Source: Lachnospiraceae bacterium P6B14 (GTDB lineage Bacteria; Bacillota; Clostridia; Lachnospirales; Lachnospiraceae). Taken from it: a stretch of 64,000 bases of DNA. The stretch spans positions 124,001 to 188,000 of the forward strand of contig JHWZ01000001.1 of the NCBI GenBank assembly GCA_000687695.1, given 5' to 3'. The translations under genes and the position numbers were made by a program. Positions within the stretch are counted from its first letter, which is position 1, and each line of letters starts with the position of its first letter. Shown one piece after another: positions 1 to 64,000 of the stretch. Under the pieces are notes generated by a model. That model was given only the letters and a program-made list of their open reading frames with translations. It searched no databases and was not told the origin of the DNA.

Positions 1-160
1 ACTCCGCCTTATCACGAAAGATCCTGTTTATCTTTTTTATTCCGGTTTTTTTTCGAAGTTTTCCCGGGATATGAAAACGCTCTAAGCCCTTGTGTACAGC
101 ATCCGCTACCCTGTTATCCTCGGGTGCGTGCTTGTATGAGATAAATGCATTGTATTTCAC
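1..160 (-). CDS. TIR-domain protein, N-terminal part (cut by window edge)
   Basis: The minus strand is open from a GTG at 158-160 to the window edge (53 codons, no stop). The translation starts VKYNAFISYKHAPEDN and later has LERFHIP and INRIFRDKAE. This matches the beginning of a bacterial TIR domain: the AFISY strand, then the LExxxIP and FRDxxE segments. TIR domains act as NAD+-cleaving or protein-interaction modules, and many serve in signalling or phage defence. What follows the TIR domain lies outside the window, so the role is unknown. The GTG overlaps the TGA stop of the GH3 gene in a 4-nt GTGA, which suggests translational coupling to that gene. It is too short and too incomplete to identify an effector class. 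Confidence 0.8.
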   Translation of the reverse strand, partial: MKYNAFISYKHAPEDNRVADAVHKGLERFHIPGKLRKKTGIKKINRIFRDKAE

Positions 161-2397
161 AGTTCCACCTCTACATCGTAAACGATATCTCTGACAGATG
201 TTCCCATGTAAAGATGGTATGTTCCTGACTTGGCACTAAACGAGTTTTTATCGGTATCAAATGTCTCAAGATCAGACTCATCCAATGTCATACTAAAAGG
301 AGCAGCTTCACCCGGCTTTGCCTCAACCTTTACGAAGTCTTTCAGCAATTTCACCGGCTGATCAGACTCGGGAAGTCCGACATAGAGCTGGATAACTTCC
401 TTTCCTTCTCTGTCTCCGGTATTTTTCAGATTACCTGTAACCTCGATACTGAGTCCGTTTCCAAGCGCACCGGTAATAGTGTTTGAACAATTCTCGATGG
501 CAAAGGATGTATAGCTCTCTCCATAACCAAACGGGAAGAGTACATCAACTTTTTCTGTCTCATAATAACGATAGCCCACCATGAGTTTCTCGGTGTACTC
601 GCATACACGATGTCCCTCGGGACCGATCTCTCCGGGATATGAATTATATTTTTCCGTAGGAGTATCGGCAAGCTTTATCGGATAGGTTTCCGGAAGCTTT
701 CCTGACGGATTCACGTCTCCGTAGAGTATACGTGCGAGTGCAAGGCCTCCGTTCTGACCGGCATATGAGAGCTGAAGGAGAGAATGAACCTTGTCGATCC
801 ACGGCATCTCCACAGCAGAGCCACACATGATAACAACGGTCAGCTTGTCTCCGGCCGCATCAGCCATGGCCTCGATAAGCTCATCCTGCGCATACGGAAG
901 AGTGATTGACTTCTTGTCATATCCCTCCACATCAAATGAGTGGTTCAGACCGCCTATAAAAATAACCTCATCGTAATCAGGTATCGCATCGAGTACCGCT
1001 TTTTTGTAAGCCTCGCGATGCGGAAGGATCCTCTCTTCATAATCCTTTTTAATAGCATCCTCATCCCTCGTCTCCTCGGGCGCAAACATTACCATTTCTT
1101 TTACAAGATCGGCATAGCTGCCTTCCTTTTCTCCCGACTTAACCTGTTCCTGTGTCTCGAGACTCGATGCCTGCCACTCATCATTAATGGAGAGTTCGTC
1201 CTCGTTGTCAAGATAATAGCCCGGAAGCCATTTGTACGAAACATCTCCTCCTCTTGTCATATTCAGTCCCAGCATAGGAGTGATGGCGTAAAGCATCTTG
1301 ATCTCTGACGAACCGCCTCCAAGTCCGTTGTTCCTGGTGGCATTGTCGCCGACAACAAGTACTTTTTTATAAGTACCATCCTCACGTACAGGTGATATCG
1401 GAAGATGGTTTTTGTCATTTTTCAGAAGGACGATACCCTCCTCTGCAATCTCCTCGATGACATCCTGATGCTCTTTTGTATTAAGAGATCCCTGTTTGTG
1501 CTCAGGCTCTCCGACGTGCAGCTTCTCCAAAAGTGTCAATATACGATCTACACGCTCATTCAGTTTCTCCTCGGAAACCTTGCCCTCTTTTACGAGTTTT
1601 ATAACCGGATTTGCGAGGAAATAATCATCGAACGCATCAAATATACTCATCTCGATATCCACACCGTGGTCGATGGTAGCCTCTGTCTCCTGGACGCCGC
1701 CCCAATCGGATACGACCACGCCCTGATAGTTCCACATATCACGAAGGATATCCACGAGCAGATGCTTGTTATTGCAGCAGTATTCTCCGTTTGCACGGTT
1801 GTATGCTCCCATGATCGAGTAGCTGTCACCCTCCAAACATGCTTTCTTGAATGCAGGCAGATAAAGCTCCTGGAGAGTTTTTTCATCAACCTTGGCCTCT
1901 ACCAAAAGTCTTTCGAGCTCCTGGTTATTTAATGCAAAATGTTTTACACAAGCAGCCACATCATTTTTCTGTATTCCCTTTATAAGAGGCACTGCGATCT
2001 CTCCGGCATGGACGGGATCCTCGCTCATGTACTCAAAGTTTCTTCCGCAAAGAGGAGTACGTTTGATATTGATACCGGGCGCGAGGATAACATCCTTTCC
2101 TCGTCCTCTTGCTTCCTCTCCGAGCACCTCACCGAACTTCTCGGCGAGCTCCCTGCTCCATGTGGATGCAAGGCATGTATTGGAAGGCATCCATGTGACC
2201 AGATCCGCTGTGTCTCCGATCGGTCTCCAGCTGTCAGGCTCGAACTCCTGACGAACACCGTTCGGTCCGTCATTCATCTTCAGTCCGGGTATGCCAAGTC
2301 TCTCTACATATCCCGAATTGAAAAATGTCGAGGCGTGGATCAGTGCCGCCTTCTCCTCGATAGTAAGTTGATCTCTAAGTGAAGTATACTTTCCCAT
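157..2397 (-). CDS. Glycoside hydrolase family 3 (beta-glucosidase/xylosidase type)
   Basis: This 746-residue protein has the GH3 N-terminal barrel, the C-terminal alpha/beta sandwich and a fibronectin-III-like tail (about residues 640-740). The nucleophile is the Asp in VVVSDWGG (about D231), and the substrate-binding KHFALNNQE segment is present at about 152. There is no signal peptide, so it probably cleaves imported oligosaccharides in the cytoplasm, releasing terminal beta-linked sugars. The exact sugar cannot be read from sequence. The start has a strong AAGGAGGA site 7 nt upstream. It follows the glycerophosphotransferase gene by 13 nt and is coupled to the TIR gene after it. Confidence 0.93.
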   Translation of the reverse strand: MGKYTSLRDQLTIEEKAALIHASTFFNSGYVERLGIPGLKMNDGPNGVRQEFEPDSWRPIGDTADLVTWMPSNTCLASTWSRELAEKFGEVLGEEARGRGKDVILAPGINIKRTPLCGRNFEYMSEDPVHAGEIAVPLIKGIQKNDVAACVKHFALNNQELERLLVEAKVDEKTLQELYLPAFKKACLEGDSYSIMGAYNRANGEYCCNNKHLLVDILRDMWNYQGVVVSDWGGVQETEATIDHGVDIEMSIFDAFDDYFLANPVIKLVKEGKVSEEKLNERVDRILTLLEKLHVGEPEHKQGSLNTKEHQDVIEEIAEEGIVLLKNDKNHLPISPVREDGTYKKVLVVGDNATRNNGLGGGSSEIKMLYAITPMLGLNMTRGGDVSYKWLPGYYLDNEDELSINDEWQASSLETQEQVKSGEKEGSYADLVKEMVMFAPEETRDEDAIKKDYEERILPHREAYKKAVLDAIPDYDEVIFIGGLNHSFDVEGYDKKSITLPYAQDELIEAMADAAGDKLTVVIMCGSAVEMPWIDKVHSLLQLSYAGQNGGLALARILYGDVNPSGKLPETYPIKLADTPTEKYNSYPGEIGPEGHRVCEYTEKLMVGYRYYETEKVDVLFPFGYGESYTSFAIENCSNTITGALGNGLSIEVTGNLKNTGDREGKEVIQLYVGLPESDQPVKLLKDFVKVEAKPGEAAPFSMTLDESDLETFDTDKNSFSAKSGTYHLYMGTSVRDIVYDVEVEL

Positions 2398-2410
2398 TTT
2401 ATTCCTCCTT

Positions 2411-3613
2411 TTACCTGCTTATCCCTAGTATAGTTTGTTTATCTGTTGATACCATTTTTTTCATCAGAGAGAAGATATGCTTGCATGCATAACCGTCATC
2501 AAAGGTGTTATATTTCTCTCTGAAAGCATTATATTTTAACGTGTATTTTTCCGGATCATAATCCTTAATTACCGTTATCAACTCATCGGTTGTTTTTGCG
2601 ATAGGACCGGGCATCTGCCCTTCATAATCAAAGTAAAATCCACGTAATTTTTTTTCGAATTTTTCCAGATCATAAGCAAAGAAAAACATCGGTTTCTGAA
2701 GCAGACTATAGTCAAACATAACTGATGAATAATCAGTTATAAGTGCATCTGCGATCAGATATAATTCCGCTATATCCTTTGACTGATCAACGTTTATAAT
2801 AAACTCCTTATAAGGAGTCCAATCTATAGCATCCCATATCAGATAATGATACTTTACTATCATCACCCATTCATCAGAAAAAGCTTCCCTCATCAGATCA
2901 AAATCCATATTCGGTCTGAAGCTGTATTTCTGATCTCCGGTGAACTCATCATCACGCCATGTAGGCGCATAAAGCATCACCTTTTTTCCTTTCGGAATAC
3001 CAAGATCGGTTTTTATCTCTTCGATATATTCCGGCTTATTTTTCTCGAATAAAACATCATTTCTGGGATAGCCGTACTCGAGCATCCGTCCTTTAAAATC
3101 AAAACATCTTTTGAAGGTCTCTGTCGAAAACTCATTTTGTGAGATCAGGTAATCCCAGGTGTGTGCATTGTCTCTAAAGTGTTTTTTGTATGTGTCAATA
3201 TCCAGTCCGCCTGACATAAATACATCATCAAGGTCGAGTGCAAGTTTCTTTAACGGCGTCCCATGCCAGGTCTGTATATAATGCGTACCCGGTCTTCTCC
3301 TCAAAAAGGCAGGCTGCCTCGAGTCGAAAACCCACAGTCTCGCTGTGGCCATAAAACGTAAATAGGCGAGAGAGCGATACCTTACCTGTCTTACATTCCC
3401 GGGAATATCAAACGGTTCTTTTTCATAGAACCATATGCATTCCCATATCTCATCGTATCGCTGACTCACCAAATACTCATAGATCGCTCTCGGGTTACCC
3501 GAGTAGCTTTTGCCCACACTGCTTGAAAAGACAAGTCTGTTCCCCTTGACGGGGAACAGTACATTCATCAGTCTGTAAAAAGCTATGGCAAATATCCTTA
3601 ATACTCTACTCAT
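2411..3613 (-). CDS. CDP-glycerol glycerophosphotransferase family protein
   Basis: The 400-residue protein belongs to the TagB/TagF family, which transfers glycerol phosphate from CDP-glycerol onto teichoic-acid-like or other cell-envelope polymers on the inner membrane face. Family hallmarks visible are IQTWHGTPLKKL (about residue 115), LYAPTWRDDEF (about 213) and LITDYSSVMFDYSLL (about 290). It lacks the long N-terminal extension of full TagF, so a priming or short-chain enzyme is possible. The ribosome-binding site is weak. It sits 49 nt downstream of leuS in the same minus-strand run, with no terminator between them. Confidence 0.88.
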   Translation of the reverse strand: MSRVLRIFAIAFYRLMNVLFPVKGNRLVFSSSVGKSYSGNPRAIYEYLVSQRYDEIWECIWFYEKEPFDIPGNVRQVRYRSLAYLRFMATARLWVFDSRQPAFLRRRPGTHYIQTWHGTPLKKLALDLDDVFMSGGLDIDTYKKHFRDNAHTWDYLISQNEFSTETFKRCFDFKGRMLEYGYPRNDVLFEKNKPEYIEEIKTDLGIPKGKKVMLYAPTWRDDEFTGDQKYSFRPNMDFDLMREAFSDEWVMIVKYHYLIWDAIDWTPYKEFIINVDQSKDIAELYLIADALITDYSSVMFDYSLLQKPMFFFAYDLEKFEKKLRGFYFDYEGQMPGPIAKTTDELITVIKDYDPEKYTLKYNAFREKYNTFDDGYACKHIFSLMKKMVSTDKQTILGISR

Positions 3614-3662
3614 ATACCACTCGCAGTGACTTGTATTTCATTCAGAGATCTGCCCCACAGGA

Positions 3663-6071
3663 TCACTTGACAACTATGTTCAATATCCTTCCGGGTACGT
3701 ATATCTCCTTAACAACAGTCTTGCCTTCGAGCTTGTCTGCAACCGCTGCCTTACCTGCGGCAAGAGCCTCCTCTTTAGAAGCATCCACAGCGAGAGAAAC
3801 AGTTCCTCTCACCTTTCCGTTTACCTGTACTCCTATCTCGATAACTGACTCTTTTGTCTTTGCATCATCGAACTCCGGCCAGCTCTGTCTGAACAGGTAA
3901 TCCTTTTCACCGAGTGACTCCCAAAGCTCCTCTGTTATATGCGGAGCAACAGGATTAAGGAGGATCAAAAGAGTTTTGAACTCGTCCTTTGTAACGCTGC
4001 CCTTTTTATAGAACTCGTTTACAAGCTCCATCATAGCAGCTATAGCTGTATTGTATTTAAGTGTCTCAAAGTCAGAGCTTACCTTCTTTATGGTCTGGTG
4101 GATCTTTGTCTCAAGATCAGATGAGATACCGGTCTCATCCGTCACCATCTCAGCGCATTTCCAAACACGCTCGAGGAAACGACGACATCCCTTAACACCG
4201 TTCTCGCTCCATGCAGCCGCAGCGTCAAAGGTTCCGATAAACATCTCGTAGGTTCTAAGTGTATCTGCACCGTAGTCACGTACGATATCATCAGGATTCA
4301 CTACATTACCACGGCTCTTACTCATCTTTTCGCCGTTCTCGCCGAGGATCATACCGTGAGAGGTACGCTTCTGATACGGCTCCGGTGTAGGCACCACGCC
4401 CTCGTCATAGAGGAATTTGTGCCAGAAACGTGAGTAAAGCAGATGGAGTGTAGTATGCTCCATACCTCCGTTATACCAGTCTACGGGAAGCCAGTATTTG
4501 AGTGCCTCCGGAGAAGCGATAGCTTCCTCATTCGTAGGGTCGATATATCTCAAGAAATACCATGACGATCCTGCCCACTGTGGCATGGTATCAGTCTCTC
4601 TTTTTGCAGGGCCTCCGCAACACGGACAGGTGGTATTGATCCAATCTGTACAGTTTGCTATCGGTGACTCTCCATTGTCCGTCGGAACATAGTTCTCTAC
4701 CTCAGGCAGAGTAAGCGGAAGCTCACTCTCCGGGATAGCCACGTATCCGCACTTGTCACAATGAACGATCGGGATTGGCTCGCCCCAATAACGCTGGCGT
4801 GAGAAAACCCAGTCACGCAGCTTGAAGTTTTTCTTCGGACGTCCGAGTCCTCTCTCATCAAGCCACTTGGTGATGGCTTCCTTCGCCTCAGCAACACTCA
4901 TACCATCGAGGAATCCTGAGTTTACAAGCGTTCCGGTAGCCACATCGGTGAACGCTTCATTCTGCACGTCCCCGCCTGCGATAACCTCGATGATCGGAAG
5001 ATCAAACTTCTTTGCAAACTCCCAGTCACGGGTATCATGTGCAGGTACCGCCATGATGGCGCCCGTTCCGTATCCCATAAGTACATAATCCGAAACCCAG
5101 ATCGGAATCTCCGTGTCATTTACGGGATTGACCGCGGTCAGTCCGTCGATGCAAACACCGGTCTTATCCTTTGCAAGCTCGGTTCTCTCGAAGTCAGACT
5201 TTCTGGCTGCCATCTCTCTGTACTCTACGACGGCATCCCAGTTTTTTATCTCATCTTTGTATTTGTCAAGATAAGGATGCTCCGGAGAAACGACCATATA
5301 TGTCGCTCCGAAAAGCGTATCCGGACGTGTTGTATATACGGTGAGTTTTTCCTCTTTTCCTTTGAGCTGGAATTCAACCTCCGCACCAAAAGAACGTCCG
5401 ATCCAGTTTTTCTGTGAAACCTTGACTCTCTCGATATAGTCAAGTCCATCGAGATCATCAATAAGCTTGTCAGCATACTCGGTTATCTTTAACATCCACT
5501 GGCTCTTTACCTTGCGGACAACAGGACTTCCGCAGCGCTCACATACGCCGTTTACGACCTCCTCGTTCGCAAGTCCGCACTTACATGAGGTACACCAGTT
5601 GATAGGCATCTCTGATTTGTACGCGAGACCCTTTTTGAAAAGCTGAAGGAATATCCACTGTGTCCAATGATAGTACTTCGGATCTGTGGTATTTACCTCG
5701 CGATCCCAGTCAAATGAATAACCGAGCGCCTGAAGCTGTCCCTTGAAACGTGCAACATTGTTTTCTGTCACAACGCGCGGATGGATTTTGTTCTTTATCG
5801 CGTAGTTCTCAGTCGGAAGTCCGAACGCATCCCAACCCATCGGATAAAGTACGTTGTAACCCTGCATACGACGTTTTCTGGCTACGATATCAAGCGCGGT
5901 ATAAGGACGCGGATGACCTACATGAAGTCCCTGTCCCGACGGGTACGGAAACTCCACGAGAGCATAGTATTTCGGTTTGGAATAATCATCCGTCGCCGAA
6001 AAAGCCTTCTCCTTTTCCCAGATGTCCTGCCATTTTTTCTCTATTGTTTTAGGATTGTAACTCTCACTCAT
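3663..6071 (-). CDS. leuS: Leucyl-tRNA synthetase
   Basis: This class I synthetase of 802 residues charges tRNA-Leu. The HIGH signature appears as HVGH within [12 protein letters not shown] (about residue 45) and the KMSKS loop as KMSKSRGN (about 580). The connective-peptide editing domain (around 220-400) and zinc-binding pairs CTSC and CERC are present. Length is normal for bacterial LeuRS. No T-box leader precedes it: only 33 nt separate it from the L,D-transpeptidase gene upstream, so it is probably read from that transcript or from a promoter inside it. Confidence 0.98.
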
Positions 6072-6104
6072 TTTTAAATATACCTGCTTTCCTCAATTGT
6101 TATT

Positions 6105-7538
6105 TCAAAAACTCAGACCTGCAACACTTACGGCCCCATCACTGACGGGCGCAGGCGCGTTTGGATCTATCACCAGAAGCGTGATGGTCGCGTTCTTTTT
6201 CCCCTTGTCCTTTGCTTTAACCTTGATGGTCACTGTTCCCGGTGCTATGGCGGTAACCAGACCTGTCTGATCTACGGTCGCAATAGTCTTATCCGATGAT
6301 GAATACTTGACCTCTTGGTTTTTGGCGTTTTCAGGACCTACCGTCGTTGTCAGCTGCATAGTCTCACCTATATTCAGCTGTCCGCTCGGAGCAGTCAGTG
6401 TTACGGTCTTTACGAGCTGTTCGACTATAATGTGACATCTCGCCGAAACACCGGATCCATCGAGAGCCGTGACAGTGATATATACCTCACCGGCCTTCTT
6501 TGCATGTACCGTACCGTCAGCGTCTACGGTTGCGATGGTCTTTCCGCCGGTCGTAAACTCGAGATCCTGGATCGATGCATCGGCAGGCTTGATAGCCTTT
6601 GCCTGAAGGACGAACTCCTTCAGCTCAGCCTTGCCTCCGACATACAGTGTCTTTTCGGTTTTATTAAGCGTGATCTTTTTGATCATCTTTGACGGCTTGA
6701 TGGTGTATAGGGCCGCTTTTTTCTTTTCATGCCCTATTTCATCGACAACGCTGTAAACAACTCTGTAGGTTCCGGCTTTTTTCGTATCGAGAGTCTTTAC
6801 CTCCACGTACGGCACAGCCTTGCTGGCTCTGTAGTAGATCGTAGCTTTTACCCTGCCCGTCACGTCAAAGCCTGTTGTATTGGTCGCCGTGATACCTTTT
6901 TTGATATCAAAGGCGGATCCGTACTTGATCTCCTGACTCTTTACCCCTTTTATCTTCGGGTTTTTCTTTGCGTAAGGATTCTCCGGGTCCGGATCGGTCG
7001 GATCCCATCCCTGATATCCCTTGACCTTTATCGCGGCGGGCTTACCAAGCGGTCCCGGCTTCGCCGACTGATAGATAGTTACGGGTGTTCCGCTGGGGAT
7101 ATTGTCATATATCCACTTCGAATCCCCGCATGTAAGTCTCACGCAACCGTGTGAAGCGAGCGTCCCCAGCTTGTTATACTGTACGTAAGACTGTGTATTT
7201 TTCTTTGGCTCATAATACCAAACCGAATGGAAAAGAATGCTGCCCGTAATACGTGAGCAATACTGTCCGTATGTCGGGCCGTCGAGAGTATGCCAGCGTA
7301 TCTTCTCTCCGAGATTGAACGTCCCTGTCGGAGTAGCATATCCCGGTGAGCAGATGAAAGCCTTTATGGCCTTATACTTCTGCTTGGTCTCGTTGTACTT
7401 GTACACGGTCACGGTACAGCACTGCTTGTTAACTTTGATCTTGTAGGTAGAAGCCGCCTTCGCTTCACTGCCCTGACAGACCATACCGGCAAACAGCAGC
7501 ATGACCATCAGGCACAAAAATGCTCCTATCTTCTTCAT
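6105..7538 (-). CDS. Secreted L,D-transpeptidase with Ig-like (Big2) repeats
   Basis: Residues 1-29 form a signal peptide ending AKAAS. A YkuD catalytic domain follows (about 31-155) with the conserved His in ILFHSVW (H104) and the nucleophile in SHGCVRL (C132). Such enzymes make 3-3 peptidoglycan cross-links or attach proteins to the wall. After a linker come an Ig-like domain (about 198-280) and two Big2 domains (about 285-375 and 378-460), each with the ATVD..G.V.A..AG pattern. C-terminal Ig repeats on an L,D-transpeptidase suggest wall or surface anchoring. Two small palindromes lie about 60 nt upstream of the start. Confidence 0.93.
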   Translation of the reverse strand: MKKIGAFLCLMVMLLFAGMVCQGSEAKAASTYKIKVNKQCCTVTVYKYNETKQKYKAIKAFICSPGYATPTGTFNLGEKIRWHTLDGPTYGQYCSRITGSILFHSVWYYEPKKNTQSYVQYNKLGTLASHGCVRLTCGDSKWIYDNIPSGTPVTIYQSAKPGPLGKPAAIKVKGYQGWDPTDPDPENPYAKKNPKIKGVKSQEIKYGSAFDIKKGITATNTTGFDVTGRVKATIYYRASKAVPYVEVKTLDTKKAGTYRVVYSVVDEIGHEKKKAALYTIKPSKMIKKITLNKTEKTLYVGGKAELKEFVLQAKAIKPADASIQDLEFTTGGKTIATVDADGTVHAKKAGEVYITVTALDGSGVSARCHIIVEQLVKTVTLTAPSGQLNIGETMQLTTTVGPENAKNQEVKYSSSDKTIATVDQTGLVTAIAPGTVTIKVKAKDKGKKNATITLLVIDPNAPAPVSDGAVSVAGLSF

Positions 7539-7587
7539 TTACATCATATCCTTTCTTTTTCTTTCTTATGTATAGTGTATATTGGTT

Positions 7588-7615
7588 TACTGTAGTATCT
7601 TGTATTGTAATACAA
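7588..7615. promoter_or_regulatory. Adjacent palindromes upstream of L,D-transpeptidase gene
   Basis: Two inverted repeats sit side by side between the GH13 stop and the transpeptidase start: TACTGTAGTA (7588-7597) and TTGTATTGTAATACAA (7600-7615, perfect 7-bp arms with a GT centre). The TACTACA-like half sites faintly recall BlaI/MecI operators, which control wall-active genes, but no such regulator is in the window. Operator role is inference. Confidence 0.35.
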
Positions 7616-7662
7616 ATTTCTCCTTACGTAAAGGGTTTTTTTATATTTCTGCTCTCTTTCTC

Positions 7663-9009
7663 TTATGCGGGCAGCCACACTTCTCCGTCATCGGCTGCAA
7701 CCGTCACTCTGAGGCGACCGTCAGTCACCTCCGCTTTTACTCCGGATATCGCACCGGTATAGCTTCCGTTCGGCGCTTCCACATCGAAATGAGCCTCATC
7801 GCCGCAGTTGTTTACGGTAGTGATGACTTTACGTCCGTCAAACTCTCTCTCAAAGGCATAGTTAGTAGTGGTAAGCGTAAGTTCGCGATAGTTTCCGTAC
7901 GTTAATGCTTTTTCCTGTTCTCTCGCCTTTCCGAGCGCCACTATCGTCTTCGTGAACTCATTGTTCTCGTAAGCATCCTTGTAATCATCGAGGTTTATGG
8001 CAGGTCTCAGTGACGCATCCGAGCCCTGTTCCTTTTTACCCTCGATACCGAACTCCGATCCGTAGTAGATTGACGGGATACCCGGCATTGTATACAGCAG
8101 GATATGAACCGGTTTCCAGTGAGCTCTGTTGTTCAGCTTGTTTATGATCCTCTCGACATCATGATTGTCTGAAAAGTTGTAAAGATGTCTGCCATCCGGT
8201 CTGTTAAGCCCCATATCGCATATTCTCTTGGATGTATGGGCTATCTCAAAAAAGTTGTGATCATTAAAGCCCGAGAACAGCGCTTTGTGCAGGGGATAAT
8301 TTGTAACGGAATGCAGCATTTCATCGTTTACCCAGCGGTTGTATTCTCCGTGGATGACCTCACCCATCAGGTAAAAATCGTCCTTTCCGACCGTATTCGC
8401 AACATATCTCAGATGCTTCATAAAGTCGAAATCAAGCACATCGGCTGCATCGAGTCTGAGTCCGTCTATATCGAACTCCGATACCCAGAAACGTATAACC
8501 TCGGCAATATAGTCCTTTACCGCGGGATTCTGCTGGTTCAGCTTTACCAAAAGATTATAGCCTCCCCAGTTCTCATACGAGAATCCGTCATTATACTCGG
8601 TGTTTCCTCCAAAGTTAACCCCCCGGTACCAATCCTTATACTGTGAGTTTTCGCGGTTTGCTTTTATGTCCTGAAATGCGAAGAAATCCCTTCCGGTGTG
8701 GTTAAACACCCCATCAAGGATAACATGAATACCGGAGTCGTGACATTTTTTTACAAATGCCTTCAGATCCTCGTTGGTACCGAGTCTACTGTCAAGTGTC
8801 TTGTAATCGGTCGTGTCGTAACCATGTGATCCCGACTGAAAAAGAGGCCCGATGTAAAGGGCGTTGATATAGAGCTTTTTCAGATGATCGATCCACGGAT
8901 CGAGCTCCTTCAGACGTGAAACAGGCTCACCGTAGTCGTTTTCCTGCGGTGCTCCCAAAAGCCCCAACGGATATATGTGATAGAATCTTGCTTCCTCATA
9001 CCATGCCAT
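7663..9009 (-). CDS. GH13 alpha-amylase family enzyme (cyclomaltodextrinase/neopullulanase-like)
   Basis: A 448-residue cytoplasmic GH13 barrel. The catalytic triad is visible: Asp in DGLRLDAAD (D187), Glu in LMGEVIHG (E217) and Asp in FSDNHDVER (D284), plus the conserved ILDGVFNHTG segment. It probably hydrolyses alpha-1,4-linked maltodextrins imported by the cell. The open frame extends to 9108, but that start is excluded because the promoter (-10 at 9058-9063) lies inside the extension. The chosen ATG at 9009 has AGGAGGG 6 nt upstream. It lacks the N-terminal beta domain of classical neopullulanases. The gene is transcribed divergently from the 9154 gene. Confidence 0.93.
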   Translation of the reverse strand: MAWYEEARFYHIYPLGLLGAPQENDYGEPVSRLKELDPWIDHLKKLYINALYIGPLFQSGSHGYDTTDYKTLDSRLGTNEDLKAFVKKCHDSGIHVILDGVFNHTGRDFFAFQDIKANRENSQYKDWYRGVNFGGNTEYNDGFSYENWGGYNLLVKLNQQNPAVKDYIAEVIRFWVSEFDIDGLRLDAADVLDFDFMKHLRYVANTVGKDDFYLMGEVIHGEYNRWVNDEMLHSVTNYPLHKALFSGFNDHNFFEIAHTSKRICDMGLNRPDGRHLYNFSDNHDVERIINKLNNRAHWKPVHILLYTMPGIPSIYYGSEFGIEGKKEQGSDASLRPAINLDDYKDAYENNEFTKTIVALGKAREQEKALTYGNYRELTLTTTNYAFEREFDGRKVITTVNNCGDEAHFDVEAPNGSYTGAISGVKAEVTDGRLRVTVAADDGEVWLPA

Positions 9010-9057
9010 GATAGTCCCTCCTAACAGATGTTTTTTCGCGTCTTTGCGCACTTTTAC

Positions 9058-9086
9058 AGTATAACAGAAAATATGGTTATTGACAA
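9058..9086 (-). promoter_or_regulatory. Sigma-A promoter of GH13 gene
   Basis: On the minus strand TTGTCA (9081-9086), a 17-nt spacer and TATACT (9058-9063). Its -35 box overlaps the -35 box of the divergent promoter. Confidence 0.8.
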
Positions 9087-9108
9087 TAGCAGGGCTAACA
9101 TTTATCAT
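9080..9108 (+). promoter_or_regulatory. Sigma-A promoter of the 9154 gene
   Basis: TTGACA (9080-9085), a 17-nt spacer and TATCAT (9103-9108). It shares five bases of its -35 box with the opposite-facing GH13 promoter, so the two polymerases should exclude each other. Confidence 0.75.
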
Positions 9109-9153
9109 AATAAATACACGAGATAAGTTGTGAAAAAGGAACGGATAATCTGA

Positions 9154-10503
9154 ATGAAACGATATTTGCTTGTGACGATCGTGCTTTTTGCCGCGATCGC
9201 GGTTATATACTATATGGCTACGTCCTGGAACGAGTCAAAAAGGGCCGAGGTGGCAGAGAAAACCACCGAGCAGCGTGACGTACTCGGGATGTCCTCATCA
9301 GGGCAGGCGGCATCAGCCTCCGCGGCGACTATAGAACCCGAAATGACACCCGAGGCGACGAGCGGATCCGCGGTGAGCCGGACAAGTCTCGAAAAAAAGA
9401 GCATCGACTACTCCGACCAGATCATAAAGGGCTGGACCGACAAGGTGATGGAGGATGCCACGGAGCTTCTGAAGAGCCAAACGAGCGCGCAGGATCTGAG
9501 CCTTTCATTCGAGAGCGTGACCTCGGACCTCGGAAACTTTTTGGATATCGAGGGCGCATCAGAACAGAAGCTTGATGAATACACAGAGGTCACCGTCACT
9601 CTTCGCTACGAAGGGAACGACGGCGCCACGATACGATATGTTTATGACAGTGCCGAAAAACTCGCGGGCATCTGGTTTGACAACACCCGACTTGCGGCGT
9701 CCGTTACCAAGGGCAGCCGCTACGAGGAGCAGGATATGAAGATCGGCCGCAACCCGTATGTCCTGGACGCAAAGCTCACTCTGCCTGTCGGTGATGCGGT
9801 GATCAATGAAAAAGAAAAACCGCCCGTAGTCATCCTCATCAGCGACAAGGATGATTCGGACATGGACGGAACACTCGGATACGCGAGGAACACTCCGCTG
9901 CGCGATGTAGCTCACGGACTGGCCCTGCACGGCATCGCATCCATCCGTTATAACAAACGCGCCAACCAGTATTCGGAAACAGCTTCCGCGGAAGCCGGCA
10001 TCAGGGAGTACCTCCTCAAGGACGCCTGGATGGCGATAGACTCGGCGAGCTACCTGAACAAGATCAACACCAGAGCCGTATTTATCATGGCCTGGGGAGA
10101 CGCGTGCGAATACCTCCCCGCCATCATAGAAAAGCGCAGCCGCAGGATAAGCGGCCTCATCATGGTCGGTGCCAAGCCGACAAAGCATGAGGATATGAGC
10201 TATATGGACGAGGATACAAAAACGGAAAGTGACGCGAAGTATTTTGTATCGAAAAACAATACCATTCCCCTTCTCTTTTTGCAGGGAGATAAGGATTTTG
10301 AAACACCGTTAAAGTTCTTTGAAAAATGGCAAGCACTTCTGACCGGACGCGCTCATACCGCATACCATCAGTACAAGTCACTCGGACACTATCTCTTCCC
10401 GGGTTCAAAGGATCCGAGTGCGAAGGATTACGATGTGAAGCAAACCGTGAGTTCTGCCGTTATGACCGACGTCGCAACGTGGTGTGTAAACAACGTGGAA
10501 TAG
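9154..10503 (+). CDS. Membrane-anchored alpha/beta-hydrolase-like protein lacking the catalytic Ser
   Basis: 449 residues: an uncleaved-looking N-terminal membrane anchor (about 4-23), a Ser/Ala/Thr-rich linker, a DUF3887-like domain (about 85-178) and an alpha/beta-hydrolase fold (about 200-449) facing outside. The family landmarks IRYNKRA (about 264), LFLQGDKDFETP (D379/D381) and LGHYLFPG (H412) are in place. However, the nucleophile elbow that should read G-H-S-x-G is A-W-G-D-A (313-317), and the oxyanion HGSG is ISDK (about 229). The enzyme is therefore probably inactive as a Ser hydrolase and may bind a ligand instead. It stands alone on the plus strand. Confidence 0.75.
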   Translation: MKRYLLVTIVLFAAIAVIYYMATSWNESKRAEVAEKTTEQRDVLGMSSSGQAASASAATIEPEMTPEATSGSAVSRTSLEKKSIDYSDQIIKGWTDKVMEDATELLKSQTSAQDLSLSFESVTSDLGNFLDIEGASEQKLDEYTEVTVTLRYEGNDGATIRYVYDSAEKLAGIWFDNTRLAASVTKGSRYEEQDMKIGRNPYVLDAKLTLPVGDAVINEKEKPPVVILISDKDDSDMDGTLGYARNTPLRDVAHGLALHGIASIRYNKRANQYSETASAEAGIREYLLKDAWMAIDSASYLNKINTRAVFIMAWGDACEYLPAIIEKRSRRISGLIMVGAKPTKHEDMSYMDEDTKTESDAKYFVSKNNTIPLLFLQGDKDFETPLKFFEKWQALLTGRAHTAYHQYKSLGHYLFPGSKDPSAKDYDVKQTVSSAVMTDVATWCVNNVE

Positions 10504-10540
10504 CCTCTTCGCGGGTTATTTCCGCTGAATATAATTCTTC

Positions 10541-10569
10541 TTGACAGTCGTCTCATTGTGTATTATAAT
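10541..10569 (+). promoter_or_regulatory. Consensus sigma-A promoter of acidic protein gene
   Basis: TTGACA (10541-10546), a 17-nt spacer and TATAAT (10564-10569), a perfect match to the housekeeping consensus. With the AAGGAGG ribosome site it predicts strong constitutive expression. Confidence 0.9.
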
Positions 10570-10619
10570 GAGGTTTGGTACAAGATGTTGGGTTTTTGCG
10601 ATGCTAAGGAGGCGCTTTC

Positions 10620-11198
10620 ATGGATGCACAGACAGCTATGGATCTGTTTTCGAAAGAGCTCCTGGCTTACGATACCCACGTCGGTATTCCTAACGATTTC
10701 TATTACAATCTTCCGTACATAAGAAACTACGAACTTACCAAATCAATCCCCATTGCTAACGTAAGCGGGAATATCATTAAATTCTATCAGTACCGTGTTG
10801 AAAAACCGGTAGTGATCTTTACCGACATCGTTGACACCACAACGGAGGATCTCGCAGAAGAAAACTATGACGAGTCATTCGACGATGAATCCGAAGGCAG
10901 TCTCGCAGACCGCTTCTATGATGAGGACGGAAACCTACGTGAAGACCTCACGGAAGAGGAGATGGCTGCTCTTCTGACAGCGGACACATCCTCAGACGAG
11001 GATGCAGAGACATCCGATGAAGCAGAATCCGCGGAAGCGTACGATGACGAAGGCTATGACGATTCCTACGATGACGAGGAAGTCTATGAAAAGACGCCTG
11101 CATCAGCGACGTCCTCCGATGAATACGACGATGATGAGGTCTATGATAAAGCGCCAACAGGCGCATCCGCTGAAGCATGGGACGCGCCTGAGTTCTAA
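10620..11198 (+). CDS. Acidic hypothetical protein
   Basis: I do not recognise a family. The 192-residue protein has a folded-looking N-terminal part (about 1-75, with NDFYYNLPYIRNYELTKSIP and an IIKFYQYR strand) and a long low-complexity tail rich in Asp, Glu, Ser and Tyr (about 78-185). The tail contains repeated motifs such as YDDEEVYEKTP and YDDDEVYDKAP. There is no signal peptide or membrane segment. Start choice is firm: AAGGAGG lies 7 nt upstream and a perfect consensus promoter precedes it. The strong expression signals suggest an abundant cytoplasmic protein. It converges on dnaJ with only 22 nt between. Confidence 0.8.
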   Translation: MDAQTAMDLFSKELLAYDTHVGIPNDFYYNLPYIRNYELTKSIPIANVSGNIIKFYQYRVEKPVVIFTDIVDTTTEDLAEENYDESFDDESEGSLADRFYDEDGNLREDLTEEEMAALLTADTSSDEDAETSDEAESAEAYDDEGYDDSYDDEEVYEKTPASATSSDEYDDDEVYDKAPTGASAEAWDAPEF

Positions 11199-11220
11199 AT
11201 ACCATTGATCAATATTATTC

Positions 11221-12330
11221 TTATTTTTTCTTACCCTTTTTACTGTTAAGTGTTTCCTCAAACTGCTCAAGAAGTGCCTTTTGCTCTTTATTAAGACTTG
11301 TCGGCACATCTACGATAACATCTACGTAATGATTACCTCTTACATTACTGTTTCTGAGCGTCGGAACACCCTTTCCGCGCAGTCTGATACGTGTACCCGA
11401 CTGTGTTCCCGGTTTAACGTTATAAGCAACCTCTCCGTCGATGGTAGGGATGATAACCTCTCCACCGAGAGCGGCTCTCGGGAAACTGATGTGATGCAAA
11501 GAGTAGATATCTATATCATGTCTCTCAAAATCAGGATGACGATCTACATATACCTCAACCAGGAGGTCTCCTCTGGCTCCGCCGTTCTTTCCGGGCTCAC
11601 CCTTGCCGCGAAGTCTGACACTCTGGCCGTGATCGATACCGGCAGGAATCGTCACCGAGAGTTTCTCATGCTTCGTAACATAACCCGAGCCTTTACAGGT
11701 CGGACACTTGTCACGGATGATCTTTCCTGTTCCGGAGCATGCACGACACGGAGATACGTTCTGTACCATGCCAAAGAGAGACTGCTGGGTGTGTACCACC
11801 TGACCCGATCCGCCACACTGTCCGCATGTGACAGGCTGTGTTCCGGGCTTGCAGCCGTTTCCTCCGCACTTCTTGCACTCGGTCTTTGACGGTATCTCAA
11901 CCTCTTTTTCCGTTCCGAAGCACGCCTCGTTAAATGAGATGCGCACCTGAGTACGAAGATTGGCTCCGCGCTGAGGAGCGTTCGGATCAGCTGATCTGCG
12001 CGACCTGCCAAAGCCCCCTCCGAACAGATCACCAAAGATATCTCCGAAGCTTCCGAAGATATCATCCATATTCATGCTGAATCCGCCACCGCCGCCTGCA
12101 CCGTCAAAAGCAGCATGACCAAACTGATCATACTGTCTTCTCTTATCAGGATCACTCAGGACGGCATAGGCTTCGGAGGCCTCTTTGAATTTGGCCTCCG
12201 CTTCCTTGTCGCCCGGATTGGTATCCGGATGGTATTTTTTTGCAAGTGCGCGATACGCTTTCTTCAACGCAGCGTCGTCGGCATTTTTATCGACGCCGAG
12301 AACGTCATAATAATCGCGTTTGTCCGCCAT
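11221..12330 (-). CDS. dnaJ: Chaperone DnaJ
   Basis: Full-length 369-residue DnaJ. It has the J domain with HPD in [10 protein letters not shown] (about residue 34), a Gly/Phe-rich region (about 75-110), four CxxCxGxG zinc repeats (about 150-220, such as [24 protein letters not shown] and CPTCKGSG) and the C-terminal substrate-binding domains. It stimulates DnaK ATPase and delivers unfolded protein. It starts 3 nt after dnaK, and its ribosome site AGAGAGGTG lies inside the last codons of dnaK. Confidence 0.98.
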
Positions 12331-12333
12331 TTA

Positions 12334-14373
<2,040 letters not shown>

Positions 14374-15087
14374 CTAGTTTTTAACTTTAACCATACTATA
14401 CCTTACGACGGTGTCTTTGTACATGTAACCTTTTTGGAGTTCCTCGGTTATGAGATTAGTGTCGTCCGAGTCGTCTTCCTCGTGCATGACTGCCTGGTGA
14501 AGATTCGGATCGAACTCCTTGCCAACAGCCTCTATCGGCGTGACATTCATTTCGCTAAATGATGTCATCAGCTGTTTGTAGACTGCCTCGATGCCTTTTG
14601 CGAACGGCGTGTCTTTTTCGTCGTCCGTGAGACCTGCGAGGCCTCGTTCGAGGTTATCGACTACCGGTAAGATTTTTTCGACTACTGAGCGTGCACCCAT
14701 GTCGAATCTTGCTTCTTTTTCTTTCTCCGAGCGGTTTCGGAAGTTCTCAAACTCTGCGAGCTGCCTTAACCTGATTTCCTCAAGCTCCGCTATTTTTTCA
14801 TCGCGCGGGTCTTTTTTATCTTTTTTCTTTTTCCGCTTGTTTTTTGCGGATTTTTCATCGTCGCCAGACTCATCAGCATCGCTGCCATCCGTCTGATCCG
14901 GGTCTCCGGGCTTATCGTCTGAGACTCCATCTCCATTGGCATCACCTTGTCCTTTCTTAGTGGCCTTTTCGGATTCGACATCTTTTTCCGTCATATCCTC
15001 ATCGGTCACAGTGACGTCCTCTCCTGCTTGAACCTTTCTCTTGAGTTCCTCGGCCGTCATTACATCCGGCTCCTTTTTTTCACTCAT
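14374..15087 (-). CDS. grpE: Nucleotide exchange factor GrpE
   Basis: 237 residues. The first 100 or so are a charged, Lys/Asp/Glu-rich low-complexity extension, longer than in most GrpE proteins. They are followed by the coiled coil (about 105-150, containing LAEFENFRNRSEKE) and the C-terminal beta-wing domain with the NLHQAVMHEEDD signature (about 205). GrpE dimers release ADP from DnaK. The start is supported by GGAGATGG upstream. It lies 11 nt downstream of hrcA. Confidence 0.97.
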   Translation of the reverse strand: MSEKKEPDVMTAEELKRKVQAGEDVTVTDEDMTEKDVESEKATKKGQGDANGDGVSDDKPGDPDQTDGSDADESGDDEKSAKNKRKKKKDKKDPRDEKIAELEEIRLRQLAEFENFRNRSEKEKEARFDMGARSVVEKILPVVDNLERGLAGLTDDEKDTPFAKGIEAVYKQLMTSFSEMNVTPIEAVGKEFDPNLHQAVMHEEDDSDDTNLITEELQKGYMYKDTVVRYSMVKVKN

Positions 15088-15098
15088 TTTTCCATCTC

Positions 15099-16163
15099 CT
15101 ACTTTTTGCTCTTGTCAGGCAGCGCCTTGTCATTTTTCTTGAAAATATCATCCAACTGCTTCATGCAGTTTTCGAGAGTTCCGACGACCTTCTCATAGTC
15201 CATTCTTTTTGGTCCTACGATTCCGATCTTGCCGTATACACCCTCTTCTATCTGATAGGTGGCCGTGACCACCGAACAGTCTTTCATGCTTTCTATCGGT
15301 GACTCCTCGCCGATATAAACCTGGATGGCGTGCTCCTGTTTTTCATCAGGGCCGACATCGTTCGCCCACGCGGTGAGCATCTGTTTTTCCTCGAAAGTGG
15401 AGAGAAGTCCCTCCATCTTTTCCTTGTCGGTGAGCTCCGGATATTTAAGAATGTTTGTCGCTCCCGAGGTATATATCTCGGAATCGTCATCCGCCATCGT
15501 TGCTGCTATCGTATCGATGATCGATGTTGCGAGCTCCTCGTACTCACCCGCCTGACCACGAATCTTCTGTGCGAGCGCTATCGAGATCTCCGTGACATCA
15601 AGCCCGTTGAGCGCTGTGTTCAAAAGAAAGTTCAGCTGAGCGAGATCGTTTTCCGGGATATCCTGACTTGTCCGGATAAACTTGTTTATCACGTGATTGT
15701 TCTGCGTGACGATCAGTACCAGTATCTGATCCTCTCCGGTACGCGACAGCTGGATAAACTTGATCCTGCGATGCTCGAATCTCGGCTTCGTGACCATCGA
15801 GGTGTAGTTGGTGTTTTGCGCCAACAGCTTTGCGACCTGCTTTAAAAGGATATCGATCTTGTCCTCACGCTCGAGCATGATGCTCTGCATGTCGCCTATC
15901 TCTTTGTCCTTCGCCTTCAGGATCTCGTCTACGTACATCCTGTATGCCTTGTCGGAAGGGATGCGCCCTGCCGATGTGTGCGGCTGAAGTATGTAACCCA
16001 TCTCCTCGAGATCGGCCATCTCGTTTCGGATAGTCGCCGAGCTTAAGTTCAAATCGGTAAACTTCGATACCGTACGAGACCCAACCGGCTCACCTGTTTC
16101 CATATAAGTACGGATGATCGCCTCGAGAATCTTTTTCTTGCGATCGGTCAGCTCCATCTCCAT
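15099..16163 (-). CDS. hrcA: Heat-inducible transcription repressor HrcA
   Basis: 354 residues with an N-terminal winged helix (LTDRKKKILEAIIRTYMETG and SSATIRNEMADLEEMGY) followed by the GAF-like HrcA domain. HrcA binds CIRCE operators and represses chaperone operons until heat shock draws GroE away. It is the first gene of this operon and sits behind its own CIRCE, so it autoregulates. AAAGGA lies 9 nt before the ATG. Confidence 0.98.
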   Translation of the reverse strand: MEMELTDRKKKILEAIIRTYMETGEPVGSRTVSKFTDLNLSSATIRNEMADLEEMGYILQPHTSAGRIPSDKAYRMYVDEILKAKDKEIGDMQSIMLEREDKIDILLKQVAKLLAQNTNYTSMVTKPRFEHRRIKFIQLSRTGEDQILVLIVTQNNHVINKFIRTSQDIPENDLAQLNFLLNTALNGLDVTEISIALAQKIRGQAGEYEELATSIIDTIAATMADDDSEIYTSGATNILKYPELTDKEKMEGLLSTFEEKQMLTAWANDVGPDEKQEHAIQVYIGEESPIESMKDCSVVTATYQIEEGVYGKIGIVGPKRMDYEKVVGTLENCMKQLDDIFKKNDKALPDKSKK

Positions 16164-16189
16164 GCGCTAATCCTTTCTTTTTCGATTCG

Positions 16190-16216
16190 TTAGCACTCAC
16201 TTTCCTTGAGTGCTAA
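16190..16216 (-). promoter_or_regulatory. CIRCE operator (HrcA-binding)
   Basis: Perfect CIRCE: TTAGCACTC (16190-16198), nine bases, GAGTGCTAA (16208-16216). It starts 4 bases after the -10 box of the hrcA promoter and covers the expected transcription start. Confidence 0.98.
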
Positions 16217-16220
16217 TCAT

Positions 16221-16249
16221 ACTTTACCACCTATTATTCATATTGTCAA
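16221..16249 (-). promoter_or_regulatory. Sigma-A promoter of hrcA-grpE-dnaK-dnaJ
   Basis: Minus strand TTGACA (16244-16249), 17 nt, TAAAGT (16221-16226), directly upstream of CIRCE. Confidence 0.9.
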
Positions 16250-16259
16250 CACTTTTTTC

Positions 16260-16288
16260 TTTACAAAATTAAAAATCAACTATAAAAT
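16260..16288 (+). promoter_or_regulatory. Sigma-A-like promoter of FliK-like gene
   Basis: TTTACA (16260-16265), 17 nt, TAAAAT (16283-16288), back to back with the hrcA promoter. Confidence 0.6.
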
Positions 16289-16352
16289 GAAACTGTACAA
16301 CGTGTCGATATATTTATTACAAAAATGCCAAGAAACGGAGAAACATGAAGAT

Positions 16353-18299
16353 ATGGCGATAGCAGGAAGCAATATCATTCAGAATAACGGGAGCGGCCAG
16401 GGATCCGTCCCGCAGGCTACCCGTACGCGTACCTACCGTACGGGCAATACCACGTTGTCTCTCCGCGAGGGGCAGGTACTGAAGGGCGTTGTTTCCGATG
16501 TTCACGGTAACAAGATCACTCTGGATCTCGGTGAAGGAGCATCCTTTACCGGCGAGCTCGAGGACGCTTCGAATTATTCCATAGGCCAGAAGGCCGGCTT
16601 CCGCGTAGCAAGTCTCGAGGACAACAAGATCATACTTAAGGCATATGGAGATAACTATCTTCTCGGCATGGACGACACCGTCGATCAGGCTTTAGAGGAG
16701 GCCGGACTCCCAAAGACCGACAGAAACCTTGACATCGTCCAGTCGTTGCTTGAGAACGGTCGATCGATCTCGAAGGAAAGCATCATGAATGCCATCCGCC
16801 TCACATCGAAGTTTCCGTCAAACGGAGTCGATGCCGTCATAACGATGGACAGGCTCGGGATGAGTATGACCGAGGAATCCGTCAAGCAGTTCGAACAGTA
16901 CAAAAACGGTTCACACCAGCTTTTATATAAGATGGATTCTTTGACTGATTCCATCGGAGAGATGCTGACAAGCGTCGGCGAGAAAGTTCCGAGGCTTTCG
17001 GCGCAGGTCGGCTCGGAGCTGATCAGACTTGCACTCAGCACTGATCCTTCTTTGGAAGAGGCAACCCTAATCCACGAAAAGACTCTGCCCGGCGAGGCTG
17101 AGATCCCTACCTTCTTTGACGCGGAGGGAAAACCGGTTTCTACCGAAACGCTCTTAAAGCTTAACGGCGAGGAGATGACCCTCACCGATGCAGACGGAAA
17201 GCAGTTATCACTTCAGGACGCGCTCAAGTCACTGGCAAACGCGTCTCCCGAAATAGCATCACGGCTCGCGGAGATGAACCCCGAAGACTCATCCATACTT
17301 ACGGATGAGGAAGAAGCCATGGTAGCGGGAGCAGAGGAAAAAGCCTCCGAGCCTTCCGACCCCGGCACACTCTCACGTATGAAAAACCTCTTTAATAACC
17401 TTACAGACACTGCAGCAGGCGCGATCCGCCACGCGGTGGCACAGTCGGGAATGGCAGATGACTTCAGGACTCCGTTTATCCACGAGCAGGTCGGCTACTC
17501 TCTTTCACCCGAGGACAGAGAGGCCTTTTCAAATCTTTTGAAAGACTACCCTGTATCAGAAGAACTTAAAAGGGCTGTCGCAGATGGTACAGCCACAACA
17601 AGAGAGCTTCTCGGCGAGTTGCAGAAACAACTTCCGAAGTTGTCAGATGAATTATCAGGTAAACTTATTTCAGATAAAGGCTTTCAGACTCTCATCAAAT
17701 CACAATTCATGACGAACTGGACTCTCTCTCCGGAAGAAATGAAGGAAGAGGGCTCGATGAGAAAGATTTACGATAGGATGAATCAACAATTCGTAGCTTT
17801 GGAACATTTTTCAGAGACAACCCTCGGGAAAGACCTGTTTTCCGAGCTTTCGGGGACTGCAAAGGATATGAATCAGAACCTGGATTTCATGAAGGCTCTC
17901 AACGAGACTTTCCAATACATGCAGCTTCCGATCAAGCTTCAGAACCAGAATGCGCACGGTGATCTGTACGTCATGACACGTAAGGAAAACCTCAGAAAAA
18001 ACCCTAACAAGCTTAAGGCGGTTCTTCATTTGGAGATGGATCATCTGGGAACTCTCGATATACATATTACCCGTGAGAATACAGCGGTGACTGCCGCTTT
18101 CTATACAGACAGGCCGGATACCGAGGCACTGTTTTCCAAAAACATGGAGATGCTCAAAGACGCCATTAACGAGCAGGGATTCGCTTTTCAGGGCACGATG
18201 AACCCGAAAGAAAAAGATGTAGACATAGTAAAGGATTTCCTCGCATCGGAAGCTCCGGTGGGAGATATGAAGAGGTATTCATTTGATCTCAGAGCGTAA
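16353..18299 (+). CDS. FliK-like flagellar hook-length control protein
   Basis: 648 residues with the layout of a hook-length protein: a variable N-terminal and central region (here with a small beta-rich domain at about 35-105, then mostly helical), and a C-terminal domain (about 535-620) matching the Flg_hook fold, with LHLEMDHLGTLDIHI and LKDAINEQGFAFQ. FliK acts as a molecular ruler and export-specificity switch. The open frame starts at 16206 inside CIRCE, upstream of the promoter, so the ATG at 16353 (GGAG 12 nt before) is preferred. It is not in a flagellar operon here, which lowers certainty. Confidence 0.68.
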   Translation: MAIAGSNIIQNNGSGQGSVPQATRTRTYRTGNTTLSLREGQVLKGVVSDVHGNKITLDLGEGASFTGELEDASNYSIGQKAGFRVASLEDNKIILKAYGDNYLLGMDDTVDQALEEAGLPKTDRNLDIVQSLLENGRSISKESIMNAIRLTSKFPSNGVDAVITMDRLGMSMTEESVKQFEQYKNGSHQLLYKMDSLTDSIGEMLTSVGEKVPRLSAQVGSELIRLALSTDPSLEEATLIHEKTLPGEAEIPTFFDAEGKPVSTETLLKLNGEEMTLTDADGKQLSLQDALKSLANASPEIASRLAEMNPEDSSILTDEEEAMVAGAEEKASEPSDPGTLSRMKNLFNNLTDTAAGAIRHAVAQSGMADDFRTPFIHEQVGYSLSPEDREAFSNLLKDYPVSEELKRAVADGTATTRELLGELQKQLPKLSDELSGKLISDKGFQTLIKSQFMTNWTLSPEEMKEEGSMRKIYDRMNQQFVALEHFSETTLGKDLFSELSGTAKDMNQNLDFMKALNETFQYMQLPIKLQNQNAHGDLYVMTRKENLRKNPNKLKAVLHLEMDHLGTLDIHITRENTAVTAAFYTDRPDTEALFSKNMEMLKDAINEQGFAFQGTMNPKEKDVDIVKDFLASEAPVGDMKRYSFDLRA

Positions 18300-19374
18300 A
18301 AAAGAACTCACTCAAACAAACAGACTCGACTATATGGATGCCGTTCGAGGATTCGGCATGATCCTGGTCATGCTGGTACATATCACCCGCTCACCGAGTT
18401 TTTTGGAATGCTTTATAACTTCCATGATCATCCCCCTCTTTTTCATCGCTTCCGGTTTTCTGACCGCACATATCGGGGGATTCTCCAAACGCAAACCTTT
18501 AAAGTATACCATAAGCCTGACCAAGCAGCTTTTCATCCCTTACTTTTGCTTCAGCTTTATAGGTCTTCTTATTCGTTTTGTTTATAATCTCTGTGCTCAC
18601 AAAGATCAATGGGAACTCCTTTACAAAGAGATAAAAAAGACCTTATCTTTAGTCGGTGTCGCAGCGCTGTGGTTCATCCCCGTATTTTTCTTCGGAAAGC
18701 TTGTCTTTTTCTTCCTAATGCGCTCACACATTATTCTCAGGATAGCATTCTTGATCATAACCCCTTTTGTGTTTTACGGGTTCGGTATTCTGGACACATC
18801 ATATTCAGGCATGTACGGAAAAGGCTTTTGGGGCATATTCCTCAGATCCGCGATACGCATCCCGTCAGTTTCGCTTCTCGCAGCATGGTTTATGATCTTG
18901 GGCTATATCGCATACAATCTTTATAAGAGGATCCCTGATAATGCGATCAGGCTCGCCGTCGGGGTACTATTCTCTGCTTTGACCGTGTGGCTGTGCCGGC
19001 TTAACGGAGCCGTACATTTGCGGCAGACCGACGCAGGTCGTTATCCGATCCTGTTTTATATCACTGCTCTCATCGGTTCATTTGGCGTGATACTTATCAT
19101 CGATTGGCTTTATAAACATATCCCGCTCGGACTCCTCAGATACTTAGGGATCAATTCCATAACGATACTGTGTACAAACTCGCTGTTTTTGCTTAACAAT
19201 CTCGCCCGCTCAATATGGAAGCTTATAGTACACCGGATACCGAGTCCTTCTTCTCCCGCATACACGCTTCACTGTCTGGCGATACTTGTTATATTTATCA
19301 TTTTAGAGATCCCGATAATAGTGATCATAAACCAGGCTAAACGTCTCTACAATAAGCATAAAAAGAGCCCCTAG
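18283..19374 (+). CDS. Acyltransferase family 3 membrane protein
   Basis: 363 residues with about ten membrane segments. The N-terminal LDYMDAVRGFGMILVMLVHI carries the family 3 signature (Asp-x-x-Arg-Gly, and the active-site His 12 residues on). These enzymes O-acetylate or otherwise acylate surface polysaccharides or sugars. The start is a TTG overlapping the end of the FliK-like gene by 17 nt, with AGAGG upstream. An ATG at 18333 would cut off the conserved Arg/Asp segment less plausibly. The stop codon lies inside the terminator stem. Confidence 0.85.
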   Translation: MISERKKELTQTNRLDYMDAVRGFGMILVMLVHITRSPSFLECFITSMIIPLFFIASGFLTAHIGGFSKRKPLKYTISLTKQLFIPYFCFSFIGLLIRFVYNLCAHKDQWELLYKEIKKTLSLVGVAALWFIPVFFFGKLVFFFLMRSHIILRIAFLIITPFVFYGFGILDTSYSGMYGKGFWGIFLRSAIRIPSVSLLAAWFMILGYIAYNLYKRIPDNAIRLAVGVLFSALTVWLCRLNGAVHLRQTDAGRYPILFYITALIGSFGVILIIDWLYKHIPLGLLRYLGINSITILCTNSLFLLNNLARSIWKLIVHRIPSPSSPAYTLHCLAILVIFIILEIPIIVIINQAKRLYNKHKKSP

Positions 19375-19402
19375 GTATGCATCACATACTTATGGGCTCT
19401 TT
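19362..19402. terminator. Bidirectional intrinsic terminator
   Basis: AAAGAGCCC (19362-19370) pairs with GGGCTCTTT (19394-19402), with a smaller GTATG/CATAC stem inside. T-rich flanks occur on both sides. It ends the plus-strand acyltransferase and the minus-strand rny transcripts. Confidence 0.9.
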
Positions 19403-19429
19403 ATAATGCAGTATCATTCTGCTAATGCG

Positions 19430-20986
19430 TTACTTAGCGTAGTCTATCACCCTTGATTCACGGATGATATTTACCTTGATAGTTCCCGGGTACTGGAGCT
19501 CGTCCTGAATCCTCTTTGACATGTCTCTGGCCATGATAACCATTTCGTCATCAGATACCTGATCCGGCTCCACGATCACTCGAACTTCTCTACCTGCCTG
19601 AATTGCAAAAGATTTATCAACGCCCTTGAAGCTGTTGGCAACATCTTCAAGCTGCTTGAGACGGTTGGTATAAGTCTCCATCGTCTCTCTGCGCGCTCCC
19701 GGTCTCGCTGCCGAGATCGCATCCGCCGCCTGTACCAGTACGGCGATCATACTTTCAGCCTCCACGTCTCCGTGGTGAGCCTCAACCGCATTTACGATAA
19801 GCGGTGTCTCTTTGTACTTGCGACACAGATCCGCACCAATCTGTACGTGAGTTCCCTCCATCTCCTGATCGACGGATTTACCGATATCATGGAGAAGTCC
19901 GGCACGCTTAGCCGTGCGCACATCCGCGCCGACCTCCGCAGCCAAAAGCCCACACAGATGAGCTACCTCGATCGAGTGCTTCAAAGCATTCTGACCGAAG
20001 CTGGTACGATACTTCATGCGACCGAGCAGACGCACGAGTTCCGGATGGATTCCGTGCACGCCGACCTCGAGCGTCGCTGCTTCACCCTCCTCACGGATGA
20101 TGGTTTCAACTTCCTTCTGTGCCTTTTCAACCATCTCCTCGATACGAGCCGGATGGATACGTCCATCGATGATCAGCTTCTCAAGAGCGATCCTCGCAAC
20201 CTCACGCCTTACCGGATCAAATCCCGAAAGGATAACTGCCTCAGGCGTATCATCGATGATAAGATCGATACCTGTCAGATTCTCAAGGGTTCTGATATTA
20301 CGTCCCTCTCGACCGATAATCCTTCCCTTCATCTCATCGCCCGGCAGAGGCACAACGGAAATGGAAGTTTCCGATACATGATCTGCAGCGCAGCGCTGGA
20401 TCGCGGAGACGATGTATTCTTTCGCCTTTTTGTCCGCTTCCTCCTTTGCCTGACGCTCCATGTCTTTGATCATTACCGCGGTTTCATGTTTTACATCTTC
20501 TTCAACTTGCTTTAATAAATACTCTTTTGCTTGTTCAGAGGTGAGACCGGAAATCTTCTCAAGCTCGCGCATATGGCTCTGACGGAGTTCTTCAAGTTTT
20601 TCTTTCTCCTTTTCAAAGCTCTTCTCACGCTGCTGCTGTGAGCGTTCCCGTTTCTCGAGTGCATCCGTTTTCTTGTCAAGGGTTTCTTCCTTGCTCAGTA
20701 CGCGCTTTTCGTATTCCTGAATCTCTGCTCTTCGCTCCTTGACCTCCTGATCGAGATCATTCTTGACCTTGAGGTTTTCCTCCTTAGCTTCCAGCAGGGC
20801 TTCTCGTTTCTTGTTTTCGGCGGTCTTCAGCGCTTCATCAATGATCTCCCTTGCCTTTTCTTCAGCATTTCCGATCTTTGCGTCGTTCAGACGATTCTGA
20901 TAACTCATACCACCCTTACGTCCGATCAAAAATGCGACGACAATGAGGATCACAGCGACGCCACCCACCACAACATTAAGTAGCAC
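19430..20986 (-). CDS. rny: Ribonuclease Y
   Basis: 518 residues: N-terminal membrane helix (about 3-22), a long charged coiled coil (about 30-200), a KH domain with [13 protein letters not shown] (about 222) and an HD domain with [10 protein letters not shown] (about 365). It is the membrane-bound endonuclease that starts mRNA decay in Firmicutes. The start is GTG with GGAGGTG upstream. It has its own promoter and a bidirectional terminator behind it. Confidence 0.98.
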
Positions 20987-21063
20987 GTCGGTGCACCTCC
21001 TTATATTTAGTTATCTGCATGCCCGGTCCCCATTTCTTTGCCCGAAGCACCACAGTTATCATT

Positions 21064-21092
21064 ATTTTACATTTTTATTAGGAAATTGTCAA
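21064..21092 (-). promoter_or_regulatory. Sigma-A promoter of rny
   Basis: Minus strand TTGACA (21087-21092), 17 nt, TAAAAT (21064-21069). It lies between the fliB stop and the rny start and leaves a leader of about 70 nt. Confidence 0.88.
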
Positions 21093-21148
21093 GAAAATCT
21101 TTAAGAAATCAGACTATGAAAAATATCACTATCCTACGATAGGGTTGC

Positions 21149-22417
21149 TCAAAGTATAGCTATAAGGGCATCTGTGTCGTAAGCCCTCTCGAAAAGTATT
21201 TCCTCAAAAAGATCCGCCAGATTCTCCTCGGCATGCTCAACCTCTCTGGCGTAGATGCGTGCGTTCTCCTCGCGGTCCGTCTTTTCGAATATCTCTTTTT
21301 TCAAAAATACTCCGGCGTCCATATCCCGATTCATAAGATAACTCAGGACCACGAGCTTCGCTTTGCCCAGATAGTCATAATCGTCGATGCTTCTGTTCAG
21401 AAGCAAAAATGCATAGTATACAAGCAAATGCTCGTATTCATAGAGTCTGTTGTTAGTTGTCAGATATTTATTCAAGTTTTCTGTTGCTTTGGCATATGCG
21501 CTGCGATAGTCTGAATTTACGTGGTTTTCAGCATCATCACTTTCATCTCCATCTGACTTACCGATAAAGCTCTCTGCCAGAAGCTCCATTCTCTCCGCCC
21601 ACGCTGAACCTATACTCGCAAGACCGGAGTAGGTACCCATCCTGATAAGGAAGTGTCTGTAGAGGTCTACTTCCCTGTCATTATCGTCCTGCGGATCGCG
21701 GAACTCGCTCTCATTGAAAACCACCGTCTCAGGCAGATCCTCTTCGCCTGCCTCCCAGCTGTTGATAGCCTCCTGTACCGCCTCGGCATGCATCAGAAAA
21801 AGTCTGATACGCTGGTGCAGGGTCTTTCCTCTGTCCTGCAGAAGACGGATAGCCTCACCGCGGACATTTTTCAAAAAGAAACCGAGTTCCTCCTCTTCTT
21901 CTATCTCTTCATCATCAAGATCGTCTGTTTCAAAGGATGCGTCGTCGGCGGTCTCTTTTTCCGTAAACCTCATCGGCTCATCGGAGCCGTAGATCAGTCT
22001 CGCAGCTTCAGGGCAGCTCGCACTGATCGAAATCTCGCGCACCATACCCTCATCACCGAGGCGGTACTCTAAAAAGTTTCTCGGAGTGTTCTTGCAAACC
22101 TCGCATAGCGCATTCTCACCGAGTTCCTTGTACAGATCACAGAGGTTATGCTCATCGAGGAACGGGCATCTCATATCTTCAGTGAGTACGAAGCCATGCT
22201 GCTCATAGACCTCCTCGTACTCCTCATCATCTTCTCTCATCTCGCCATATGTTTTTATGCACGCACGCAAACGCGCGCCGAGGTCTCCCCCGACGCGCAT
22301 ATATGCATCATAGCTTGCATCATCAATATCGATTTCCCATCCTGCACAGCAGGTATCCTCACACGCATCTGCTATACAGGAAAAACTCTCATAATACTTC
22401 GGAAATACTTCTTTCAT
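21149..22417 (-). CDS. fliB: Flagellin lysine-N-methylase
   Basis: 422 residues. The N-terminal half has the FliB cysteine pattern: FSCIADACEDTCCAGWEIDID (within residues 13-33), CPFLDEHNLCDLY and ALCEVCKNTPRNF (about 80-110). This probably binds an iron-sulfur centre. FliB methylates surface lysines of flagellin. The C-terminal half is mostly helical, with an acidic stretch (DDLDDEEIEEEEE, about 170). The gene is 11 nt after the TPR gene, and its ribosome site lies inside the end of that gene. With the FliK-like gene it indicates a flagellated host. Confidence 0.85.
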   Translation of the reverse strand: MKEVFPKYYESFSCIADACEDTCCAGWEIDIDDASYDAYMRVGGDLGARLRACIKTYGEMREDDEEYEEVYEQHGFVLTEDMRCPFLDEHNLCDLYKELGENALCEVCKNTPRNFLEYRLGDEGMVREISISASCPEAARLIYGSDEPMRFTEKETADDASFETDDLDDEEIEEEEELGFFLKNVRGEAIRLLQDRGKTLHQRIRLFLMHAEAVQEAINSWEAGEEDLPETVVFNESEFRDPQDDNDREVDLYRHFLIRMGTYSGLASIGSAWAERMELLAESFIGKSDGDESDDAENHVNSDYRSAYAKATENLNKYLTTNNRLYEYEHLLVYYAFLLLNRSIDDYDYLGKAKLVVLSYLMNRDMDAGVFLKKEIFEKTDREENARIYAREVEHAEENLADLFEEILFERAYDTDALIAIL

Positions 22418-22428
22418 TTGCAGCCACT

Positions 22429-23895
22429 TTACTCCTCAGTATCTTCATTATCCCCGGCATTATCCTCGCCTTCGTTCTCGCCTTCATTATTACCTTCAGC
22501 TTCGGTCGTATCCTCAGCGGCTCGCTTACCGTTAAGCTCATCTAAATATCTCTGGGACTGTACCGCCTCCTCAGTTCCGGACGCGATCGCGATGGCTTTT
22601 TCATAGTACTTCTTGGCCTTTTTCTTGTCGCCCTTATAATGATAGCAACGTCCCATCAGATACATTATCTTTTGATTGTTTGGTGCAACCTTATTCAAGG
22701 CCTTCAGCTGGGATAGCGCCTCATCATAACTTGTATTGATGGTCTCTCTTGCCTTCGTGATCAGCGCCGTCAGCTCCTGATCCGTGATGGTCGATACGGT
22801 AGTATAAAGACTCTTTGCTTCCTTGAGAGCAAAATCCTTCTTTGAGCATTCCGAAACCATCGACATGGCACCGAGTTTATCCCCGGCAATATACATAGAT
22901 ACAGCCTTCAAAAGCTTTTCATAATTCTCAGCTTCCTTTTGAGCTTTTGTATCATTGTTTTTGATCTTTTCCTGCAGCTCGTTTATCTGATTTTGGAGAT
23001 CTTCCTTTTCGCCCTCCATCGCTGATATCTGTGTATCCTTTACGGATATCTTTTCATTTACATCAGCGATCTCACTGCCCTGATCCATGCTGTTTTTCAT
23101 GAGCGTGGGTCTGATAAGGACAAAGGTTACCGCGATACCTACTACCAGTCCGATGACCAGGTACATAAACGGCATCAGGGATTTCTTTTCCTCACGATAG
23201 GCTCCGACAGGTTTTACATTCTCGAGAGGATCCTTTTTCGGCTTTGATTTTTTCGCCTTGTCATGAATCTCTCCTCCACCCGTCTCCTCATATATTTCTT
23301 TCAGATATCTGAGTGTAGTCGTGTTGTTTGTATCGATCTTTCTGACACGCTGCAGAAGCTTCTCCGCCTTTGCATATTCTTTTTCTTTCATATACAAAAG
23401 CGAAAGCAAATGAGCCGCCCTGATAAAGTGCGGATTCAGACTCACTACCTTTTTCAGCTGTATGATCGCGAGATCCGCATTTCCTGACTGCGCGGACTGC
23501 AGTGCAGCATTGTATTTTTTTATGGTCTGATCTGTCGCGTCAACTGCAACAGTGTTTTTCTGAAGTGTATCTATATAATAGTCCGCGTTATTTTTCTCGG
23601 GAGCAAGATATTTACTGAGCACCCACTCACTGAGCGCCGCGGTGATCTCACCCATCTCGTAATACACGAGTCCCAGAAGGTTTCTCGCGTCCTTGTTTTC
23701 CTTATAAAAGCGCAGACTTTTCTTGAGCACCTCCACTGATCCCGTCAGATCGCGGACTCGCGCCCTCTCCAGTCCTATATTATAGTAGGTGCCCGAAACA
23801 CGCTTTAAATATTGGATAACAGACAAGTCAGATCCACAAAAGCTGCACTGATAGACATTGTCTGCTACCTTGGCACCGCATACGGGACATTTCAT
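22429..23895 (-). CDS. Zinc-ribbon TPR membrane protein
   Basis: 488 residues: an N-terminal zinc ribbon (MKCPVCGA and CSFCGSD), TPR-like helices (about 35-205), one membrane segment (about 243-265, FMYLVIGLVVGIAVTFVLI), a coiled coil (about 280-325), more TPR units (about 365-455) and an acidic tail. The layout suggests a scaffold linking cytoplasmic and outer-face partners, but no specific function is known to me. It is in a run with the small 47-residue gene, valS and fliB. The start is supported by GGAGGAAG. Confidence 0.85.
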   Translation of the reverse strand: MKCPVCGAKVADNVYQCSFCGSDLSVIQYLKRVSGTYYNIGLERARVRDLTGSVEVLKKSLRFYKENKDARNLLGLVYYEMGEITAALSEWVLSKYLAPEKNNADYYIDTLQKNTVAVDATDQTIKKYNAALQSAQSGNADLAIIQLKKVVSLNPHFIRAAHLLSLLYMKEKEYAKAEKLLQRVRKIDTNNTTTLRYLKEIYEETGGGEIHDKAKKSKPKKDPLENVKPVGAYREEKKSLMPFMYLVIGLVVGIAVTFVLIRPTLMKNSMDQGSEIADVNEKISVKDTQISAMEGEKEDLQNQINELQEKIKNNDTKAQKEAENYEKLLKAVSMYIAGDKLGAMSMVSECSKKDFALKEAKSLYTTVSTITDQELTALITKARETINTSYDEALSQLKALNKVAPNNQKIMYLMGRCYHYKGDKKKAKKYYEKAIAIASGTEEAVQSQRYLDELNGKRAAEDTTEAEGNNEGENEGEDNAGDNEDTEE

Positions 23896-23912
23896 AATGT
23901 CTCTTCCTCCAA

Positions 23913-24056
23913 TTACAGTGTATTCTTAGCATCCTGGATGATCTCGCGGATGATATCGGTTACATCCGGAAGATCATTGTTATAAACGACGTCCTCAACT
24001 TTTTCGACGTCCTGACAGGGCTCGAACTTCGCGAGCTCTTCCTCAAAATTTAACAT
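23913..24056 (-). CDS. Small conserved-looking protein, 47 residues
   Basis: A short gene between valS and the TPR gene. ATG at 24054-24056 is preceded by AGGAGAG (8 nt gap), and the frame runs 47 codons to TAA. The peptide starts MLNFEEELAKFEPCQDVE and continues with acidic, helical sequence ending in IIREIIQDAKNTL. It is soluble, acidic and has one Cys. Good ribosome site, fit between neighbours (13 nt to valS, 17 nt to the TPR gene) and normal codon use make it a likely real gene. Function is unknown. Confidence 0.75.
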   Translation of the reverse strand: MLNFEEELAKFEPCQDVEKVEDVVYNNDLPDVTDIIREIIQDAKNTL

Positions 24057-24069
24057 AATATCACTCTCC

Positions 24070-26724
24070 TCACTTGGACAGGTGTTCCAGGCGCTCCTTG
24101 ACCTGCGCCATCATACTCTGATATTTTTCCTGCTTCTGCTTTTCTTCGTCAATCTTTGCCTGTGGGGCTTTGTTAACGAAGTTAGGGTTAGAAAGCATCT
24201 TCTCCGAACGCTCAAGCTCTTTTGCAAGACGATCCTCTTCTTTCTTAAGTCGCTCGATCTCCTTGTCAACATCGACAAGCTCAGCGAACGGGATGTAGAT
24301 CGTTCCGCCTTCGATCACGACTGAAACAGCGTCATCAGCTATACCTGATTTGTCAGGCTGGATACTCACCTCACTGGTAAGACCGAGCGTAGCAAAGAAC
24401 ACCTTATTCTTTTCGAAGTTATCTCTGACCTTAGCATCCTCGCTGACTACGATAACATGCGCCTTGCGTGAAGGCGGTACGTTCATCTCGCCGCGGATGT
24501 TTCGGATGCCGGAGACTGCCTCCTTGATACGTTCCACATCACTTTCCTCTGATGCGAACTCTCTGAGTTTCGAGTACAGCGGCCAATCGGATACCATGAT
24601 TGACTGAGTATCGTCATCAAGCAATGTCTGATAGATTTCTTCAGTGATGAACGGCATGTACGGATGCAGAAGCTTCAGTGCGTCGATCAGTACTGTCTTC
24701 AGTGTGAAGAGCGCTGCCGCCTTGGTCGTATCCGTGTCGCTGTAGAGACGAGGCTTCACCATCTCTATGTACCAGTCACAGAACTCATCCCAGATGAAAT
24801 CATATATCTTCGATACTGCAATACCAAGCTCATATTTTTCCATAAGAGCGGTGACATCGCGGGTTAAGTTATTGAGCTTTGACAGGATCCAGCGGTCCGC
24901 TGCCGTAAGATCAGCCGCATCCACCGACTCATAATCCAATCCTTCATTCTGCTCAAAGTTCATAAGCATGAAACGTGAAGCGTTCCATACCTTATTTGCA
25001 AAGTTTCTGCTGGCTTCGACTCTCTCCCAATAGAAACGCATATCGTTTCCGGGAGCATTTCCGGTTACGAGCGTCAGGCGCAAAGCATCGGCGCCGTACT
25101 TGTCGATAACCTCTAAAGGATCGATACCGTTTCCGAGACTCTTACTCATCTTGCGTCCCTGTGAATCACGCACGAGTCCGTGGATGAGCACCGTATCGAA
25201 CGGAGTCTGTCCCGTATGCTCGAGTCCCGAGAAGATCATCCTCGTTACCCAGAAGAATATAATGTCGTAGCCTGTTACAAGTGTATTTGTAGGATAAAAA
25301 TATTTAAGCTCCTTTGTCTGATCAGGCCATCCCAGCGTGGAGAAAGGCCACAGTGCCGACGAGAACCAAGTATCAAGCGTATCCGGATCCTGGCGCATCG
25401 GCTTGCCGCACTTCGGACAGGTCGGACGACCGTTTTTGGTGACAACCAGCTCACCGCAGTCATCACAGTAGTACGCAGGGATGCGATGTCCCCACCAAAG
25501 CTGTCTCGAGATACACCAATCCTTGATATTCTCAAGCCAGTGGAAATATGTCTTGTCAAAATGCTCCGGAACAAACTTTGTCTCGCCTTTTTTTACGGCC
25601 TCGATAGCCGGCTTCGCGAGTGGGTCCATTTTTACAAACCACTGCTTTGATACACGAGGCTCAACGGTAGTTCCGCATCTGTAGCAGGTACCTACGTTGT
25701 GGTCGTGATCCTCTGTTTTTATCAGGGCGCCTTCCTTTTCGAGATCCTTTATGATGGCTTCTCTGGCCTCATAACGATCCATGCCGGCGTATGCAGGATA
25801 ATCATCAGTGATCTTTGCGTCATCAGTCATAACATTGATAACCGGCAGATCGTGGCGACGTCCTACCTCAAAGTCGTTCGGGTCATGTGCAGGCGTGATC
25901 TTTACGACACCTGTTCCGAACTCCATATCTACATAATCATCAGCGATAAGCGGAATCTCTCTGTGTACGAGCGGCAGGATAAGAGTTTTGCCTACGAGAT
26001 CCTTGTATCTGTCATCGTTCGGGTTTACTGCTACCGCGGTATCACCGAGAAGTGTCTCGGGACGTGTGGTCGCAAGCTCTACCGCACCGCTGCCGTCCTT
26101 AAACGGATAGCGCAGATGCCAAAAATGACCCTTCTGATCCTCGTACTCCACCTCAGCATCCGAGATGGTGGTCAGGCAGTGAGGACACCAGTTGATGATA
26201 CGCTCACCTCTGTATATAAGGCCCTTTTCATAGAGCTTTACAAACACTTCATTTACCGCACGGTTACAGCCCTCATCCATAGTGAAGCGCTCACGCTCCC
26301 AATCGCAGGATGAACCCATCTTCTTCAGCTGGGATACGATACGTCCACCGAACTTTTCCTTCCATGCCCATGCACGGTCAAGGAAAGCTTCTCTTCCTAT
26401 GTCATCCTTTGTGATGCCTTCCTCCTTCATCGCCTCGACGATCTTTGCCTCAGTCGCGATGGAAGCGTGGTCAGTACCCGGCATCCACAGAGTCTCATAG
26501 CCCTGCATTCTCTTGAAACGGATCAGGATATCCTGCAACGTGTTATCAAGAGCGTGTCCCATATGAAGCTGGCCGGTGATATTCGGCGGCGGGATCACGA
26601 TAGTATATGGGTTTTTATTCTCATTTACCTCCGCATGAAAGTAGCCCTTTTCCATCCACATCTCATAGAGTCTGTCCTCTATTTCTTTTGGGTTGTAGGT
26701 TTTCTCAAGTTCCTTACGCATCAC
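24070..26724 (-). CDS. valS: Valyl-tRNA synthetase
   Basis: 884-residue class I synthetase. It has HMGH in [15 protein letters not shown] (about residue 53), the editing domain, CDDC/CPKC zinc pairs (about 425-445), KMSKSLGN (about 535) and the C-terminal coiled-coil arm (about 815-884) typical of ValRS. It charges tRNA-Val and hydrolyses mischarged Thr-tRNA-Val. AAGGAG precedes tandem ATG codons; the second (26721) is equally possible. No T-box leader is seen in the 99 nt upstream. Confidence 0.98.
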
Positions 26725-26756
26725 TTTCTCCTTATTTTATGTAAAAATATTATGTA

Positions 26757-26785
26757 TTTATATTAAAATCTTCATGTATCTGTAA
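26757..26785 (-). promoter_or_regulatory. Probable sigma-A promoter of valS
   Basis: Minus strand TTACAG (26780-26785), 17 nt, TATAAA (26757-26762), in the map-valS gap. Confidence 0.55.
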
Positions 26786-26823
26786 TTATTTTATCATTTG
26801 AGCTTCTGTGCAGTTTCCGCGAC

Positions 26824-27705
26824 TCAGCTGCAGAGCACCTCGCATCCGGTCTCGGTCACGAGCACCTCGACCTCCCACTGCGCTGACGGTGAACCATCGT
26901 CAGTGTACACGGTCCAACCGTTGTCCTCATCGATGAAGATCTTGTCCTTTCCCATGTTTACCATAGGCTCGATGGTGAACACCATACCGGGCACCATGAG
27001 CATCTCGGTACCGGGCTTGGATACATAACTGACAAACGGATCCTCGTGGAACTCACAGCCACATCCGTGACCGCCGATCTCCTTGACGACCGAATAACCG
27101 TTATCCAGCGCGTGCTGGTGAACAGCATGTCCCATATCGCCCATAAAATGCCACGGGATTACGTTTTTTATCCCGATCTCCATACATTCCTTGGTGACCT
27201 CGACAAGTTTCTTCCACTCGGGATCGACATCACCTATCATAAACATCCTCGAGGAATCGGAAAAATATCCGTCGAGTATGGTCGAGCAATCGACATTGAT
27301 GATGTCACCGTCCTGCAGGATCACATCTGTCGAAGGGATGCCATGGCACACCTGATCATTGATCGAGGTGCAGACATTCTTCGGATAACCCTCATAGTTC
27401 AGATCAGCAGGTATACCGCCCATCTTCGCTGTGGTCGTAGCCACTATGTCATCGATCTCCTGCGTGTTCATCCCCGCATGGATCTTTTCACCAATCTCAT
27501 CGAGTACAGCCATATTGATAACCGCACTCTTTTTGATGCCCTCAATATCCTTTTCGGACTTGATGAGGCTCCTATCCGGTACGATGCATCCCTTCTTTTC
27601 ATAAGAAAGGATCTTCTCGTCGAAAGCCTCATGACACATCTTGTACTTTTTACCGCTCCCGCACCAGCACAGTGCGTTGCGTTGCCACTTTTTCATCGTT
27701 ATCAT
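26824..27705 (-). CDS. map: Methionine aminopeptidase type I with SEC-C zinc motif
   Basis: 293 residues. An N-terminal SEC-C motif (CWCGSGKKYKMCH, about 12-24) precedes a type I MetAP domain. The metal ligands are visible: Asp in INVDCS and SDSSRMF, His in GGHGCGCEFHEDP, and two Glu (TIEPMVNMG and WEVEVLVTETG). It removes the initiator Met co-translationally. The SEC-C extension, seen in many Clostridia, may help ribosome or partner binding. ATG codons at 27705 and 27696 are both possible starts. Confidence 0.96.
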   Translation of the reverse strand: MITMKKWQRNALCWCGSGKKYKMCHEAFDEKILSYEKKGCIVPDRSLIKSEKDIEGIKKSAVINMAVLDEIGEKIHAGMNTQEIDDIVATTTAKMGGIPADLNYEGYPKNVCTSINDQVCHGIPSTDVILQDGDIINVDCSTILDGYFSDSSRMFMIGDVDPEWKKLVEVTKECMEIGIKNVIPWHFMGDMGHAVHQHALDNGYSVVKEIGGHGCGCEFHEDPFVSYVSKPGTEMLMVPGMVFTIEPMVNMGKDKIFIDEDNGWTVYTDDGSPSAQWEVEVLVTETGCEVLCS

Positions 27706-27748
27706 CCATTCCGGAGCAAATGCCCCTCACAAATATATATACCGTTCC

Positions 27749-27777
27749 ATAATACCACAGTTTTTATCCCACGTCAA
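27749..27777 (-). promoter_or_regulatory. Sigma-A promoter of map
   Basis: Minus strand TTGACG (27772-27777), 17 nt, TATTAT (27749-27754). It follows a 14-bp direct repeat CCGCGTTTGATCTC (27778-27791 and 27815-27828), whose second copy is the 3' end of the ATPase gene. Confidence 0.8.
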
Positions 27778-27808
27778 CCGCGTTTGATCTCTCGCAAAAA
27801 GGCATTTT

Positions 27809-29044
27809 TCATCCGCGTTTGATCTCCTCGAGAAGCTCTCCGCGTCTGCTGCCCGTCAGGTATTCCTTTGAATATTTGGTGTATTTCTCGCTCGGCGACT
27901 CCATGAGGAAGAGCACCGCATCCGTATTCAGCGTAAGCTCGGTCACAAAAAGCACCATCTCGCTTCCGGATGTGAATGCCTCCTCCATGAAGGTAAACGC
28001 GTTTTCGAGCATTGCTGAAACACCTTTTTTCATCTCATCTGATGCACTTCCTGCCTCTTTTTCTGAAAAATACTCCGACACCCGGTTCAAAACTCCCGTA
28101 ATCACAAGTTCTACCACCGTGATCCTCTCGTCAAAATCCGCCTTGAGCAGTCTCTCGTAGATGACACTCGGCGCACTGCCCGCCAGGATCTCGTCAACCG
28201 GATACTCGTCTTCGTATTTTTGATAAAGGTCAAGATATGCCGCGAAGTCCTCTGCAACCTCCTCCTGTGACAGATACTCGTAGATGACATCCTTCGTAAC
28301 AGGGATCCCCTCCTCGTGGTATATGGTCAGAAGATTGCTCAGATCTTCCCAGCCTCGCGCCGTCACGAAATGCCTTCCGTCCGTGTCCGTCTCCATCCTG
28401 TAGAAGTCCTTCGGGTGGATGTCGAGGTAGCCCCTGATCGCGCGGTGAATGCCGACCGTCGCCGCGTATTCCTTCCAAACACCGTAGTCTGCCTCGACAG
28501 GGATCTGTCTCACACGGTCTAAAGTCACCACATCAAACTCCCTTACGGATTTGTTGTATTCGGGCGGGTTTCCTGCGGCGACGATGATCCAACCCTCCGG
28601 CACCTCCTGGTTACCGAAAGTCTTACACTGCAAAAACTGCAGCATCGTAGGCGCCAGAGTCTCGGAAACACAGTTTATCTCATCGATAAAGAGGATACCC
28701 TCTCTGTGACCGGTACTTTCCATCTGCTCGTGGATACTCGCGATGATCTCGCTCATCGTATACTCGGTCACGGAATAAGTCTTTCCGTCATATGTTTTTT
28801 CCTTTATAAAAGGAAGTCCCACAGCGGTCTGTCTGGTGTGATGAGTGATCGTATATGCGACCAGGCCGATACCGCACTCCGCTGCCACCTGCTCCATGAT
28901 CTGCGTCTTTCCGACTCCCGGCGGACCGATCAGAAGGAGCGGTCTCTGGCGGATTGACGGAATCCTGTACGCACCGTTTTTATCCTTTTTCAGGTATGTT
29001 TTTACGGTATTGATAACCTCTGTTTTTGCTTCTTTTATATTCAT
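27809..29044 (-). CDS. MoxR-type AAA ATPase
   Basis: 411 residues. Walker A is GPPGVGKTQ (about residue 45) and Walker B is ILFIDEIN (about 120), followed by sensor 1 (IIVAAGNPPEYN) and a helical C-terminal region of about 150 residues. MoxR ATPases remodel or activate partner proteins and usually act with a VWA protein, as encoded just upstream. The open frame reaches 29056, but GGAGGACAGT lies inside that extension and directly in front of the ATG at 29044, which is preferred. It is the third gene of the LRR-VWA-ATPase operon. Confidence 0.9.
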   Translation of the reverse strand: MNIKEAKTEVINTVKTYLKKDKNGAYRIPSIRQRPLLLIGPPGVGKTQIMEQVAAECGIGLVAYTITHHTRQTAVGLPFIKEKTYDGKTYSVTEYTMSEIIASIHEQMESTGHREGILFIDEINCVSETLAPTMLQFLQCKTFGNQEVPEGWIIVAAGNPPEYNKSVREFDVVTLDRVRQIPVEADYGVWKEYAATVGIHRAIRGYLDIHPKDFYRMETDTDGRHFVTARGWEDLSNLLTIYHEEGIPVTKDVIYEYLSQEEVAEDFAAYLDLYQKYEDEYPVDEILAGSAPSVIYERLLKADFDERITVVELVITGVLNRVSEYFSEKEAGSASDEMKKGVSAMLENAFTFMEEAFTSGSEMVLFVTELTLNTDAVLFLMESPSEKYTKYSKEYLTGSRRGELLEEIKRG

Positions 29045-29068
29045 ACTGTCCTCCAATCCATCATTGCA

Positions 29069-30388
29069 TCACGACACTGTTCTGTACTCCGTAAACTCCT
29101 CTTCATCCAGCATCATCTGTATCGCCCAGGGCGGCACCATATCTCTGTCATATGGCTCTAAGTATAAAAACGCCGTCTTATATTTGGGTTGCTTTTTAGG
29201 GTATATTCCCCGTCCGTCCGTGAAGTACAAAAGCCCACACAGATCTTCGAAAGCCCCATCTTCTATCAGATCATCCACGTAGTGAAACGCCGGTCTGAAA
29301 TCAGTATTTCCACCACCTCTGAGCTCGAAACCATCAAAGATACGTTCGATCTCAGAAGACCCGCGTATCACGGTATCAGATCTCACTTTATCATCAGCCT
29401 GCAAAACATGTACTCTTCCGACTCTGAAAAATGAATCATCCTCGGTAAGCAGTTTAAAAGTTTCATTTAAGAATCCCTTTACCAGTTCACCACTCGTAGA
29501 ATAACTGGTATCAACAACCACCACAAAGTCTCTTACTCTTTTTTCTTCTTTTGTTTCGAGAGGTTCGATGAGCGGCATGTTTTTATACAGTTTCAGACCG
29601 TACATATAAAGACCGAGATCAAACTCATCAGGATCTGTTTTTAACTCCTCCCTCATGACCATGAAATCCTTTAAAAACTTCCGATAGCTTCGCCTGCTCT
29701 TGGCAGCTCTGATCTGCTTTGACATAGATACATCTGCATCTTCATCTGGATCACCTGACTGTTTCTTTTTTCTTTCTGTATTCTTTCCTATATCCTGCCA
29801 TTTATTCTTCAGCGCAATCTGCTCTTCGGAAAGCTTTTCTTCCTTCGGCCAGAACACGTGGTCATCGGTAAAAAACTCCTTTTCTATTCCCTCTATCTGC
29901 TCTGATGAAAGCGCCCTGAGATATCTGTAAACAGGTACCGCAGCGACGGTTCTTCCTTCTGATACAAACTCATCATATATCTTTTTTCTTATCAAACTAA
30001 CAGGTCTTTTCAGAGCATCTTTATTCATCATATCTATGGTGTGTTCCACAGCGATATCACAAGCGATATCCCACAGCCTTTTATCCCTGTTTCCTTTCAG
30101 CCATGGATGCATAAAAAGGCAGTGCAAAACACTGTGAAGATATGCTCTTAAAAAATAGTTATAATTATCTTCAAAGAGTTTAAGTATTTTACCACTGTTA
30201 TAGTAGTATTTTTCTCCGTCAGTAGCAGCTGAAATAAGTCTTACATCCGGTTTATATTCAAACGCAAAAAGAGCACCGCTTAAAAACCTGAACTCTTTCA
30301 GCAGGTCATCGGCGACAACTTGTATAGCCTTTTCGGCAGTTTTTTCCTCCCACACCGTGTGTGAGTTTTCATATAAAACTTTACTCAT
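29069..30388 (-). CDS. DUF2201-like VWA protein with degenerate metallopeptidase domain
   Basis: 439 residues. The N-terminal half resembles the putative metallopeptidase domain of DUF2201 proteins: LHSVLHCLFMHPWL (about 85-98) with IACDIAVEHTID after it. The expected catalytic Glu of an HExxH motif is Ser here (HSVLH), so peptidase activity is doubtful. A charged linker (about 195-230) leads to a C-terminal VWA domain with the MIDAS-like VVVVDTSYSTSG (about 290) and a metal-site Asp in LYFTDGRG. Such proteins pair with MoxR ATPases, here 24 nt downstream. The start has GGAG upstream. Confidence 0.85.
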   Translation of the reverse strand: MSKVLYENSHTVWEEKTAEKAIQVVADDLLKEFRFLSGALFAFEYKPDVRLISAATDGEKYYYNSGKILKLFEDNYNYFLRAYLHSVLHCLFMHPWLKGNRDKRLWDIACDIAVEHTIDMMNKDALKRPVSLIRKKIYDEFVSEGRTVAAVPVYRYLRALSSEQIEGIEKEFFTDDHVFWPKEEKLSEEQIALKNKWQDIGKNTERKKKQSGDPDEDADVSMSKQIRAAKSRRSYRKFLKDFMVMREELKTDPDEFDLGLYMYGLKLYKNMPLIEPLETKEEKRVRDFVVVVDTSYSTSGELVKGFLNETFKLLTEDDSFFRVGRVHVLQADDKVRSDTVIRGSSEIERIFDGFELRGGGNTDFRPAFHYVDDLIEDGAFEDLCGLLYFTDGRGIYPKKQPKYKTAFLYLEPYDRDMVPPWAIQMMLDEEEFTEYRTVS

Positions 30389-30423
30389 ATTTCTCCATCA
30401 GCCTATACTACATAGATGCATAT

Positions 30424-31323
30424 TTACATCACACAGAGATTACATTTACCCCACTCACTCTTCCACGCAAGAAGTTTCGCTACACCTTCCGTCCACCTTG
30501 CGGCGGTCATCTTTTTCAGTGCAATAGCTACTGTTTCATCAGATAAAAATCCTTCTCTTCCGAGTCCCTCTATCAGCGACAGATCACTATGCTTTATCAC
30601 ATCATCCAGATAGACATCCATATGAGATAAAAGATAATCCAGATAGCTTTCTTTTATCTCATCGGTAAGCCCTGCAGGCCTTGACAGCCTAAGCGCCGCC
30701 GTCTTGCAAAGTGTCTTTTCATCCTCAGTATCCTTCGCTTTTTCAAAAACGGTATCATACATCCCTACATCAAACACATCACCGTCAAAACACTTCCTGG
30801 CTCTAAACCCTTCTCCCTCTATATTTAACTCAAATATATGTGCAGGTCCGATAAGGTCATACTTTTCAGAGTACTCAGAAAAATGAATCGCAGCATCATC
30901 AAACCACACATCCGTGGCAGATGTCCTCTGGAGCAGAATCTGTCTCAACGAAGACGGTTCTTTTACACTTCCCCGTATAAAAAGAGTATAAAGCTTTTTG
31001 CAGTTCATAAAAGCATCACTTCCGATCTCTATAGCGGTATTCGGAAGTGATATTGACTTCAGATCATAGCACTGATAAAAACACAGTTCGCCTATTTTTT
31101 CCAGGGTATCAGGAAGCGTGACGGACTTAAGCACATCTCCTGCAAGTCTGAACTCTATCCCGTCACCATAATCAGGATTAATATCCTTACCGGAAAAAGC
31201 GTAGGCTGATATCTCCCTGACAGGTTTTCCGTCTATCATATCGGGGATTACGACCTCACCGATATCCCCGTAAACAGCATCTATAGATATGCCGTCTGAT
31301 ACTTCTCTGTACTCAAACCTCAT
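30424..31323 (-). CDS. BspA-type leucine-rich-repeat protein
   Basis: 299 residues. The N-terminal half carries LRR_5 (BspA-like) repeats, such as VVIPDMIDGKPVREISAYAF, LKSVTLPDTLEKIGELCFY and LKSISLPNTAIEIGSDAF. The C-terminal half (about 170-299) is helical and unassigned. There is no signal peptide, so it is cytoplasmic, unlike surface BspA proteins. The open frame extends to 31443, but that part overlaps a terminator and the promoter, so the ATG at 31323 (GGTGGAG just upstream) is chosen. It is the first gene of the operon with the VWA and MoxR genes and may be their sensor or substrate adaptor. Confidence 0.8.
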   Translation of the reverse strand: MRFEYREVSDGISIDAVYGDIGEVVIPDMIDGKPVREISAYAFSGKDINPDYGDGIEFRLAGDVLKSVTLPDTLEKIGELCFYQCYDLKSISLPNTAIEIGSDAFMNCKKLYTLFIRGSVKEPSSLRQILLQRTSATDVWFDDAAIHFSEYSEKYDLIGPAHIFELNIEGEGFRARKCFDGDVFDVGMYDTVFEKAKDTEDEKTLCKTAALRLSRPAGLTDEIKESYLDYLLSHMDVYLDDVIKHSDLSLIEGLGREGFLSDETVAIALKKMTAARWTEGVAKLLAWKSEWGKCNLCVM

Positions 31324-31363
31324 AGCTCCACCATATTCTTTCAAAACATCCTTTGCAACATCG

Positions 31364-31392
31364 ATTGTAGACAGTTTTACGCTGTTTGTCAA
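31364..31392 (-). promoter_or_regulatory. Sigma-A promoter of LRR-VWA-MoxR operon
   Basis: Minus strand TTGACA (31387-31392), 17 nt, TACAAT (31364-31369). It starts just behind the terminator of the gene upstream and shows that the LRR gene must start at 31323. Confidence 0.9.
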
Positions 31393-31397
31393 GCAAG

Positions 31398-31425
31398 AAA
31401 AAAGCCCCGGCCACAGGGCTTTTTT
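31398..31425 (-). terminator. Intrinsic terminator of the 630-residue secreted protein gene
   Basis: AAAAAAGCCC (31398-31407) and GGGCTTTTTT (31416-31425) with an 8-nt loop, 35 nt after the stop codon. The U-tract is in the minus-strand direction. Confidence 0.93.
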
Positions 31426-31459
31426 CTTTAGATCAACCACCATTTATGAAAATGTTTTA

Positions 31460-33352
31460 TTATGAGTTAGCAAGGTCCTTGATATCTCCGAGCTTCGCAA
31501 CCCCCTCTTCGTTTACACTGACTTGTACCAGATAGTAGGATGGAACGTTATTCGGACCGGGTACTGTTCCCTCGCAGATAAAGCTGTACTTGGTCCCTCT
31601 GATCTTCTCCGTTCCGAGGAGCGCAAGCGCTTTATACTCTACTCCGACATAACCCTCAAGCGCTTTGTTTAAGATTTCTCCTTCACCTTTAGCTATCACC
31701 GGTGTCTCTGCTTCAGCCCAACCGAGTGTAGGATCGGTTCCGTATCCATCGATATCTGTGTCCATTGCCTCTGTCACAGATGCGTCTCCGATGAGATTTG
31801 CTCTGATATCAAGCACTGAATAGGTTGTCTTTGCACCGGGCATGGCTTTTGTCTTTCTGCAAAATACTTTATAGTCCTGACCGGCTTCGCTTTCCTTCTT
31901 TCCGATCCATGCGACCGGTGTGTAGGTTACATCCTTAGACTCTTTGGTTGTTGCCTTGGTAACAATAGCCTTCAGTGCTTCATCTACTACCGGCGAGTCC
32001 GGAGCTTCCCAAGCATTTGAACTTACACTTGAATCGCTACGATTGATGCTGTGATCCTCGATCTTTGTTTTTATGACTTCATTTCCGTCATAGGAAATCG
32101 TGACCTCGTCGCCGATGTTGATCTTACTCAGGAAGTCCTCTGATATTGCCGTGGTTGCCCACTGCACATAGGTTGAGTTCTTTTTTATGTTCCATGTCTT
32201 CCAGGTCAGCCCGCCTGTAGCATTCGCGGTCTTGAAGCTGAACTTCGACAGGTCAAGCTCTATGTCCTCTGCTGTCGAGTTTGCAAAAACAGCTCCGAAA
32301 TTGTACCATTTTTTTCCATTTGACTCTCCCATGTAGCTAATCCATGCATCCTTGATCGTGAGACCGTCTCTGAGTATAATATGTATACCTCCACGACTCG
32401 CATCTTCATCATCTCCCATGTAGAGATGTACGGTTTTTTCATTGTCAAGTGTTACCGTTTTATCAAGTCCGACATTTACATATATGAAGCTGTACTTTGT
32501 TGCGGTATCATTTGTAAGTGACTTTCTTTCGCAAATGATGCAATAATTCATTCCCGCAACAACCTGTGTCGCCACCTTTGCTATCGGATTAAATGCATAT
32601 CCGGGAAACGCCGCTGTGATTTTGTCCATATTGTTTTCGATAGCGGCAAGCTCAGCTGCATCAAACTTCGGATCACACTCCGCAAACCCACCGGAAACTC
32701 CCTCTGATGCAGCAGGATAAGCATCAATCATCGTCTGAAATTCCTTTGTGATGCCTACTTCACCATCCATTTTTTCCTGTATCTCAACGATGCTGTAGAA
32801 TGTGGAAGTATTCGGAATCGGTGACGATTCTTTTGTAAGAACCCTCCAGGTCGTCCCCTCGTCGGTAAAGATATATGCGAGTGTAGCAACCGGAGTGTAT
32901 GCCGGAGCGCCGTCAAGTTTGTTTACCTCATCAAACAGCTTCTTCAGTCCGGACTGAACGGTCGGATCCTTTGCCGTGATCCACTCATTCTCCACAAGAC
33001 TTTCACTTACCGTCACCTTACACTTCAGCGTGTATTTTTTCTTGTTCTTTGCGGTAACTACTGCCTTGATGGTTGCACTTCCCGCCTTAAGAGCTGTCAC
33101 AACACCCTTCTTTGAAACCTTGGCAACCTTTTTTGCTGAGGTTGACCACTTGGTTGACTTGATCTTTACCTTGTTTGCTTTTACCTTAAGCTTTGCTGTC
33201 TTTCCCACCTCGAGGCTGAGCTTCTTTTTTGAGATCGTCGGTTTTTTTGTTGCCGCATCCGACTTAACAATCGGACTTACGGTAAATGCCATGGCCACCG
33301 CCATACCTACTGCTGCAATTCTTTTTACTGTTTTTCTTGTATCCTTGTTCAT
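31460..33352 (-). CDS. Secreted protein with Big2 domain and four cystatin-like modules
   Basis: 630 residues: signal peptide (1-34), a Lys-rich Big2 domain (about 36-115), then four repeats of one module (about 125-205, 225-305, 450-520 and 545-625) around a distinct beta-rich segment (about 310-440). Each module has a helix, a strand reading YTPVA or FNPIA, a hairpin, then a strand ending in Cys or Lys, and a second hairpin. In module 2 the first hairpin is exactly QVVAG (263-267, in ATQVVAGMNYCIICE), the signature of cystatin protease inhibitors; other modules keep the pattern but not the motif. Cystatin-like fold is inference. It has its own LytTR-type promoter and terminator. Confidence 0.8.
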   Translation of the reverse strand: MNKDTRKTVKRIAAVGMAVAMAFTVSPIVKSDAATKKPTISKKKLSLEVGKTAKLKVKANKVKIKSTKWSTSAKKVAKVSKKGVVTALKAGSATIKAVVTAKNKKKYTLKCKVTVSESLVENEWITAKDPTVQSGLKKLFDEVNKLDGAPAYTPVATLAYIFTDEGTTWRVLTKESSPIPNTSTFYSIVEIQEKMDGEVGITKEFQTMIDAYPAASEGVSGGFAECDPKFDAAELAAIENNMDKITAAFPGYAFNPIAKVATQVVAGMNYCIICERKSLTNDTATKYSFIYVNVGLDKTVTLDNEKTVHLYMGDDEDASRGGIHIILRDGLTIKDAWISYMGESNGKKWYNFGAVFANSTAEDIELDLSKFSFKTANATGGLTWKTWNIKKNSTYVQWATTAISEDFLSKINIGDEVTISYDGNEVIKTKIEDHSINRSDSSVSSNAWEAPDSPVVDEALKAIVTKATTKESKDVTYTPVAWIGKKESEAGQDYKVFCRKTKAMPGAKTTYSVLDIRANLIGDASVTEAMDTDIDGYGTDPTLGWAEAETPVIAKGEGEILNKALEGYVGVEYKALALLGTEKIRGTKYSFICEGTVPGPNNVPSYYLVQVSVNEEGVAKLGDIKDLANS

Positions 33353-33398
33353 GATTAGTTCCTCCTTTGTTATTCAATATTCTTATTTCGGTTTCTTT

Positions 33399-33421
33399 CA
33401 AAGACTGTCTGTTTGTCTTTG
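33399..33421 (-). other. 5'-UTR hairpin of the 630-residue protein mRNA
   Basis: CAAAGAC (33399-33405) and GTCTTTG (33415-33421) form a 7-bp stem. It starts about 9 nt after the -10 box, close to the mRNA 5' end. The same stem occurs at the same place in front of the 335-residue protein gene. A 5' stabiliser is the likely role. Confidence 0.65.
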
Positions 33422-33429
33422 TTGAACTC

Positions 33430-33458
33430 ACTATACCATGTAAATTCACTCGTTTCAA
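33430..33458 (-). promoter_or_regulatory. LytTR-controlled promoter A
   Basis: Minus strand TTGAAA (33453-33458), 17 nt, TATAGT (33430-33435), 10 nt downstream of the operator repeats. It drives the 630-residue secreted protein gene. Confidence 0.88.
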
Positions 33459-33468
33459 CAGATCCGCC

Positions 33469-33499
33469 ACGAGCGGTAGTTATCCGGGAACGAGCGGTA
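33469..33499 (-). promoter_or_regulatory. LytTR direct-repeat operator A
   Basis: Plus strand ACGAGCGGTA at 33469-33478 and again, identical, at 33490-33499, 21 bp apart (two helix turns). On the minus strand the units read TACCGCTCGT, close to the LytTR half-site consensus. It ends 10 nt before the -35 box and abuts the DUF3021 stop codon. Confidence 0.85.
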
Positions 33500-33997
33500 T
33501 CAAACGTGGTTTTCGGCTTCTATATCATGTATCTTTTGGGCTCTGAGCATCTTATCCTGCAGCTCGTTTAGCTCCTTCACCTGCTTTTTATAGATAGAGT
33601 ACATGATAACCCATATGATAAAGAAACCTATCAGCTGACAACCAACCATGATCAGAAATCCTATCGGTTCTCCGCTGCTCCATCCGAGGAACAACGACAG
33701 CGGAACGAAAGATCCGACCGTAACCAGACAGTGTGCAGCTGTCGCGATCGAAAGCGGCCAGCTCTCTATATCGTAAAACACCATAGTGCCGAATACAAGT
33801 GCTCCGTAGAGTCCTGACAGCAGGGATTGGATTAAAAATGCAAAGATCACATCTCCTTCAGTAAAAGTCAGGAGTTTATCAGATACGAGGACCAGCTCTC
33901 CGGCGCCGAGGCTTCCGGTCAGCATAGCTATGCCGTCGCCGACTAAAATCCCTAAAGAAAATCCGAGATCCGCTTTTTTCAGTATCTTCTTCAGCAT
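33500..33997 (-). CDS. DUF3021 membrane protein A (LytTR partner)
   Basis: 165 residues with four membrane segments (about 12-32, 50-75, 85-105 and 112-138) and a charged helical C-terminal tail in the cytoplasm (KKQVKELNELQDKMLRAQ). DUF3021 proteins are encoded next to LytTR regulators. In the related streptococcal HdrRM and BrsRM systems the membrane partner holds the regulator inactive. AGGAGGG precedes the ATG at 33997, which overlaps the LytTR gene by 7 nt, so translation is coupled and a fixed ratio is likely. A longer frame to 34060 would lie within the LytTR gene. Confidence 0.88.
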   Translation of the reverse strand: MLKKILKKADLGFSLGILVGDGIAMLTGSLGAGELVLVSDKLLTFTEGDVIFAFLIQSLLSGLYGALVFGTMVFYDIESWPLSIATAAHCLVTVGSFVPLSLFLGWSSGEPIGFLIMVGCQLIGFFIIWVIMYSIYKKQVKELNELQDKMLRAQKIHDIEAENHV

Positions 33998-34461
33998 AGA
34001 TATCCCTCCTCTCCTGACAGTTTCTCTCTGATAAGAGGTATGTACCTTCTGGACGCCCACGTTTCATTTCCGTCAGCAAACTCGATACGAAGCGTGCCCG
34101 CGACAGTAAAATCATACTTGACAACCTTCGTCAGATTTACTATCTCAAATCTCGACACCCGTAGGAACATCCTATCATTCAGGAGACTTTCCATGTTTTG
34201 CATGGACTGCCTCGCTCTGTATGTTTCCTTTGCGGTGACGATGCGGACATTTTTCGCATCCGATGTCACATAGATTATCTCGCTCTCGTCAATCACGCAC
34301 GATCTGTCATACTCATCGAGGACAGTCAGCTGCTGGGAGTCGGATGGTTTTATCCTCCTCACCAGCTCGCTGATATCCTCGTCTTTTTCACTCGCTCGTA
34401 TCAGAACATCGATATAATCTATGGATTCTTCCACCTTAAATCGAAGTCGAACTCTTTTCAT
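33991..34461 (-). CDS. LytTR-domain transcription regulator A
   Basis: 156 residues: about 50 N-terminal residues of unknown fold and a LytTR DNA-binding domain (about 57-148, with FLRVSRFEIVNLTKV and ASRRYIPLIREKL). There is no receiver domain, so control must come from a partner, here the DUF3021 protein. LytTR proteins bind paired direct repeats two helix turns apart, as found at 33469-33499, 35614-35644 and 43292-43322. It starts 14 nt after the 335-residue protein gene, so promoter B also expresses it (probable positive feedback). Confidence 0.92.
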   Translation of the reverse strand: MKRVRLRFKVEESIDYIDVLIRASEKDEDISELVRRIKPSDSQQLTVLDEYDRSCVIDESEIIYVTSDAKNVRIVTAKETYRARQSMQNMESLLNDRMFLRVSRFEIVNLTKVVKYDFTVAGTLRIEFADGNETWASRRYIPLIREKLSGEEGYLC

Positions 34462-34475
34462 TAGGTATCGCCTTT

Positions 34476-35483
34476 TTATACTGTATACACATTTACGACA
34501 CTGTCCTTATCAATGGAAACCGTTCCATCAAGACCAACTGTTGCAGTGATAAAGAAGTAAGTCGGATTCGCACTCGGAGTTACAGCTTTCTTCTCACATG
34601 CGATGAGGAAGCTCTGTCCTGCAACAACCTTTGTTGCGATCTGTGCAAGCGGTGTGATGCTCACTCCGTCAAGACCACTTGTAAGCTGCGATGCGAGGTC
34701 ATTCAGTTTCGGTGACAGTGAGCTGTCAAGTACCGGTGATGCACAGAGACTCCAGCCACCGGCTGTTCCTGCATCTAGGTCACCGAGCATGGTTGTGTAC
34801 TGTCTTGTGATGGCAACAGATGCATCAAGATACTCCGTGATCTCAAGGATCGTATAGTAGGATTTGCCTCCCGGCATATTGTCTGTTTCCTTAGCAAATA
34901 CTCTCCACGTCGTCCCCTCGGCTGTCATCTTGGTTGCAAATGTAGCGATCGAAGTATAAGTAGTTCCGTTATCTGCTTTATTAATAATGTCAAATTTTTC
35001 CTGAACACCTTCCTGGATCGTCGGATCAGTAGCAGTTACCCATACATCCTGTTCAGGCTCTTCACGCACAGGAGTATCCGGTACATATTTAGCGGTAAAT
35101 TTCTGTCCGTTGATCACGCACTTAAGTTTCTTTCCCTTGAAAGTGATGCTTCCTTTTATGGTCTTGGTTTTTTCGTTTCCAAGATACTTACCTTTAACAT
35201 TGAAGCTGACTGTAGATTTTAACTTCTTTGCGAAGTGCTTTCCAGTATCAAATGATTTATTTTTATCTGACCATACTATTCCGATCTTTACTTTATTATT
35301 CTTTGCTTTTTTAACATCGATCATCCAGACTGCCTTACCTTTGTTGTAAGCATAGCTGAAGGTTCCGTACTTTATGGATACCTTAGCCTCTGATCTTCCT
35401 GCCGGTGCTGCCACCACGATCATCGCTGCCGCAAGGGCAATTGCTGTTGCCTTTTTCATTGTTCTTTTTACTCTTTCTTTCAT
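34476..35483 (-). CDS. Secreted protein with two cystatin-like modules
   Basis: 335 residues: signal peptide (about 1-33), a beta-rich domain (about 34-130) and two modules related to those of the 630-residue protein (about 147-230 and 250-330). Module 1 has YTSIATFATKMTAEGTTW; module 2 has ITPLAQIATKVVAGQSF, with KVVAG at 285-289 in place of QVVAG. The match to module 1 of the larger protein (EGTTWRV, and TAxDPTxQ before it) shows common descent. AGGAGGAAA precedes the ATG. Promoter B and the shared 5' hairpin precede it. A secreted protease-inhibitor role is inference. Confidence 0.8.
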   Translation of the reverse strand: MKERVKRTMKKATAIALAAAMIVVAAPAGRSEAKVSIKYGTFSYAYNKGKAVWMIDVKKAKNNKVKIGIVWSDKNKSFDTGKHFAKKLKSTVSFNVKGKYLGNEKTKTIKGSITFKGKKLKCVINGQKFTAKYVPDTPVREEPEQDVWVTATDPTIQEGVQEKFDIINKADNGTTYTSIATFATKMTAEGTTWRVFAKETDNMPGGKSYYTILEITEYLDASVAITRQYTTMLGDLDAGTAGGWSLCASPVLDSSLSPKLNDLASQLTSGLDGVSITPLAQIATKVVAGQSFLIACEKKAVTPSANPTYFFITATVGLDGTVSIDKDSVVNVYTV

Positions 35484-35546
35484 AGTTGTTTCCTCCTTTT
35501 TTTGTTTACTATTTTGTTTGCTTTATTTTTAGCTTCTTATCTATGT

Positions 35547-35566
35547 CAAAGACTGTTTTGTCTTTG
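35547..35566 (-). other. 5'-UTR hairpin of the 335-residue protein mRNA
   Basis: CAAAGAC (35547-35553), six-base loop, GTCTTTG (35560-35566). Stem and position match the hairpin at 33399-33421. Confidence 0.65.
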
Positions 35567-35574
35567 TTGTGCAC

Positions 35575-35603
35575 ACTATACCACGCACAAATACCGTTTT
35601 CAA
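35575..35603 (-). promoter_or_regulatory. LytTR-controlled promoter B
   Basis: Minus strand TTGAAA (35598-35603), 17 nt, TATAGT (35575-35580), with the same boxes and spacing as promoter A. It drives the 335-residue protein gene and the LytTR/DUF3021 pair A. Confidence 0.88.
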
Positions 35604-35613
35604 TAAATCCGCC

Positions 35614-35644
35614 ACGAACGGTAGTCAAAAAGGAACGAGTGGTA
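35614..35644 (-). promoter_or_regulatory. LytTR direct-repeat operator B
   Basis: Plus strand ACGAACGGTA (35614-35623) and ACGAGTGGTA (35635-35644), 21 bp apart and 10 nt from the -35 box. The first unit read on the minus strand contains ACCGTTCGT, a full match to the published LytTR half-site consensus [TA][AC][CA]GTTN[AG][TG]. Confidence 0.88.
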
Positions 35645-35660
35645 ATCCTATTTGTTTTAT

Positions 35661-38156
35661 CTACATAACCTGGATCACACGATCCGGTTTATGTTTTTCC
35701 AAATACTTTTCCATCGATTTCTTCCCCACCACACAACGGCAGTTATATATACCCGAAAGTCTTTCTTTTTCCTGTCTTATACGCTCCGAATCATAGCCCC
35801 AGATAAGAGCGGACGGGATGCCTGCTTCCTTATCGGGAACAAACTGCTTCTCGGCAGGGATATACTTTTTAAGTATCTTTTCAAGCTCACCGTACTTGAC
35901 AGGTTTGCTTACATAGTCCGAGAATCCCTTTGCAAGATAACTCTCCCTGGCACCCATGATGGCATCAGCGGTGAGCGCGATAACCGGTGTACCTTTCAAA
36001 AGATCTCTCTCATTCATCACGTTCAGCGTATCCTCACCTGTCATCTCCGGCATCATCTGATCGAGCAGGATAACATCATACTTTGCAGTCTCCACCTTCT
36101 CGATACAGTCCTCACCGGAGTCCGAAAGCACGACTTTCATTTTTGTATCCTTTAACATGCCAGCCATGACATCGAGATTCATCTCATTATCATCTACTAC
36201 GAGAACAAGCGCCTCCGGAGCAAAAAGAGTGACCTCATCCGTTTCCATGTTATTCAGGAACTCATCGACTGCTTTTGAAAAATCTCCTATCGGATCATGG
36301 CGCACCACCTTCTGTGGCACGGTAAGTGTAAACACACTCCCTTTTCCATAAATACTGTTAAAAGAAATACGTCCATCCATCATGACCAAAAGGCGCTTTG
36401 TTATATGCAGCCCCAATCCGGTTCCTTCGATATTCCTATTAATCTTTTCATCCAAACGGTAAAAGCTCTTGAAGACTTTATCCTTATCTTCATTTTTGAT
36501 ACCTATCCCCGTATCCGAAACACTTACTATAAGATCTATCCATCCATTATCTTTCTTTCTGTATGTAACCTGTATGTCAACATGACCCTTTTTTGTATAT
36601 TTTATTGCATTATTAACTATGTTTAACATGATCTGACGGATCCTGATCTCATCACCATAAAGATTCGATGGTATTTCCTCATCGACTGAAAGATTAAAAT
36701 CCAGCCCCTTCTTTTCAGCTCTTGGTCTGGTCATGTTCAAAACATCATTCAGTATAGATGCCAGATCATACTCTGCAGGAACAATCTCAAAATTTCCCGA
36801 CTCAATCTTACTTAGATCAAGTATGTCATTAATGATGGAAAGCAAGGTATCTCCCGCACTCTTGATCTCGAGCGCATGCTTCTTCGTGCCGGTCTCTCTG
36901 GTCTCACGGATAATCATCTCATCCATGCCGAGAATACCGTTTAACGGGGTACGTATCTCATGTGACATATTTGCAAGAAAGTCGTCCTTCACCCGACTGA
37001 CATGCATTGCTTCATTAGCCTCAACCCGGATACCGATAAGCTGTTTTATAGTATGTATGATCGCACATATCATAAAAGCAAATAACCCAAGCGCCATAAA
37101 CAATCCGGAGAAAACTCCGTTATGAGCAAACTGATATGCACCAATCTGTATCAGCGCAGATATTGCCAATAGCACAAAACCAATCGCCACATATCTATAT
37201 GTATGAATTTTGTGATTTCTCACATCCTGAATGAGTGTAATAAACATAACTAATATACTCAGGATGGCACACAGGGCAGATGGAACGAAGCTTCTCGTAA
37301 GAGGAACAACTCCGATCACAAACAAGGAAACACAGATAACGAAATTGACAATCTCTATAGCACCCGCAAGTCTGATCAGCTTATTATATCTGTTGCTTTG
37401 CAGGGAATTAACAAACACCAAAAACGGAAGCGGCATTATCATGACCATTAAAAACGGGATGTCGGACATCACAGACATGTTCCTAGTGTATAACTGCCTA
37501 AAGATTGAATTGGACAGAACCCAGCATGCACCCAGGATTACTCCAAGCGATAAGTGTTCCATCTCAAGGTATTTTTTGTGAATATACTTATATGATACAG
37601 ATGCTATCAAACAGATCAGCCCTATAATTAATATAGTCAATCCAACAAAAAACTCTACTCCAAACTCCTTAAACAAACTCGTAAGAATACCTAGCCTTGT
37701 TCCGATGTAAACTCCGTAAACCATACCGGCATTATACTCATAATGAACACGAAGTATTTTTCCTGCATCTTCTGGATATACAGATGCGTAAACATATCCC
37801 TCCGCAGACTGATCACCAAAAAGTGAATAGTCTTCCGTCTCAATCTTTTCTCTGAGCTCGTCTCCGATATATATTTCCATGTCCATACCACGGAAGCATA
37901 ATACCGAATAATCCCTATTAAACTCATCTTTCTCCGGAAGTGTTGTTTCGAGCATTATTTCACCGTCTGTAGTCCCCGGTACAGTAAAAGGAACTCTGCT
38001 ACCATCCTCACGTATCTCAAACCACTTATCAGAGGGAAGAACATCACAGATATTTCCATTCACCGGCGCATTCGCCGGGAGCACAAACTCTCCGATGAAT
38101 ATGTATCCAAATACCAATATAAGTATTATAGAAAGAATATATCTAACAGCTTTCAA
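35661..38156 (-). CDS. Hybrid histidine kinase with C-terminal receiver
   Basis: 831 residues: an N-terminal membrane helix, an extracellular beta-rich sensor (about 30-160), seven or so membrane segments (about 165-372, 7TMR-DISM-like layout), HisKA with FLANMSHEIRTPLNG (H399), HATPase with N, G1 and G2 boxes (DTGIGI, GTGLGLHI) and a receiver with the phospho-acceptor in VILLDQMMPE (D699). After the receiver comes a short tail of unknown role. The start is TTG with GGAGGGAG upstream. It is the last gene of the operon ATPase-permeases-RR-HPt-kinase and should pass phosphate to the HPt protein encoded before it. Confidence 0.92.
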   Translation of the reverse strand: MKAVRYILSIILILVFGYIFIGEFVLPANAPVNGNICDVLPSDKWFEIREDGSRVPFTVPGTTDGEIMLETTLPEKDEFNRDYSVLCFRGMDMEIYIGDELREKIETEDYSLFGDQSAEGYVYASVYPEDAGKILRVHYEYNAGMVYGVYIGTRLGILTSLFKEFGVEFFVGLTILIIGLICLIASVSYKYIHKKYLEMEHLSLGVILGACWVLSNSIFRQLYTRNMSVMSDIPFLMVMIMPLPFLVFVNSLQSNRYNKLIRLAGAIEIVNFVICVSLFVIGVVPLTRSFVPSALCAILSILVMFITLIQDVRNHKIHTYRYVAIGFVLLAISALIQIGAYQFAHNGVFSGLFMALGLFAFMICAIIHTIKQLIGIRVEANEAMHVSRVKDDFLANMSHEIRTPLNGILGMDEMIIRETRETGTKKHALEIKSAGDTLLSIINDILDLSKIESGNFEIVPAEYDLASILNDVLNMTRPRAEKKGLDFNLSVDEEIPSNLYGDEIRIRQIMLNIVNNAIKYTKKGHVDIQVTYRKKDNGWIDLIVSVSDTGIGIKNEDKDKVFKSFYRLDEKINRNIEGTGLGLHITKRLLVMMDGRISFNSIYGKGSVFTLTVPQKVVRHDPIGDFSKAVDEFLNNMETDEVTLFAPEALVLVVDDNEMNLDVMAGMLKDTKMKVVLSDSGEDCIEKVETAKYDVILLDQMMPEMTGEDTLNVMNERDLLKGTPVIALTADAIMGARESYLAKGFSDYVSKPVKYGELEKILKKYIPAEKQFVPDKEAGIPSALIWGYDSERIRQEKERLSGIYNCRCVVGKKSMEKYLEKHKPDRVIQVM

Positions 38157-38196
38157 TATGCTCTCCCTCCTTTCCCTATTTCTGTTTTATATTTAG

Positions 38197-38799
38197 TTAT
38201 TCAATGGATGGAATAATTTCTTTTATCGCATCTGACGCCTCATCGTACATGAAGTCTTCCACATATCCCTTAGCAGTTTTCAGTATCTCTTTTTGAGTAG
38301 TCCTGAATGGATATCCGCCGAGTATGTTTATAAGATCTTTTGATCTGTCATCATCAAAATCATCAAGAGCCTCCAAAAGCTCATCTGCGACTTTTTTTGC
38401 CTGCTCACCCGATATCTCGTCTGCTGCATAGAAGTCGCCTATTTCTCCGATGGGCGCAAGTTTTTTTACAAGGTTTCCATACTCCATGACAACAGCCGGG
38501 GTCTCCTCTTTTACAAACGCGTAGTTGCCCTCTCTGGCAGCGTTCTCCAACGCCTCAAACATCTTACTCAGCTCCATGGTACCAATCATCTTTGCATTGC
38601 TTTTTATCGCGTGTACGATGATCATATAGTTATCATAATCTTCATCTACCAAGCACCGGTCTATCTTTACAGAGTTTTTATCAAACCCCTTATAAAACCT
38701 TTGTAATGCTGATATATATTTGTCCTGACCACCTGTATACTCCATACCTTCTTTAGTATCAAGACCTATATCATCAAGCCATCTGAAATCGTAATCCAT
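38197..38799 (-). CDS. HPt phosphotransfer protein
   Basis: 200 residues. An HPt helical bundle (about 20-115) carries the phosphorylatable His in IIVHAIKSNAKMIG (H63). A second helical part (about 120-200) is unassigned. It would shuttle phosphate between the hybrid kinase and the response regulator encoded next to it. It starts directly at the stop codon of the response-regulator gene, with AGGAGGA inside the last codons of that gene. Confidence 0.9.
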   Translation of the reverse strand: MDYDFRWLDDIGLDTKEGMEYTGGQDKYISALQRFYKGFDKNSVKIDRCLVDEDYDNYMIIVHAIKSNAKMIGTMELSKMFEALENAAREGNYAFVKEETPAVVMEYGNLVKKLAPIGEIGDFYAADEISGEQAKKVADELLEALDDFDDDRSKDLINILGGYPFRTTQKEILKTAKGYVEDFMYDEASDAIKEIIPSIE

Positions 38800-39618
38800 T
38801 TAGTCCTCCTGTTCAAAAACATCTATGATCTTTCCGACAAGTTCCGACTTTTTTGAGGGCTTGATAACATAGCCCTGAGGTTTTAACTCGGTAAGAGTTC
38901 TAATAACTGTATTTTTCTCCGTCATGCCCGTCAGGAAAACTACAGGGATATCCACATATCTCAGATCATCTCTGAGTCTGCGAAAAACTGACGGACCATC
39001 CTCCTCAGGCATCATATAATCAAGCAGGATCAGATCCGGAATATGCTTTGAAAGGTATCTGAATGCCATCTCACCTGATTTTACAGGCGTCACATCATAG
39101 AATTCCCGTAATTGTTCTTTAATATGGACGAGCTGCTCGGTATCATCATCGACAAGAAGAATGGATTTGCGTCTGTCATTCTTGCTCGCATTCTCATTTT
39201 CATACTCGCGGAACATCGACATCCTTTTTTCCTTGTTTTCTTCGAGCTGTTCCTCGATACGTATCAGCATCTCATAAAGAGAGAGCAGAGGGACGGGTCT
39301 TGATAAGAAGTAAACCTTTTCAAGAACTGAATGCTTTTTGAAGTACTTCTCATCCTCTTCATTTGCAACCACGATGACAGTGCAGTTTGTACCTCTTACC
39401 GCATCTTTCATCACGTTGTATGAAAGGATCGAATCCAGTGTTTCATTTCCCAGACATACTATGATGACATTCGGCACCTCAGCCAAAAGTACATCGTATA
39501 AAGCCACTTTGTTGGCATTGCATTTGACTGTGAGATATCCCCTGTCGGATTCCAGATGTTCGCACAAGTCAGTAGCGACTCTCCTGTTTTGTCCGGTTAC
39601 CAAGATCTGAAGCTTCAT
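38800..39618 (-). CDS. Two-receiver response regulator (one degenerate)
   Basis: 272 residues with two receiver-like domains and no DNA-binding or enzymatic output. The first (about 1-115) lacks the phospho-acceptor Asp: the strand reads NVIIVCLGN. The second (about 150-270) is complete, with LLVDDD (about 155), LILLDYMMP (D200), a Thr in VFLTG and a Lys in VIKPSKK. Output is probably by protein contact within the relay. The frame is open to a GTG at 39627, but AGAGAGG lies 8 nt before the ATG at 39618, which is preferred. The gene follows the exporter permease by about 20 nt. Confidence 0.88.
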   Translation of the reverse strand: MKLQILVTGQNRRVATDLCEHLESDRGYLTVKCNANKVALYDVLLAEVPNVIIVCLGNETLDSILSYNVMKDAVRGTNCTVIVVANEEDEKYFKKHSVLEKVYFLSRPVPLLSLYEMLIRIEEQLEENKEKRMSMFREYENENASKNDRRKSILLVDDDTEQLVHIKEQLREFYDVTPVKSGEMAFRYLSKHIPDLILLDYMMPEEDGPSVFRRLRDDLRYVDIPVVFLTGMTEKNTVIRTLTELKPQGYVIKPSKKSELVGKIIDVFEQED

Positions 39619-39640
39619 ACCCATCACCTCTCTCTGTTTT

Positions 39641-40813
39641 TTATTTTTTTACCTTAACTGTCTTATGTCTTCCCGACATGATGATCGTCAGTATCAGGAA
39701 GAAAAGGATGAATCCTCCCTGCACTGCGAAGCATATAAATACATCTCCGTGTGTGCCTCTCTGATCTCCGCATAAAAGATCATTCGCACGCTCGTACCAG
39801 TATCCGGGCAGTATCTTTGTAACTGTCTGCACACCTTCACCCAGCATCGACTGCGGCATAAAACCGCCGCATAAAAATGCCATGCCGAGGCCCATCACCT
39901 GAGCCACCATACTCATCACCACATCAGATGGTTTGAAGGTGGAAATAAATATCGTGAACATCGCCACAAACAAAGCAAATATGAACGAGTTCAGTACCGC
40001 CAGCCAACTGTTTGTGCCCGTATACATACCGCCGTACAGGAGTGCTCCTCCCGCCAGGAAGATAGCCCATACAACTAAGATAAGCACCGCACTTCCCATA
40101 AATACCTGGGTAACATAAGACGATACTGTTGTACGTGAACACTGGATACGCTTTCTCTGTTCTTCACCGTTCATCGTGATGAGGATCGGTCCGAGCATAC
40201 TCATGATGACCGCGATCAGTATGTACATCAGCAGCCTGAAGAACCATGCGAACTTCGTCGTGAAGTTTTCATCAAACATCTCATCCTCAGGATCCTGAAC
40301 AACCTCGATGTTGACCTCTTCACGCTCCGCGGATTTCTTCACCGCAGTCATCAGATCGTCACCCATCGCAACACTCATACGGGTATTTCTGATGTATTCC
40401 TGCAGATATACATTCATCATCGCGGTCGCATAGCCGTCACGCAGGTGGAACTCCTCAAATATCTCTTTCTTCAGATCCTCTTTGTCAGTTGATCCGAGAA
40501 GCTCAGCATACCCCTTCGGGATCACCAGCGAGTAATCAATCAGTGAATAGTACATCGCATCCATCAGTTCCTGATTATTCAGTTTTCTGTCTGTGATATG
40601 ATGCTTTTTTTCAAGCTCTGCAATAAGTGCTTTACTTGCCTCCGTCTGATCCTCATCCCTGACATACAGACTCAGGGAGGTATCTTCGAAGTCTACTTTT
40701 TCTTCACTTGCATTTACCATCGGAAAACAGATGGCAAAAAATATGACTGTATAAAGGATTCCGATCCCGATCTTGGAACGGGTCACTTTAAAGAATAATT
40801 TAAAGACTTGCAT
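39641..40813 (-). CDS. ABC-2 type exporter permease (second subunit)
   Basis: 390 residues: one N-terminal membrane helix, a large outside loop (about 40-180) and a cluster of five or six helices at the C-terminus (about 185-380), the layout of ABC-2 membrane proteins. It pairs with the permease encoded just upstream, whose gene it overlaps by 14 nt, and with the ATPase. GGAGGA precedes the ATG. Substrate is unknown; peptide or antimicrobial export or resistance is common for LytTR-linked exporters. Confidence 0.9.
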   Translation of the reverse strand: MQVFKLFFKVTRSKIGIGILYTVIFFAICFPMVNASEEKVDFEDTSLSLYVRDEDQTEASKALIAELEKKHHITDRKLNNQELMDAMYYSLIDYSLVIPKGYAELLGSTDKEDLKKEIFEEFHLRDGYATAMMNVYLQEYIRNTRMSVAMGDDLMTAVKKSAEREEVNIEVVQDPEDEMFDENFTTKFAWFFRLLMYILIAVIMSMLGPILITMNGEEQRKRIQCSRTTVSSYVTQVFMGSAVLILVVWAIFLAGGALLYGGMYTGTNSWLAVLNSFIFALFVAMFTIFISTFKPSDVVMSMVAQVMGLGMAFLCGGFMPQSMLGEGVQTVTKILPGYWYERANDLLCGDQRGTHGDVFICFAVQGGFILFFLILTIIMSGRHKTVKVKK

Positions 40814-42212
40814 ATTTTTTCCTCCTTGTCATCAGTATTCCAAGGACGATAAATACAACTGTAAATCCGCCCATCGTCAGGAGCTTTATAAAGTAACGGC
40901 TGAGATCCGAATCCATGTTCAGATAGTACATGGCATCAGTTACGACCGCTACCGGATTTAAATCATTTACTATAGGTATCTGCACAGAGAATATAGCGCG
41001 GATACTGTCGATCATCAGTCCGCTCATGAAGCAGAGGGACATATTGACAGCCATCATAAGACCTGTCTTTCCACCCTCACTGAGCTTACCGATCGCACCG
41101 ACAAAGAATCCGAGTGATACACCCATCACTGCACCGCAGATTCCCGTGAGATATACGAGTAAAAGCTTGTCACCGAAATCTATCTGAAGAACAAACTTCA
41201 GGAACGTTACTGAAAGTAAAACACAGCAGCTGTGTGTGATATAGGTTCCGATCAGCTCAGGCAAAACCACCTTCCACTTCGGTGTCCCTGCGCACGACCT
41301 TCTCATACCGATCGAGGAGAGGTTTGCCTGGTTTCCGATAGCGATGTGCATCGCTGCCAGTGAACCGAAGATCGATACCATGGCGATCAGGTTGTACATA
41401 TACATCGCGAGCGGATCCTTGTTTCCGTCAGTAAGAGGTGTCTCTTTGATGGACGCCCCGTTCATCACATCACTTATGCCGTCGAAAGCGTCACTCTTTT
41501 TGGCGTCGGTATTTCCCACCCAAAGATCCTTCGCCATCTTTTTCATATTGATGAACATCTCCACATAGCTCTTCAGCGTGCTCTGCTCCGAACCATTTTT
41601 CTTGATCTTTACAGAGATGTCAGTATCCTGGATGTAGGTGTTCATCATGGTATCCATCTGCTTGTTTATGTCTTCTGCAGAGAAAGAAGAAGTATCGTAG
41701 GTCGTTTTGACCTTGTCACCGATCTGTGTGAAATCATTCATCTTATCCCAGTCGTTACCAAAGACGCCTGACATATAGTCAGAGTCTTCGGCCTCCACAG
41801 GAGTCTGACCCGGGAGAGGATTGATAACGATAACACCTACCACGTCGCCGTTATTCAGGAGCTTGTAGGCTTCCTCCTCCGAGCAGTAGGTCGGAGAAAG
41901 CATGTTACGGGCTTTTTCCATGCCGTTCTCGGTTTTACCGTCAGACGTCGAGGTATCTTCTTCTGCGACTTCTTCCGCATCCTCTTCGGTTTCACTTTTT
42001 TCACCGTAAAACATATGGAACATCTTATCACTTGTGTTTTCTACTACGGCAACCTTGATACCCATCGCCGCTCCGTCTTTTCCGAGATTACCGAACGCGA
42101 ACTTGTAAAAGAGGCCCAGGAAGATAGGGAATATCACCATCCAGATGAGCACTTCCTTCGCACGGAAGTTGCGTTTGATCTCGTAGAGTACATTTCTGAA
42201 AAACATACGCAA
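40800..42212 (-). CDS. ABC-2 type exporter permease (first subunit)
   Basis: 470 residues with the same layout: an N-terminal helix (about 22-42), a large, acidic extracytoplasmic domain (about 45-270, with EEDAEEVAEEDTSTSDG) and six C-terminal helices (about 275-460). AAAGGAGG precedes the ATG. It follows the ATPase gene by 11 nt. The large outside domain may bind the substrate or an external factor. Confidence 0.9.
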   Translation of the reverse strand: MRMFFRNVLYEIKRNFRAKEVLIWMVIFPIFLGLFYKFAFGNLGKDGAAMGIKVAVVENTSDKMFHMFYGEKSETEEDAEEVAEEDTSTSDGKTENGMEKARNMLSPTYCSEEEAYKLLNNGDVVGVIVINPLPGQTPVEAEDSDYMSGVFGNDWDKMNDFTQIGDKVKTTYDTSSFSAEDINKQMDTMMNTYIQDTDISVKIKKNGSEQSTLKSYVEMFINMKKMAKDLWVGNTDAKKSDAFDGISDVMNGASIKETPLTDGNKDPLAMYMYNLIAMVSIFGSLAAMHIAIGNQANLSSIGMRRSCAGTPKWKVVLPELIGTYITHSCCVLLSVTFLKFVLQIDFGDKLLLVYLTGICGAVMGVSLGFFVGAIGKLSEGGKTGLMMAVNMSLCFMSGLMIDSIRAIFSVQIPIVNDLNPVAVVTDAMYYLNMDSDLSRYFIKLLTMGGFTVVFIVLGILMTRRKKYASL

Positions 42213-42223
42213 ACCTCCTTTGC

Positions 42224-43198
42224 TTACTCTTCGTCGTCAGTTGTCTCTCTCTCATCTTTATCTCTGAGCTCCTTACCCGTGATAGTCAGGAACACATCAT
42301 TCAATGTCGGCAGCTCTGAGTATATTCTTCCGAAGCTTACGTCTGCCTTTTTCAGCTCATCCATCACATATCCTAAGTTGTGACGACCGCCCTCGCAGGC
42401 GATGGCAAGCTTCTTATCCTTGAACGTAACATCTGATGCATTCGGGATAGCCTTCAACGCAGAGATGAGGGCCTCCGAAGCTGAATCCATCTCGATATAG
42501 ATGGTCTCTGTATTTTTGATCGAAGCCTTGAGTTCATCCTTCGTTCCCTCAGCGATCTTTTTGCCGTGATCCATGATGGCGATGCGTGAGCAAATCTGCT
42601 CAACCTCTTCCATATAGTGAGTGGTGTAGATGATCGTCGCACCCTGCTCATTCAGCTTGGTTATACCCTCGAGGATATGGTTTCTGCTCTGCGGGTCAAC
42701 CGCCACCGTCGGCTCGTCGAGGATGATGAGCTTCGGTTTGTGCGCGATACCGCAGGCGATATTCAGGCGACGCAGAAGTCCGCCGGAGAGCTTCTTCGGA
42801 CGGAACTTCGTGAAGTCCTTCAGTCCTACAAACTCGATCGCTTCATCCACGTACTGTTTACGAGTCGCCTTATCCTTGATGTAGAGACCGCAAAAGATGT
42901 CGATATTCTCATAGACATTCAACTCATCAAACACAGCCACGTTCTGAAGGATGACACCGATCTTCGATTTGATATCATATGCGGTAGGAGTCATCGGCTC
43001 GCCAAAGACCTCCACCGTTCCTTCATCGAATGCTAAAAGAGATAAAAGACAACTTATGGTCGTGGTCTTCCCGGATCCGTTCGGTCCGAGAAGTCCGAAG
43101 ACCTCACCCTCTTTTATCTCCAGATTCAGATGATCCAGAGCCCTCAGCTCTGCATAATTCTTTACCAGATTCTCGATCTTTACTACTGTTTTCCCCAT
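42224..43198 (-). CDS. ABC exporter ATPase
   Basis: 324 residues. Walker A GPNGSGKTT (about residue 38), Q-loop VILQN, signature LSGGLLRRLNIACG (about 140) and Walker B LIILDEPTVAVDP are all present, with the switch His in YTTHYMEE. The C-terminal 90 residues resemble the extension of CcmA/NodI-type drug-export ATPases. It powers the two ABC-2 permeases. It is the first gene of the exporter-phosphorelay operon, 55 nt from the -10 box of promoter C. Confidence 0.94.
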   Translation of the reverse strand: MGKTVVKIENLVKNYAELRALDHLNLEIKEGEVFGLLGPNGSGKTTTISCLLSLLAFDEGTVEVFGEPMTPTAYDIKSKIGVILQNVAVFDELNVYENIDIFCGLYIKDKATRKQYVDEAIEFVGLKDFTKFRPKKLSGGLLRRLNIACGIAHKPKLIILDEPTVAVDPQSRNHILEGITKLNEQGATIIYTTHYMEEVEQICSRIAIMDHGKKIAEGTKDELKASIKNTETIYIEMDSASEALISALKAIPNASDVTFKDKKLAIACEGGRHNLGYVMDELKKADVSFGRIYSELPTLNDVFLTITGKELRDKDERETTDDEE

Positions 43199-43252
43199 AA
43201 AAACCTCCGATCTCCGCTGTCAGTATGCAGCAGTCCTGTCTTCGTATTTTCG

Positions 43253-43281
43253 AGTATATTAAAATCGGCCTCAAAAGTAAA
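43253..43281 (-). promoter_or_regulatory. LytTR-controlled promoter C
   Basis: Minus strand TTTACT (43276-43281), 17 nt, TATACT (43253-43258), 10 nt from the operator repeats. It drives the exporter-phosphorelay operon. The weak -35 box fits a need for an activator. Confidence 0.82.
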
Positions 43282-43291
43282 TACTTTTGGG

Positions 43292-43322
43292 CCGAACGGT
43301 AGTTATGGATGTCCGAATGGTC
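43292..43322 (-). promoter_or_regulatory. LytTR direct-repeat operator C
   Basis: Plus strand CCGAACGGTA (43292-43301) and CCGAATGGTC (43313-43322), 21 bp apart. On the minus strand the first contains ACCGTTCGG, a full consensus match. The C-for-A change shared by both units sets it apart from operators A and B and may mark specificity for regulator B. Confidence 0.83.
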
Positions 43323-43347
43323 TTCATTCGGAATATTTTTATATACA

Positions 43348-43812
43348 TCAGTGGATTTCGATATCTTTTTCTCCATTCGTGGTGGCGTTGTGACTAACCT
43401 TCCACCTTTTCAGGTCTTCATCAAGCTCCTTTGCCTGCTTTTTCGATGTTGTATACATGATGATCCAGATCATGAAATATGCAACAAGCATGCAAGCTGT
43501 CATGATGTAAGTACCGATATCATTGAGCGGGAACCATCCCAGCGAGAACCCTATGGTAAACATGGTTCCGAACGTGATCAAGAAATGTGTAACCGTACAA
43601 CGCGTTACCGACCAGCTTTCCGCCTCATAAATCACGGAAAAGCCCATTGCCACAGCGCCCAGCACACCGCTGAGTATGATGTGTAAAGATATCATCATAG
43701 GTCCCCAACCGTTGTCGCTGTTCAGGAACAAGAATACCAATCCGACCAGCACTCCTACTGCAAAACCAACGAGGCCGAGAATGAGGCCCTTTTTGATCAA
43801 CGCTGTATTCAT
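43348..43812 (-). CDS. DUF3021 membrane protein B (LytTR partner)
   Basis: 154 residues with four membrane segments (about 8-30, 40-62, 72-95 and 102-125) and a charged cytoplasmic tail (KKQAKELDEDLKRWK). It is a paralogue of the DUF3021 protein at 33500. Its ATG overlaps the LytTR stop as ATGA, with AAAGGAGG upstream, giving coupled translation. It is expected to restrain LytTR regulator B at the membrane until a signal arrives. Confidence 0.88.
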   Translation of the reverse strand: MNTALIKKGLILGLVGFAVGVLVGLVFLFLNSDNGWGPMMISLHIILSGVLGAVAMGFSVIYEAESWSVTRCTVTHFLITFGTMFTIGFSLGWFPLNDIGTYIMTACMLVAYFMIWIIMYTTSKKQAKELDEDLKRWKVSHNATTNGEKDIEIH

Positions 43813-44294
43813 GACCTCACCTCCTTTGCCCTATCATGACTCAGGAGATCTCTGATAGCGCCCACATAGCGGCGCGCCACCCAGGTCTCGGTGTCATCTT
43901 CAAATACTACCTTTATGGTTCCTGTTACACTGAAATCAAAGCCTGAAGCTTTTTTCAGGTTGATTATCTCAAAACGGCTGATGCGGACGAAGCACTCCGG
44001 ATCGAGGACTTTTTCCAGATCCTGGAGTGTTGACCTCGACTCATAGCTGCCTGTCTTTGTATGCAGGATAACCTTGCGGCTCTCCGTATGCACACGAAAA
44101 ATATCCCACTGATTCAGCATCACGACAGACTCGCCGTCCATAGCTGTAATCTGTGGGTACTCGCTGTCGACATACTTCTCGATCGCATATATGAGGTTCT
44201 CCACGAGCTCAGATGTCTCGGCCGTCTGAATGACCACCCTGGGCTCGGTCCGTGTTGGATCTATCTCGACACGGATGTCAACTTTACCGTTCAT
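43809..44294 (-). CDS. LytTR-domain transcription regulator B
   Basis: 161 residues: an N-terminal domain (about 1-50, with RVEIDPTRTEPRVVIQT) and a LytTR domain (about 60-153, with FVRISRFEIINLKKA and VARRYVGAIRDLL). It is clearly paralogous to regulator A. A GTG at 44309 gives a longer frame, but AAGGGGAAA stands in front of the ATG at 44294, which is preferred. It follows the zinc-ribbon gene closely and lies directly upstream of the operon headed by operator C, its most likely target. Confidence 0.92.
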   Translation of the reverse strand: MNGKVDIRVEIDPTRTEPRVVIQTAETSELVENLIYAIEKYVDSEYPQITAMDGESVVMLNQWDIFRVHTESRKVILHTKTGSYESRSTLQDLEKVLDPECFVRISRFEIINLKKASGFDFSVTGTIKVVFEDDTETWVARRYVGAIRDLLSHDRAKEVRS

Positions 44295-44319
44295 GCGTTT
44301 CCCCTTCACGTCATCAGGT

Positions 44320-44748
44320 TTATTTTTTCTTCTTCTTTGTCGTATCCCCGTTCAAAAAATGCATCTTTTCTTTTTTTTCTACGGGAGCACCCTTTCGACT
44401 GCTATCTGATATCAAGTGTCTGCATTCACTGCAGTATTTACCACGAGCGATCGGTATGCCGCATCTGGAACATCTCTTACCCTCTGTCGTATGCTGCAGC
44501 ACCTGGATCCTGCCATCCATCAGAAGCTTTGAGACAACACTCTTGTCAAGGCCCGTAGCATAGGCTATCTCCATAATGTTACTCGGACCGCGCTTCTCCA
44601 AAAACTGTCTGACCTTTCCGAAGTCATCCAAAACGACATTTCCGCAGTCTACGCACTCATATTCTCCGCCACCCCGGAACTTAACTATGCCTCCGCACTT
44701 CTCGCACAGCACGGTTCCCGGGTCAAATTCAAGCTCTTCGTCTGACAT
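44320..44748 (-). CDS. Two-zinc-ribbon helix-turn-helix protein (YvyF-like)
   Basis: 142 residues: an N-terminal zinc ribbon (CEKCGG and CVDCGN), a helix-turn-helix-like middle (NIMEIAYATGLDKSVVSKLL), a second ribbon (CSRCGIPIARGKYCSEC) and a Lys-rich tail. The order resembles the flagellar-region protein YvyF/TIGR03826, but no flagellar genes are adjacent. It heads the operon with LytTR/DUF3021 pair B. DNA or RNA binding is likely; the exact role is unknown. GGGAGGAAG precedes the ATG. Confidence 0.8.
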   Translation of the reverse strand: MSDEELEFDPGTVLCEKCGGIVKFRGGGEYECVDCGNVVLDDFGKVRQFLEKRGPSNIMEIAYATGLDKSVVSKLLMDGRIQVLQHTTEGKRCSRCGIPIARGKYCSECRHLISDSSRKGAPVEKKEKMHFLNGDTTKKKKK

Positions 44749-44784
44749 AAGCTTCCTCCCTTCATGGATCCAACCCTAATCATC

Positions 44785-44813
44785 AATATAACAAAACCAG
44801 TTAAAAAAATCAA
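44785..44813 (-). promoter_or_regulatory. Promoter of zinc-ribbon/LytTR-B/DUF3021-B operon
   Basis: Minus strand TTGATT (44808-44813), 17 nt, TATATT (44785-44790). No LytTR repeat pair is seen upstream of it, so pair B seems not to activate itself. Confidence 0.72.
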
Positions 44814-44834
44814 CTGTTTATGAAAAATGCTTAG

Positions 44835-45653
44835 TCAGCCATGGGTAGAAAGAAACTTATTACGTAGCTTTTCTATTTCGTCAACACCGACACCAAGCTC
44901 TGTCGACAGGTACTCCATAGGCGAGCCGCATCGCTCAGTCATGGCATCCATAGCGTTCGTCATATACCTCTCGATCACAGCACCTGCGCCGAACAACGCA
45001 AGCTCTTTCAGATCATCAGGTATAGGCGCATGCTTGAGACCGGCTTCAGCCATCTTGAGCTTCTTTTCATTGTATTTATTCGTCAACATATAGTCCTTTA
45101 AGATCGTTTCTCTATCCGCACCTAACGCTGTAAGTATCAGCATAGACGCGACCCCTGTACGATCTTTTCCGTCCGTACAGTGCCACAGGACTGAGCGACC
45201 CTCCGGTAATTCTAAAAGACATTTGAAAAATGCTCCGTAGGCCGCCTTTCCTCTCTCAGAAAAAAGGAAATCCACATAGAGGTCATCCCCCATCATTCCC
45301 ATATCATAAGACTTTTTGATCAACTCGAAACGATCCGCATTCGGATCTGTGAGCATTCTTGCAGTCTCCTCATCAAAATCGTCGTAATCCTCCCCCTCCA
45401 TCACGGGCAGAAACAGATTCTTCGCTCCGGGGATAACAGGATCGGGCGTAACATGTCTCTCTAAGCTCATGCGAAGATCCACTATAGCGAACACATGGTA
45501 CTCTTTTTCAAGTATAACCGAATCTTCCTTCGATAATCCCGAGAGCGCTGCAGTGCGCAAAAGGCAACCCTTTTTTATCACTTGTCCTGCAACCTCGAGA
45601 CCACCTAACTCACGGGCATTCCCGACACTGCTTAGATTTATACTCTGCTCCAT
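44835..45653 (-). CDS. Tyrosine/dual-specificity protein phosphatase
   Basis: 272 residues of the bacterial Y-phosphatase 3 type. The P-loop is WHCTDGKDRTG (about residue 155), a full HCx5R motif, and NARELGG near the start is the family's N-terminal mark. It could act on phospho-Tyr/Ser/Thr proteins or phosphoinositide-like substrates. It follows the STAS-kinase gene by 14 nt, so it may oppose that kinase. No signal peptide is present. Confidence 0.9.
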   Translation of the reverse strand: MEQSINLSSVGNARELGGLEVAGQVIKKGCLLRTAALSGLSKEDSVILEKEYHVFAIVDLRMSLERHVTPDPVIPGAKNLFLPVMEGEDYDDFDEETARMLTDPNADRFELIKKSYDMGMMGDDLYVDFLFSERGKAAYGAFFKCLLELPEGRSVLWHCTDGKDRTGVASMLILTALGADRETILKDYMLTNKYNEKKLKMAEAGLKHAPIPDDLKELALFGAGAVIERYMTNAMDAMTERCGSPMEYLSTELGVGVDEIEKLRNKFLSTHG

Positions 45654-45667
45654 AGACTACCTCACAC

Positions 45668-46855
45668 TCAAAAATCAAGCTTCAACTGTACGCCTGCATC
45701 CAGAAGAGGCATCAGCTTCTCTCTGATGATATGCTGCGCGGTGACCTCAGGCGTTGACCTTCCGGTAGTAAATCCCTGGAAAGCAACGTAGAAAAACATA
45801 AGAGGCATTATCTGTTTTGTTATGGCTTCAATCTCCTCAGGTGACTGCACGCCGAAATACGTTCCACACATAGTACCCCACATTTTCGGAGCGAGCTCAG
45901 GGTCAAAGCCGAGCAGATGGCGACGTGATGCTTCATCAAGTACCTGACTGTTCGGTAGAACGACGTAAGCAAGCATCAGCATAGCGACATCAAATATCGG
46001 ATGTCCGTACGCAGCATCACCAAGATCGATCAAAAGAATCTCATCATCCTGGAGCATGATATTTTTTGAATTATAATCACCATGTAAAAATGTATTTCTG
46101 TCCGGTATGCTATCGAGCAGGGCATTCATCTTTCCGATCTCATCCGCGGTAAGCACTCCTGCGAGCTGAGAAATAAAGTCCCTTAGGATATCCTTTCGAT
46201 CAGCGAAACCCTTGTCAGCCGGCACTTCGATCTGATGGAGTTCCTTCAGTTTCAGCGCCATCTTTACACCGAGCTCCTGCAGTCTCGACGGATCATCAGT
46301 TATCAGCTGCGCCATAGTCTTTGCATTGAAAAGCTCGTAGATCACACCGTACTGACTTCCAACTTTAACAGTATTAAAGGAAATGGCAGTCGGTATTCCG
46401 AACTTAAATGCATCCTTAGAAGACTCCTTCTCACTCTCAACAAAGTCTCTCGACACACCTTCATGATAAACCTTAACGATCGTCTCATCATCTATCCTGT
46501 ACACACTTCCATAACCGCCTGCTCCGATCAGCTCAAGGCCATCGACAGATATCTCCTTCAGCTTCTTTTCCACATTCAGAAGATCTGTAAAACCTGTGGT
46601 CTCGAAAATGTCATAAATCTCTGATGAAACTTCTACTACATCGACCGGCTGTTCCAATGTCTTTCTGACCTTCATCAGCACGCGGAGTCCGGCACTCGAG
46701 ATATACTCAAGGTCCGATGCGTCAAACACGGGAACCGCCCCCTCGTTCTGCGACAGGGTATCCATGATCTCATTGTCAATATCGGGTGCGTTTGTGGAGT
46801 CAATCCTTCCCTCGAGATAAATGGTTATAACATTTTCTTTTTTTTCTGTTTTCAT
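45668..46855 (-). CDS. STAS domain fused to APH-like kinase
   Basis: 395 residues. The first 100 form a STAS (anti-sigma antagonist) domain, with the phospho-Ser site in EYISSAGLRVL (S54 by position). The rest is an aminoglycoside-phosphotransferase-like kinase: a glycine loop GAGGYGSVYR (about 111), Lys in IVKVYHE, catalytic HGDYNSKN (about 258) and the metal-binding DLGD (about 277). Such a fusion could phosphorylate its own or another STAS domain, or a small molecule. GGAGGAG precedes the ATG. A phosphatase gene follows by 14 nt. Confidence 0.88.
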   Translation of the reverse strand: MKTEKKENVITIYLEGRIDSTNAPDIDNEIMDTLSQNEGAVPVFDASDLEYISSAGLRVLMKVRKTLEQPVDVVEVSSEIYDIFETTGFTDLLNVEKKLKEISVDGLELIGAGGYGSVYRIDDETIVKVYHEGVSRDFVESEKESSKDAFKFGIPTAISFNTVKVGSQYGVIYELFNAKTMAQLITDDPSRLQELGVKMALKLKELHQIEVPADKGFADRKDILRDFISQLAGVLTADEIGKMNALLDSIPDRNTFLHGDYNSKNIMLQDDEILLIDLGDAAYGHPIFDVAMLMLAYVVLPNSQVLDEASRRHLLGFDPELAPKMWGTMCGTYFGVQSPEEIEAITKQIMPLMFFYVAFQGFTTGRSTPEVTAQHIIREKLMPLLDAGVQLKLDF

Positions 46856-46884
46856 TTGCTTCTCTCCTCCTTTTTTATTATATA

Positions 46885-47781
46885 TCAGTGGACCGGATAA
46901 GCCTTGAAGAATTTATCTACTCCATAGCAAATTCCTTTTGCTACTTTTTTTATTGTTTTAGATGAAAGATCTGAGCACTGATTTCCGACCTCGAGATCTA
47001 TCGACGGAACAGTACTGTATGATGTCTGCGTCAGATCCATAGCCAGTGTTCCATTTCCCATCTTTTTAATACCGGCCTTAACAAGTCCGGCAACTGCCTT
47101 TTTACCGAGCTTCATATGCTCCTTCCAATGAGATTTAACAGGCTCCATATTTTTATAAGATTTACTGTCCGGGATACTGCAAAAAAAACATCCCTTGTCA
47201 TATGAAAGACCATCACCGTCATAGTGGATAGCGATGTGACAGTCAGCGTAGTGATTTGCGATCAGGGTTCGTGCTATATTATCAAGCTGAACATCGCTTT
47301 TTTCACGGATCATCAGAACATTGTATCCCTTTTCCAAAAGAAGCTTTCTGGTTCTCTTTGCAACCTTGAGCGTGGCAGCCTGCTCACTCGTTCCGTTGTT
47401 AAAACTCATTCCGCCTGCTACGGCTACAGCATAAGTTGCTCCCGCCTTCGTGCTTCCGCTGACGATCTTCGGACTGCCGTCCGGATGGCACAGAGTCTTT
47501 ACGCTCTCGCCACCCTTTGTACCATGACCGGCATTTATGCATACGGTTATGTTTTTAGCATTGTCGGATGTCACGGTGTAGAGGATAGCTTTTCCGCTTT
47601 TTATTTTTGAATTCTTTGCGTATTTCCACTTGGAATTAAGCTTTACTTTTGTCTTTACAAAAGTTGTATTTGCAGTGGCAGCGTGAGCTCCTGATGTCCC
47701 CATACATGAAACCGTAAGAGACATGGCAATAAAAAATGTACATACAGAGCGAACTGCTCTTTTTGTGTATTTAGTTATCAT
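46885..47781 (-). CDS. Secreted N-acetylmuramoyl-L-alanine amidase
   Basis: 298 residues: signal peptide (about 1-34) and an Amidase_3 domain. Zinc ligands are visible as the His in CINAGHGTKGG (about residue 85), the Glu in NGTSEQAATL, and the His in CHIAIHYDGDG. The catalytic Glu is in IDLEVGNQ. It cleaves between MurNAc and L-Ala in peptidoglycan. It lies 3 nt after the HD-GYP gene and has GGAGAAG upstream, so wall remodelling is tied to this signalling operon. Confidence 0.92.
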   Translation of the reverse strand: MITKYTKRAVRSVCTFFIAMSLTVSCMGTSGAHAATANTTFVKTKVKLNSKWKYAKNSKIKSGKAILYTVTSDNAKNITVCINAGHGTKGGESVKTLCHPDGSPKIVSGSTKAGATYAVAVAGGMSFNNGTSEQAATLKVAKRTRKLLLEKGYNVLMIREKSDVQLDNIARTLIANHYADCHIAIHYDGDGLSYDKGCFFCSIPDSKSYKNMEPVKSHWKEHMKLGKKAVAGLVKAGIKKMGNGTLAMDLTQTSYSTVPSIDLEVGNQCSDLSSKTIKKVAKGICYGVDKFFKAYPVH

Positions 47782-47784
47782 AAC

Positions 47785-50001
47785 CTAAACTTCTCCTTTC
47801 TCAACCACCGTGTAGGACGGTGAGAAACCACCGCTTCCGTTCATCTTGAAGAAGCCTCGGAATATACGGTCAACAGCACTCTTGACACCGGCCTCATCTG
47901 TTCCCAAAAGTATGACCAGCACCTGTTGACGATTGTATTTGGTAAAAATATCAACATCGCGAATAGTTTGTAAGATCGCTTTCTCCATATAATACATGGC
48001 GCGGTCGAGTTCATCCTCGTGCATCTCCTCACCCGGCACCGGATCAAGCGATATCATGATAAGCTTAAACTGCTGGTCGAAACGTTTTTCCATCTTGCCG
48101 ACAAACTCATACAGCTTGGTAAACTCTCTGTACTCAACATCAAGTGCTCCTCTGTAGCTTCCGCTGTTCTCGATGGCTGAAACCATCTTGTGTACATCCA
48201 CACGTTCACTGCTGAAATCTTCCAGCTCCTCGCTGTAGAATACATAACCGTTCTTTCCGTTTTGTTTGATACTGTAAAGAGCCTTGTCTGCTTTATTATA
48301 CACCGTTTCATAATCATCATCGGGAGTGCACATAACAGCTCCGGCAGACAGAGATCCAATAGAAACAGCTGAGTCGCCGTCTTTCTTTTTTTCAAATTCT
48401 TTCAGTATTATTTCTATCTGAGTTGTCGCTTCTTCTTTTGTTATTTTTTTCATAAAAAGAATAAACTCATCACCACCAAGCCTGCAACACAGATTACCTT
48501 TCTGGTTTTCAAGAAGTGTGTCACCTACCATATGAAGAATACGGTCACCGGCCTCATGTCCGTTTATATCGTTTATTTTTTTCAGGTTATCAAGGTCGAA
48601 AAATACAAAGCATCCCTCGTTCTCCTTCATATCCAAAGCGATGGCACTCTCTCCTGCGTTTCGACTCATTATACCGGTCGCTACATCGATCTCATCAGCA
48701 GTGTTCTGAGCAGTAAAGGTTTCCATAACCTCCTGCAAAAGTGCTGAAGAAACCTCAGCCGGCTCATCCGCTTCCGCAGAATCCTCGCGCATTATATCCT
48801 GAAGCAAACCGCTATCCCAGAGCTTAAGGAATACATTTACAAAATGAGGATCAAACTGACGTCCGCGTTCCTTGATAAGCTCATGACTTATGTAATCGTT
48901 TTTATATGCCTTTCGATAAATACGGTCAGAACTCATCGCGTCAAAAGCATCCGCTATGGCGACGATCCTGGCCTCCTCGGAAATCTCTTTTCCGCTGATA
49001 CCGTTCGGGTAGCCACCTCCATCATAGCGTTCATGATGACTGAGTGCAACATCCGCGGCAGCAGGAATACTGCTCCTGTCCTTCAGTATATCCTCACCCA
49101 TGGTTGTATGGGATTTGATCAAATCGTATTCAACTGCCGTCAGTCGTTTCGGATTACTCAGGATAGAATCCGGAACGCCTATCTTTCCGATATCATGTAA
49201 CAGTGCCGCATATCTGAGGTTGTTAATTCTTTCTTCATCCCAGCCCAGGGCCTCTGCCAGTTTGACGGAATATGCACTGACACGCGTCGAATGTCCTTTG
49301 GTATAAGGATCCTTGGCATCTATAGCATAAGCCAAGGTTTGGATGGTCTGAAACGACATCTGCTCTATCTTTTCAGCACGCTCCTTGGCAACAGCTGTTT
49401 GTTTTTTTACCTCTTCATTCAGTCTGCCGGTATACTCATTCTCAAAAAGAATACTCCTGTGATGCTGTATCATCGCGATCGAAGTAAAAACAGTCATGCT
49501 CGCGAACAGTATCGGAAATCTCGCCATAAAGCCATCAAAATAATAAGCTTTTACATACTCGCAAAGCGGACTATAAAACAAAACCGAATAAAGCACAATA
49601 TAATATACGGACAAATAAATACTATATTTAACGCTTACAAAATACCCCATTCCGATAGGTAAAAGCAACGACCACAGTATGGCAGTACCATCTCCGGCTC
49701 CCGTTATGGCATAGTATGTGAACGCAATAAAACAAAATGCGGTAGGTACCAGTATTGCCAGATCTCTGCGTTTAACTACTCCGGAAAGAATAGCACAGAT
49801 TACTCCTGCAACAAAAGTGACCGCTGACGGGATGATCATCTCGTATTCCTGTACGATCAGATCCATGATAATAAGTACCAATCCCAAAATCGCCGTAAAC
49901 ACGCTGACAATGGTCAATGCCCTAAGATTAGCCCTTAGCCTTTTCCCTTTGTAGATCGACCGATTCAGGTCGCTCCAGGTTTCAGAAACTCTCTTTAACA
50001 T
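47785..50001 (-). CDS. Membrane HD-GYP/GGDEF protein
   Basis: 738 residues: six or so N-terminal membrane segments (about 25-180), a short coiled coil, an HD-GYP domain (about 205-390, LLHDIGKIGVPD and HHERYDGGGYPNG), a GGDEF domain (about 440-595, with an intact CRLGGDEF) and a third GGDEF-like region (about 620-730), whose active site is replaced by KYNRQQVLVIL. No RxxD inhibitory site precedes GGDEF. It could both make and break cyclic di-GMP. It starts the operon with amidase, STAS-kinase and phosphatase. Confidence 0.93.
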   Translation of the reverse strand: MLKRVSETWSDLNRSIYKGKRLRANLRALTIVSVFTAILGLVLIIMDLIVQEYEMIIPSAVTFVAGVICAILSGVVKRRDLAILVPTAFCFIAFTYYAITGAGDGTAILWSLLLPIGMGYFVSVKYSIYLSVYYIVLYSVLFYSPLCEYVKAYYFDGFMARFPILFASMTVFTSIAMIQHHRSILFENEYTGRLNEEVKKQTAVAKERAEKIEQMSFQTIQTLAYAIDAKDPYTKGHSTRVSAYSVKLAEALGWDEERINNLRYAALLHDIGKIGVPDSILSNPKRLTAVEYDLIKSHTTMGEDILKDRSSIPAAADVALSHHERYDGGGYPNGISGKEISEEARIVAIADAFDAMSSDRIYRKAYKNDYISHELIKERGRQFDPHFVNVFLKLWDSGLLQDIMREDSAEADEPAEVSSALLQEVMETFTAQNTADEIDVATGIMSRNAGESAIALDMKENEGCFVFFDLDNLKKINDINGHEAGDRILHMVGDTLLENQKGNLCCRLGGDEFILFMKKITKEEATTQIEIILKEFEKKKDGDSAVSIGSLSAGAVMCTPDDDYETVYNKADKALYSIKQNGKNGYVFYSEELEDFSSERVDVHKMVSAIENSGSYRGALDVEYREFTKLYEFVGKMEKRFDQQFKLIMISLDPVPGEEMHEDELDRAMYYMEKAILQTIRDVDIFTKYNRQQVLVILLGTDEAGVKSAVDRIFRGFFKMNGSGGFSPSYTVVEKGEV

Positions 50002-50110
50002 ACGTTCCCCTTCGTATCATTTTTGGTCATATCAAGTCATACATGGTTTATTTTACCATAAATCAGTACAGGATTCCACCTTTTTTTGAAAATCTCTGCC
50101 TGAAATACGG

Positions 50111-50139
50111 TTGATTTTTGGCGGTTTTCGGGTTATACT
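50111..50139 (+). promoter_or_regulatory. Sigma-A promoter of YunG-like gene
   Basis: TTGATT (50111-50116), 17 nt, TATACT (50134-50139), about 50 nt before the start codon. Confidence 0.78.
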
Positions 50140-50195
50140 GTACGTAAATGACGCCCAAAAGGAAGGGCTGACAGGGTATCAACAGGAGACCATCT

Positions 50196-50912
50196 ATGAA
50201 AACAAAGAGCTTTTACGGAAGGGAGCAGGCTACGGTACCTGCGATAACAAACGAGTATCCGGGCATCGACACCCCGATAACTCTATATGAAACACTGAAA
50301 CATGTATGGTGCGAGTACACCTGCGCTCCGAGGCTTCGCAAGGAGTGGAGCAGGGCGAACATCACCCTCGGGCAGTGCTCCATCACCGCTTTTTTGGTTC
50401 AGGATATATTCGGCGGAAAGGTGTACGGCGTTCTCCGCCCGGGCGGAAACTACCACTGTTATAACGATGTCAACGGTCATGTGTTTGACCTCACCAGCGA
50501 GCAGTTCGGCGACGAGGTTCTCTCGTATGAAGGTAACCCCGAACAGTTCCGTGAAGTGCACTTCAAAAAAACTGAAAAAAAAGAACGCTACGAATACTTA
50601 TGTAAAAGCTTAAAAGAGTATGTTTCAACGCGGGAAAATCCGCCCATGAATATGTCAGTATCTCCTATCACACACGATAAAAATGGCAAGCCACAGGTAT
50701 TCGTGCAGTTTTCCGACGGGAAGCGTTTCGCCGAGGGCCGTCTTCCCGGCGCTACCATCGTCTCGGGTGAAGGCTTTTCCGACGAAGAACTCGCCGCTCT
50801 CAAAACCTACATGAAAAAGGAAAAGGCCACGATCCTTTCCATGGCCAAAAAGATAAATGTTATGGACGCGTTCCTGGGGAAAGATGCGTTTACAAAAAAA
50901 ACGATAACATGA
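50196..50912 (+). CDS. YunG-like protein with C-terminal extension
   Basis: 238 residues. The N-terminal half resembles the YunG family: WSRANITLGQCSITAFLVQD, GGNYHCYNDVNGHVFDLTS and EQFG, with a Cys and His that could form a catalytic pair. The C-terminal half (about 145-238) is a separate domain with PQVFVQFSDGKRFAEGRLPG and a helical end, found in short Lachnospiraceae proteins of unknown role. No signal peptide. CAGGAG precedes the ATG. It is monocistronic with its own promoter and terminator. Confidence 0.75.
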   Translation: MKTKSFYGREQATVPAITNEYPGIDTPITLYETLKHVWCEYTCAPRLRKEWSRANITLGQCSITAFLVQDIFGGKVYGVLRPGGNYHCYNDVNGHVFDLTSEQFGDEVLSYEGNPEQFREVHFKKTEKKERYEYLCKSLKEYVSTRENPPMNMSVSPITHDKNGKPQVFVQFSDGKRFAEGRLPGATIVSGEGFSDEELAALKTYMKKEKATILSMAKKINVMDAFLGKDAFTKKTIT

Positions 50913-50921
50913 AAAGCAAAC

Positions 50922-50946
50922 AGCCCTGCATTGCAGGGCTATTTTT
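50922..50946. terminator. Intrinsic terminator after YunG-like gene
   Basis: AGCCCTGC (50922-50929), ATT, GCAGGGCT (50933-50940), then ATTTTTA. The opposite side is also T-rich, so it may end the converging secreted-protein gene as well. Confidence 0.92.
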
Positions 50947-50974
50947 ATGCGAAAATCTTATTATTCACTTACTG

Positions 50975-51958
50975 TTATTTTACGGTTACTTTTATGGTTT
51001 TTGTCTTTCCGTTAGCTTTAACGGATACAGTTGCTTTGCCTTTTTTAACGCCCTTTATTGTAACCTTTCCGCCCTTGTAGGAAGCCTTTGCAACCTTAGC
51101 GGATGAAGACGAAACAGTTACCTTATCACCACTAAACATCGTCGTTACTTTTACGGAAACGCTCTTCTTTTTCTTTACACTTACTGAGGCCTTTGCAACA
51201 GTAACTGCTGTTGTGTTAAATGTCGAAGCTTTAAGTGAACTATACTCTCCTGTATCATCGTTAAATCCGGCGATATCATCTGATTTGCTGTAATCCGTCT
51301 TGTATTCCTTATCGCCAATCTTAACAGATGCGTTTGTCACTGCAAATTTCAATTTACACGGACGATCCGTTCCTACTTTAATCTGTGCAACAGCATCCCC
51401 CTTGGTCGGGATAGCTTCTGTCCAAGGCTTGAACGATCCTGTATTCGGATCGAAATCGTCTTTTTTCATGGTTGAATTAACCGGTGCATCCACGATCTCA
51501 ACCTTGATCATATCATCAACTGCAACTACTTCCTTTACATACGGAAGCTCAGCCTTTGCATCAGAGCCCTTTACCAAACCTTCAAAGAACGGGCAGTTGT
51601 TTTCATAATCATACCCGACACATATGGAGTTATCACTCTCCAAGAAAGCGTTTACTTCGAGTTCCGGGAACCAAAACTGAATCTGCGGATCGATAAAAAT
51701 CATCCCACCATCCTTACTAAAGAGGGAAGACGGAAGATAAACATCCGCACTCACCTTGTACGAATTGAACTGCGAAGAGAAGATATCCGGTTCGTTCCAG
51801 CTTGAAACGGAAGATACTCCACCGCCATCATTTGCGATCGTGGTTTGCGGTGCCACAACACCCTTGATCGCCTTCGCCTCTGCAGGAACGGCGCTTATAC
51901 TCAAAGCGAGTGAGAGCACAAGCGCAAAAGCAAATACATTTTTCAAAGTTTTCTTCAT
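50975..51958 (-). CDS. Secreted protein with C-terminal Big2/Ig-like domain
   Basis: 327 residues: signal peptide (about 1-28, ending PAEAKA), a beta-rich central domain (about 50-240) of no family I recognise, which resembles a carbohydrate-binding or surface-adhesion fold only by its strands, and a Lys/Val-rich C-terminal Ig-like domain (about 250-327, with VAKASYKGGKVTIKGVKKG). Start choice is firm: AGGAGGTG upstream and a promoter behind it. A cell-surface role is likely. Confidence 0.78.
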   Translation of the reverse strand: MKKTLKNVFAFALVLSLALSISAVPAEAKAIKGVVAPQTTIANDGGGVSSVSSWNEPDIFSSQFNSYKVSADVYLPSSLFSKDGGMIFIDPQIQFWFPELEVNAFLESDNSICVGYDYENNCPFFEGLVKGSDAKAELPYVKEVVAVDDMIKVEIVDAPVNSTMKKDDFDPNTGSFKPWTEAIPTKGDAVAQIKVGTDRPCKLKFAVTNASVKIGDKEYKTDYSKSDDIAGFNDDTGEYSSLKASTFNTTAVTVAKASVSVKKKKSVSVKVTTMFSGDKVTVSSSSAKVAKASYKGGKVTIKGVKKGKATVSVKANGKTKTIKVTVK

Positions 51959-51996
51959 AAGCGCACACCTCCTAATTAAACTAAGTTGATAAACCC

Positions 51997-52024
51997 ATTA
52001 TAACACAGCGCCGGACGAATTCAA
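51997..52024 (-). promoter_or_regulatory. Promoter of Ig-like secreted protein gene
   Basis: Minus strand TTGAAT (52019-52024), 16 nt, TATAAT (51997-52002). Confidence 0.82.
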
Positions 52025-52059
52025 GCAGAAAATAGGCTTTCTTCTACAAGGCCATTTTA

Positions 52060-52812
52060 TCACTGATACCTCTTCACATTGATATAGGTTCGTCCGCGCT
52101 TGGTTGTACCACCGATACTTTCCAGTATAAACTTTCCTTTTCCGCGAACAGAGAAAACATCTCCCGGTTTTAGATTAACAGCGTTTTCCGTAGTGACTCT
52201 GCTGTTTAACTGAACCTCATTTTTCTCAAAAAAACCCAAGGCCTCTTTTCTGGAAAGATTACAAGTCGCAGCTATGATCACATCGAGTCTCATGGATGAT
52301 ACCGGATATGATTCATCTATTAACGTCGGTTTAAGCTCGATGTCGTCCTCAATTATTTCACAGGACACCTGCGTGTGGCGGATCTTCACCAGGTTTTCAC
52401 GGATGAACTCAGACACCTCATCCAGACAGAATATGAATCCGGTTTTTCCTTTGACTAATATGTCACCTATCGTGTCCCTGCGTATACCGAGGTTCATGAG
52501 AGAGCCCAAGTAATCCCTATGGTTTAATTCTTCACCAAACTTTTCGAGAGCGGGAGTCACCTTCAGCATAGTAGCAGGAAACCTCCCCGGATATCCGAAC
52601 AACTCCTCAGAGCCAAACCCTACCACCTTTCGTTCAGCCATCTCATGACCACCGAAAAGTTCGTACGGAATAAAAGACAACTCCTTTGCCATCCCGTCAA
52701 GAATACTTTGCTCAGGCAAACTCAAAAACGAGCTGTATGTATATATATTTTTTTCATAAGCACGTTTCGCGAGGTCACGAAGCCTGCCCATGAGTACTTG
52801 TTCATCAGTCAT
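52060..52812 (-). CDS. ylmH: S4-domain RNA-binding protein YlmH
   Basis: 250 residues matching YlmH: an N-terminal alpha/beta domain (about 1-80, GGHEMAERKVVGF), a middle domain (about 85-175, RDTIGDILVKG) and a C-terminal S4 domain (about 178-250, SMRLDVIIAATCNLSRKEAL). YlmH binds stalled large ribosomal subunits and recycles peptidyl-tRNA in ribosome quality control. A GTG at 52821 is also possible. The gene overlaps the phosphoesterase gene upstream. It is usually found near division genes, but not here. Confidence 0.92.
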   Translation of the reverse strand: MTDEQVLMGRLRDLAKRAYEKNIYTYSSFLSLPEQSILDGMAKELSFIPYELFGGHEMAERKVVGFGSEELFGYPGRFPATMLKVTPALEKFGEELNHRDYLGSLMNLGIRRDTIGDILVKGKTGFIFCLDEVSEFIRENLVKIRHTQVSCEIIEDDIELKPTLIDESYPVSSMRLDVIIAATCNLSRKEALGFFEKNEVQLNSRVTTENAVNLKPGDVFSVRGKGKFILESIGGTTKRGRTYINVKRYQ

Positions 52813-53404
52813 TTCTATCACTCACCATCTCTTTATATCCATCTATTATTTCCGCGAGAGTTCTCGGTGTATAATCCATATATGACATCATACATCCGAC
52901 ATTAATTGCAACCGCATCGTGTTCCTCTATCCAATCAATTTCTTTCACACATTTTTGAAAGAAATCCTCTTCTCTGGTATTATGAACATGGCCATAAAGA
53001 AGAATACTTCCATTATGCTGATGGTTCCAAAATAGGATCGGATAGTGACTCAATACCAGTCTTACTTTTTCGTCATTATATCTTTCCTTGACCTCTTTAT
53101 AATCAAAAATATCATCATATAAAGCGCGATAATTTACATTGGAAATCTTGTCATGATTTCCGCGAATTAAAAATTTGTGTCCTTTTAATTCGGACACGAC
53201 CGGGATAAGGTCGGCCATCTTCGAGTGCATCGTAACATCTCCGAGGATGTACACAGTATCCCTCTCAGTAACCCTTTTATTCCACCGCTCTGCGATAACC
53301 CGATGCATCTCATCAAGCGTTTTAAATGGGCGTTTATCAAAGTTCTTTCCTTCATCTGTCACGTTTCTGTGAAACAGGTGAAGATCACCGATATAATAAT
53401 TCAT
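52805..53404 (-). CDS. Metallophosphoesterase
   Basis: 199 residues with every calcineurin-like motif: GDLHLFH (D and H), ILGDVT, IRGNHDK, LSHYP and LYGHVHN. Such small cytoplasmic enzymes cleave phosphodiesters or phosphomonoesters of nucleotides; the substrate is not readable. It lies 25 nt after the esterase gene and overlaps ylmH. Confidence 0.93.
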   Translation of the reverse strand: MNYYIGDLHLFHRNVTDEGKNFDKRPFKTLDEMHRVIAERWNKRVTERDTVYILGDVTMHSKMADLIPVVSELKGHKFLIRGNHDKISNVNYRALYDDIFDYKEVKERYNDEKVRLVLSHYPILFWNHQHNGSILLYGHVHNTREEDFFQKCVKEIDWIEEHDAVAINVGCMMSYMDYTPRTLAEIIDGYKEMVSDRND

Positions 53405-53429
53405 CTATGCTCCTCTACCAGAATACTAT

Positions 53430-54302
53430 TTATAATTCTTCAATCCACGAGAAAAACCTGTCTAAACCTTTATTATTTTTTCTGGTCTCCAAAAACATCC
53501 CGGCTGTATACCATGAGTGAGTGTTTTTCTTATCTGTTACACTATATACTTCACAGGTGTTTCCAAGCTTTTTTGCTCTTTCGGCAAAGTCCTTGGCACA
53601 CGCAAATTCAATCAGTCCATCATGCTTACTTTGGATAAGGAGCATAGGTATATGACTCTTTCCCATAAGCACTACCGGCTCTCCGTTTCGTCTGTTATAG
53701 CCCTTCAAAAACAACTGATTTAAAAGGAGTTTCAGTGTCAACGACTGATCATCTCTGAAACTGTACGGTCCACCGGAACCAATAAATCCGATTACATTTG
53801 AAACATCAACATTATATTTTTGTTGAACCTTTTTACAGTAGCACATAATTGATGACAGATGCGCTCCGGCTGACGGACCCGCAACAATTATTTTTGATGT
53901 ATCAATGTCCTTCTTTTTCAAGTAATCAATTGCAGTATTATATCCCTCACAAACATCCCTTATTTGAATCGGATATTTATTCTTTGGAGAGAGCCTGTAT
54001 CCTATGGATATAAACCGATATCCCTGACCTGCCACGCACTGCCCGACATAATCAAAAAACTTTGGATCCCCGGCATTCCAACCACCACCGTGAACCCAAA
54101 TAATAATCTTATCACTGACTGTTTTATTTGGTTCATAATAAAGGAAATATTGATCCTTATGATCGCCAAAAGAAACTGACTCAGGTGTGATGGTTTTCTT
54201 CACCTGAAACACCTTTTTTAATAGTCCAAAATAACTCATGCTTTCCCGCAGAAAATCTTTTTTTGATGCCATAGCCCTCCCTCCATAAAACACTTTGTTC
54301 AC
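53430..54302 (-). CDS. Alpha/beta-hydrolase esterase
   Basis: 290 residues of the hormone-sensitive-lipase/carboxylesterase type. The oxyanion motif is HGGGWNAGD (about residue 70), the nucleophile elbow GPSAGAH (about 142), the acid QSKHDGLIEF (about 230), and the His in THSWYTAG (about 265). It should hydrolyse short acyl esters, perhaps acetylated sugars. No signal peptide. Local GC is lower than in neighbours. It is in the operon with the MBL, phosphoesterase and ylmH genes. Confidence 0.9.
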   Translation of the reverse strand: MNKVFYGGRAMASKKDFLRESMSYFGLLKKVFQVKKTITPESVSFGDHKDQYFLYYEPNKTVSDKIIIWVHGGGWNAGDPKFFDYVGQCVAGQGYRFISIGYRLSPKNKYPIQIRDVCEGYNTAIDYLKKKDIDTSKIIVAGPSAGAHLSSIMCYCKKVQQKYNVDVSNVIGFIGSGGPYSFRDDQSLTLKLLLNQLFLKGYNRRNGEPVVLMGKSHIPMLLIQSKHDGLIEFACAKDFAERAKKLGNTCEVYSVTDKKNTHSWYTAGMFLETRKNNKGLDRFFSWIEEL

Positions 54303-54336
54303 GTTCTACATTATACACTCTCTCCAGTATATAATA

Positions 54337-55155
54337 TTAGAACACTATTTCCATCCCGATCCTAAACTGCTCAACTCTGTCACCTAGTTCTTCCTTCATA
54401 ATATGAAAAGCGCGATTCTTCGTGCAATGTCCGGTGCAGACCCTATCGATGCCTGTATCGGCGATAGCTCCGGAAACACTTCGAATCTCATCTTCTGACT
54501 TGTTGAAAAGATGAAGTCCACCGATCAGTGCATGGATATGTTTATCGGGGAAGGTCTCCCTTACTTCATTTATTATATTTTCCGCTCCTCCATGCGAGCA
54601 GCTGTTGATTATGACAAGACCTTTTTCAGTGTCTATCACTACGCTCTGTTCATGAGAAAAATCATCCGGCACCCATTTCCGTCCGATCTTTCTGTACATC
54701 ATCTCACGCCTTCCGAGTTTATCGAGCCCGGCGGTTTTATGTGGTATAAGCCATATGCCATCACACAGCTGGTAATCCCCACTCACGGTAACTATTCGAT
54801 TCTGAAAATCCGTCAGTACATTTTTAGGTATCCCGATATATCTCCTGACAAAAAGCTTTTTAAAATAGCAGTTTGCATCTGTTGTTTCTCTGATATAGAG
54901 GTTTGCCTTTTCGTTCTCTTTTAAAAAACGTGGCATACCGTTCGCATGGTCATAATGTGCGTGGCTCAGTGTGGCATACCCTATTCTTTTGATATCAAAA
55001 CCCAGCTTTTCCAGGTTATCGACAAACAGATCCGATGCCCCCGCATCCACGAGCACCATCGCATCTCCATGCTCAACCAGTATGCTGAGCCCCCACTCTC
55101 CTTCCATGGGATCCGTAGCGATATTATCTACTATTACAGTCAGTTTGGTTTTCAT
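54337..55155 (-). CDS. MBL-fold metallohydrolase
   Basis: 272 residues. The metal motif HxHxDH is SHAHYDHANG (about residue 62), with further ligands in CSHGGAEN, GGLHLF and TGHCTKN. The layout fits the group around the dihydropterin-ribofuranosyl-aminobenzene phosphate synthase-like proteins. The frame is open to 55212, but the -10 box (55177-55182) lies inside that extension; the ATG at 55155 has GGAGG upstream. It is the first gene of the operon leading to ylmH. Confidence 0.9.
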   Translation of the reverse strand: MKTKLTVIVDNIATDPMEGEWGLSILVEHGDAMVLVDAGASDLFVDNLEKLGFDIKRIGYATLSHAHYDHANGMPRFLKENEKANLYIRETTDANCYFKKLFVRRYIGIPKNVLTDFQNRIVTVSGDYQLCDGIWLIPHKTAGLDKLGRREMMYRKIGRKWVPDDFSHEQSVVIDTEKGLVIINSCSHGGAENIINEVRETFPDKHIHALIGGLHLFNKSEDEIRSVSGAIADTGIDRVCTGHCTKNRAFHIMKEELGDRVEQFRIGMEIVF

Positions 55156-55176
55156 TAATGCGCATCCTCCGCTACA

Positions 55177-55204
55177 ATTATAACACAACACAAAAAAGAT
55201 GCAA
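55177..55204 (-). promoter_or_regulatory. Promoter of MBL-esterase-phosphoesterase-ylmH operon
   Basis: Minus strand TTGCAT (55199-55204), 16 nt, TATAAT (55177-55182). The -35 box lies in the left arm of the palindrome 55193-55246. Confidence 0.8.
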
Positions 55205-55246
55205 GTGACCACGGTGCATCATCAACCGCTTAACTTGCATCTTTTT
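55193..55246. terminator. 14-bp inverted repeat: bidirectional terminator and divergent promoter core
   Basis: AAAAAGATGCAAGT (55193-55206) and ACTTGCATCTTTTT (55233-55246), with a 26-nt loop. The T-tracts on both sides suit a terminator for the deacylase transcript. Each arm also holds a TTGCAT -35 box pointing outward. Confidence 0.7.
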
Positions 55247-55262
55247 AGGGTTGTGGTATAAT
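55235..55262 (+). promoter_or_regulatory. Plus-strand promoter facing a broken reading frame
   Basis: TTGCAT (55235-55240), 16 nt, TATAAT (55257-55262), a mirror copy of the minus-strand promoter. Downstream is a ribosome site and the broken gene at 55305. Confidence 0.65.
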
Positions 55263-55304
55263 CTTAGGTAGTGGGTTAGGGCTCGATTACAGAGAGGAGA
55301 TATA

Positions 55305-55395
55305 ATGGCAGCGTATCTTTGATCATGTAAAAGCCATTTACGAAGACACTGACGACTCTTCGATAGAGAAGCTGATCGGGCGAAGACCCTGATGC
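55305..55395 (+). pseudogene. Remnant of a small gene (frameshift after start)
   Basis: A good promoter and the site GAGAGGAGATAT precede ATG at 55305, but that frame stops after five codons. In the next frame 28 codons stay open to TGA at 55393-55395, encoding a charged, helical peptide with RIFDHVKAIYEDTDDSSIEK. Loss of one base after the ATG would join them. It is probably a decayed small gene, or a frameshifted leader peptide. I do not recognise the family. Confidence 0.45.
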
Positions 55396-55424
55396 AGCGC
55401 GGGGGTTGTTTTTCGTACCAGCCA

Positions 55425-55901
55425 TCAGATAATAATATCCACCGGCTCACACTCCGCCACATCGATCAGATCACTTGGCGAAAGCTCAATCTGAAAACCG
55501 ACTTTACCTGCGCTGACATATATCTTATTTAGTTCCTTCGCTGTCTCATGAATAAATGTCGGAAACTTTTTCTTCATGCCTATTGGTGAGCATCCCCCAT
55601 GGACGTAGCCTGTCAGAGGCAAAAGCTCCTTTTGTTTGATCATAGCGATTGATTTTTCTTTTGCAGCTTGAGCTGCTTTTTTTAAGTCAAGCTCGCCCTC
55701 TACCGGAACTACAAACACATAATATGCACCTGACTTACCGCGCGTAACAAGCGTCTTAAACACACACTCGGTCGACTCTCCGAGTATCCCTGCGATCTGC
55801 TCGCCCGACAAAGACGGATCCGCCTCGTAGGAATGACTTTCATAAGTAATCTTTTTCGCGTCTAAAACACGCATAACATTTGTCTTTTCTTTATTTTTCA
55901 T
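55425..55901 (-). CDS. Aminoacyl-tRNA deacylase (YbaK/EbsC family)
   Basis: 158 residues of the YbaK/ProRS-insertion family. Visible marks are TNVMRVLDAKKITYESHSY at the start, VFKTLVTRG (with the catalytic Lys position), VPVEGELDLKKAA and GGCSPIGMKKKFPT. Such proteins remove wrong amino acids, chiefly Cys or Ala, from tRNA-Pro. The open frame begins at 55952; I prefer the ATG at 55901, which gives the usual family start, although neither has a clear ribosome site. Confidence 0.9.
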   Translation of the reverse strand: MKNKEKTNVMRVLDAKKITYESHSYEADPSLSGEQIAGILGESTECVFKTLVTRGKSGAYYVFVVPVEGELDLKKAAQAAKEKSIAMIKQKELLPLTGYVHGGCSPIGMKKKFPTFIHETAKELNKIYVSAGKVGFQIELSPSDLIDVAECEPVDIII

Positions 55902-55969
55902 GATTATTCTATCACAATACTCCAGCTGTATATGTCTTTTCTTTTTCATCACACTATTAACAAGGCTGA

Positions 55970-55998
55970 ATTATATCATATCCACGCGAAAAAGGCAA
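55970..55998 (-). promoter_or_regulatory. Promoter of aminoacyl-tRNA deacylase gene
   Basis: Minus strand TTGCCT (55993-55998), 17 nt, TATAAT (55970-55975). The -35 box is part of the palindrome AAAGGCAAGCCTTT (55991-56004). Confidence 0.75.
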
Positions 55999-56088
55999 GC
56001 CTTTAGTCAGCATTAGAAGATCATTTCATCCACGGCGCAGGTCAAGTTATCCATCTTCCACATACGAAAAAGAGAGATCATATGTTGT

Positions 56089-56115
56089 GTGGAGCACTTT
56101 TTTCCTCTGCTCCAC
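56089..56115. repeat. 8-bp perfect hairpin in gene-free stretch
   Basis: GTGGAGCA (56089-56096) and TGCTCCAC (56108-56115) with an 11-nt loop. It lies in the 285-nt space between the deacylase and ORF6N genes, where I see no reading frame of note. Confidence 0.5.
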
Positions 56116-56156
56116 GGTTCGTAAAGCCATGCCAATCAACTCCTTCCTCAAAAAGA

Positions 56157-56182
56157 AAAGCACCTACCAACGTAAGTGCTTT
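56157..56182 (-). terminator. Intrinsic terminator of ORF6N gene
   Basis: AAAGCACCTAC (56157-56167) pairs with GTAAGTGCTTT (56172-56182), one mismatch, followed in the minus direction by TTTTCTTTTT. Confidence 0.85.
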
Positions 56183-56186
56183 CATT

Positions 56187-57170
56187 TCATCGTAAAACCA
56201 GATCCGGATTACCTAAAAGATCATCAATCATCGGCTTATATAGGTTTTTGTCATCCATTTTTGATATTGCCATTACTCTTTTTCCGCCATCCTTGCTGGA
56301 TGCTCCGCAATGATAAACCTTGAATGTTCTCGCTTTATAATCAAGAAAGATAAACCTATCGTGGTATTTTCCTTCTGTCTTCTTAAATGAAATATTTAAA
56401 TCCGGATACTCCGCGCAAAAATCCACAAATTCTAGATTGGTAAGATGATTACTCCTATTATCCGAGAATATAATTATGTCAACGGTTTTAGGCACATCCC
56501 TGAGCAAATAAAGCGTCTTCAATCCAATATAGTCATCAACAACATATATGGATTTCTTAGCAAGAGAGTAGATCTTCGCATACGCCATATCGGATTCTAC
56601 CGTTTTCCCATCTAACACTAGATACTCTCGTCCGATATGATTATCTGCGAAATTTTTCATAAATTTTTCGAGGTCATTCTTAGTTGCCATATCCTCTTTG
56701 ATTTGCCTGATTTCCTGCGTGTTTTCAGCTGTTTGCAAAGAAAGCCTTGTGATATCTTCTTGGGCTATCATTTGAGGAGCATCGTTGATGTAGTCCTTCA
56801 TTTGCTTAAACAGCCTAACTAAGGCTCTGCTTTGCATTACCGCTAATTCGCCTTTCAAGACGGTCATCAACATGTAGATTCCCTGTTCAGTAAATGCAAA
56901 AGGAGGTTTTCTCGTTCCGCCCCATCTTGATGTCACATTTTGCAACATCAAGTCATGAAATTCTTCATCCGTCAACTGGAACATAAAGTCGTCACCCTCA
57001 AATTTTTCAGAATTACGACCAACCTGCTGATTCAAGTACCTTGTTTCATATCCATACAATTCAGCAAGATCAAAATCCAGCATTACCTTTTGACCTCGAA
57101 AAGTATATATCTTATCCTTAATGGTTTCTTCCGTAACGAGAATCACTCCCGCCTGTACCATATCAGCCAT
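56187..57170 (-). CDS. ORF6N-domain protein with PLD-like C-terminal domain
   Basis: 327 residues. The N-terminal ORF6N domain (about 10-110: TFRGQKVMLDFDLAELYGYETR, within 18-40, and FAFTEQGIYMLMTVL) is typical of phage antirepressors and other mobile-element proteins. A helical linker (about 115-185) follows. The C-terminal part (about 190-325) resembles a phospholipase-D-like fold, with SIYVVDDYIGLKTL, IIIFSDNR and KYHDRFIFLDYK, but only one H-x-D-like site. Function is unknown; DNA-linked regulation or defence is possible. It is next to tRNA-Leu. GAGAGGTG precedes the ATG. Confidence 0.85.
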   Translation of the reverse strand: MADMVQAGVILVTEETIKDKIYTFRGQKVMLDFDLAELYGYETRYLNQQVGRNSEKFEGDDFMFQLTDEEFHDLMLQNVTSRWGGTRKPPFAFTEQGIYMLMTVLKGELAVMQSRALVRLFKQMKDYINDAPQMIAQEDITRLSLQTAENTQEIRQIKEDMATKNDLEKFMKNFADNHIGREYLVLDGKTVESDMAYAKIYSLAKKSIYVVDDYIGLKTLYLLRDVPKTVDIIIFSDNRSNHLTNLEFVDFCAEYPDLNISFKKTEGKYHDRFIFLDYKARTFKVYHCGASSKDGGKRVMAISKMDDKNLYKPMIDDLLGNPDLVLR

Positions 57171-57204
57171 AGATGTCACCTCTCTCGCTCTTAAGGTAAC
57201 TACA

Positions 57205-57233
57205 AGCATACCACATAAACTCGGGTTTTTCAA
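57205..57233 (-). promoter_or_regulatory. Promoter of ORF6N gene
   Basis: Minus strand TTGAAA (57228-57233), 17 nt, TATGCT (57205-57210). Confidence 0.7.
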
Positions 57234-57267
57234 CAACTAATTCAAATAAAGAACATTTACATTCAAG

Positions 57268-57401
57268 GGCAGAGGCGTAGCCTCTGCCTTCCTTTTGCGG
57301 AAGATGGGGTGAGGCGGATTCCGAACACGACCGAGCGAGTTCGCCGAAGGCGAAGCTCGCGAGACCTTGAACCCGTGGGTTCAAGGCTTCCGAAGGAAGC
57401 C
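57268..57401. repeat. Cluster of four palindromes beside tRNA-Leu
   Basis: In 134 nt lie GGCAGAGGC/GCCTCTGCC (57268-57288), GCGAG-TTCGCC with GGCGAAGCTCGC (57335-57360), CCTTGAACCC/GGGTTCAAGG (57365-57386) and GGCTTCC/GGAAGCC (57385-57401). They code for nothing. GGGTTCAAGG resembles a tRNA T-arm. Confidence 0.65.
57296..57308. repeat. 13-bp duplicate of tRNA-Leu 3' end (possible att site)
   Basis: TGCGGAAGATGGG here equals the plus-strand copy of the tRNA 3' end at 57449-57461. Duplicated tRNA 3' ends are typical of integrated elements; here the enclosed stretch is only 140 nt. Confidence 0.5.
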
Positions 57402-57441
57402 AAAAAAGAGGTCTGGTTCTTTAGAACCAAACCTCTTTTTT
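57402..57441. terminator. Intrinsic terminator of tRNA-Leu
   Basis: AAAAAAGAGGT...TGGTTCT (57402-57420) pairs with AGAACCA...ACCTCTTTTTT (57423-57441), one mismatch. It begins 8 nt after the tRNA and works in both directions by sequence. Confidence 0.93.
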
Positions 57442-57448
57442 ATCTCCC

Positions 57449-57532
57449 TGCGGAAGATGGGACTTGAACCCACACGGTGTTGCCACCACTAGATCCTTAG
57501 TCTAGCTCGTCTGCCAATTCCGACACTTCCGC
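57449..57532 (-). tRNA. tRNA-Leu (AAG anticodon)
   Basis: 84 nt with acceptor arms GCGGAAG/CTTCCGC, an anticodon stem CTAGA/TCTAG with loop CTAAGGA (anticodon AAG, reads CUU and CUC after A-to-I editing), a long class II variable arm (TGGTGGCAACACCG) and T-arm TGGGTTCAAGTCCCA. CCA is not encoded. Confidence 0.95.
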
Positions 57533-57542
57533 AAACAACGAT

Positions 57543-57571
57543 ATATTAGCAGAAAACAGATTAGTTGTCAA
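57543..57571 (-). promoter_or_regulatory. Sigma-A promoter of tRNA-Leu
   Basis: Minus strand TTGACA (57566-57571), 17 nt, TAATAT (57543-57548). The -35 box overlaps the last codons of hydF. Confidence 0.88.
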
Positions 57572-58679
57572 GCACTTTTTCAAGAATTCCCTTGATATAT
57601 GCTATCGCGATCCCATAATTGGTGATCGGAACGCCCTGTTTCCTTGCTTTCTCGATCCTTTCGAGTATCTGACGACGGTTCACCATGCACCCTCCGCACT
57701 GGAGGATCAGGTCGTATCCGCTCAGATCCTCAGGGAAATCCTTCCCCGCTGCGACATCGACCGATATTTCCCCGCCGATTCGCTTTTTAATAAGGCCAGG
57801 TATCTTTACCCTGCCTATATCCTCATCTAAAGGCGCATGAGAACAGCTCTCAGCGATGAGTATTCGCGCTCCGGGCTTGAGGTCGTCTATTGCCTTAGCT
57901 CCGGCCACGTAAGCCTCCATATCGCCCTTTAACGCCGCATACAGAACGGAGAACGATGTGAGCGCACTCTCCTTAGGCTTCTTCTCATATACGAGATCAA
58001 AAACCTGAGAATCCGTGATGATGAGTTTCGGCGGCTCAGTAAGCACTGATAACGCCGATTCAATCTCCTCCGGCGCCACACACATGGTACGTGCATGCAC
58101 ATCCAGAAGCTCACGTAATGTGGCAACCTGCGGGAGGATCAGCCTCCCCTTCGGCGCCTGCTTATCCTGTGGCATCACGAGCATCACGAGATCACCCTCA
58201 GCCACTGCACCATCAAGGATCGTCCTTTCAGGTACGGATCTTGCTGCCGCAATGATGGAGGCCTTTACAGCCTCTATATCATCACGATCATCACCGGTGA
58301 CATTAACCACCGGAATATTTTTTTCATTAAAAAACTTTACAAGCTCACTCTCGGCCTGAGAATCAACTTCGTCTGCCCTTACGACAACAGCGATATCACA
58401 TACTGCTGCCTCGCGCATAGTGCGCTCCATACGGGCTGAGCCAAGAGATGTCTCATCCTCGAGTCCCGGTGTATCTATGAGGATACACGGGCCTATCGGT
58501 AATATCTCTATCGCCTTGTGAACCGGATCCGTAGTGGTCCCGGGCTCCGGCGATACTATAGACACATCCTGAGATGCGAGTGCGTTCACAAGAGTTGACT
58601 TTCCGGAATTAGTCTTTCCGAAAAAACCGATATGAACACGCATACCCGACGGCGTCTCACCAATTCCGGGATTACGCAT
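57561..58679 (-). CDS. hydF: [FeFe]-hydrogenase maturation GTPase HydF
   Basis: 372 residues: a GTPase domain (G1 GKTNSGKS at about 21, G3 DTPGLED at about 69), a dimerisation region and a C-terminal cluster-binding domain with ESCSHAP (about 274) and LQCGGCMVN (about 330), the HydF CxH...CxxC ligands. HydF is the scaffold that assembles the 2Fe subcluster with HydE and HydG and hands it to the hydrogenase. It begins 2 nt after rplT, so it rides on the ribosomal-protein transcript. An ATG at 58643 is a less likely start. Confidence 0.96.
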   Translation of the reverse strand: MRNPGIGETPSGMRVHIGFFGKTNSGKSTLVNALASQDVSIVSPEPGTTTDPVHKAIEILPIGPCILIDTPGLEDETSLGSARMERTMREAAVCDIAVVVRADEVDSQAESELVKFFNEKNIPVVNVTGDDRDDIEAVKASIIAAARSVPERTILDGAVAEGDLVMLVMPQDKQAPKGRLILPQVATLRELLDVHARTMCVAPEEIESALSVLTEPPKLIITDSQVFDLVYEKKPKESALTSFSVLYAALKGDMEAYVAGAKAIDDLKPGARILIAESCSHAPLDEDIGRVKIPGLIKKRIGGEISVDVAAGKDFPEDLSGYDLILQCGGCMVNRRQILERIEKARKQGVPITNYGIAIAYIKGILEKVLDN

Positions 58680-58681
58680 GA

Positions 58682-59041
58682 TTACGCACTAAGCTTTCCC
58701 TTTGCAGCCTCTACGAGCTGAGCGAATCCATCCGGATCAGATACAGCCATCTCAGCGAGCATCTTGCGGTTTACATCGATGTTCGCAAGCTTGAGACCAT
58801 GCATAAACTTTGAATATGAAAGTCCGTTGATACGAGCTGCAGCGTTGATACGAGCGATCCAGAGCTGACGGAACTGTCTTTTTCTCTGCTTACGTCCTGT
58901 GTAGCTCTCCTCGAGCGCACGCATTACAGACTGCTTAGCAACACGGTACTGCTTACTTCTCGCGCCATAGTAACCCTTAGCGAGTTTCAAAACTCTCTTA
59001 TGCTTTTTCTTGGCATTCATGCCACCCTTAATTCTAGCCAT
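58682..59041 (-). CDS. rplT: Ribosomal protein L20
   Basis: 119 residues, full-length L20 ([19 protein letters not shown] and [13 protein letters not shown]). It binds 23S rRNA early in assembly and, in Firmicutes, represses its own operon through the infC leader. It is third in the infC-rpmI-rplT order, 50 nt after rpmI. Confidence 0.99.
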
Positions 59042-59091
59042 TGTAATAATCCTCCAATTCTATCTTCTTTCATTAAATCCTGCAATTTGTC

Positions 59092-59295
59092 TCAGCGATA
59101 CGGTAAGATCTTCTTCATTACCTTCTCGTTGGTCGCATCCATCATAGTGGACTGACGAAGACCTCTTTTACGCTTTGTAGATTTCTTTGTGAGAATATGG
59201 CTGTGGTTTGCCTTGTTTCTCTTAAGCTTGCCGCTGCCTGTAGTCTTGAAACGCTTTGCAGCTGCTCTTTTTGTTTTCATCTTCTGATTTGCCAT
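59092..59295 (-). CDS. rpmI: Ribosomal protein L35
   Basis: 67 residues, basic, with the L35 pattern [20 protein letters not shown] at the start. It is 34 nt after infC. Confidence 0.99.
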
Positions 59296-59329
59296 GATAC
59301 TATCTCCTTTACATTTTTATCTATGGTTA

Positions 59330-59839
59330 TCACTTGCCACTCGGCGAGATAAACATAACCATACTTCTGCCTTCCATCTTCGGAGGCTTGTCTACGACAC
59401 AGATATCCTCCAGCTTCTCAACGAACTGGTCCATCATCTGTCTTCCGACATCCTTGTGCGCCATCTCACGACCTCTGAACCGTAGTGATACCTTGATCTT
59501 GTCTCCTTTGGTCAAAAATTTTCTGGCCTGGTTTGCTTTGGTATTCAGATCGTTGACATCGATATTCGGTGAGAGTCTGATTTCCTTAGTCTCGACCGTG
59601 CGCTGCTTTTTCTTGGCTTCCTTTGCCTTACGCGACTGCTCATAACGATACTTTCCGTAATCGATGATCTTGCACACCGGCGGAGTCGCTGTCGGCGCGA
59701 TCTTTACCAGATCGAGTCCCGAGTCCTTGGCCTTAAAATACGCTTCCTTCGCTGACATGATCCCCAACTGCTCACCATCCGGTCCGATGACGCGGACTTC
59801 TTTGTCGCGGATCTGCTCATTGATCATTAAATCGCTGAT
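59330..59839 (-). CDS. infC: Translation initiation factor IF-3
   Basis: 169 residues counted from an ATC codon at 59837-59839. The first ATG (59827) would give MINEQIRDKEVR, but the Shine-Dalgarno GGAGGG (59847-59852) is 7 nt from the ATC and 19 nt from the ATG. IF-3 genes generally start with AUU or AUC, which IF-3 itself discriminates against, giving autoregulation. N-domain, linker and C-domain (VSLRFRGREMAHKDVGRQM) are complete. Confidence 0.96.
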   Translation of the reverse strand: MSDLMINEQIRDKEVRVIGPDGEQLGIMSAKEAYFKAKDSGLDLVKIAPTATPPVCKIIDYGKYRYEQSRKAKEAKKKQRTVETKEIRLSPNIDVNDLNTKANQARKFLTKGDKIKVSLRFRGREMAHKDVGRQMMDQFVEKLEDICVVDKPPKMEGRSMVMFISPSGK

Positions 59840-60002
59840 GGTCTTACCCTCCTTTAAAAAAGAAAATGGACAGCCACAAAGCTATCCACATACATAAGTC
59901 AGACATAAAAATGTCCCGACACAACAAACTATGTTGACCTCAATCGTGTGACAGGAAACCCTGTACGACCGGGTGAGAGCGGATAACTCTGCTTTGATAC
60001 AA
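59840..60002 (-). ncRNA. Leader of infC operon with attenuator (L20-leader-like)
   Basis: About 160 nt lie between the promoter and infC. They include a GC-rich structured part (around 59930-59985) and, near the end, a terminator: GGACAGC (59868-59874) with GCTATCC (59881-59887), followed in the minus direction by ATTTTCTTTTTT. This fits the L20-controlled attenuation leader of Firmicutes. Pairing of the anti-terminator was not worked out. Confidence 0.7.
59861..59887 (-). terminator. Attenuator terminator upstream of infC
   Basis: Minus strand GGATAGC, TTTGTG, GCTGTCC, then ATTTTCTTTTTT, 9 nt before the infC ribosome site. It stands before the operon, so it must be regulated. Confidence 0.82.
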
Positions 60003-60007
60003 ACGCA

Positions 60008-60036
60008 ATATTAACATAAAACAGGTATGCTGTCAA
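60008..60036 (-). promoter_or_regulatory. Sigma-A promoter of infC-rpmI-rplT-hydF
   Basis: Minus strand TTGACA (60031-60036), 17 nt, TAATAT (60008-60013). Confidence 0.92.
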
Positions 60037-60058
60037 GCAAAAAATGCAAATTTTCGCA

Positions 60059-61507
60059 TTAAAACCGAAAATCTCTCTTTCCGGCCTTCATTATTTCTTC
60101 GATATGGAGCTTGGCTACACCTCTGACCTGGACATTCGGGATGTTTTCAAGTTCTTTACGTATGAGCGCCATACCCTTTTCCTTTACGGAAGGAGACGCA
60201 TAATCCATCATATACTCGGTCAGTGTCATCAGCGCATTCGGATGACAGCAGTTCGAGATCTGTCCGGTCTTGCAAAGACTCATAAATCTGTCTCCGGTCC
60301 TGCCCTCGCGGTAGCAGGCCGTACAGAACGACGGTATATAACCCAGATCTATCAGCCAGTCGATCACCTCGTCAAGTGATCTCTGATCGGATACGTCAAA
60401 CTGCTCGGTATCATGCGGTCTTTCGTCCTCTGTGTAACCGCCGACTGAGGTTCTGGAGCCTCCGCTTATCTGCGAAATACCCATAGCCAGAGCCTTTTTT
60501 CTCACTTCCTCACTCTCTCTGGTGGAGATGATCATACCGGTATAAGGAACGGCGATACGTATGCAGGCAATGATCTTTGTAAAGATATCATCATCGATAC
60601 CGCCCTCAAATTCGGAAGGATCGATATCGTCTGCTTTTTTTACTCTCGGCACACTGATGGTATGCGGTCCTACGCCATGCACCGCCTCGAGATGCTCGGC
60701 GTGCATCAGAAGTCCGACAAACTCATACTTATATTTTTCCAGTCCGAAAAGAACACCCAGACCTACATCATCGATACCGCCCTGCATAGCGCGGTCCATG
60801 GCCTCCGTGTGATACTCATAATTACTTTTCGGTCCCGTAGGATGAAGCTCCTCGTAACCCTTCCTGTCATAGGTCTCCTGAAACAGGATGTAGGTTCCGA
60901 TCTCGGCATCGCGGAGCATTCTGTACTCTTCAACCGAGGTTGCGGCGATGTTTACGTTGATACGACGTATCGCGCCATTTTTATGCTTGATATCATAAAT
61001 GGTTTTTATACTGTCGAGGATATACTCGATAGGATTATTGATAGGATCCTCTCCTGCCTCGATGGCAAGGCGCTTGTGTCCCATATCCTGCAGAGCTATA
61101 ACCTCCGCGCGTATCTCCTCCTGCGTGAGTTTTTTGCGCGGTATGGCTTTGTTTTTCAGATGATACGGACAGTAAAGGCATCCGTTCACGCAGTAATTTG
61201 ACAGATAAAGTGGTGCGAAAAGGACGATCCTGTTACCGTAAAACTCCTGCTTGATCTCCTCGGCAAGCTCTATCATCTGACTTACCTTTTTCGGGTCATC
61301 ACACTCCAAAAGGACCGCCGCCTCACGGTGCGTCAGTCCTTTACATGTGAGAACTCCGCCGTTTCTGACCGGTTTTGCCTTGCTTAGGATCTCATCGATC
61401 AGAGCGAAGTTATTTTTATTCTTTTTTGCGTATTCAAGTGTATCCATTATCTCTTCATGGTTGATAAAATCATCAGCATGAAGAGATTTCGGATCATATG
61501 TTGACAT
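60059..61507 (-). CDS. hydG: [FeFe]-hydrogenase maturase HydG (radical SAM)
   Basis: 482 residues. The radical SAM cluster motif is NYCVNGCLYCPYH (CX3CX2C, about residue 96), and the C-terminal cluster motif is FCTACYREGRTGDRFM...CKTGQISNCC, as in HydG. HydG splits tyrosine to CO and cyanide for the H-cluster. The start ATG at 61507 has GGAGGGAGG upstream. ThiH is the nearest alternative but lacks the C-terminal cluster. It is monocistronic with its own promoter; HydE and hydrogenase genes are not in the window. Confidence 0.96.
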   Translation of the reverse strand: MSTYDPKSLHADDFINHEEIMDTLEYAKKNKNNFALIDEILSKAKPVRNGGVLTCKGLTHREAAVLLECDDPKKVSQMIELAEEIKQEFYGNRIVLFAPLYLSNYCVNGCLYCPYHLKNKAIPRKKLTQEEIRAEVIALQDMGHKRLAIEAGEDPINNPIEYILDSIKTIYDIKHKNGAIRRINVNIAATSVEEYRMLRDAEIGTYILFQETYDRKGYEELHPTGPKSNYEYHTEAMDRAMQGGIDDVGLGVLFGLEKYKYEFVGLLMHAEHLEAVHGVGPHTISVPRVKKADDIDPSEFEGGIDDDIFTKIIACIRIAVPYTGMIISTRESEEVRKKALAMGISQISGGSRTSVGGYTEDERPHDTEQFDVSDQRSLDEVIDWLIDLGYIPSFCTACYREGRTGDRFMSLCKTGQISNCCHPNALMTLTEYMMDYASPSVKEKGMALIRKELENIPNVQVRGVAKLHIEEIMKAGKRDFRF

Positions 61508-61534
61508 GTCTGTTGCCTCCCTCCACAATATTAC

Positions 61535-61562
61535 ATTATACCACCTTCACTGTAAAATTCAA
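61535..61562 (-). promoter_or_regulatory. Promoter of hydG
   Basis: Minus strand TTGAAT (61557-61562), 16 nt, TATAAT (61535-61540). Confidence 0.85.
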
Positions 61563-61574
61563 GTATCAAAAATT

Positions 61575-61608
61575 GGGGCTTCCGCGTTCGGATAACGTCG
61601 GAAGCCCC
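61575..61608 (-). terminator. Intrinsic terminator of sugar ABC permease operon
   Basis: GGGGCTTCCG (61575-61584) and CGGAAGCCCC (61599-61608), extended by CGTT/AACG, then AATTTTT in the minus direction. Confidence 0.93.
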
Positions 61609-61666
61609 AGACTGGGGAAGAAACAAGCTAGGTGATTTCTCCCCAAATAAACTCTTGACAGTATTT

Positions 61667-62626
61667 TTAACCCTTTACCGCACCTGCCATCATACCCTTG
61701 ACCAGCTTGTCCTGCATGATGATAAACAGGATGATCATCGGAAGCACCGACAGCGTCAGGCACGCCATGATCATCGCGGTATTTGACGCGTACTGCCCCT
61801 GATAGTTCCAGAGAGCCAAAGGCAATGTACGGTTTTCGTTTGACTGCGTGAGTGTAAATGCAAAAATGAACTCATTCCAGATATTTACACCGTTGTATAT
61901 CGCCAAAGTCGACAGACCCGGCACGCTCAAAGGCATGATAACCTTGAAGAATCTTTTATATTTGCTGCAACCGTCTATATCGGCCGCTTCCTCAAGGTCT
62001 CTCGGTATACCTTCCATAAATCCTACCAGAATGAACACGGATATCGGTAGCGCAAAAGCAACATTAACCGGAATCAGCGCCCAGATGGTATCATAAAGTC
62101 CCATACCGATAGTCAACTGGAAGATCGGGATCATCGTTACATGGATCGGCACACTCATCAGAGCCACGATCAGCATGTAGATCGGCTTTCTCATCTTGAA
62201 TCTGAATCTGGAGAGCGGATATGCCGCGCACGCAGATATAAATAAAAGTATGATCAGCGACAGTGCAAGTACGATGACCGAGTTTTTGAAGTAAATCCAG
62301 AAGTTCGGATCGGTTATGACATCTAAGTAGTTCTTAGTAAATATCTTTTCGGGCAGGTGAAACGCGCCATACATGATCGTTTCAAGCTTCTGTTTGAAGC
62401 CCGTAAGTACCATAAATAAAAATGGTATGAGCGCGACAAAGAGCCATATGATGGCAAGTATCATAACAAATATCCATGATGTGACTTTCTTTCTTTTGGC
62501 TACGGCATAGACCTTGTTCAGATCCTTTTGCTCGTAGTCATCACATCTGTTGATGACCTTACCGTCTTCAACTATCTTTTCATCATCAAGTTCAATGTCC
62601 TGCTTGATATTTTTATTATCCGTCAT
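61667..62626 (-). CDS. Sugar ABC transporter permease (MalG type)
   Basis: 319 residues: about 45 charged N-terminal residues in the cytoplasm, then six membrane segments (about 52-300) and the EAA loop EGIPRDLEEAADIDGCSKYKRFF (within about 205-228), the site that contacts the ATPase. It belongs to the CUT1 (oligosaccharide) group. Its ATG overlaps the stop of the MalF-type gene as ATGA. Confidence 0.95.
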   Translation of the reverse strand: MTDNKNIKQDIELDDEKIVEDGKVINRCDDYEQKDLNKVYAVAKRKKVTSWIFVMILAIIWLFVALIPFLFMVLTGFKQKLETIMYGAFHLPEKIFTKNYLDVITDPNFWIYFKNSVIVLALSLIILLFISACAAYPLSRFRFKMRKPIYMLIVALMSVPIHVTMIPIFQLTIGMGLYDTIWALIPVNVAFALPISVFILVGFMEGIPRDLEEAADIDGCSKYKRFFKVIMPLSVPGLSTLAIYNGVNIWNEFIFAFTLTQSNENRTLPLALWNYQGQYASNTAMIMACLTLSVLPMIILFIIMQDKLVKGMMAGAVKG

Positions 62627-63528
62627 AGTATGTCGTCACCTCCCTTTCTGTTCAGTAGCTTCATGACTATGGCAGCAAAGACGGTGATAAGTATGAACAT
62701 ACCACCCGCGATCGCCGAGCCGTAACCCATGTTGAAGGTGATGAACGAATTTTTATACATATATGTCGCCATAAGTTCCGTAGACGTTCCGGGTCCTCCT
62801 CCCGTCATAACGTAGATGAGGTCGAAGTACTTCAGAGAACCGATCAAAGAAAGAATGATGGCACTCTTTATCGTAGGAACCAAAAGCGGCAATGCTATAC
62901 GACGGATATACTGTGCATGGGTCGCACCATCCACGACAGCCGCCTCGTAAACGTCTGTTGAAATACTGGAGTAACCCGCCATATAATAAACCATATAAAA
63001 CGGGATAAACTGCCAGCAGATAACCGCGATTACGGCAAAAAGCGCCGTGCTCTGATTACCGAGAAGGTCAATCTTTCCACCGCCGAAAAGCTCAGCGATA
63101 GAGGAAACCAGGCCTCCGTTTGTGGCCAAAGCATATCGGAAAAGATAACCGACTGCAACCGAGCTCATAAGCATCGGTAAGAACCATATTGCTTTAAAGA
63201 AATTGAACTTCTTTCCGCCTGCATCGAGGAAAGTAGCAAGAAGAATACCGATAGGCATCTGGATCACCAGAGAAAGAACCATGATGATCAGGTTGTTCTT
63301 GAACGCTCCCCAAAACTTGGAATCACCTATCAGTGCTACCCAGTTGTCAAAGCCGATAAAGCTTTTATCCGCTGAGATACCGTTCCACTGAAAAAGGCTG
63401 TTAATGAAGGTTGCTATTATCGGGTATAACAGATATGCTGCCAGAAAAATGAGAGCCGGCAAAAGGAATACGGTCTCACATATTATGAGAGAACGGCGTC
63501 TTTTTTTTAAGACATTTGATATTCCCAT
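62623..63528 (-). CDS. Sugar ABC transporter permease (MalF type)
   Basis: 301 residues with six membrane segments and the EAA loop STDVYEAAVVDGATHAQYIRR (within about 195-216). It pairs with the MalG-type permease. It begins with GGAGTG upstream, and it follows the solute-binding gene after a 103-nt space with a strong hairpin. The ATPase subunit is not encoded nearby, so a shared MsmK-type ATPase is likely. Confidence 0.95.
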   Translation of the reverse strand: MGISNVLKKRRRSLIICETVFLLPALIFLAAYLLYPIIATFINSLFQWNGISADKSFIGFDNWVALIGDSKFWGAFKNNLIIMVLSLVIQMPIGILLATFLDAGGKKFNFFKAIWFLPMLMSSVAVGYLFRYALATNGGLVSSIAELFGGGKIDLLGNQSTALFAVIAVICWQFIPFYMVYYMAGYSSISTDVYEAAVVDGATHAQYIRRIALPLLVPTIKSAIILSLIGSLKYFDLIYVMTGGGPGTSTELMATYMYKNSFITFNMGYGSAIAGGMFILITVFAAIVMKLLNRKGGDDIL

Positions 63529-63568
63529 AAGTGGTCACTCCTTTTTTAACATAACATCTGTAAAAAAT

Positions 63569-63610
63569 GGCGCGCACCCGGGATGTATAATATACTCCGG
63601 GACACGCGCC
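63569..63610 (-). terminator. Hairpin between solute-binding protein and permease genes
   Basis: GGCGCG...CCCGG (63569-63581) pairs with CCGGG...CGCGCC (63597-63610), followed in the minus direction by ATTTTTT. It probably stops most transcripts, so binding protein exceeds permease. Confidence 0.88.
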
Positions 63611-63631
63611 CTTCATCTCAAAATGCTTTAA

Positions 63632-64000
63632 TTATTTCTGCTCACTGAGCCACTTGTCCATAGCATCCTGCTGAGCTTTTGCAACAGGCTCTGCCTTCTC
63701 AGAATTGTCAAAGAGTTTCTGAGTCTCTGACTTGTGAACATCTGCAACTGCCGGTGGCAGATACTGATCCCACCACAGCTGTACGCTTGAAGCTGTGTTC
63801 AGGAAGGAAAGGATATCCTGCCATGCAGGCTCCTCGCTTGTTGCAGCCTTGAGCGGCGGAAGGTTACCACTGTCGATATCCATCTTCATCCACTCATCTG
63901 ATGAATACATAACTGCCATCTTGAATGCTTCCTCGAGCTTCTCGCCCTCGCAGTTAAATGAGATGAATGTATCACCAAGTGTACCAACGACTGCTGTCTG
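63632..64000 (-). CDS. Sugar ABC transporter solute-binding protein, C-terminal part
   Basis: The frame is open from the stop at 63632 to the window edge: 122 residues, with no start in sight (an internal Met at 63919 is not the start). The sequence (TAVVGTLGDTFISF, VQLWWDQYLPP, DKWLSEQK at the end) matches the last third of family 1 extracellular sugar-binding lipoproteins. Its place before MalF- and MalG-type permeases supports this. The ligand cannot be inferred. Confidence 0.88.
   Translation of the reverse strand, partial: QTAVVGTLGDTFISFNCEGEKLEEAFKMAVMYSSDEWMKMDIDSGNLPPLKAATSEEPAWQDILSFLNTASSVQLWWDQYLPPAVADVHKSETQKLFDNSEKAEPVAKAQQDAMDKWLSEQK

What the first reader, a model, noticed from the sequence alone, without database searches (positions are those of the whole stretch)
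33430..43322. Three promoters with identical LytTR operator architecture define a regulon
Upstream of the 630-residue secreted protein, the 335-residue secreted protein and the ABC exporter operon lie paired 10-bp repeats (33469/33490, 35614/35635, 43292/43313), always 21 bp apart, always 10 nt from a -35 box, followed by 17 nt and a -10 box. On the coding strand units read TACCGCTCGT, TACCGTTCGT, TACCACTCGT and TACCGTTCGG; two match the LytTR consensus in full. Two LytTR genes lie among them. Such geometry is unlikely by chance and links exporter, phosphorelay and secreted proteins into one circuit.
Basis: partly seen in the sequence, partly recalled or inferred. Interest (0 to 1): 0.87.

Follow-up and report, generated by a model that had tools for sequence, protein, structure and literature searches.

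The report
LytTR operators controlling secreted cystatin-like proteins
Three matching DNA switches in a bacterium with close relatives in the sheep rumen look like genuine binding-site pairs of a known but little-studied membrane-gated regulator family, and they probably turn on an exporter, a signalling relay and secreted proteins predicted to fold like protease inhibitors.

Summary
Three minus-strand promoters carry paired 10-bp boxes 21 bp apart, 10 nt before a -35, with 17 nt to the -10. The genome (2.69 Mb) holds exactly three ACCNNTCG pairs at this spacing, all here; reversed control 0. A relaxed pattern gives five, control one; the two extra sites precede a secreted paralogue and a 64-aa membrane protein. 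Seven species of the genus, this one included, carry such sites beside related regulators: 26 sites with promoters in 265 kb of chosen loci, controls 0.
This is the operator of LytTR Regulatory Systems (LRS; Zou 2018), so the kind is known. Departures: the box reads TC where sister systems read TT (51 of 56 boxes C here, 3 of 40 in sisters), and its regulators carry Ser-Arg-Phe where sisters carry mostly Ser-(Asn/Lys)-Ser; the regulon reaches secreted proteins in trans; one LytTR/DUF3021 pair has no operator of its own; LytTR/DUF3021 genes adjoin a phosphorelay without a recognised DNA-binding output. The main secreted family models as tandem cystatin folds. One site also occurs in a species without such a regulator. 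Binding, activation and protease inhibition are untested.

The parts
33469..33499 (-). Operator of P630: units 33490-33499 and 33469-33478
   Evidence: one of 3 exact pairs in the genome
33430..33458 (-). P630 promoter: -35 TTGAAA 33453-33458, -10 TATAGT 33430-33435, TG before the -10
35614..35644 (-). Operator of P335: units 35635-35644 and 35614-35623
35575..35603 (-). P335 promoter: -35 TTGAAA 35598-35603, -10 TATAGT 35575-35580, TG before the -10
43292..43322 (-). Operator of PABC: units 43313-43322 (GACCATTCGG) and 43292-43301
43253..43281 (-). PABC promoter: -35 TTTACT 43276-43281, -10 TATACT 43253-43258
31460..33352 (-). 630-aa protein with signal-peptide-like start, Big_2 domain and cystatin-like repeats, behind P630
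30424..31443 (-). 339-aa protein with BspA-type LRR, 16 nt downstream of the 630-aa gene, probably the same transcript
   Evidence: co-transcription inferred
34476..35483 (-). 335-aa protein with signal-peptide-like start; residues 146-335 model as two cystatin-like domains; first gene behind P335
33991..34461 (-). LytTR1, 156 aa, LytTR domain only, motif RVSRFEIVN
33500..34003 (-). DUF3021-1 membrane protein (first in-frame ATG used)
   Evidence: PF11457 E 7.3e-21
43809..44309 (-). LytTR2, 166 aa, motif RISRFEIIN
43348..43812 (-). DUF3021-2 membrane protein
   Evidence: PF11457 E 1.1e-25
42224..43198 (-). ABC transporter ATPase, first gene behind PABC
   Evidence: function read from the sequence, no family scan run on it
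39641..42212 (-). Two ABC permease-like genes (40800-42212, 39641-40813)
   Evidence: function read from the sequence, no family scan run on them
38800..39627 (-). Response regulator, one Pfam receiver (residues 156-267), no recognised output domain
   Evidence: low-confidence model
38197..38799 (-). Hpt-like protein (Pfam Hpt E 7.4e-4, below the curated cut-off)
35661..38156 (-). Hybrid histidine kinase with C-terminal receiver
44785..44813 (-). Promoter-like site (TTGATT-17-TATATT) before the Zn-ribbon/LytTR2/DUF3021-2 genes, without paired boxes
44320..44748 (-). 142-aa zinc-ribbon-like protein, 10 nt upstream of LytTR2
   Evidence: name read from the sequence

Best explanation
The three sites are activator operators of two LytTR Regulatory Systems (LytTR1/DUF3021-1 and LytTR2/DUF3021-2). 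A LytTR pair binds the two boxes, two helical turns apart, and helps RNA polymerase at the adjoining promoter; the DUF3021 membrane protein holds the LytTR inactive until an unknown, probably envelope, signal. P335 makes the LytTR1 system self-amplifying and co-expresses a secreted protein; P630 drives a second secreted protein; PABC drives the exporter and, by read-through, the phosphorelay. Targets in trans are a 224-aa secreted paralogue and, less surely, a 64-aa membrane protein. Shown: sequence, geometry, rarity, conservation in relatives, gene content. Inferred: binding, activation, inhibition by DUF3021, which LytTR uses which site, read-through, and the role of the secreted proteins.
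For: 3 exact pairs in 2.69 Mb, control 0; relaxed pattern 5, control 1, all 5 with a promoter at the expected spacing. 26 sites with promoters in 264,667 bases of loci from 7 species, reversed control 0, five Markov-1 replicates 0; 22 of 26 scored best at 10 nt to the -35, 25 of 26 at 17 nt to the -10. Genome holds 2 DUF3021 and 3 LytTR genes, both pairs here. LytTR-DUF3021 operons elsewhere in the order carry boxes of the same geometry before their own promoters: 20 of 30 loci read (counted). Published LRS have 9-bp repeats 11-13 bp apart, mostly 10 bp before -35, and HdrR binds them (PMC6193735). In G008 the 335-aa homologue is cut to 140 aa while operator, LytTR1 and DUF3021-1 stay.
Against: No binding or expression data. 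LytTR2's own operon has no boxes, against the LRS rule of autoregulation. A third LytTR (REC-LytTR) lies 2 kb from the contig-15 site and could use it. That site with its 64-aa gene is 99% identical in G061, which has no match to the LytTR profile A4. 16 of the 37 genus-wide pattern hits (control there 2) lie in 10 of the 32 genomes without SRF-type LytTR, so similar boxes serve other regulators or arise by chance. P335 and P630 are probably duplicates. A further paralogue on contig 5 has no such site in the fetched stretch.
Confidence: 0.85

Rival explanations
1. Two separate LRS regulons that share an ancestral box: LytTR1 reads T-initial units (TACCGCTCGT) before secreted proteins, LytTR2 reads G-rich units (GACCGTTCGG) before the exporter and the 64-aa gene, with little cross-talk; so there are two circuits and not one.
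For: Within this genome the two flavours differ at positions 1 and 10, in the inner spacer (TCC... against ACATC...) and in the sequence before -35 (GGCGGAT... against ...CAAAA...). Orthologous exporter promoters in G002 and G008 keep the G flavour, orthologous 335-aa promoters the T flavour.
Against: G009 and G015 have only LytTR2 among SRF-type regulators, yet have sites before both exporter or other genes and secreted proteins, and their sites mix the flavours; S. mutans LRS cross-regulate (PMC6193735).
Confidence: 0.35
2. The boxes bind the third LytTR protein, a receiver-LytTR response regulator on contig 15, or another factor, and not the DUF3021-linked LytTRs.
For: That protein is the only other LytTR in the genome and lies near one site; similar boxes occur in genomes without SRF-type LytTR.
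Against: Four of the five sites lie far from it, three of them beside the two LytTR/DUF3021 pairs; the published LRS geometry fits, and the same geometry stands before LytTR-DUF3021 operons elsewhere.
Confidence: 0.08
3. Chance or mere promoter duplication without regulatory meaning.
For: P335 and P630 share 5'-UTR sequence.
Against: Genome-wide rarity, two trans sites with promoters at the expected spacing, 26 sites against 0 in controls, boxes kept while the inner spacer changes in the 64-aa gene's four copies.
Confidence: 0.02

Closest known systems
LytTR Regulatory Systems (LRS), Zou et al. 2018, PMC6193735 (HdrRM, BrsRM, SMU_433/434; S. aureus LytTR/DUF3021 operon)
   Same: LytTR regulator gene directly before a membrane-protein gene (DUF3021 as in S. 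aureus); direct repeats 11-12 bp apart, about 10 bp before -35; ABC transporter genes linked.
   Different: Box YTCR instead of the YTTA seen in most of their tables; secreted protein is the first gene of the LytTR1 operon; LytTR2 operon without repeats; targets in trans are mostly secreted proteins; adjoining phosphorelay genes.
Ordinary LytTR-DUF3021 operons of the same genus and order (L166-L181, L187, L189)
   Same: Same operon order in most, same box spacing and promoter spacing.
   Different: Boxes with T at the eighth position in 37 of 40; no secreted-protein regulon was looked for there; no RR/Hpt/HK genes seen in the 3-kb loci.
BlpS with BlpH/BlpR of Streptococcus gallolyticus, PMC8545106 (passages seen)
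   Same: A LytTR-only protein encoded with a two-component system.
   Different: BlpS opposes a LytTR response regulator and has no membrane partner; here the phosphorelay has no recognised DNA-binding output.
Cystatin superfamily, including bacterial cystatins (PMC2784779, passages seen)
   Same: Predicted helix plus four-strand repeats; best solved-structure matches are phytocystatin, multicystatin, latexin and fetuin-B; QVVAG at the first hairpin in several repeats.
   Different: No significant match to cystatin sequence profiles; QxVxG absent from 9 of 15 family proteins; activity unknown.

Membership tests
LytTR Regulatory System (LRS) | LytTR regulator gene directly upstream of a transmembrane-protein gene | tested here: met
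   Two LytTR-DUF3021 pairs; that DUF3021 is a membrane protein is taken from PMC6193735 and the hydrophobic sequence
LytTR Regulatory System (LRS) | Regulator without receiver domain | tested here: met
   Pfam finds only LytTR above cut-off in both proteins
LytTR Regulatory System (LRS) | Direct repeats just upstream of the -35 of the LRS operon itself, LytTR1 system | tested here: met
   P335 precedes the 335-aa gene, LytTR1 and DUF3021-1
LytTR Regulatory System (LRS) | Direct repeats just upstream of the -35 of the LRS operon itself, LytTR2 system | tested here: not met
   No boxes at 44785-44813; none directly before LytTR2 in the loci of G002, G008, G009, G011, G015. LytTR2/DUF3021-2 is therefore called LRS-like, not a full member
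LytTR Regulatory System (LRS) | Membrane protein inhibits the regulator; regulator activates its own operon | not testable with these tools
   needs gene removals and reporters
LytTR Regulatory System (LRS) | Works apart from phosphosignalling | tested here: inconclusive
   RR, Hpt and hybrid kinase genes adjoin LytTR/DUF3021 here and in relatives; no function shown
Cystatin superfamily | Cystatin fold | tested here: inconclusive
   Model pLDDT 85; Foldseek ranks 1-8 are cystatin-type chains, best E 1.3e-3, none at or below 0.001, query TM 0.30-0.47
Cystatin superfamily | QxVxG in the first hairpin | tested here: inconclusive
   QxVxG in 6 of 15 family proteins, QVVAG in 5 of 15; the 335-aa protein has KVVAG
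Cystatin superfamily | Match to cystatin sequence profiles | tested here: not met
   Pfam Cystatin E 0.14 in 1 of 8 members; no cystatin among sequences of solved structures at E up to 10
Cystatin superfamily | Inhibits papain-like proteases | not testable with these tools
   needs purified protein

The most novel reading that the evidence does not exclude
A phosphorelay-gated LRS: a hybrid kinase, an Hpt protein and a response regulator without a DNA-binding output pass their signal to the DUF3021/LytTR pair, merging two sensory classes held to be separate, and the merged circuit switches on an exporter and secreted multi-cystatin proteins that block cysteine proteases in the animal gut. Operator and LytTR recognition loop changed together (TT boxes with S-N/K-S to TC boxes with S-R-F).
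Probability: 0.25. Interest if true: 0.8.

Novelty: new variant of a known kind. Interest (0 to 1): 0.55.

Why it matters
Zou et al. (2018, abstract) state that the only characterised LRS were those of Streptococcus mutans; what LRS sense and control elsewhere is largely open. This locus offers a compact predicted regulon with five promoters, paralogous regulators, a natural shift of DNA specificity that can be tested by exchanging two residues, and a recurring link to a phosphorelay that could show how LRS are triggered. It also gives a predicted fold and a testable activity to a secreted family for which Pfam and NCBIfam found only a Big_2 domain above cut-off in the two window members.

Tried and rejected
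Pattern with 2 mismatches: equal to control, dropped. Rfam scan of 29000-46000 at E up to 0.1: no match. First alignment for the collection scan was too diverse; the second gave 2 loci. Profile comparison of the two halves of the response regulator: a first run aligned an overlapping tail by mistake; with trimmed ends probability 0.5%, E 0.12, so no sequence proof that the N-half is a receiver; the model has a (beta-alpha)5 pattern in both halves but mean pLDDT 61 from two sequences. Viral fold library: one cystatin-domain protein at rank 2 (E 0.021), no match at E 0.001 or below. Arg alone as cause of the changed box: G113 has S-R-H with TTTAT/TTTGT boxes, so Arg is not sufficient; one weak genus hit (G033, 21% identical) has S-R-N. 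Hit G009:C133 has no promoter at the spacing and was not counted. Boxes with TC also occur singly in 3 of 40 boxes of sister systems. A contig-15-type cassette moving between species was considered: the 64-aa gene with its operator is 99, 96 and 77% identical in G061, G002 and G015, and homology to G002 and G015 starts at or just before the operator; not pursued. Papers: LytTR with DUF3021 found 2 papers; LytTR or DUF3021 from 2019 on, 40 of 195 listed; LytTR with phosphorelay terms, 10 of 16 listed, none with such a system in title or start of abstract. Whether the coupling is in print elsewhere is open, since most subscription journals are not held.
Full report
WHAT IS THERE. On the minus strand three promoters carry two 10-bp boxes at period 21, then 10 nt, -35, 17 nt, -10: P630 (33499..33430), P335 (35644..35575) and PABC (43322..43253). 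Behind them lie a 630-aa protein with a signal-peptide-like start plus a 339-aa LRR protein; a 335-aa protein with a signal-peptide-like start followed by LytTR1 and DUF3021-1; and an ABC ATPase with two permease-like genes followed by a response regulator, an Hpt-like protein and a hybrid kinase, closely spaced. The second LytTR/DUF3021 pair lies just upstream of PABC. The exporter genes and signal peptides were recognised by reading the sequence; I ran no family scan on the exporter and no signal-peptide program.

CHANCE. In the whole 2,686,994-base genome (98% complete) ACCNNTCG pairs at period 21 occur exactly three times, the three named sites; reversed control 0. ACCRYTCRN{12,13}ACCRYTCR gives five, control one. 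The two new sites have promoters at the expected spacing: contig 2, TACCGCTCAT twice, 10, TTGAAA, 17, TATAGT, 106 nt before a 224-aa secreted paralogue; contig 15, GACCGTTCGG/GACCATTCAG, then TTGCAT-16-TATAAT (scored by the script as 9 nt, ATTGCA-17-TATAAT), before a 64-aa protein with two hydrophobic stretches. A further paralogue on contig 5 (336 aa) has no such site in the fetched 14 kb.

RELATIVES. Of 37 genus genomes searched (G000-G036), 8 hold the 335-aa family at E 1e-5; none of the 24 genomes of other families in that search does. 7 of these 8 also hold a DUF3021 gene, against 6 of 29 without the family (Fisher p 0.0011). LytTRs with the S-R-F motif are in 7 of 39 genus genomes: 11 of the 29 LytTR matches at E 1e-10, motif not read in 2 of the 29 by the script. 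The eighth family holder, G007, is 69% complete and has no LytTR match. In 264,667 bases of loci from these 7 species, 26 sites score at least 11 of 12 with a promoter-like -35/-10; reversed sequence 0, five Markov-1 replicates 0, 0, 0, 0, 0. The loci were chosen for the genes or for the pattern (4 of the 26 sites lie in loci picked with the pattern), so the density is not that of a genome. Positions 5 and 6 were not scored, yet are only G/A and T/C. The three sites of G009 have period 20. Behind the sites lie the 335-aa family, other proteins with signal-peptide-like or lipoprotein-like starts, exporter genes, the 64-aa gene and a zinc-ribbon gene; at a weaker score of 10 also an RR-Hpt-HK-LytTR1-DUF3021 cluster in G026. 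In G008 the 335-aa homologue is cut to 140 aa while operator, LytTR1 and DUF3021-1 remain. Against exclusivity: genus-wide the relaxed pattern has 37 hits in 16 of 39 genomes, control 4; 21 hits (control 2) are in the 7 species with S-R-F regulators and 16 (control 2) in 10 of the other 32. And the contig-15 site with its 64-aa gene is 99% identical in G061 (96% complete), which has no match to the LytTR profile.

WHAT KIND OF SYSTEM. Zou et al. 2018 (PMC6193735; I read the abstract, results sections 6 part 1, 7 and 9, and the discussion) define LRS: a LytTR regulator plus a membrane inhibitor, 9-bp direct repeats 11-13 bp apart mostly 10 bp before -35, with HdrR binding and autoactivation shown, ABC transporters linked to two S. 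mutans types, and a DUF3021 partner in S. aureus. P335 with LytTR1/DUF3021-1 meets the sequence criteria. LytTR2/DUF3021-2 does not: its genes follow a zinc-ribbon gene and a promoter without boxes, and no site stands directly before LytTR2 in the loci of five relatives. Of the 30 loci returned by an order-wide LytTR search (392 genomes, 105 with a match at E 1e-12), 20 have paired boxes of this geometry before a LytTR gene (counted); 10, the window's LytTR2 among them, do not at that threshold.

SPECIFICITY. Scored without favouring C or T at the eighth position, the loci of the 7 species give 28 sites with C in 51 of 56 boxes, reversed control 0; the 20 sister sites have C in 3 of 40. All 11 S-R-F regulators belong to the first group; of the 30 order-wide loci only the window's own has S-R-F, the rest mostly S-N-S, S-K-S or S-Q-S. 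G113 has S-R-H with TTTAT/TTTGT boxes, so Arg alone does not explain the change. The solved LytTR domain 3d6w aligns C-H-R-S to I-S-R-F here; H169 of AgrA makes sequence-specific contacts (PMC12482169, passages); that H169 corresponds to this Ser is my inference. This is a correlation within one related group, not a test.

PHOSPHORELAY. LytTR-DUF3021 genes adjoin RR-Hpt-HK genes in G009, G015 and G026 and in two other genera (G402; G279 with another order and Hpt 1.5 kb off), and adjoin the kinase in G019; in G012 a DUF3021 gene is followed by the kinase, its LytTR being on another contig; in G000 and G011 the exporter lies between. Against: G066, with a related LytTR-DUF3021 pair, shows none of these genes in 19 kb, and the sister LytTR-DUF3021 loci show none in about 3 kb apart from weak kinase-like hits. 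The window's response regulator has one Pfam receiver and no recognised output domain. I infer, without proof, that the LytTR pair is the output of this relay.

SECRETED FAMILY. The model of residues 146-335 (pLDDT 85, pTM 0.83, 8 sequences) has two helix-plus-four-strand domains. Foldseek ranks 1-8 against solved structures are phytocystatin, multicystatin, latexin and fetuin-B chains; best E 1.3e-3, none at 0.001 or below, query TM 0.30-0.47, so the fold call is good but not certain. QxVxG occurs in 6 of 15 family proteins, QVVAG in 5; in the 335-aa model the turn after the first strand of domain 2 is V-A-G of KVVAG. Sequence profiles do not see a cystatin. Bacterial cystatins have been proposed as defence against host proteolysis (PMC2784779, passages). 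The two named relatives are RUG381 (uncultured Clostridiales) and RGIG6945 (Eubacterium sp., title says sheep rumen). A gut setting is therefore likely, and protection from cysteine proteases is a guess.

VERDICT. The class is known; this is a variant with an enlarged, mostly secreted regulon, a shifted box and a recurring phosphorelay partner.

Noticed in passing
L094:5754-7931 (G011:C17), same as L136:5754-7931: The LytTR1 orthologue (68% identical) is fused in frame to a long domain that looks GH3-like (auxin-responsive-promoter family, recalled); no DUF3021 gene next to it. A true fusion or an assembly effect.
   Followed up: no
L094:1213-3030, L096 behind 8759, L135:8125-9846: A second family of secreted proteins (573-611 aa) stands behind the same operators in G011 and G015, and lies beside the P335-type promoter in RUG381 without a site of its own at the threshold.
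   Followed up: partly
L104:7307-7681 (G000:C15), L137, L138, L141: Operator, promoter and 64-aa gene are 99, 96 and 77% identical in G061, G002 and G015; flanks are 82-84% identical in G061 and unrelated in G002 and G015, with homology starting at or just before the operator. Perhaps a small mobile or exchanged cassette.
   Followed up: partly
L092 (G009:C45) 4971, 11546, 16559: All three operators with promoters in this species have period 20 instead of 21, and it has only a LytTR2-type S-R-F regulator.
   Followed up: no
43312-43332: The distal unit of PABC lies inside a 9-bp inverted repeat followed by T on the plus strand, terminator-like for a strand with no evident gene.
   Followed up: no
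33352-33430 and 35483-35575: The 5' leaders of the 630-aa and 335-aa genes share CAACAAAGACAAA...CAGTCTTTGA, a possible small hairpin; Rfam has no match.
   Followed up: partly
L098:5017 and 5066 (G026:C23): Two operators face away from each other; one drives a homologue of the zinc-ribbon gene that precedes LytTR2 in the window.
   Followed up: no
L162, L191 (G402): A phosphorelay-linked LytTR with motif S-Q-S has boxes ACCGAATAG twice at period 21, a third box type.
   Followed up: no
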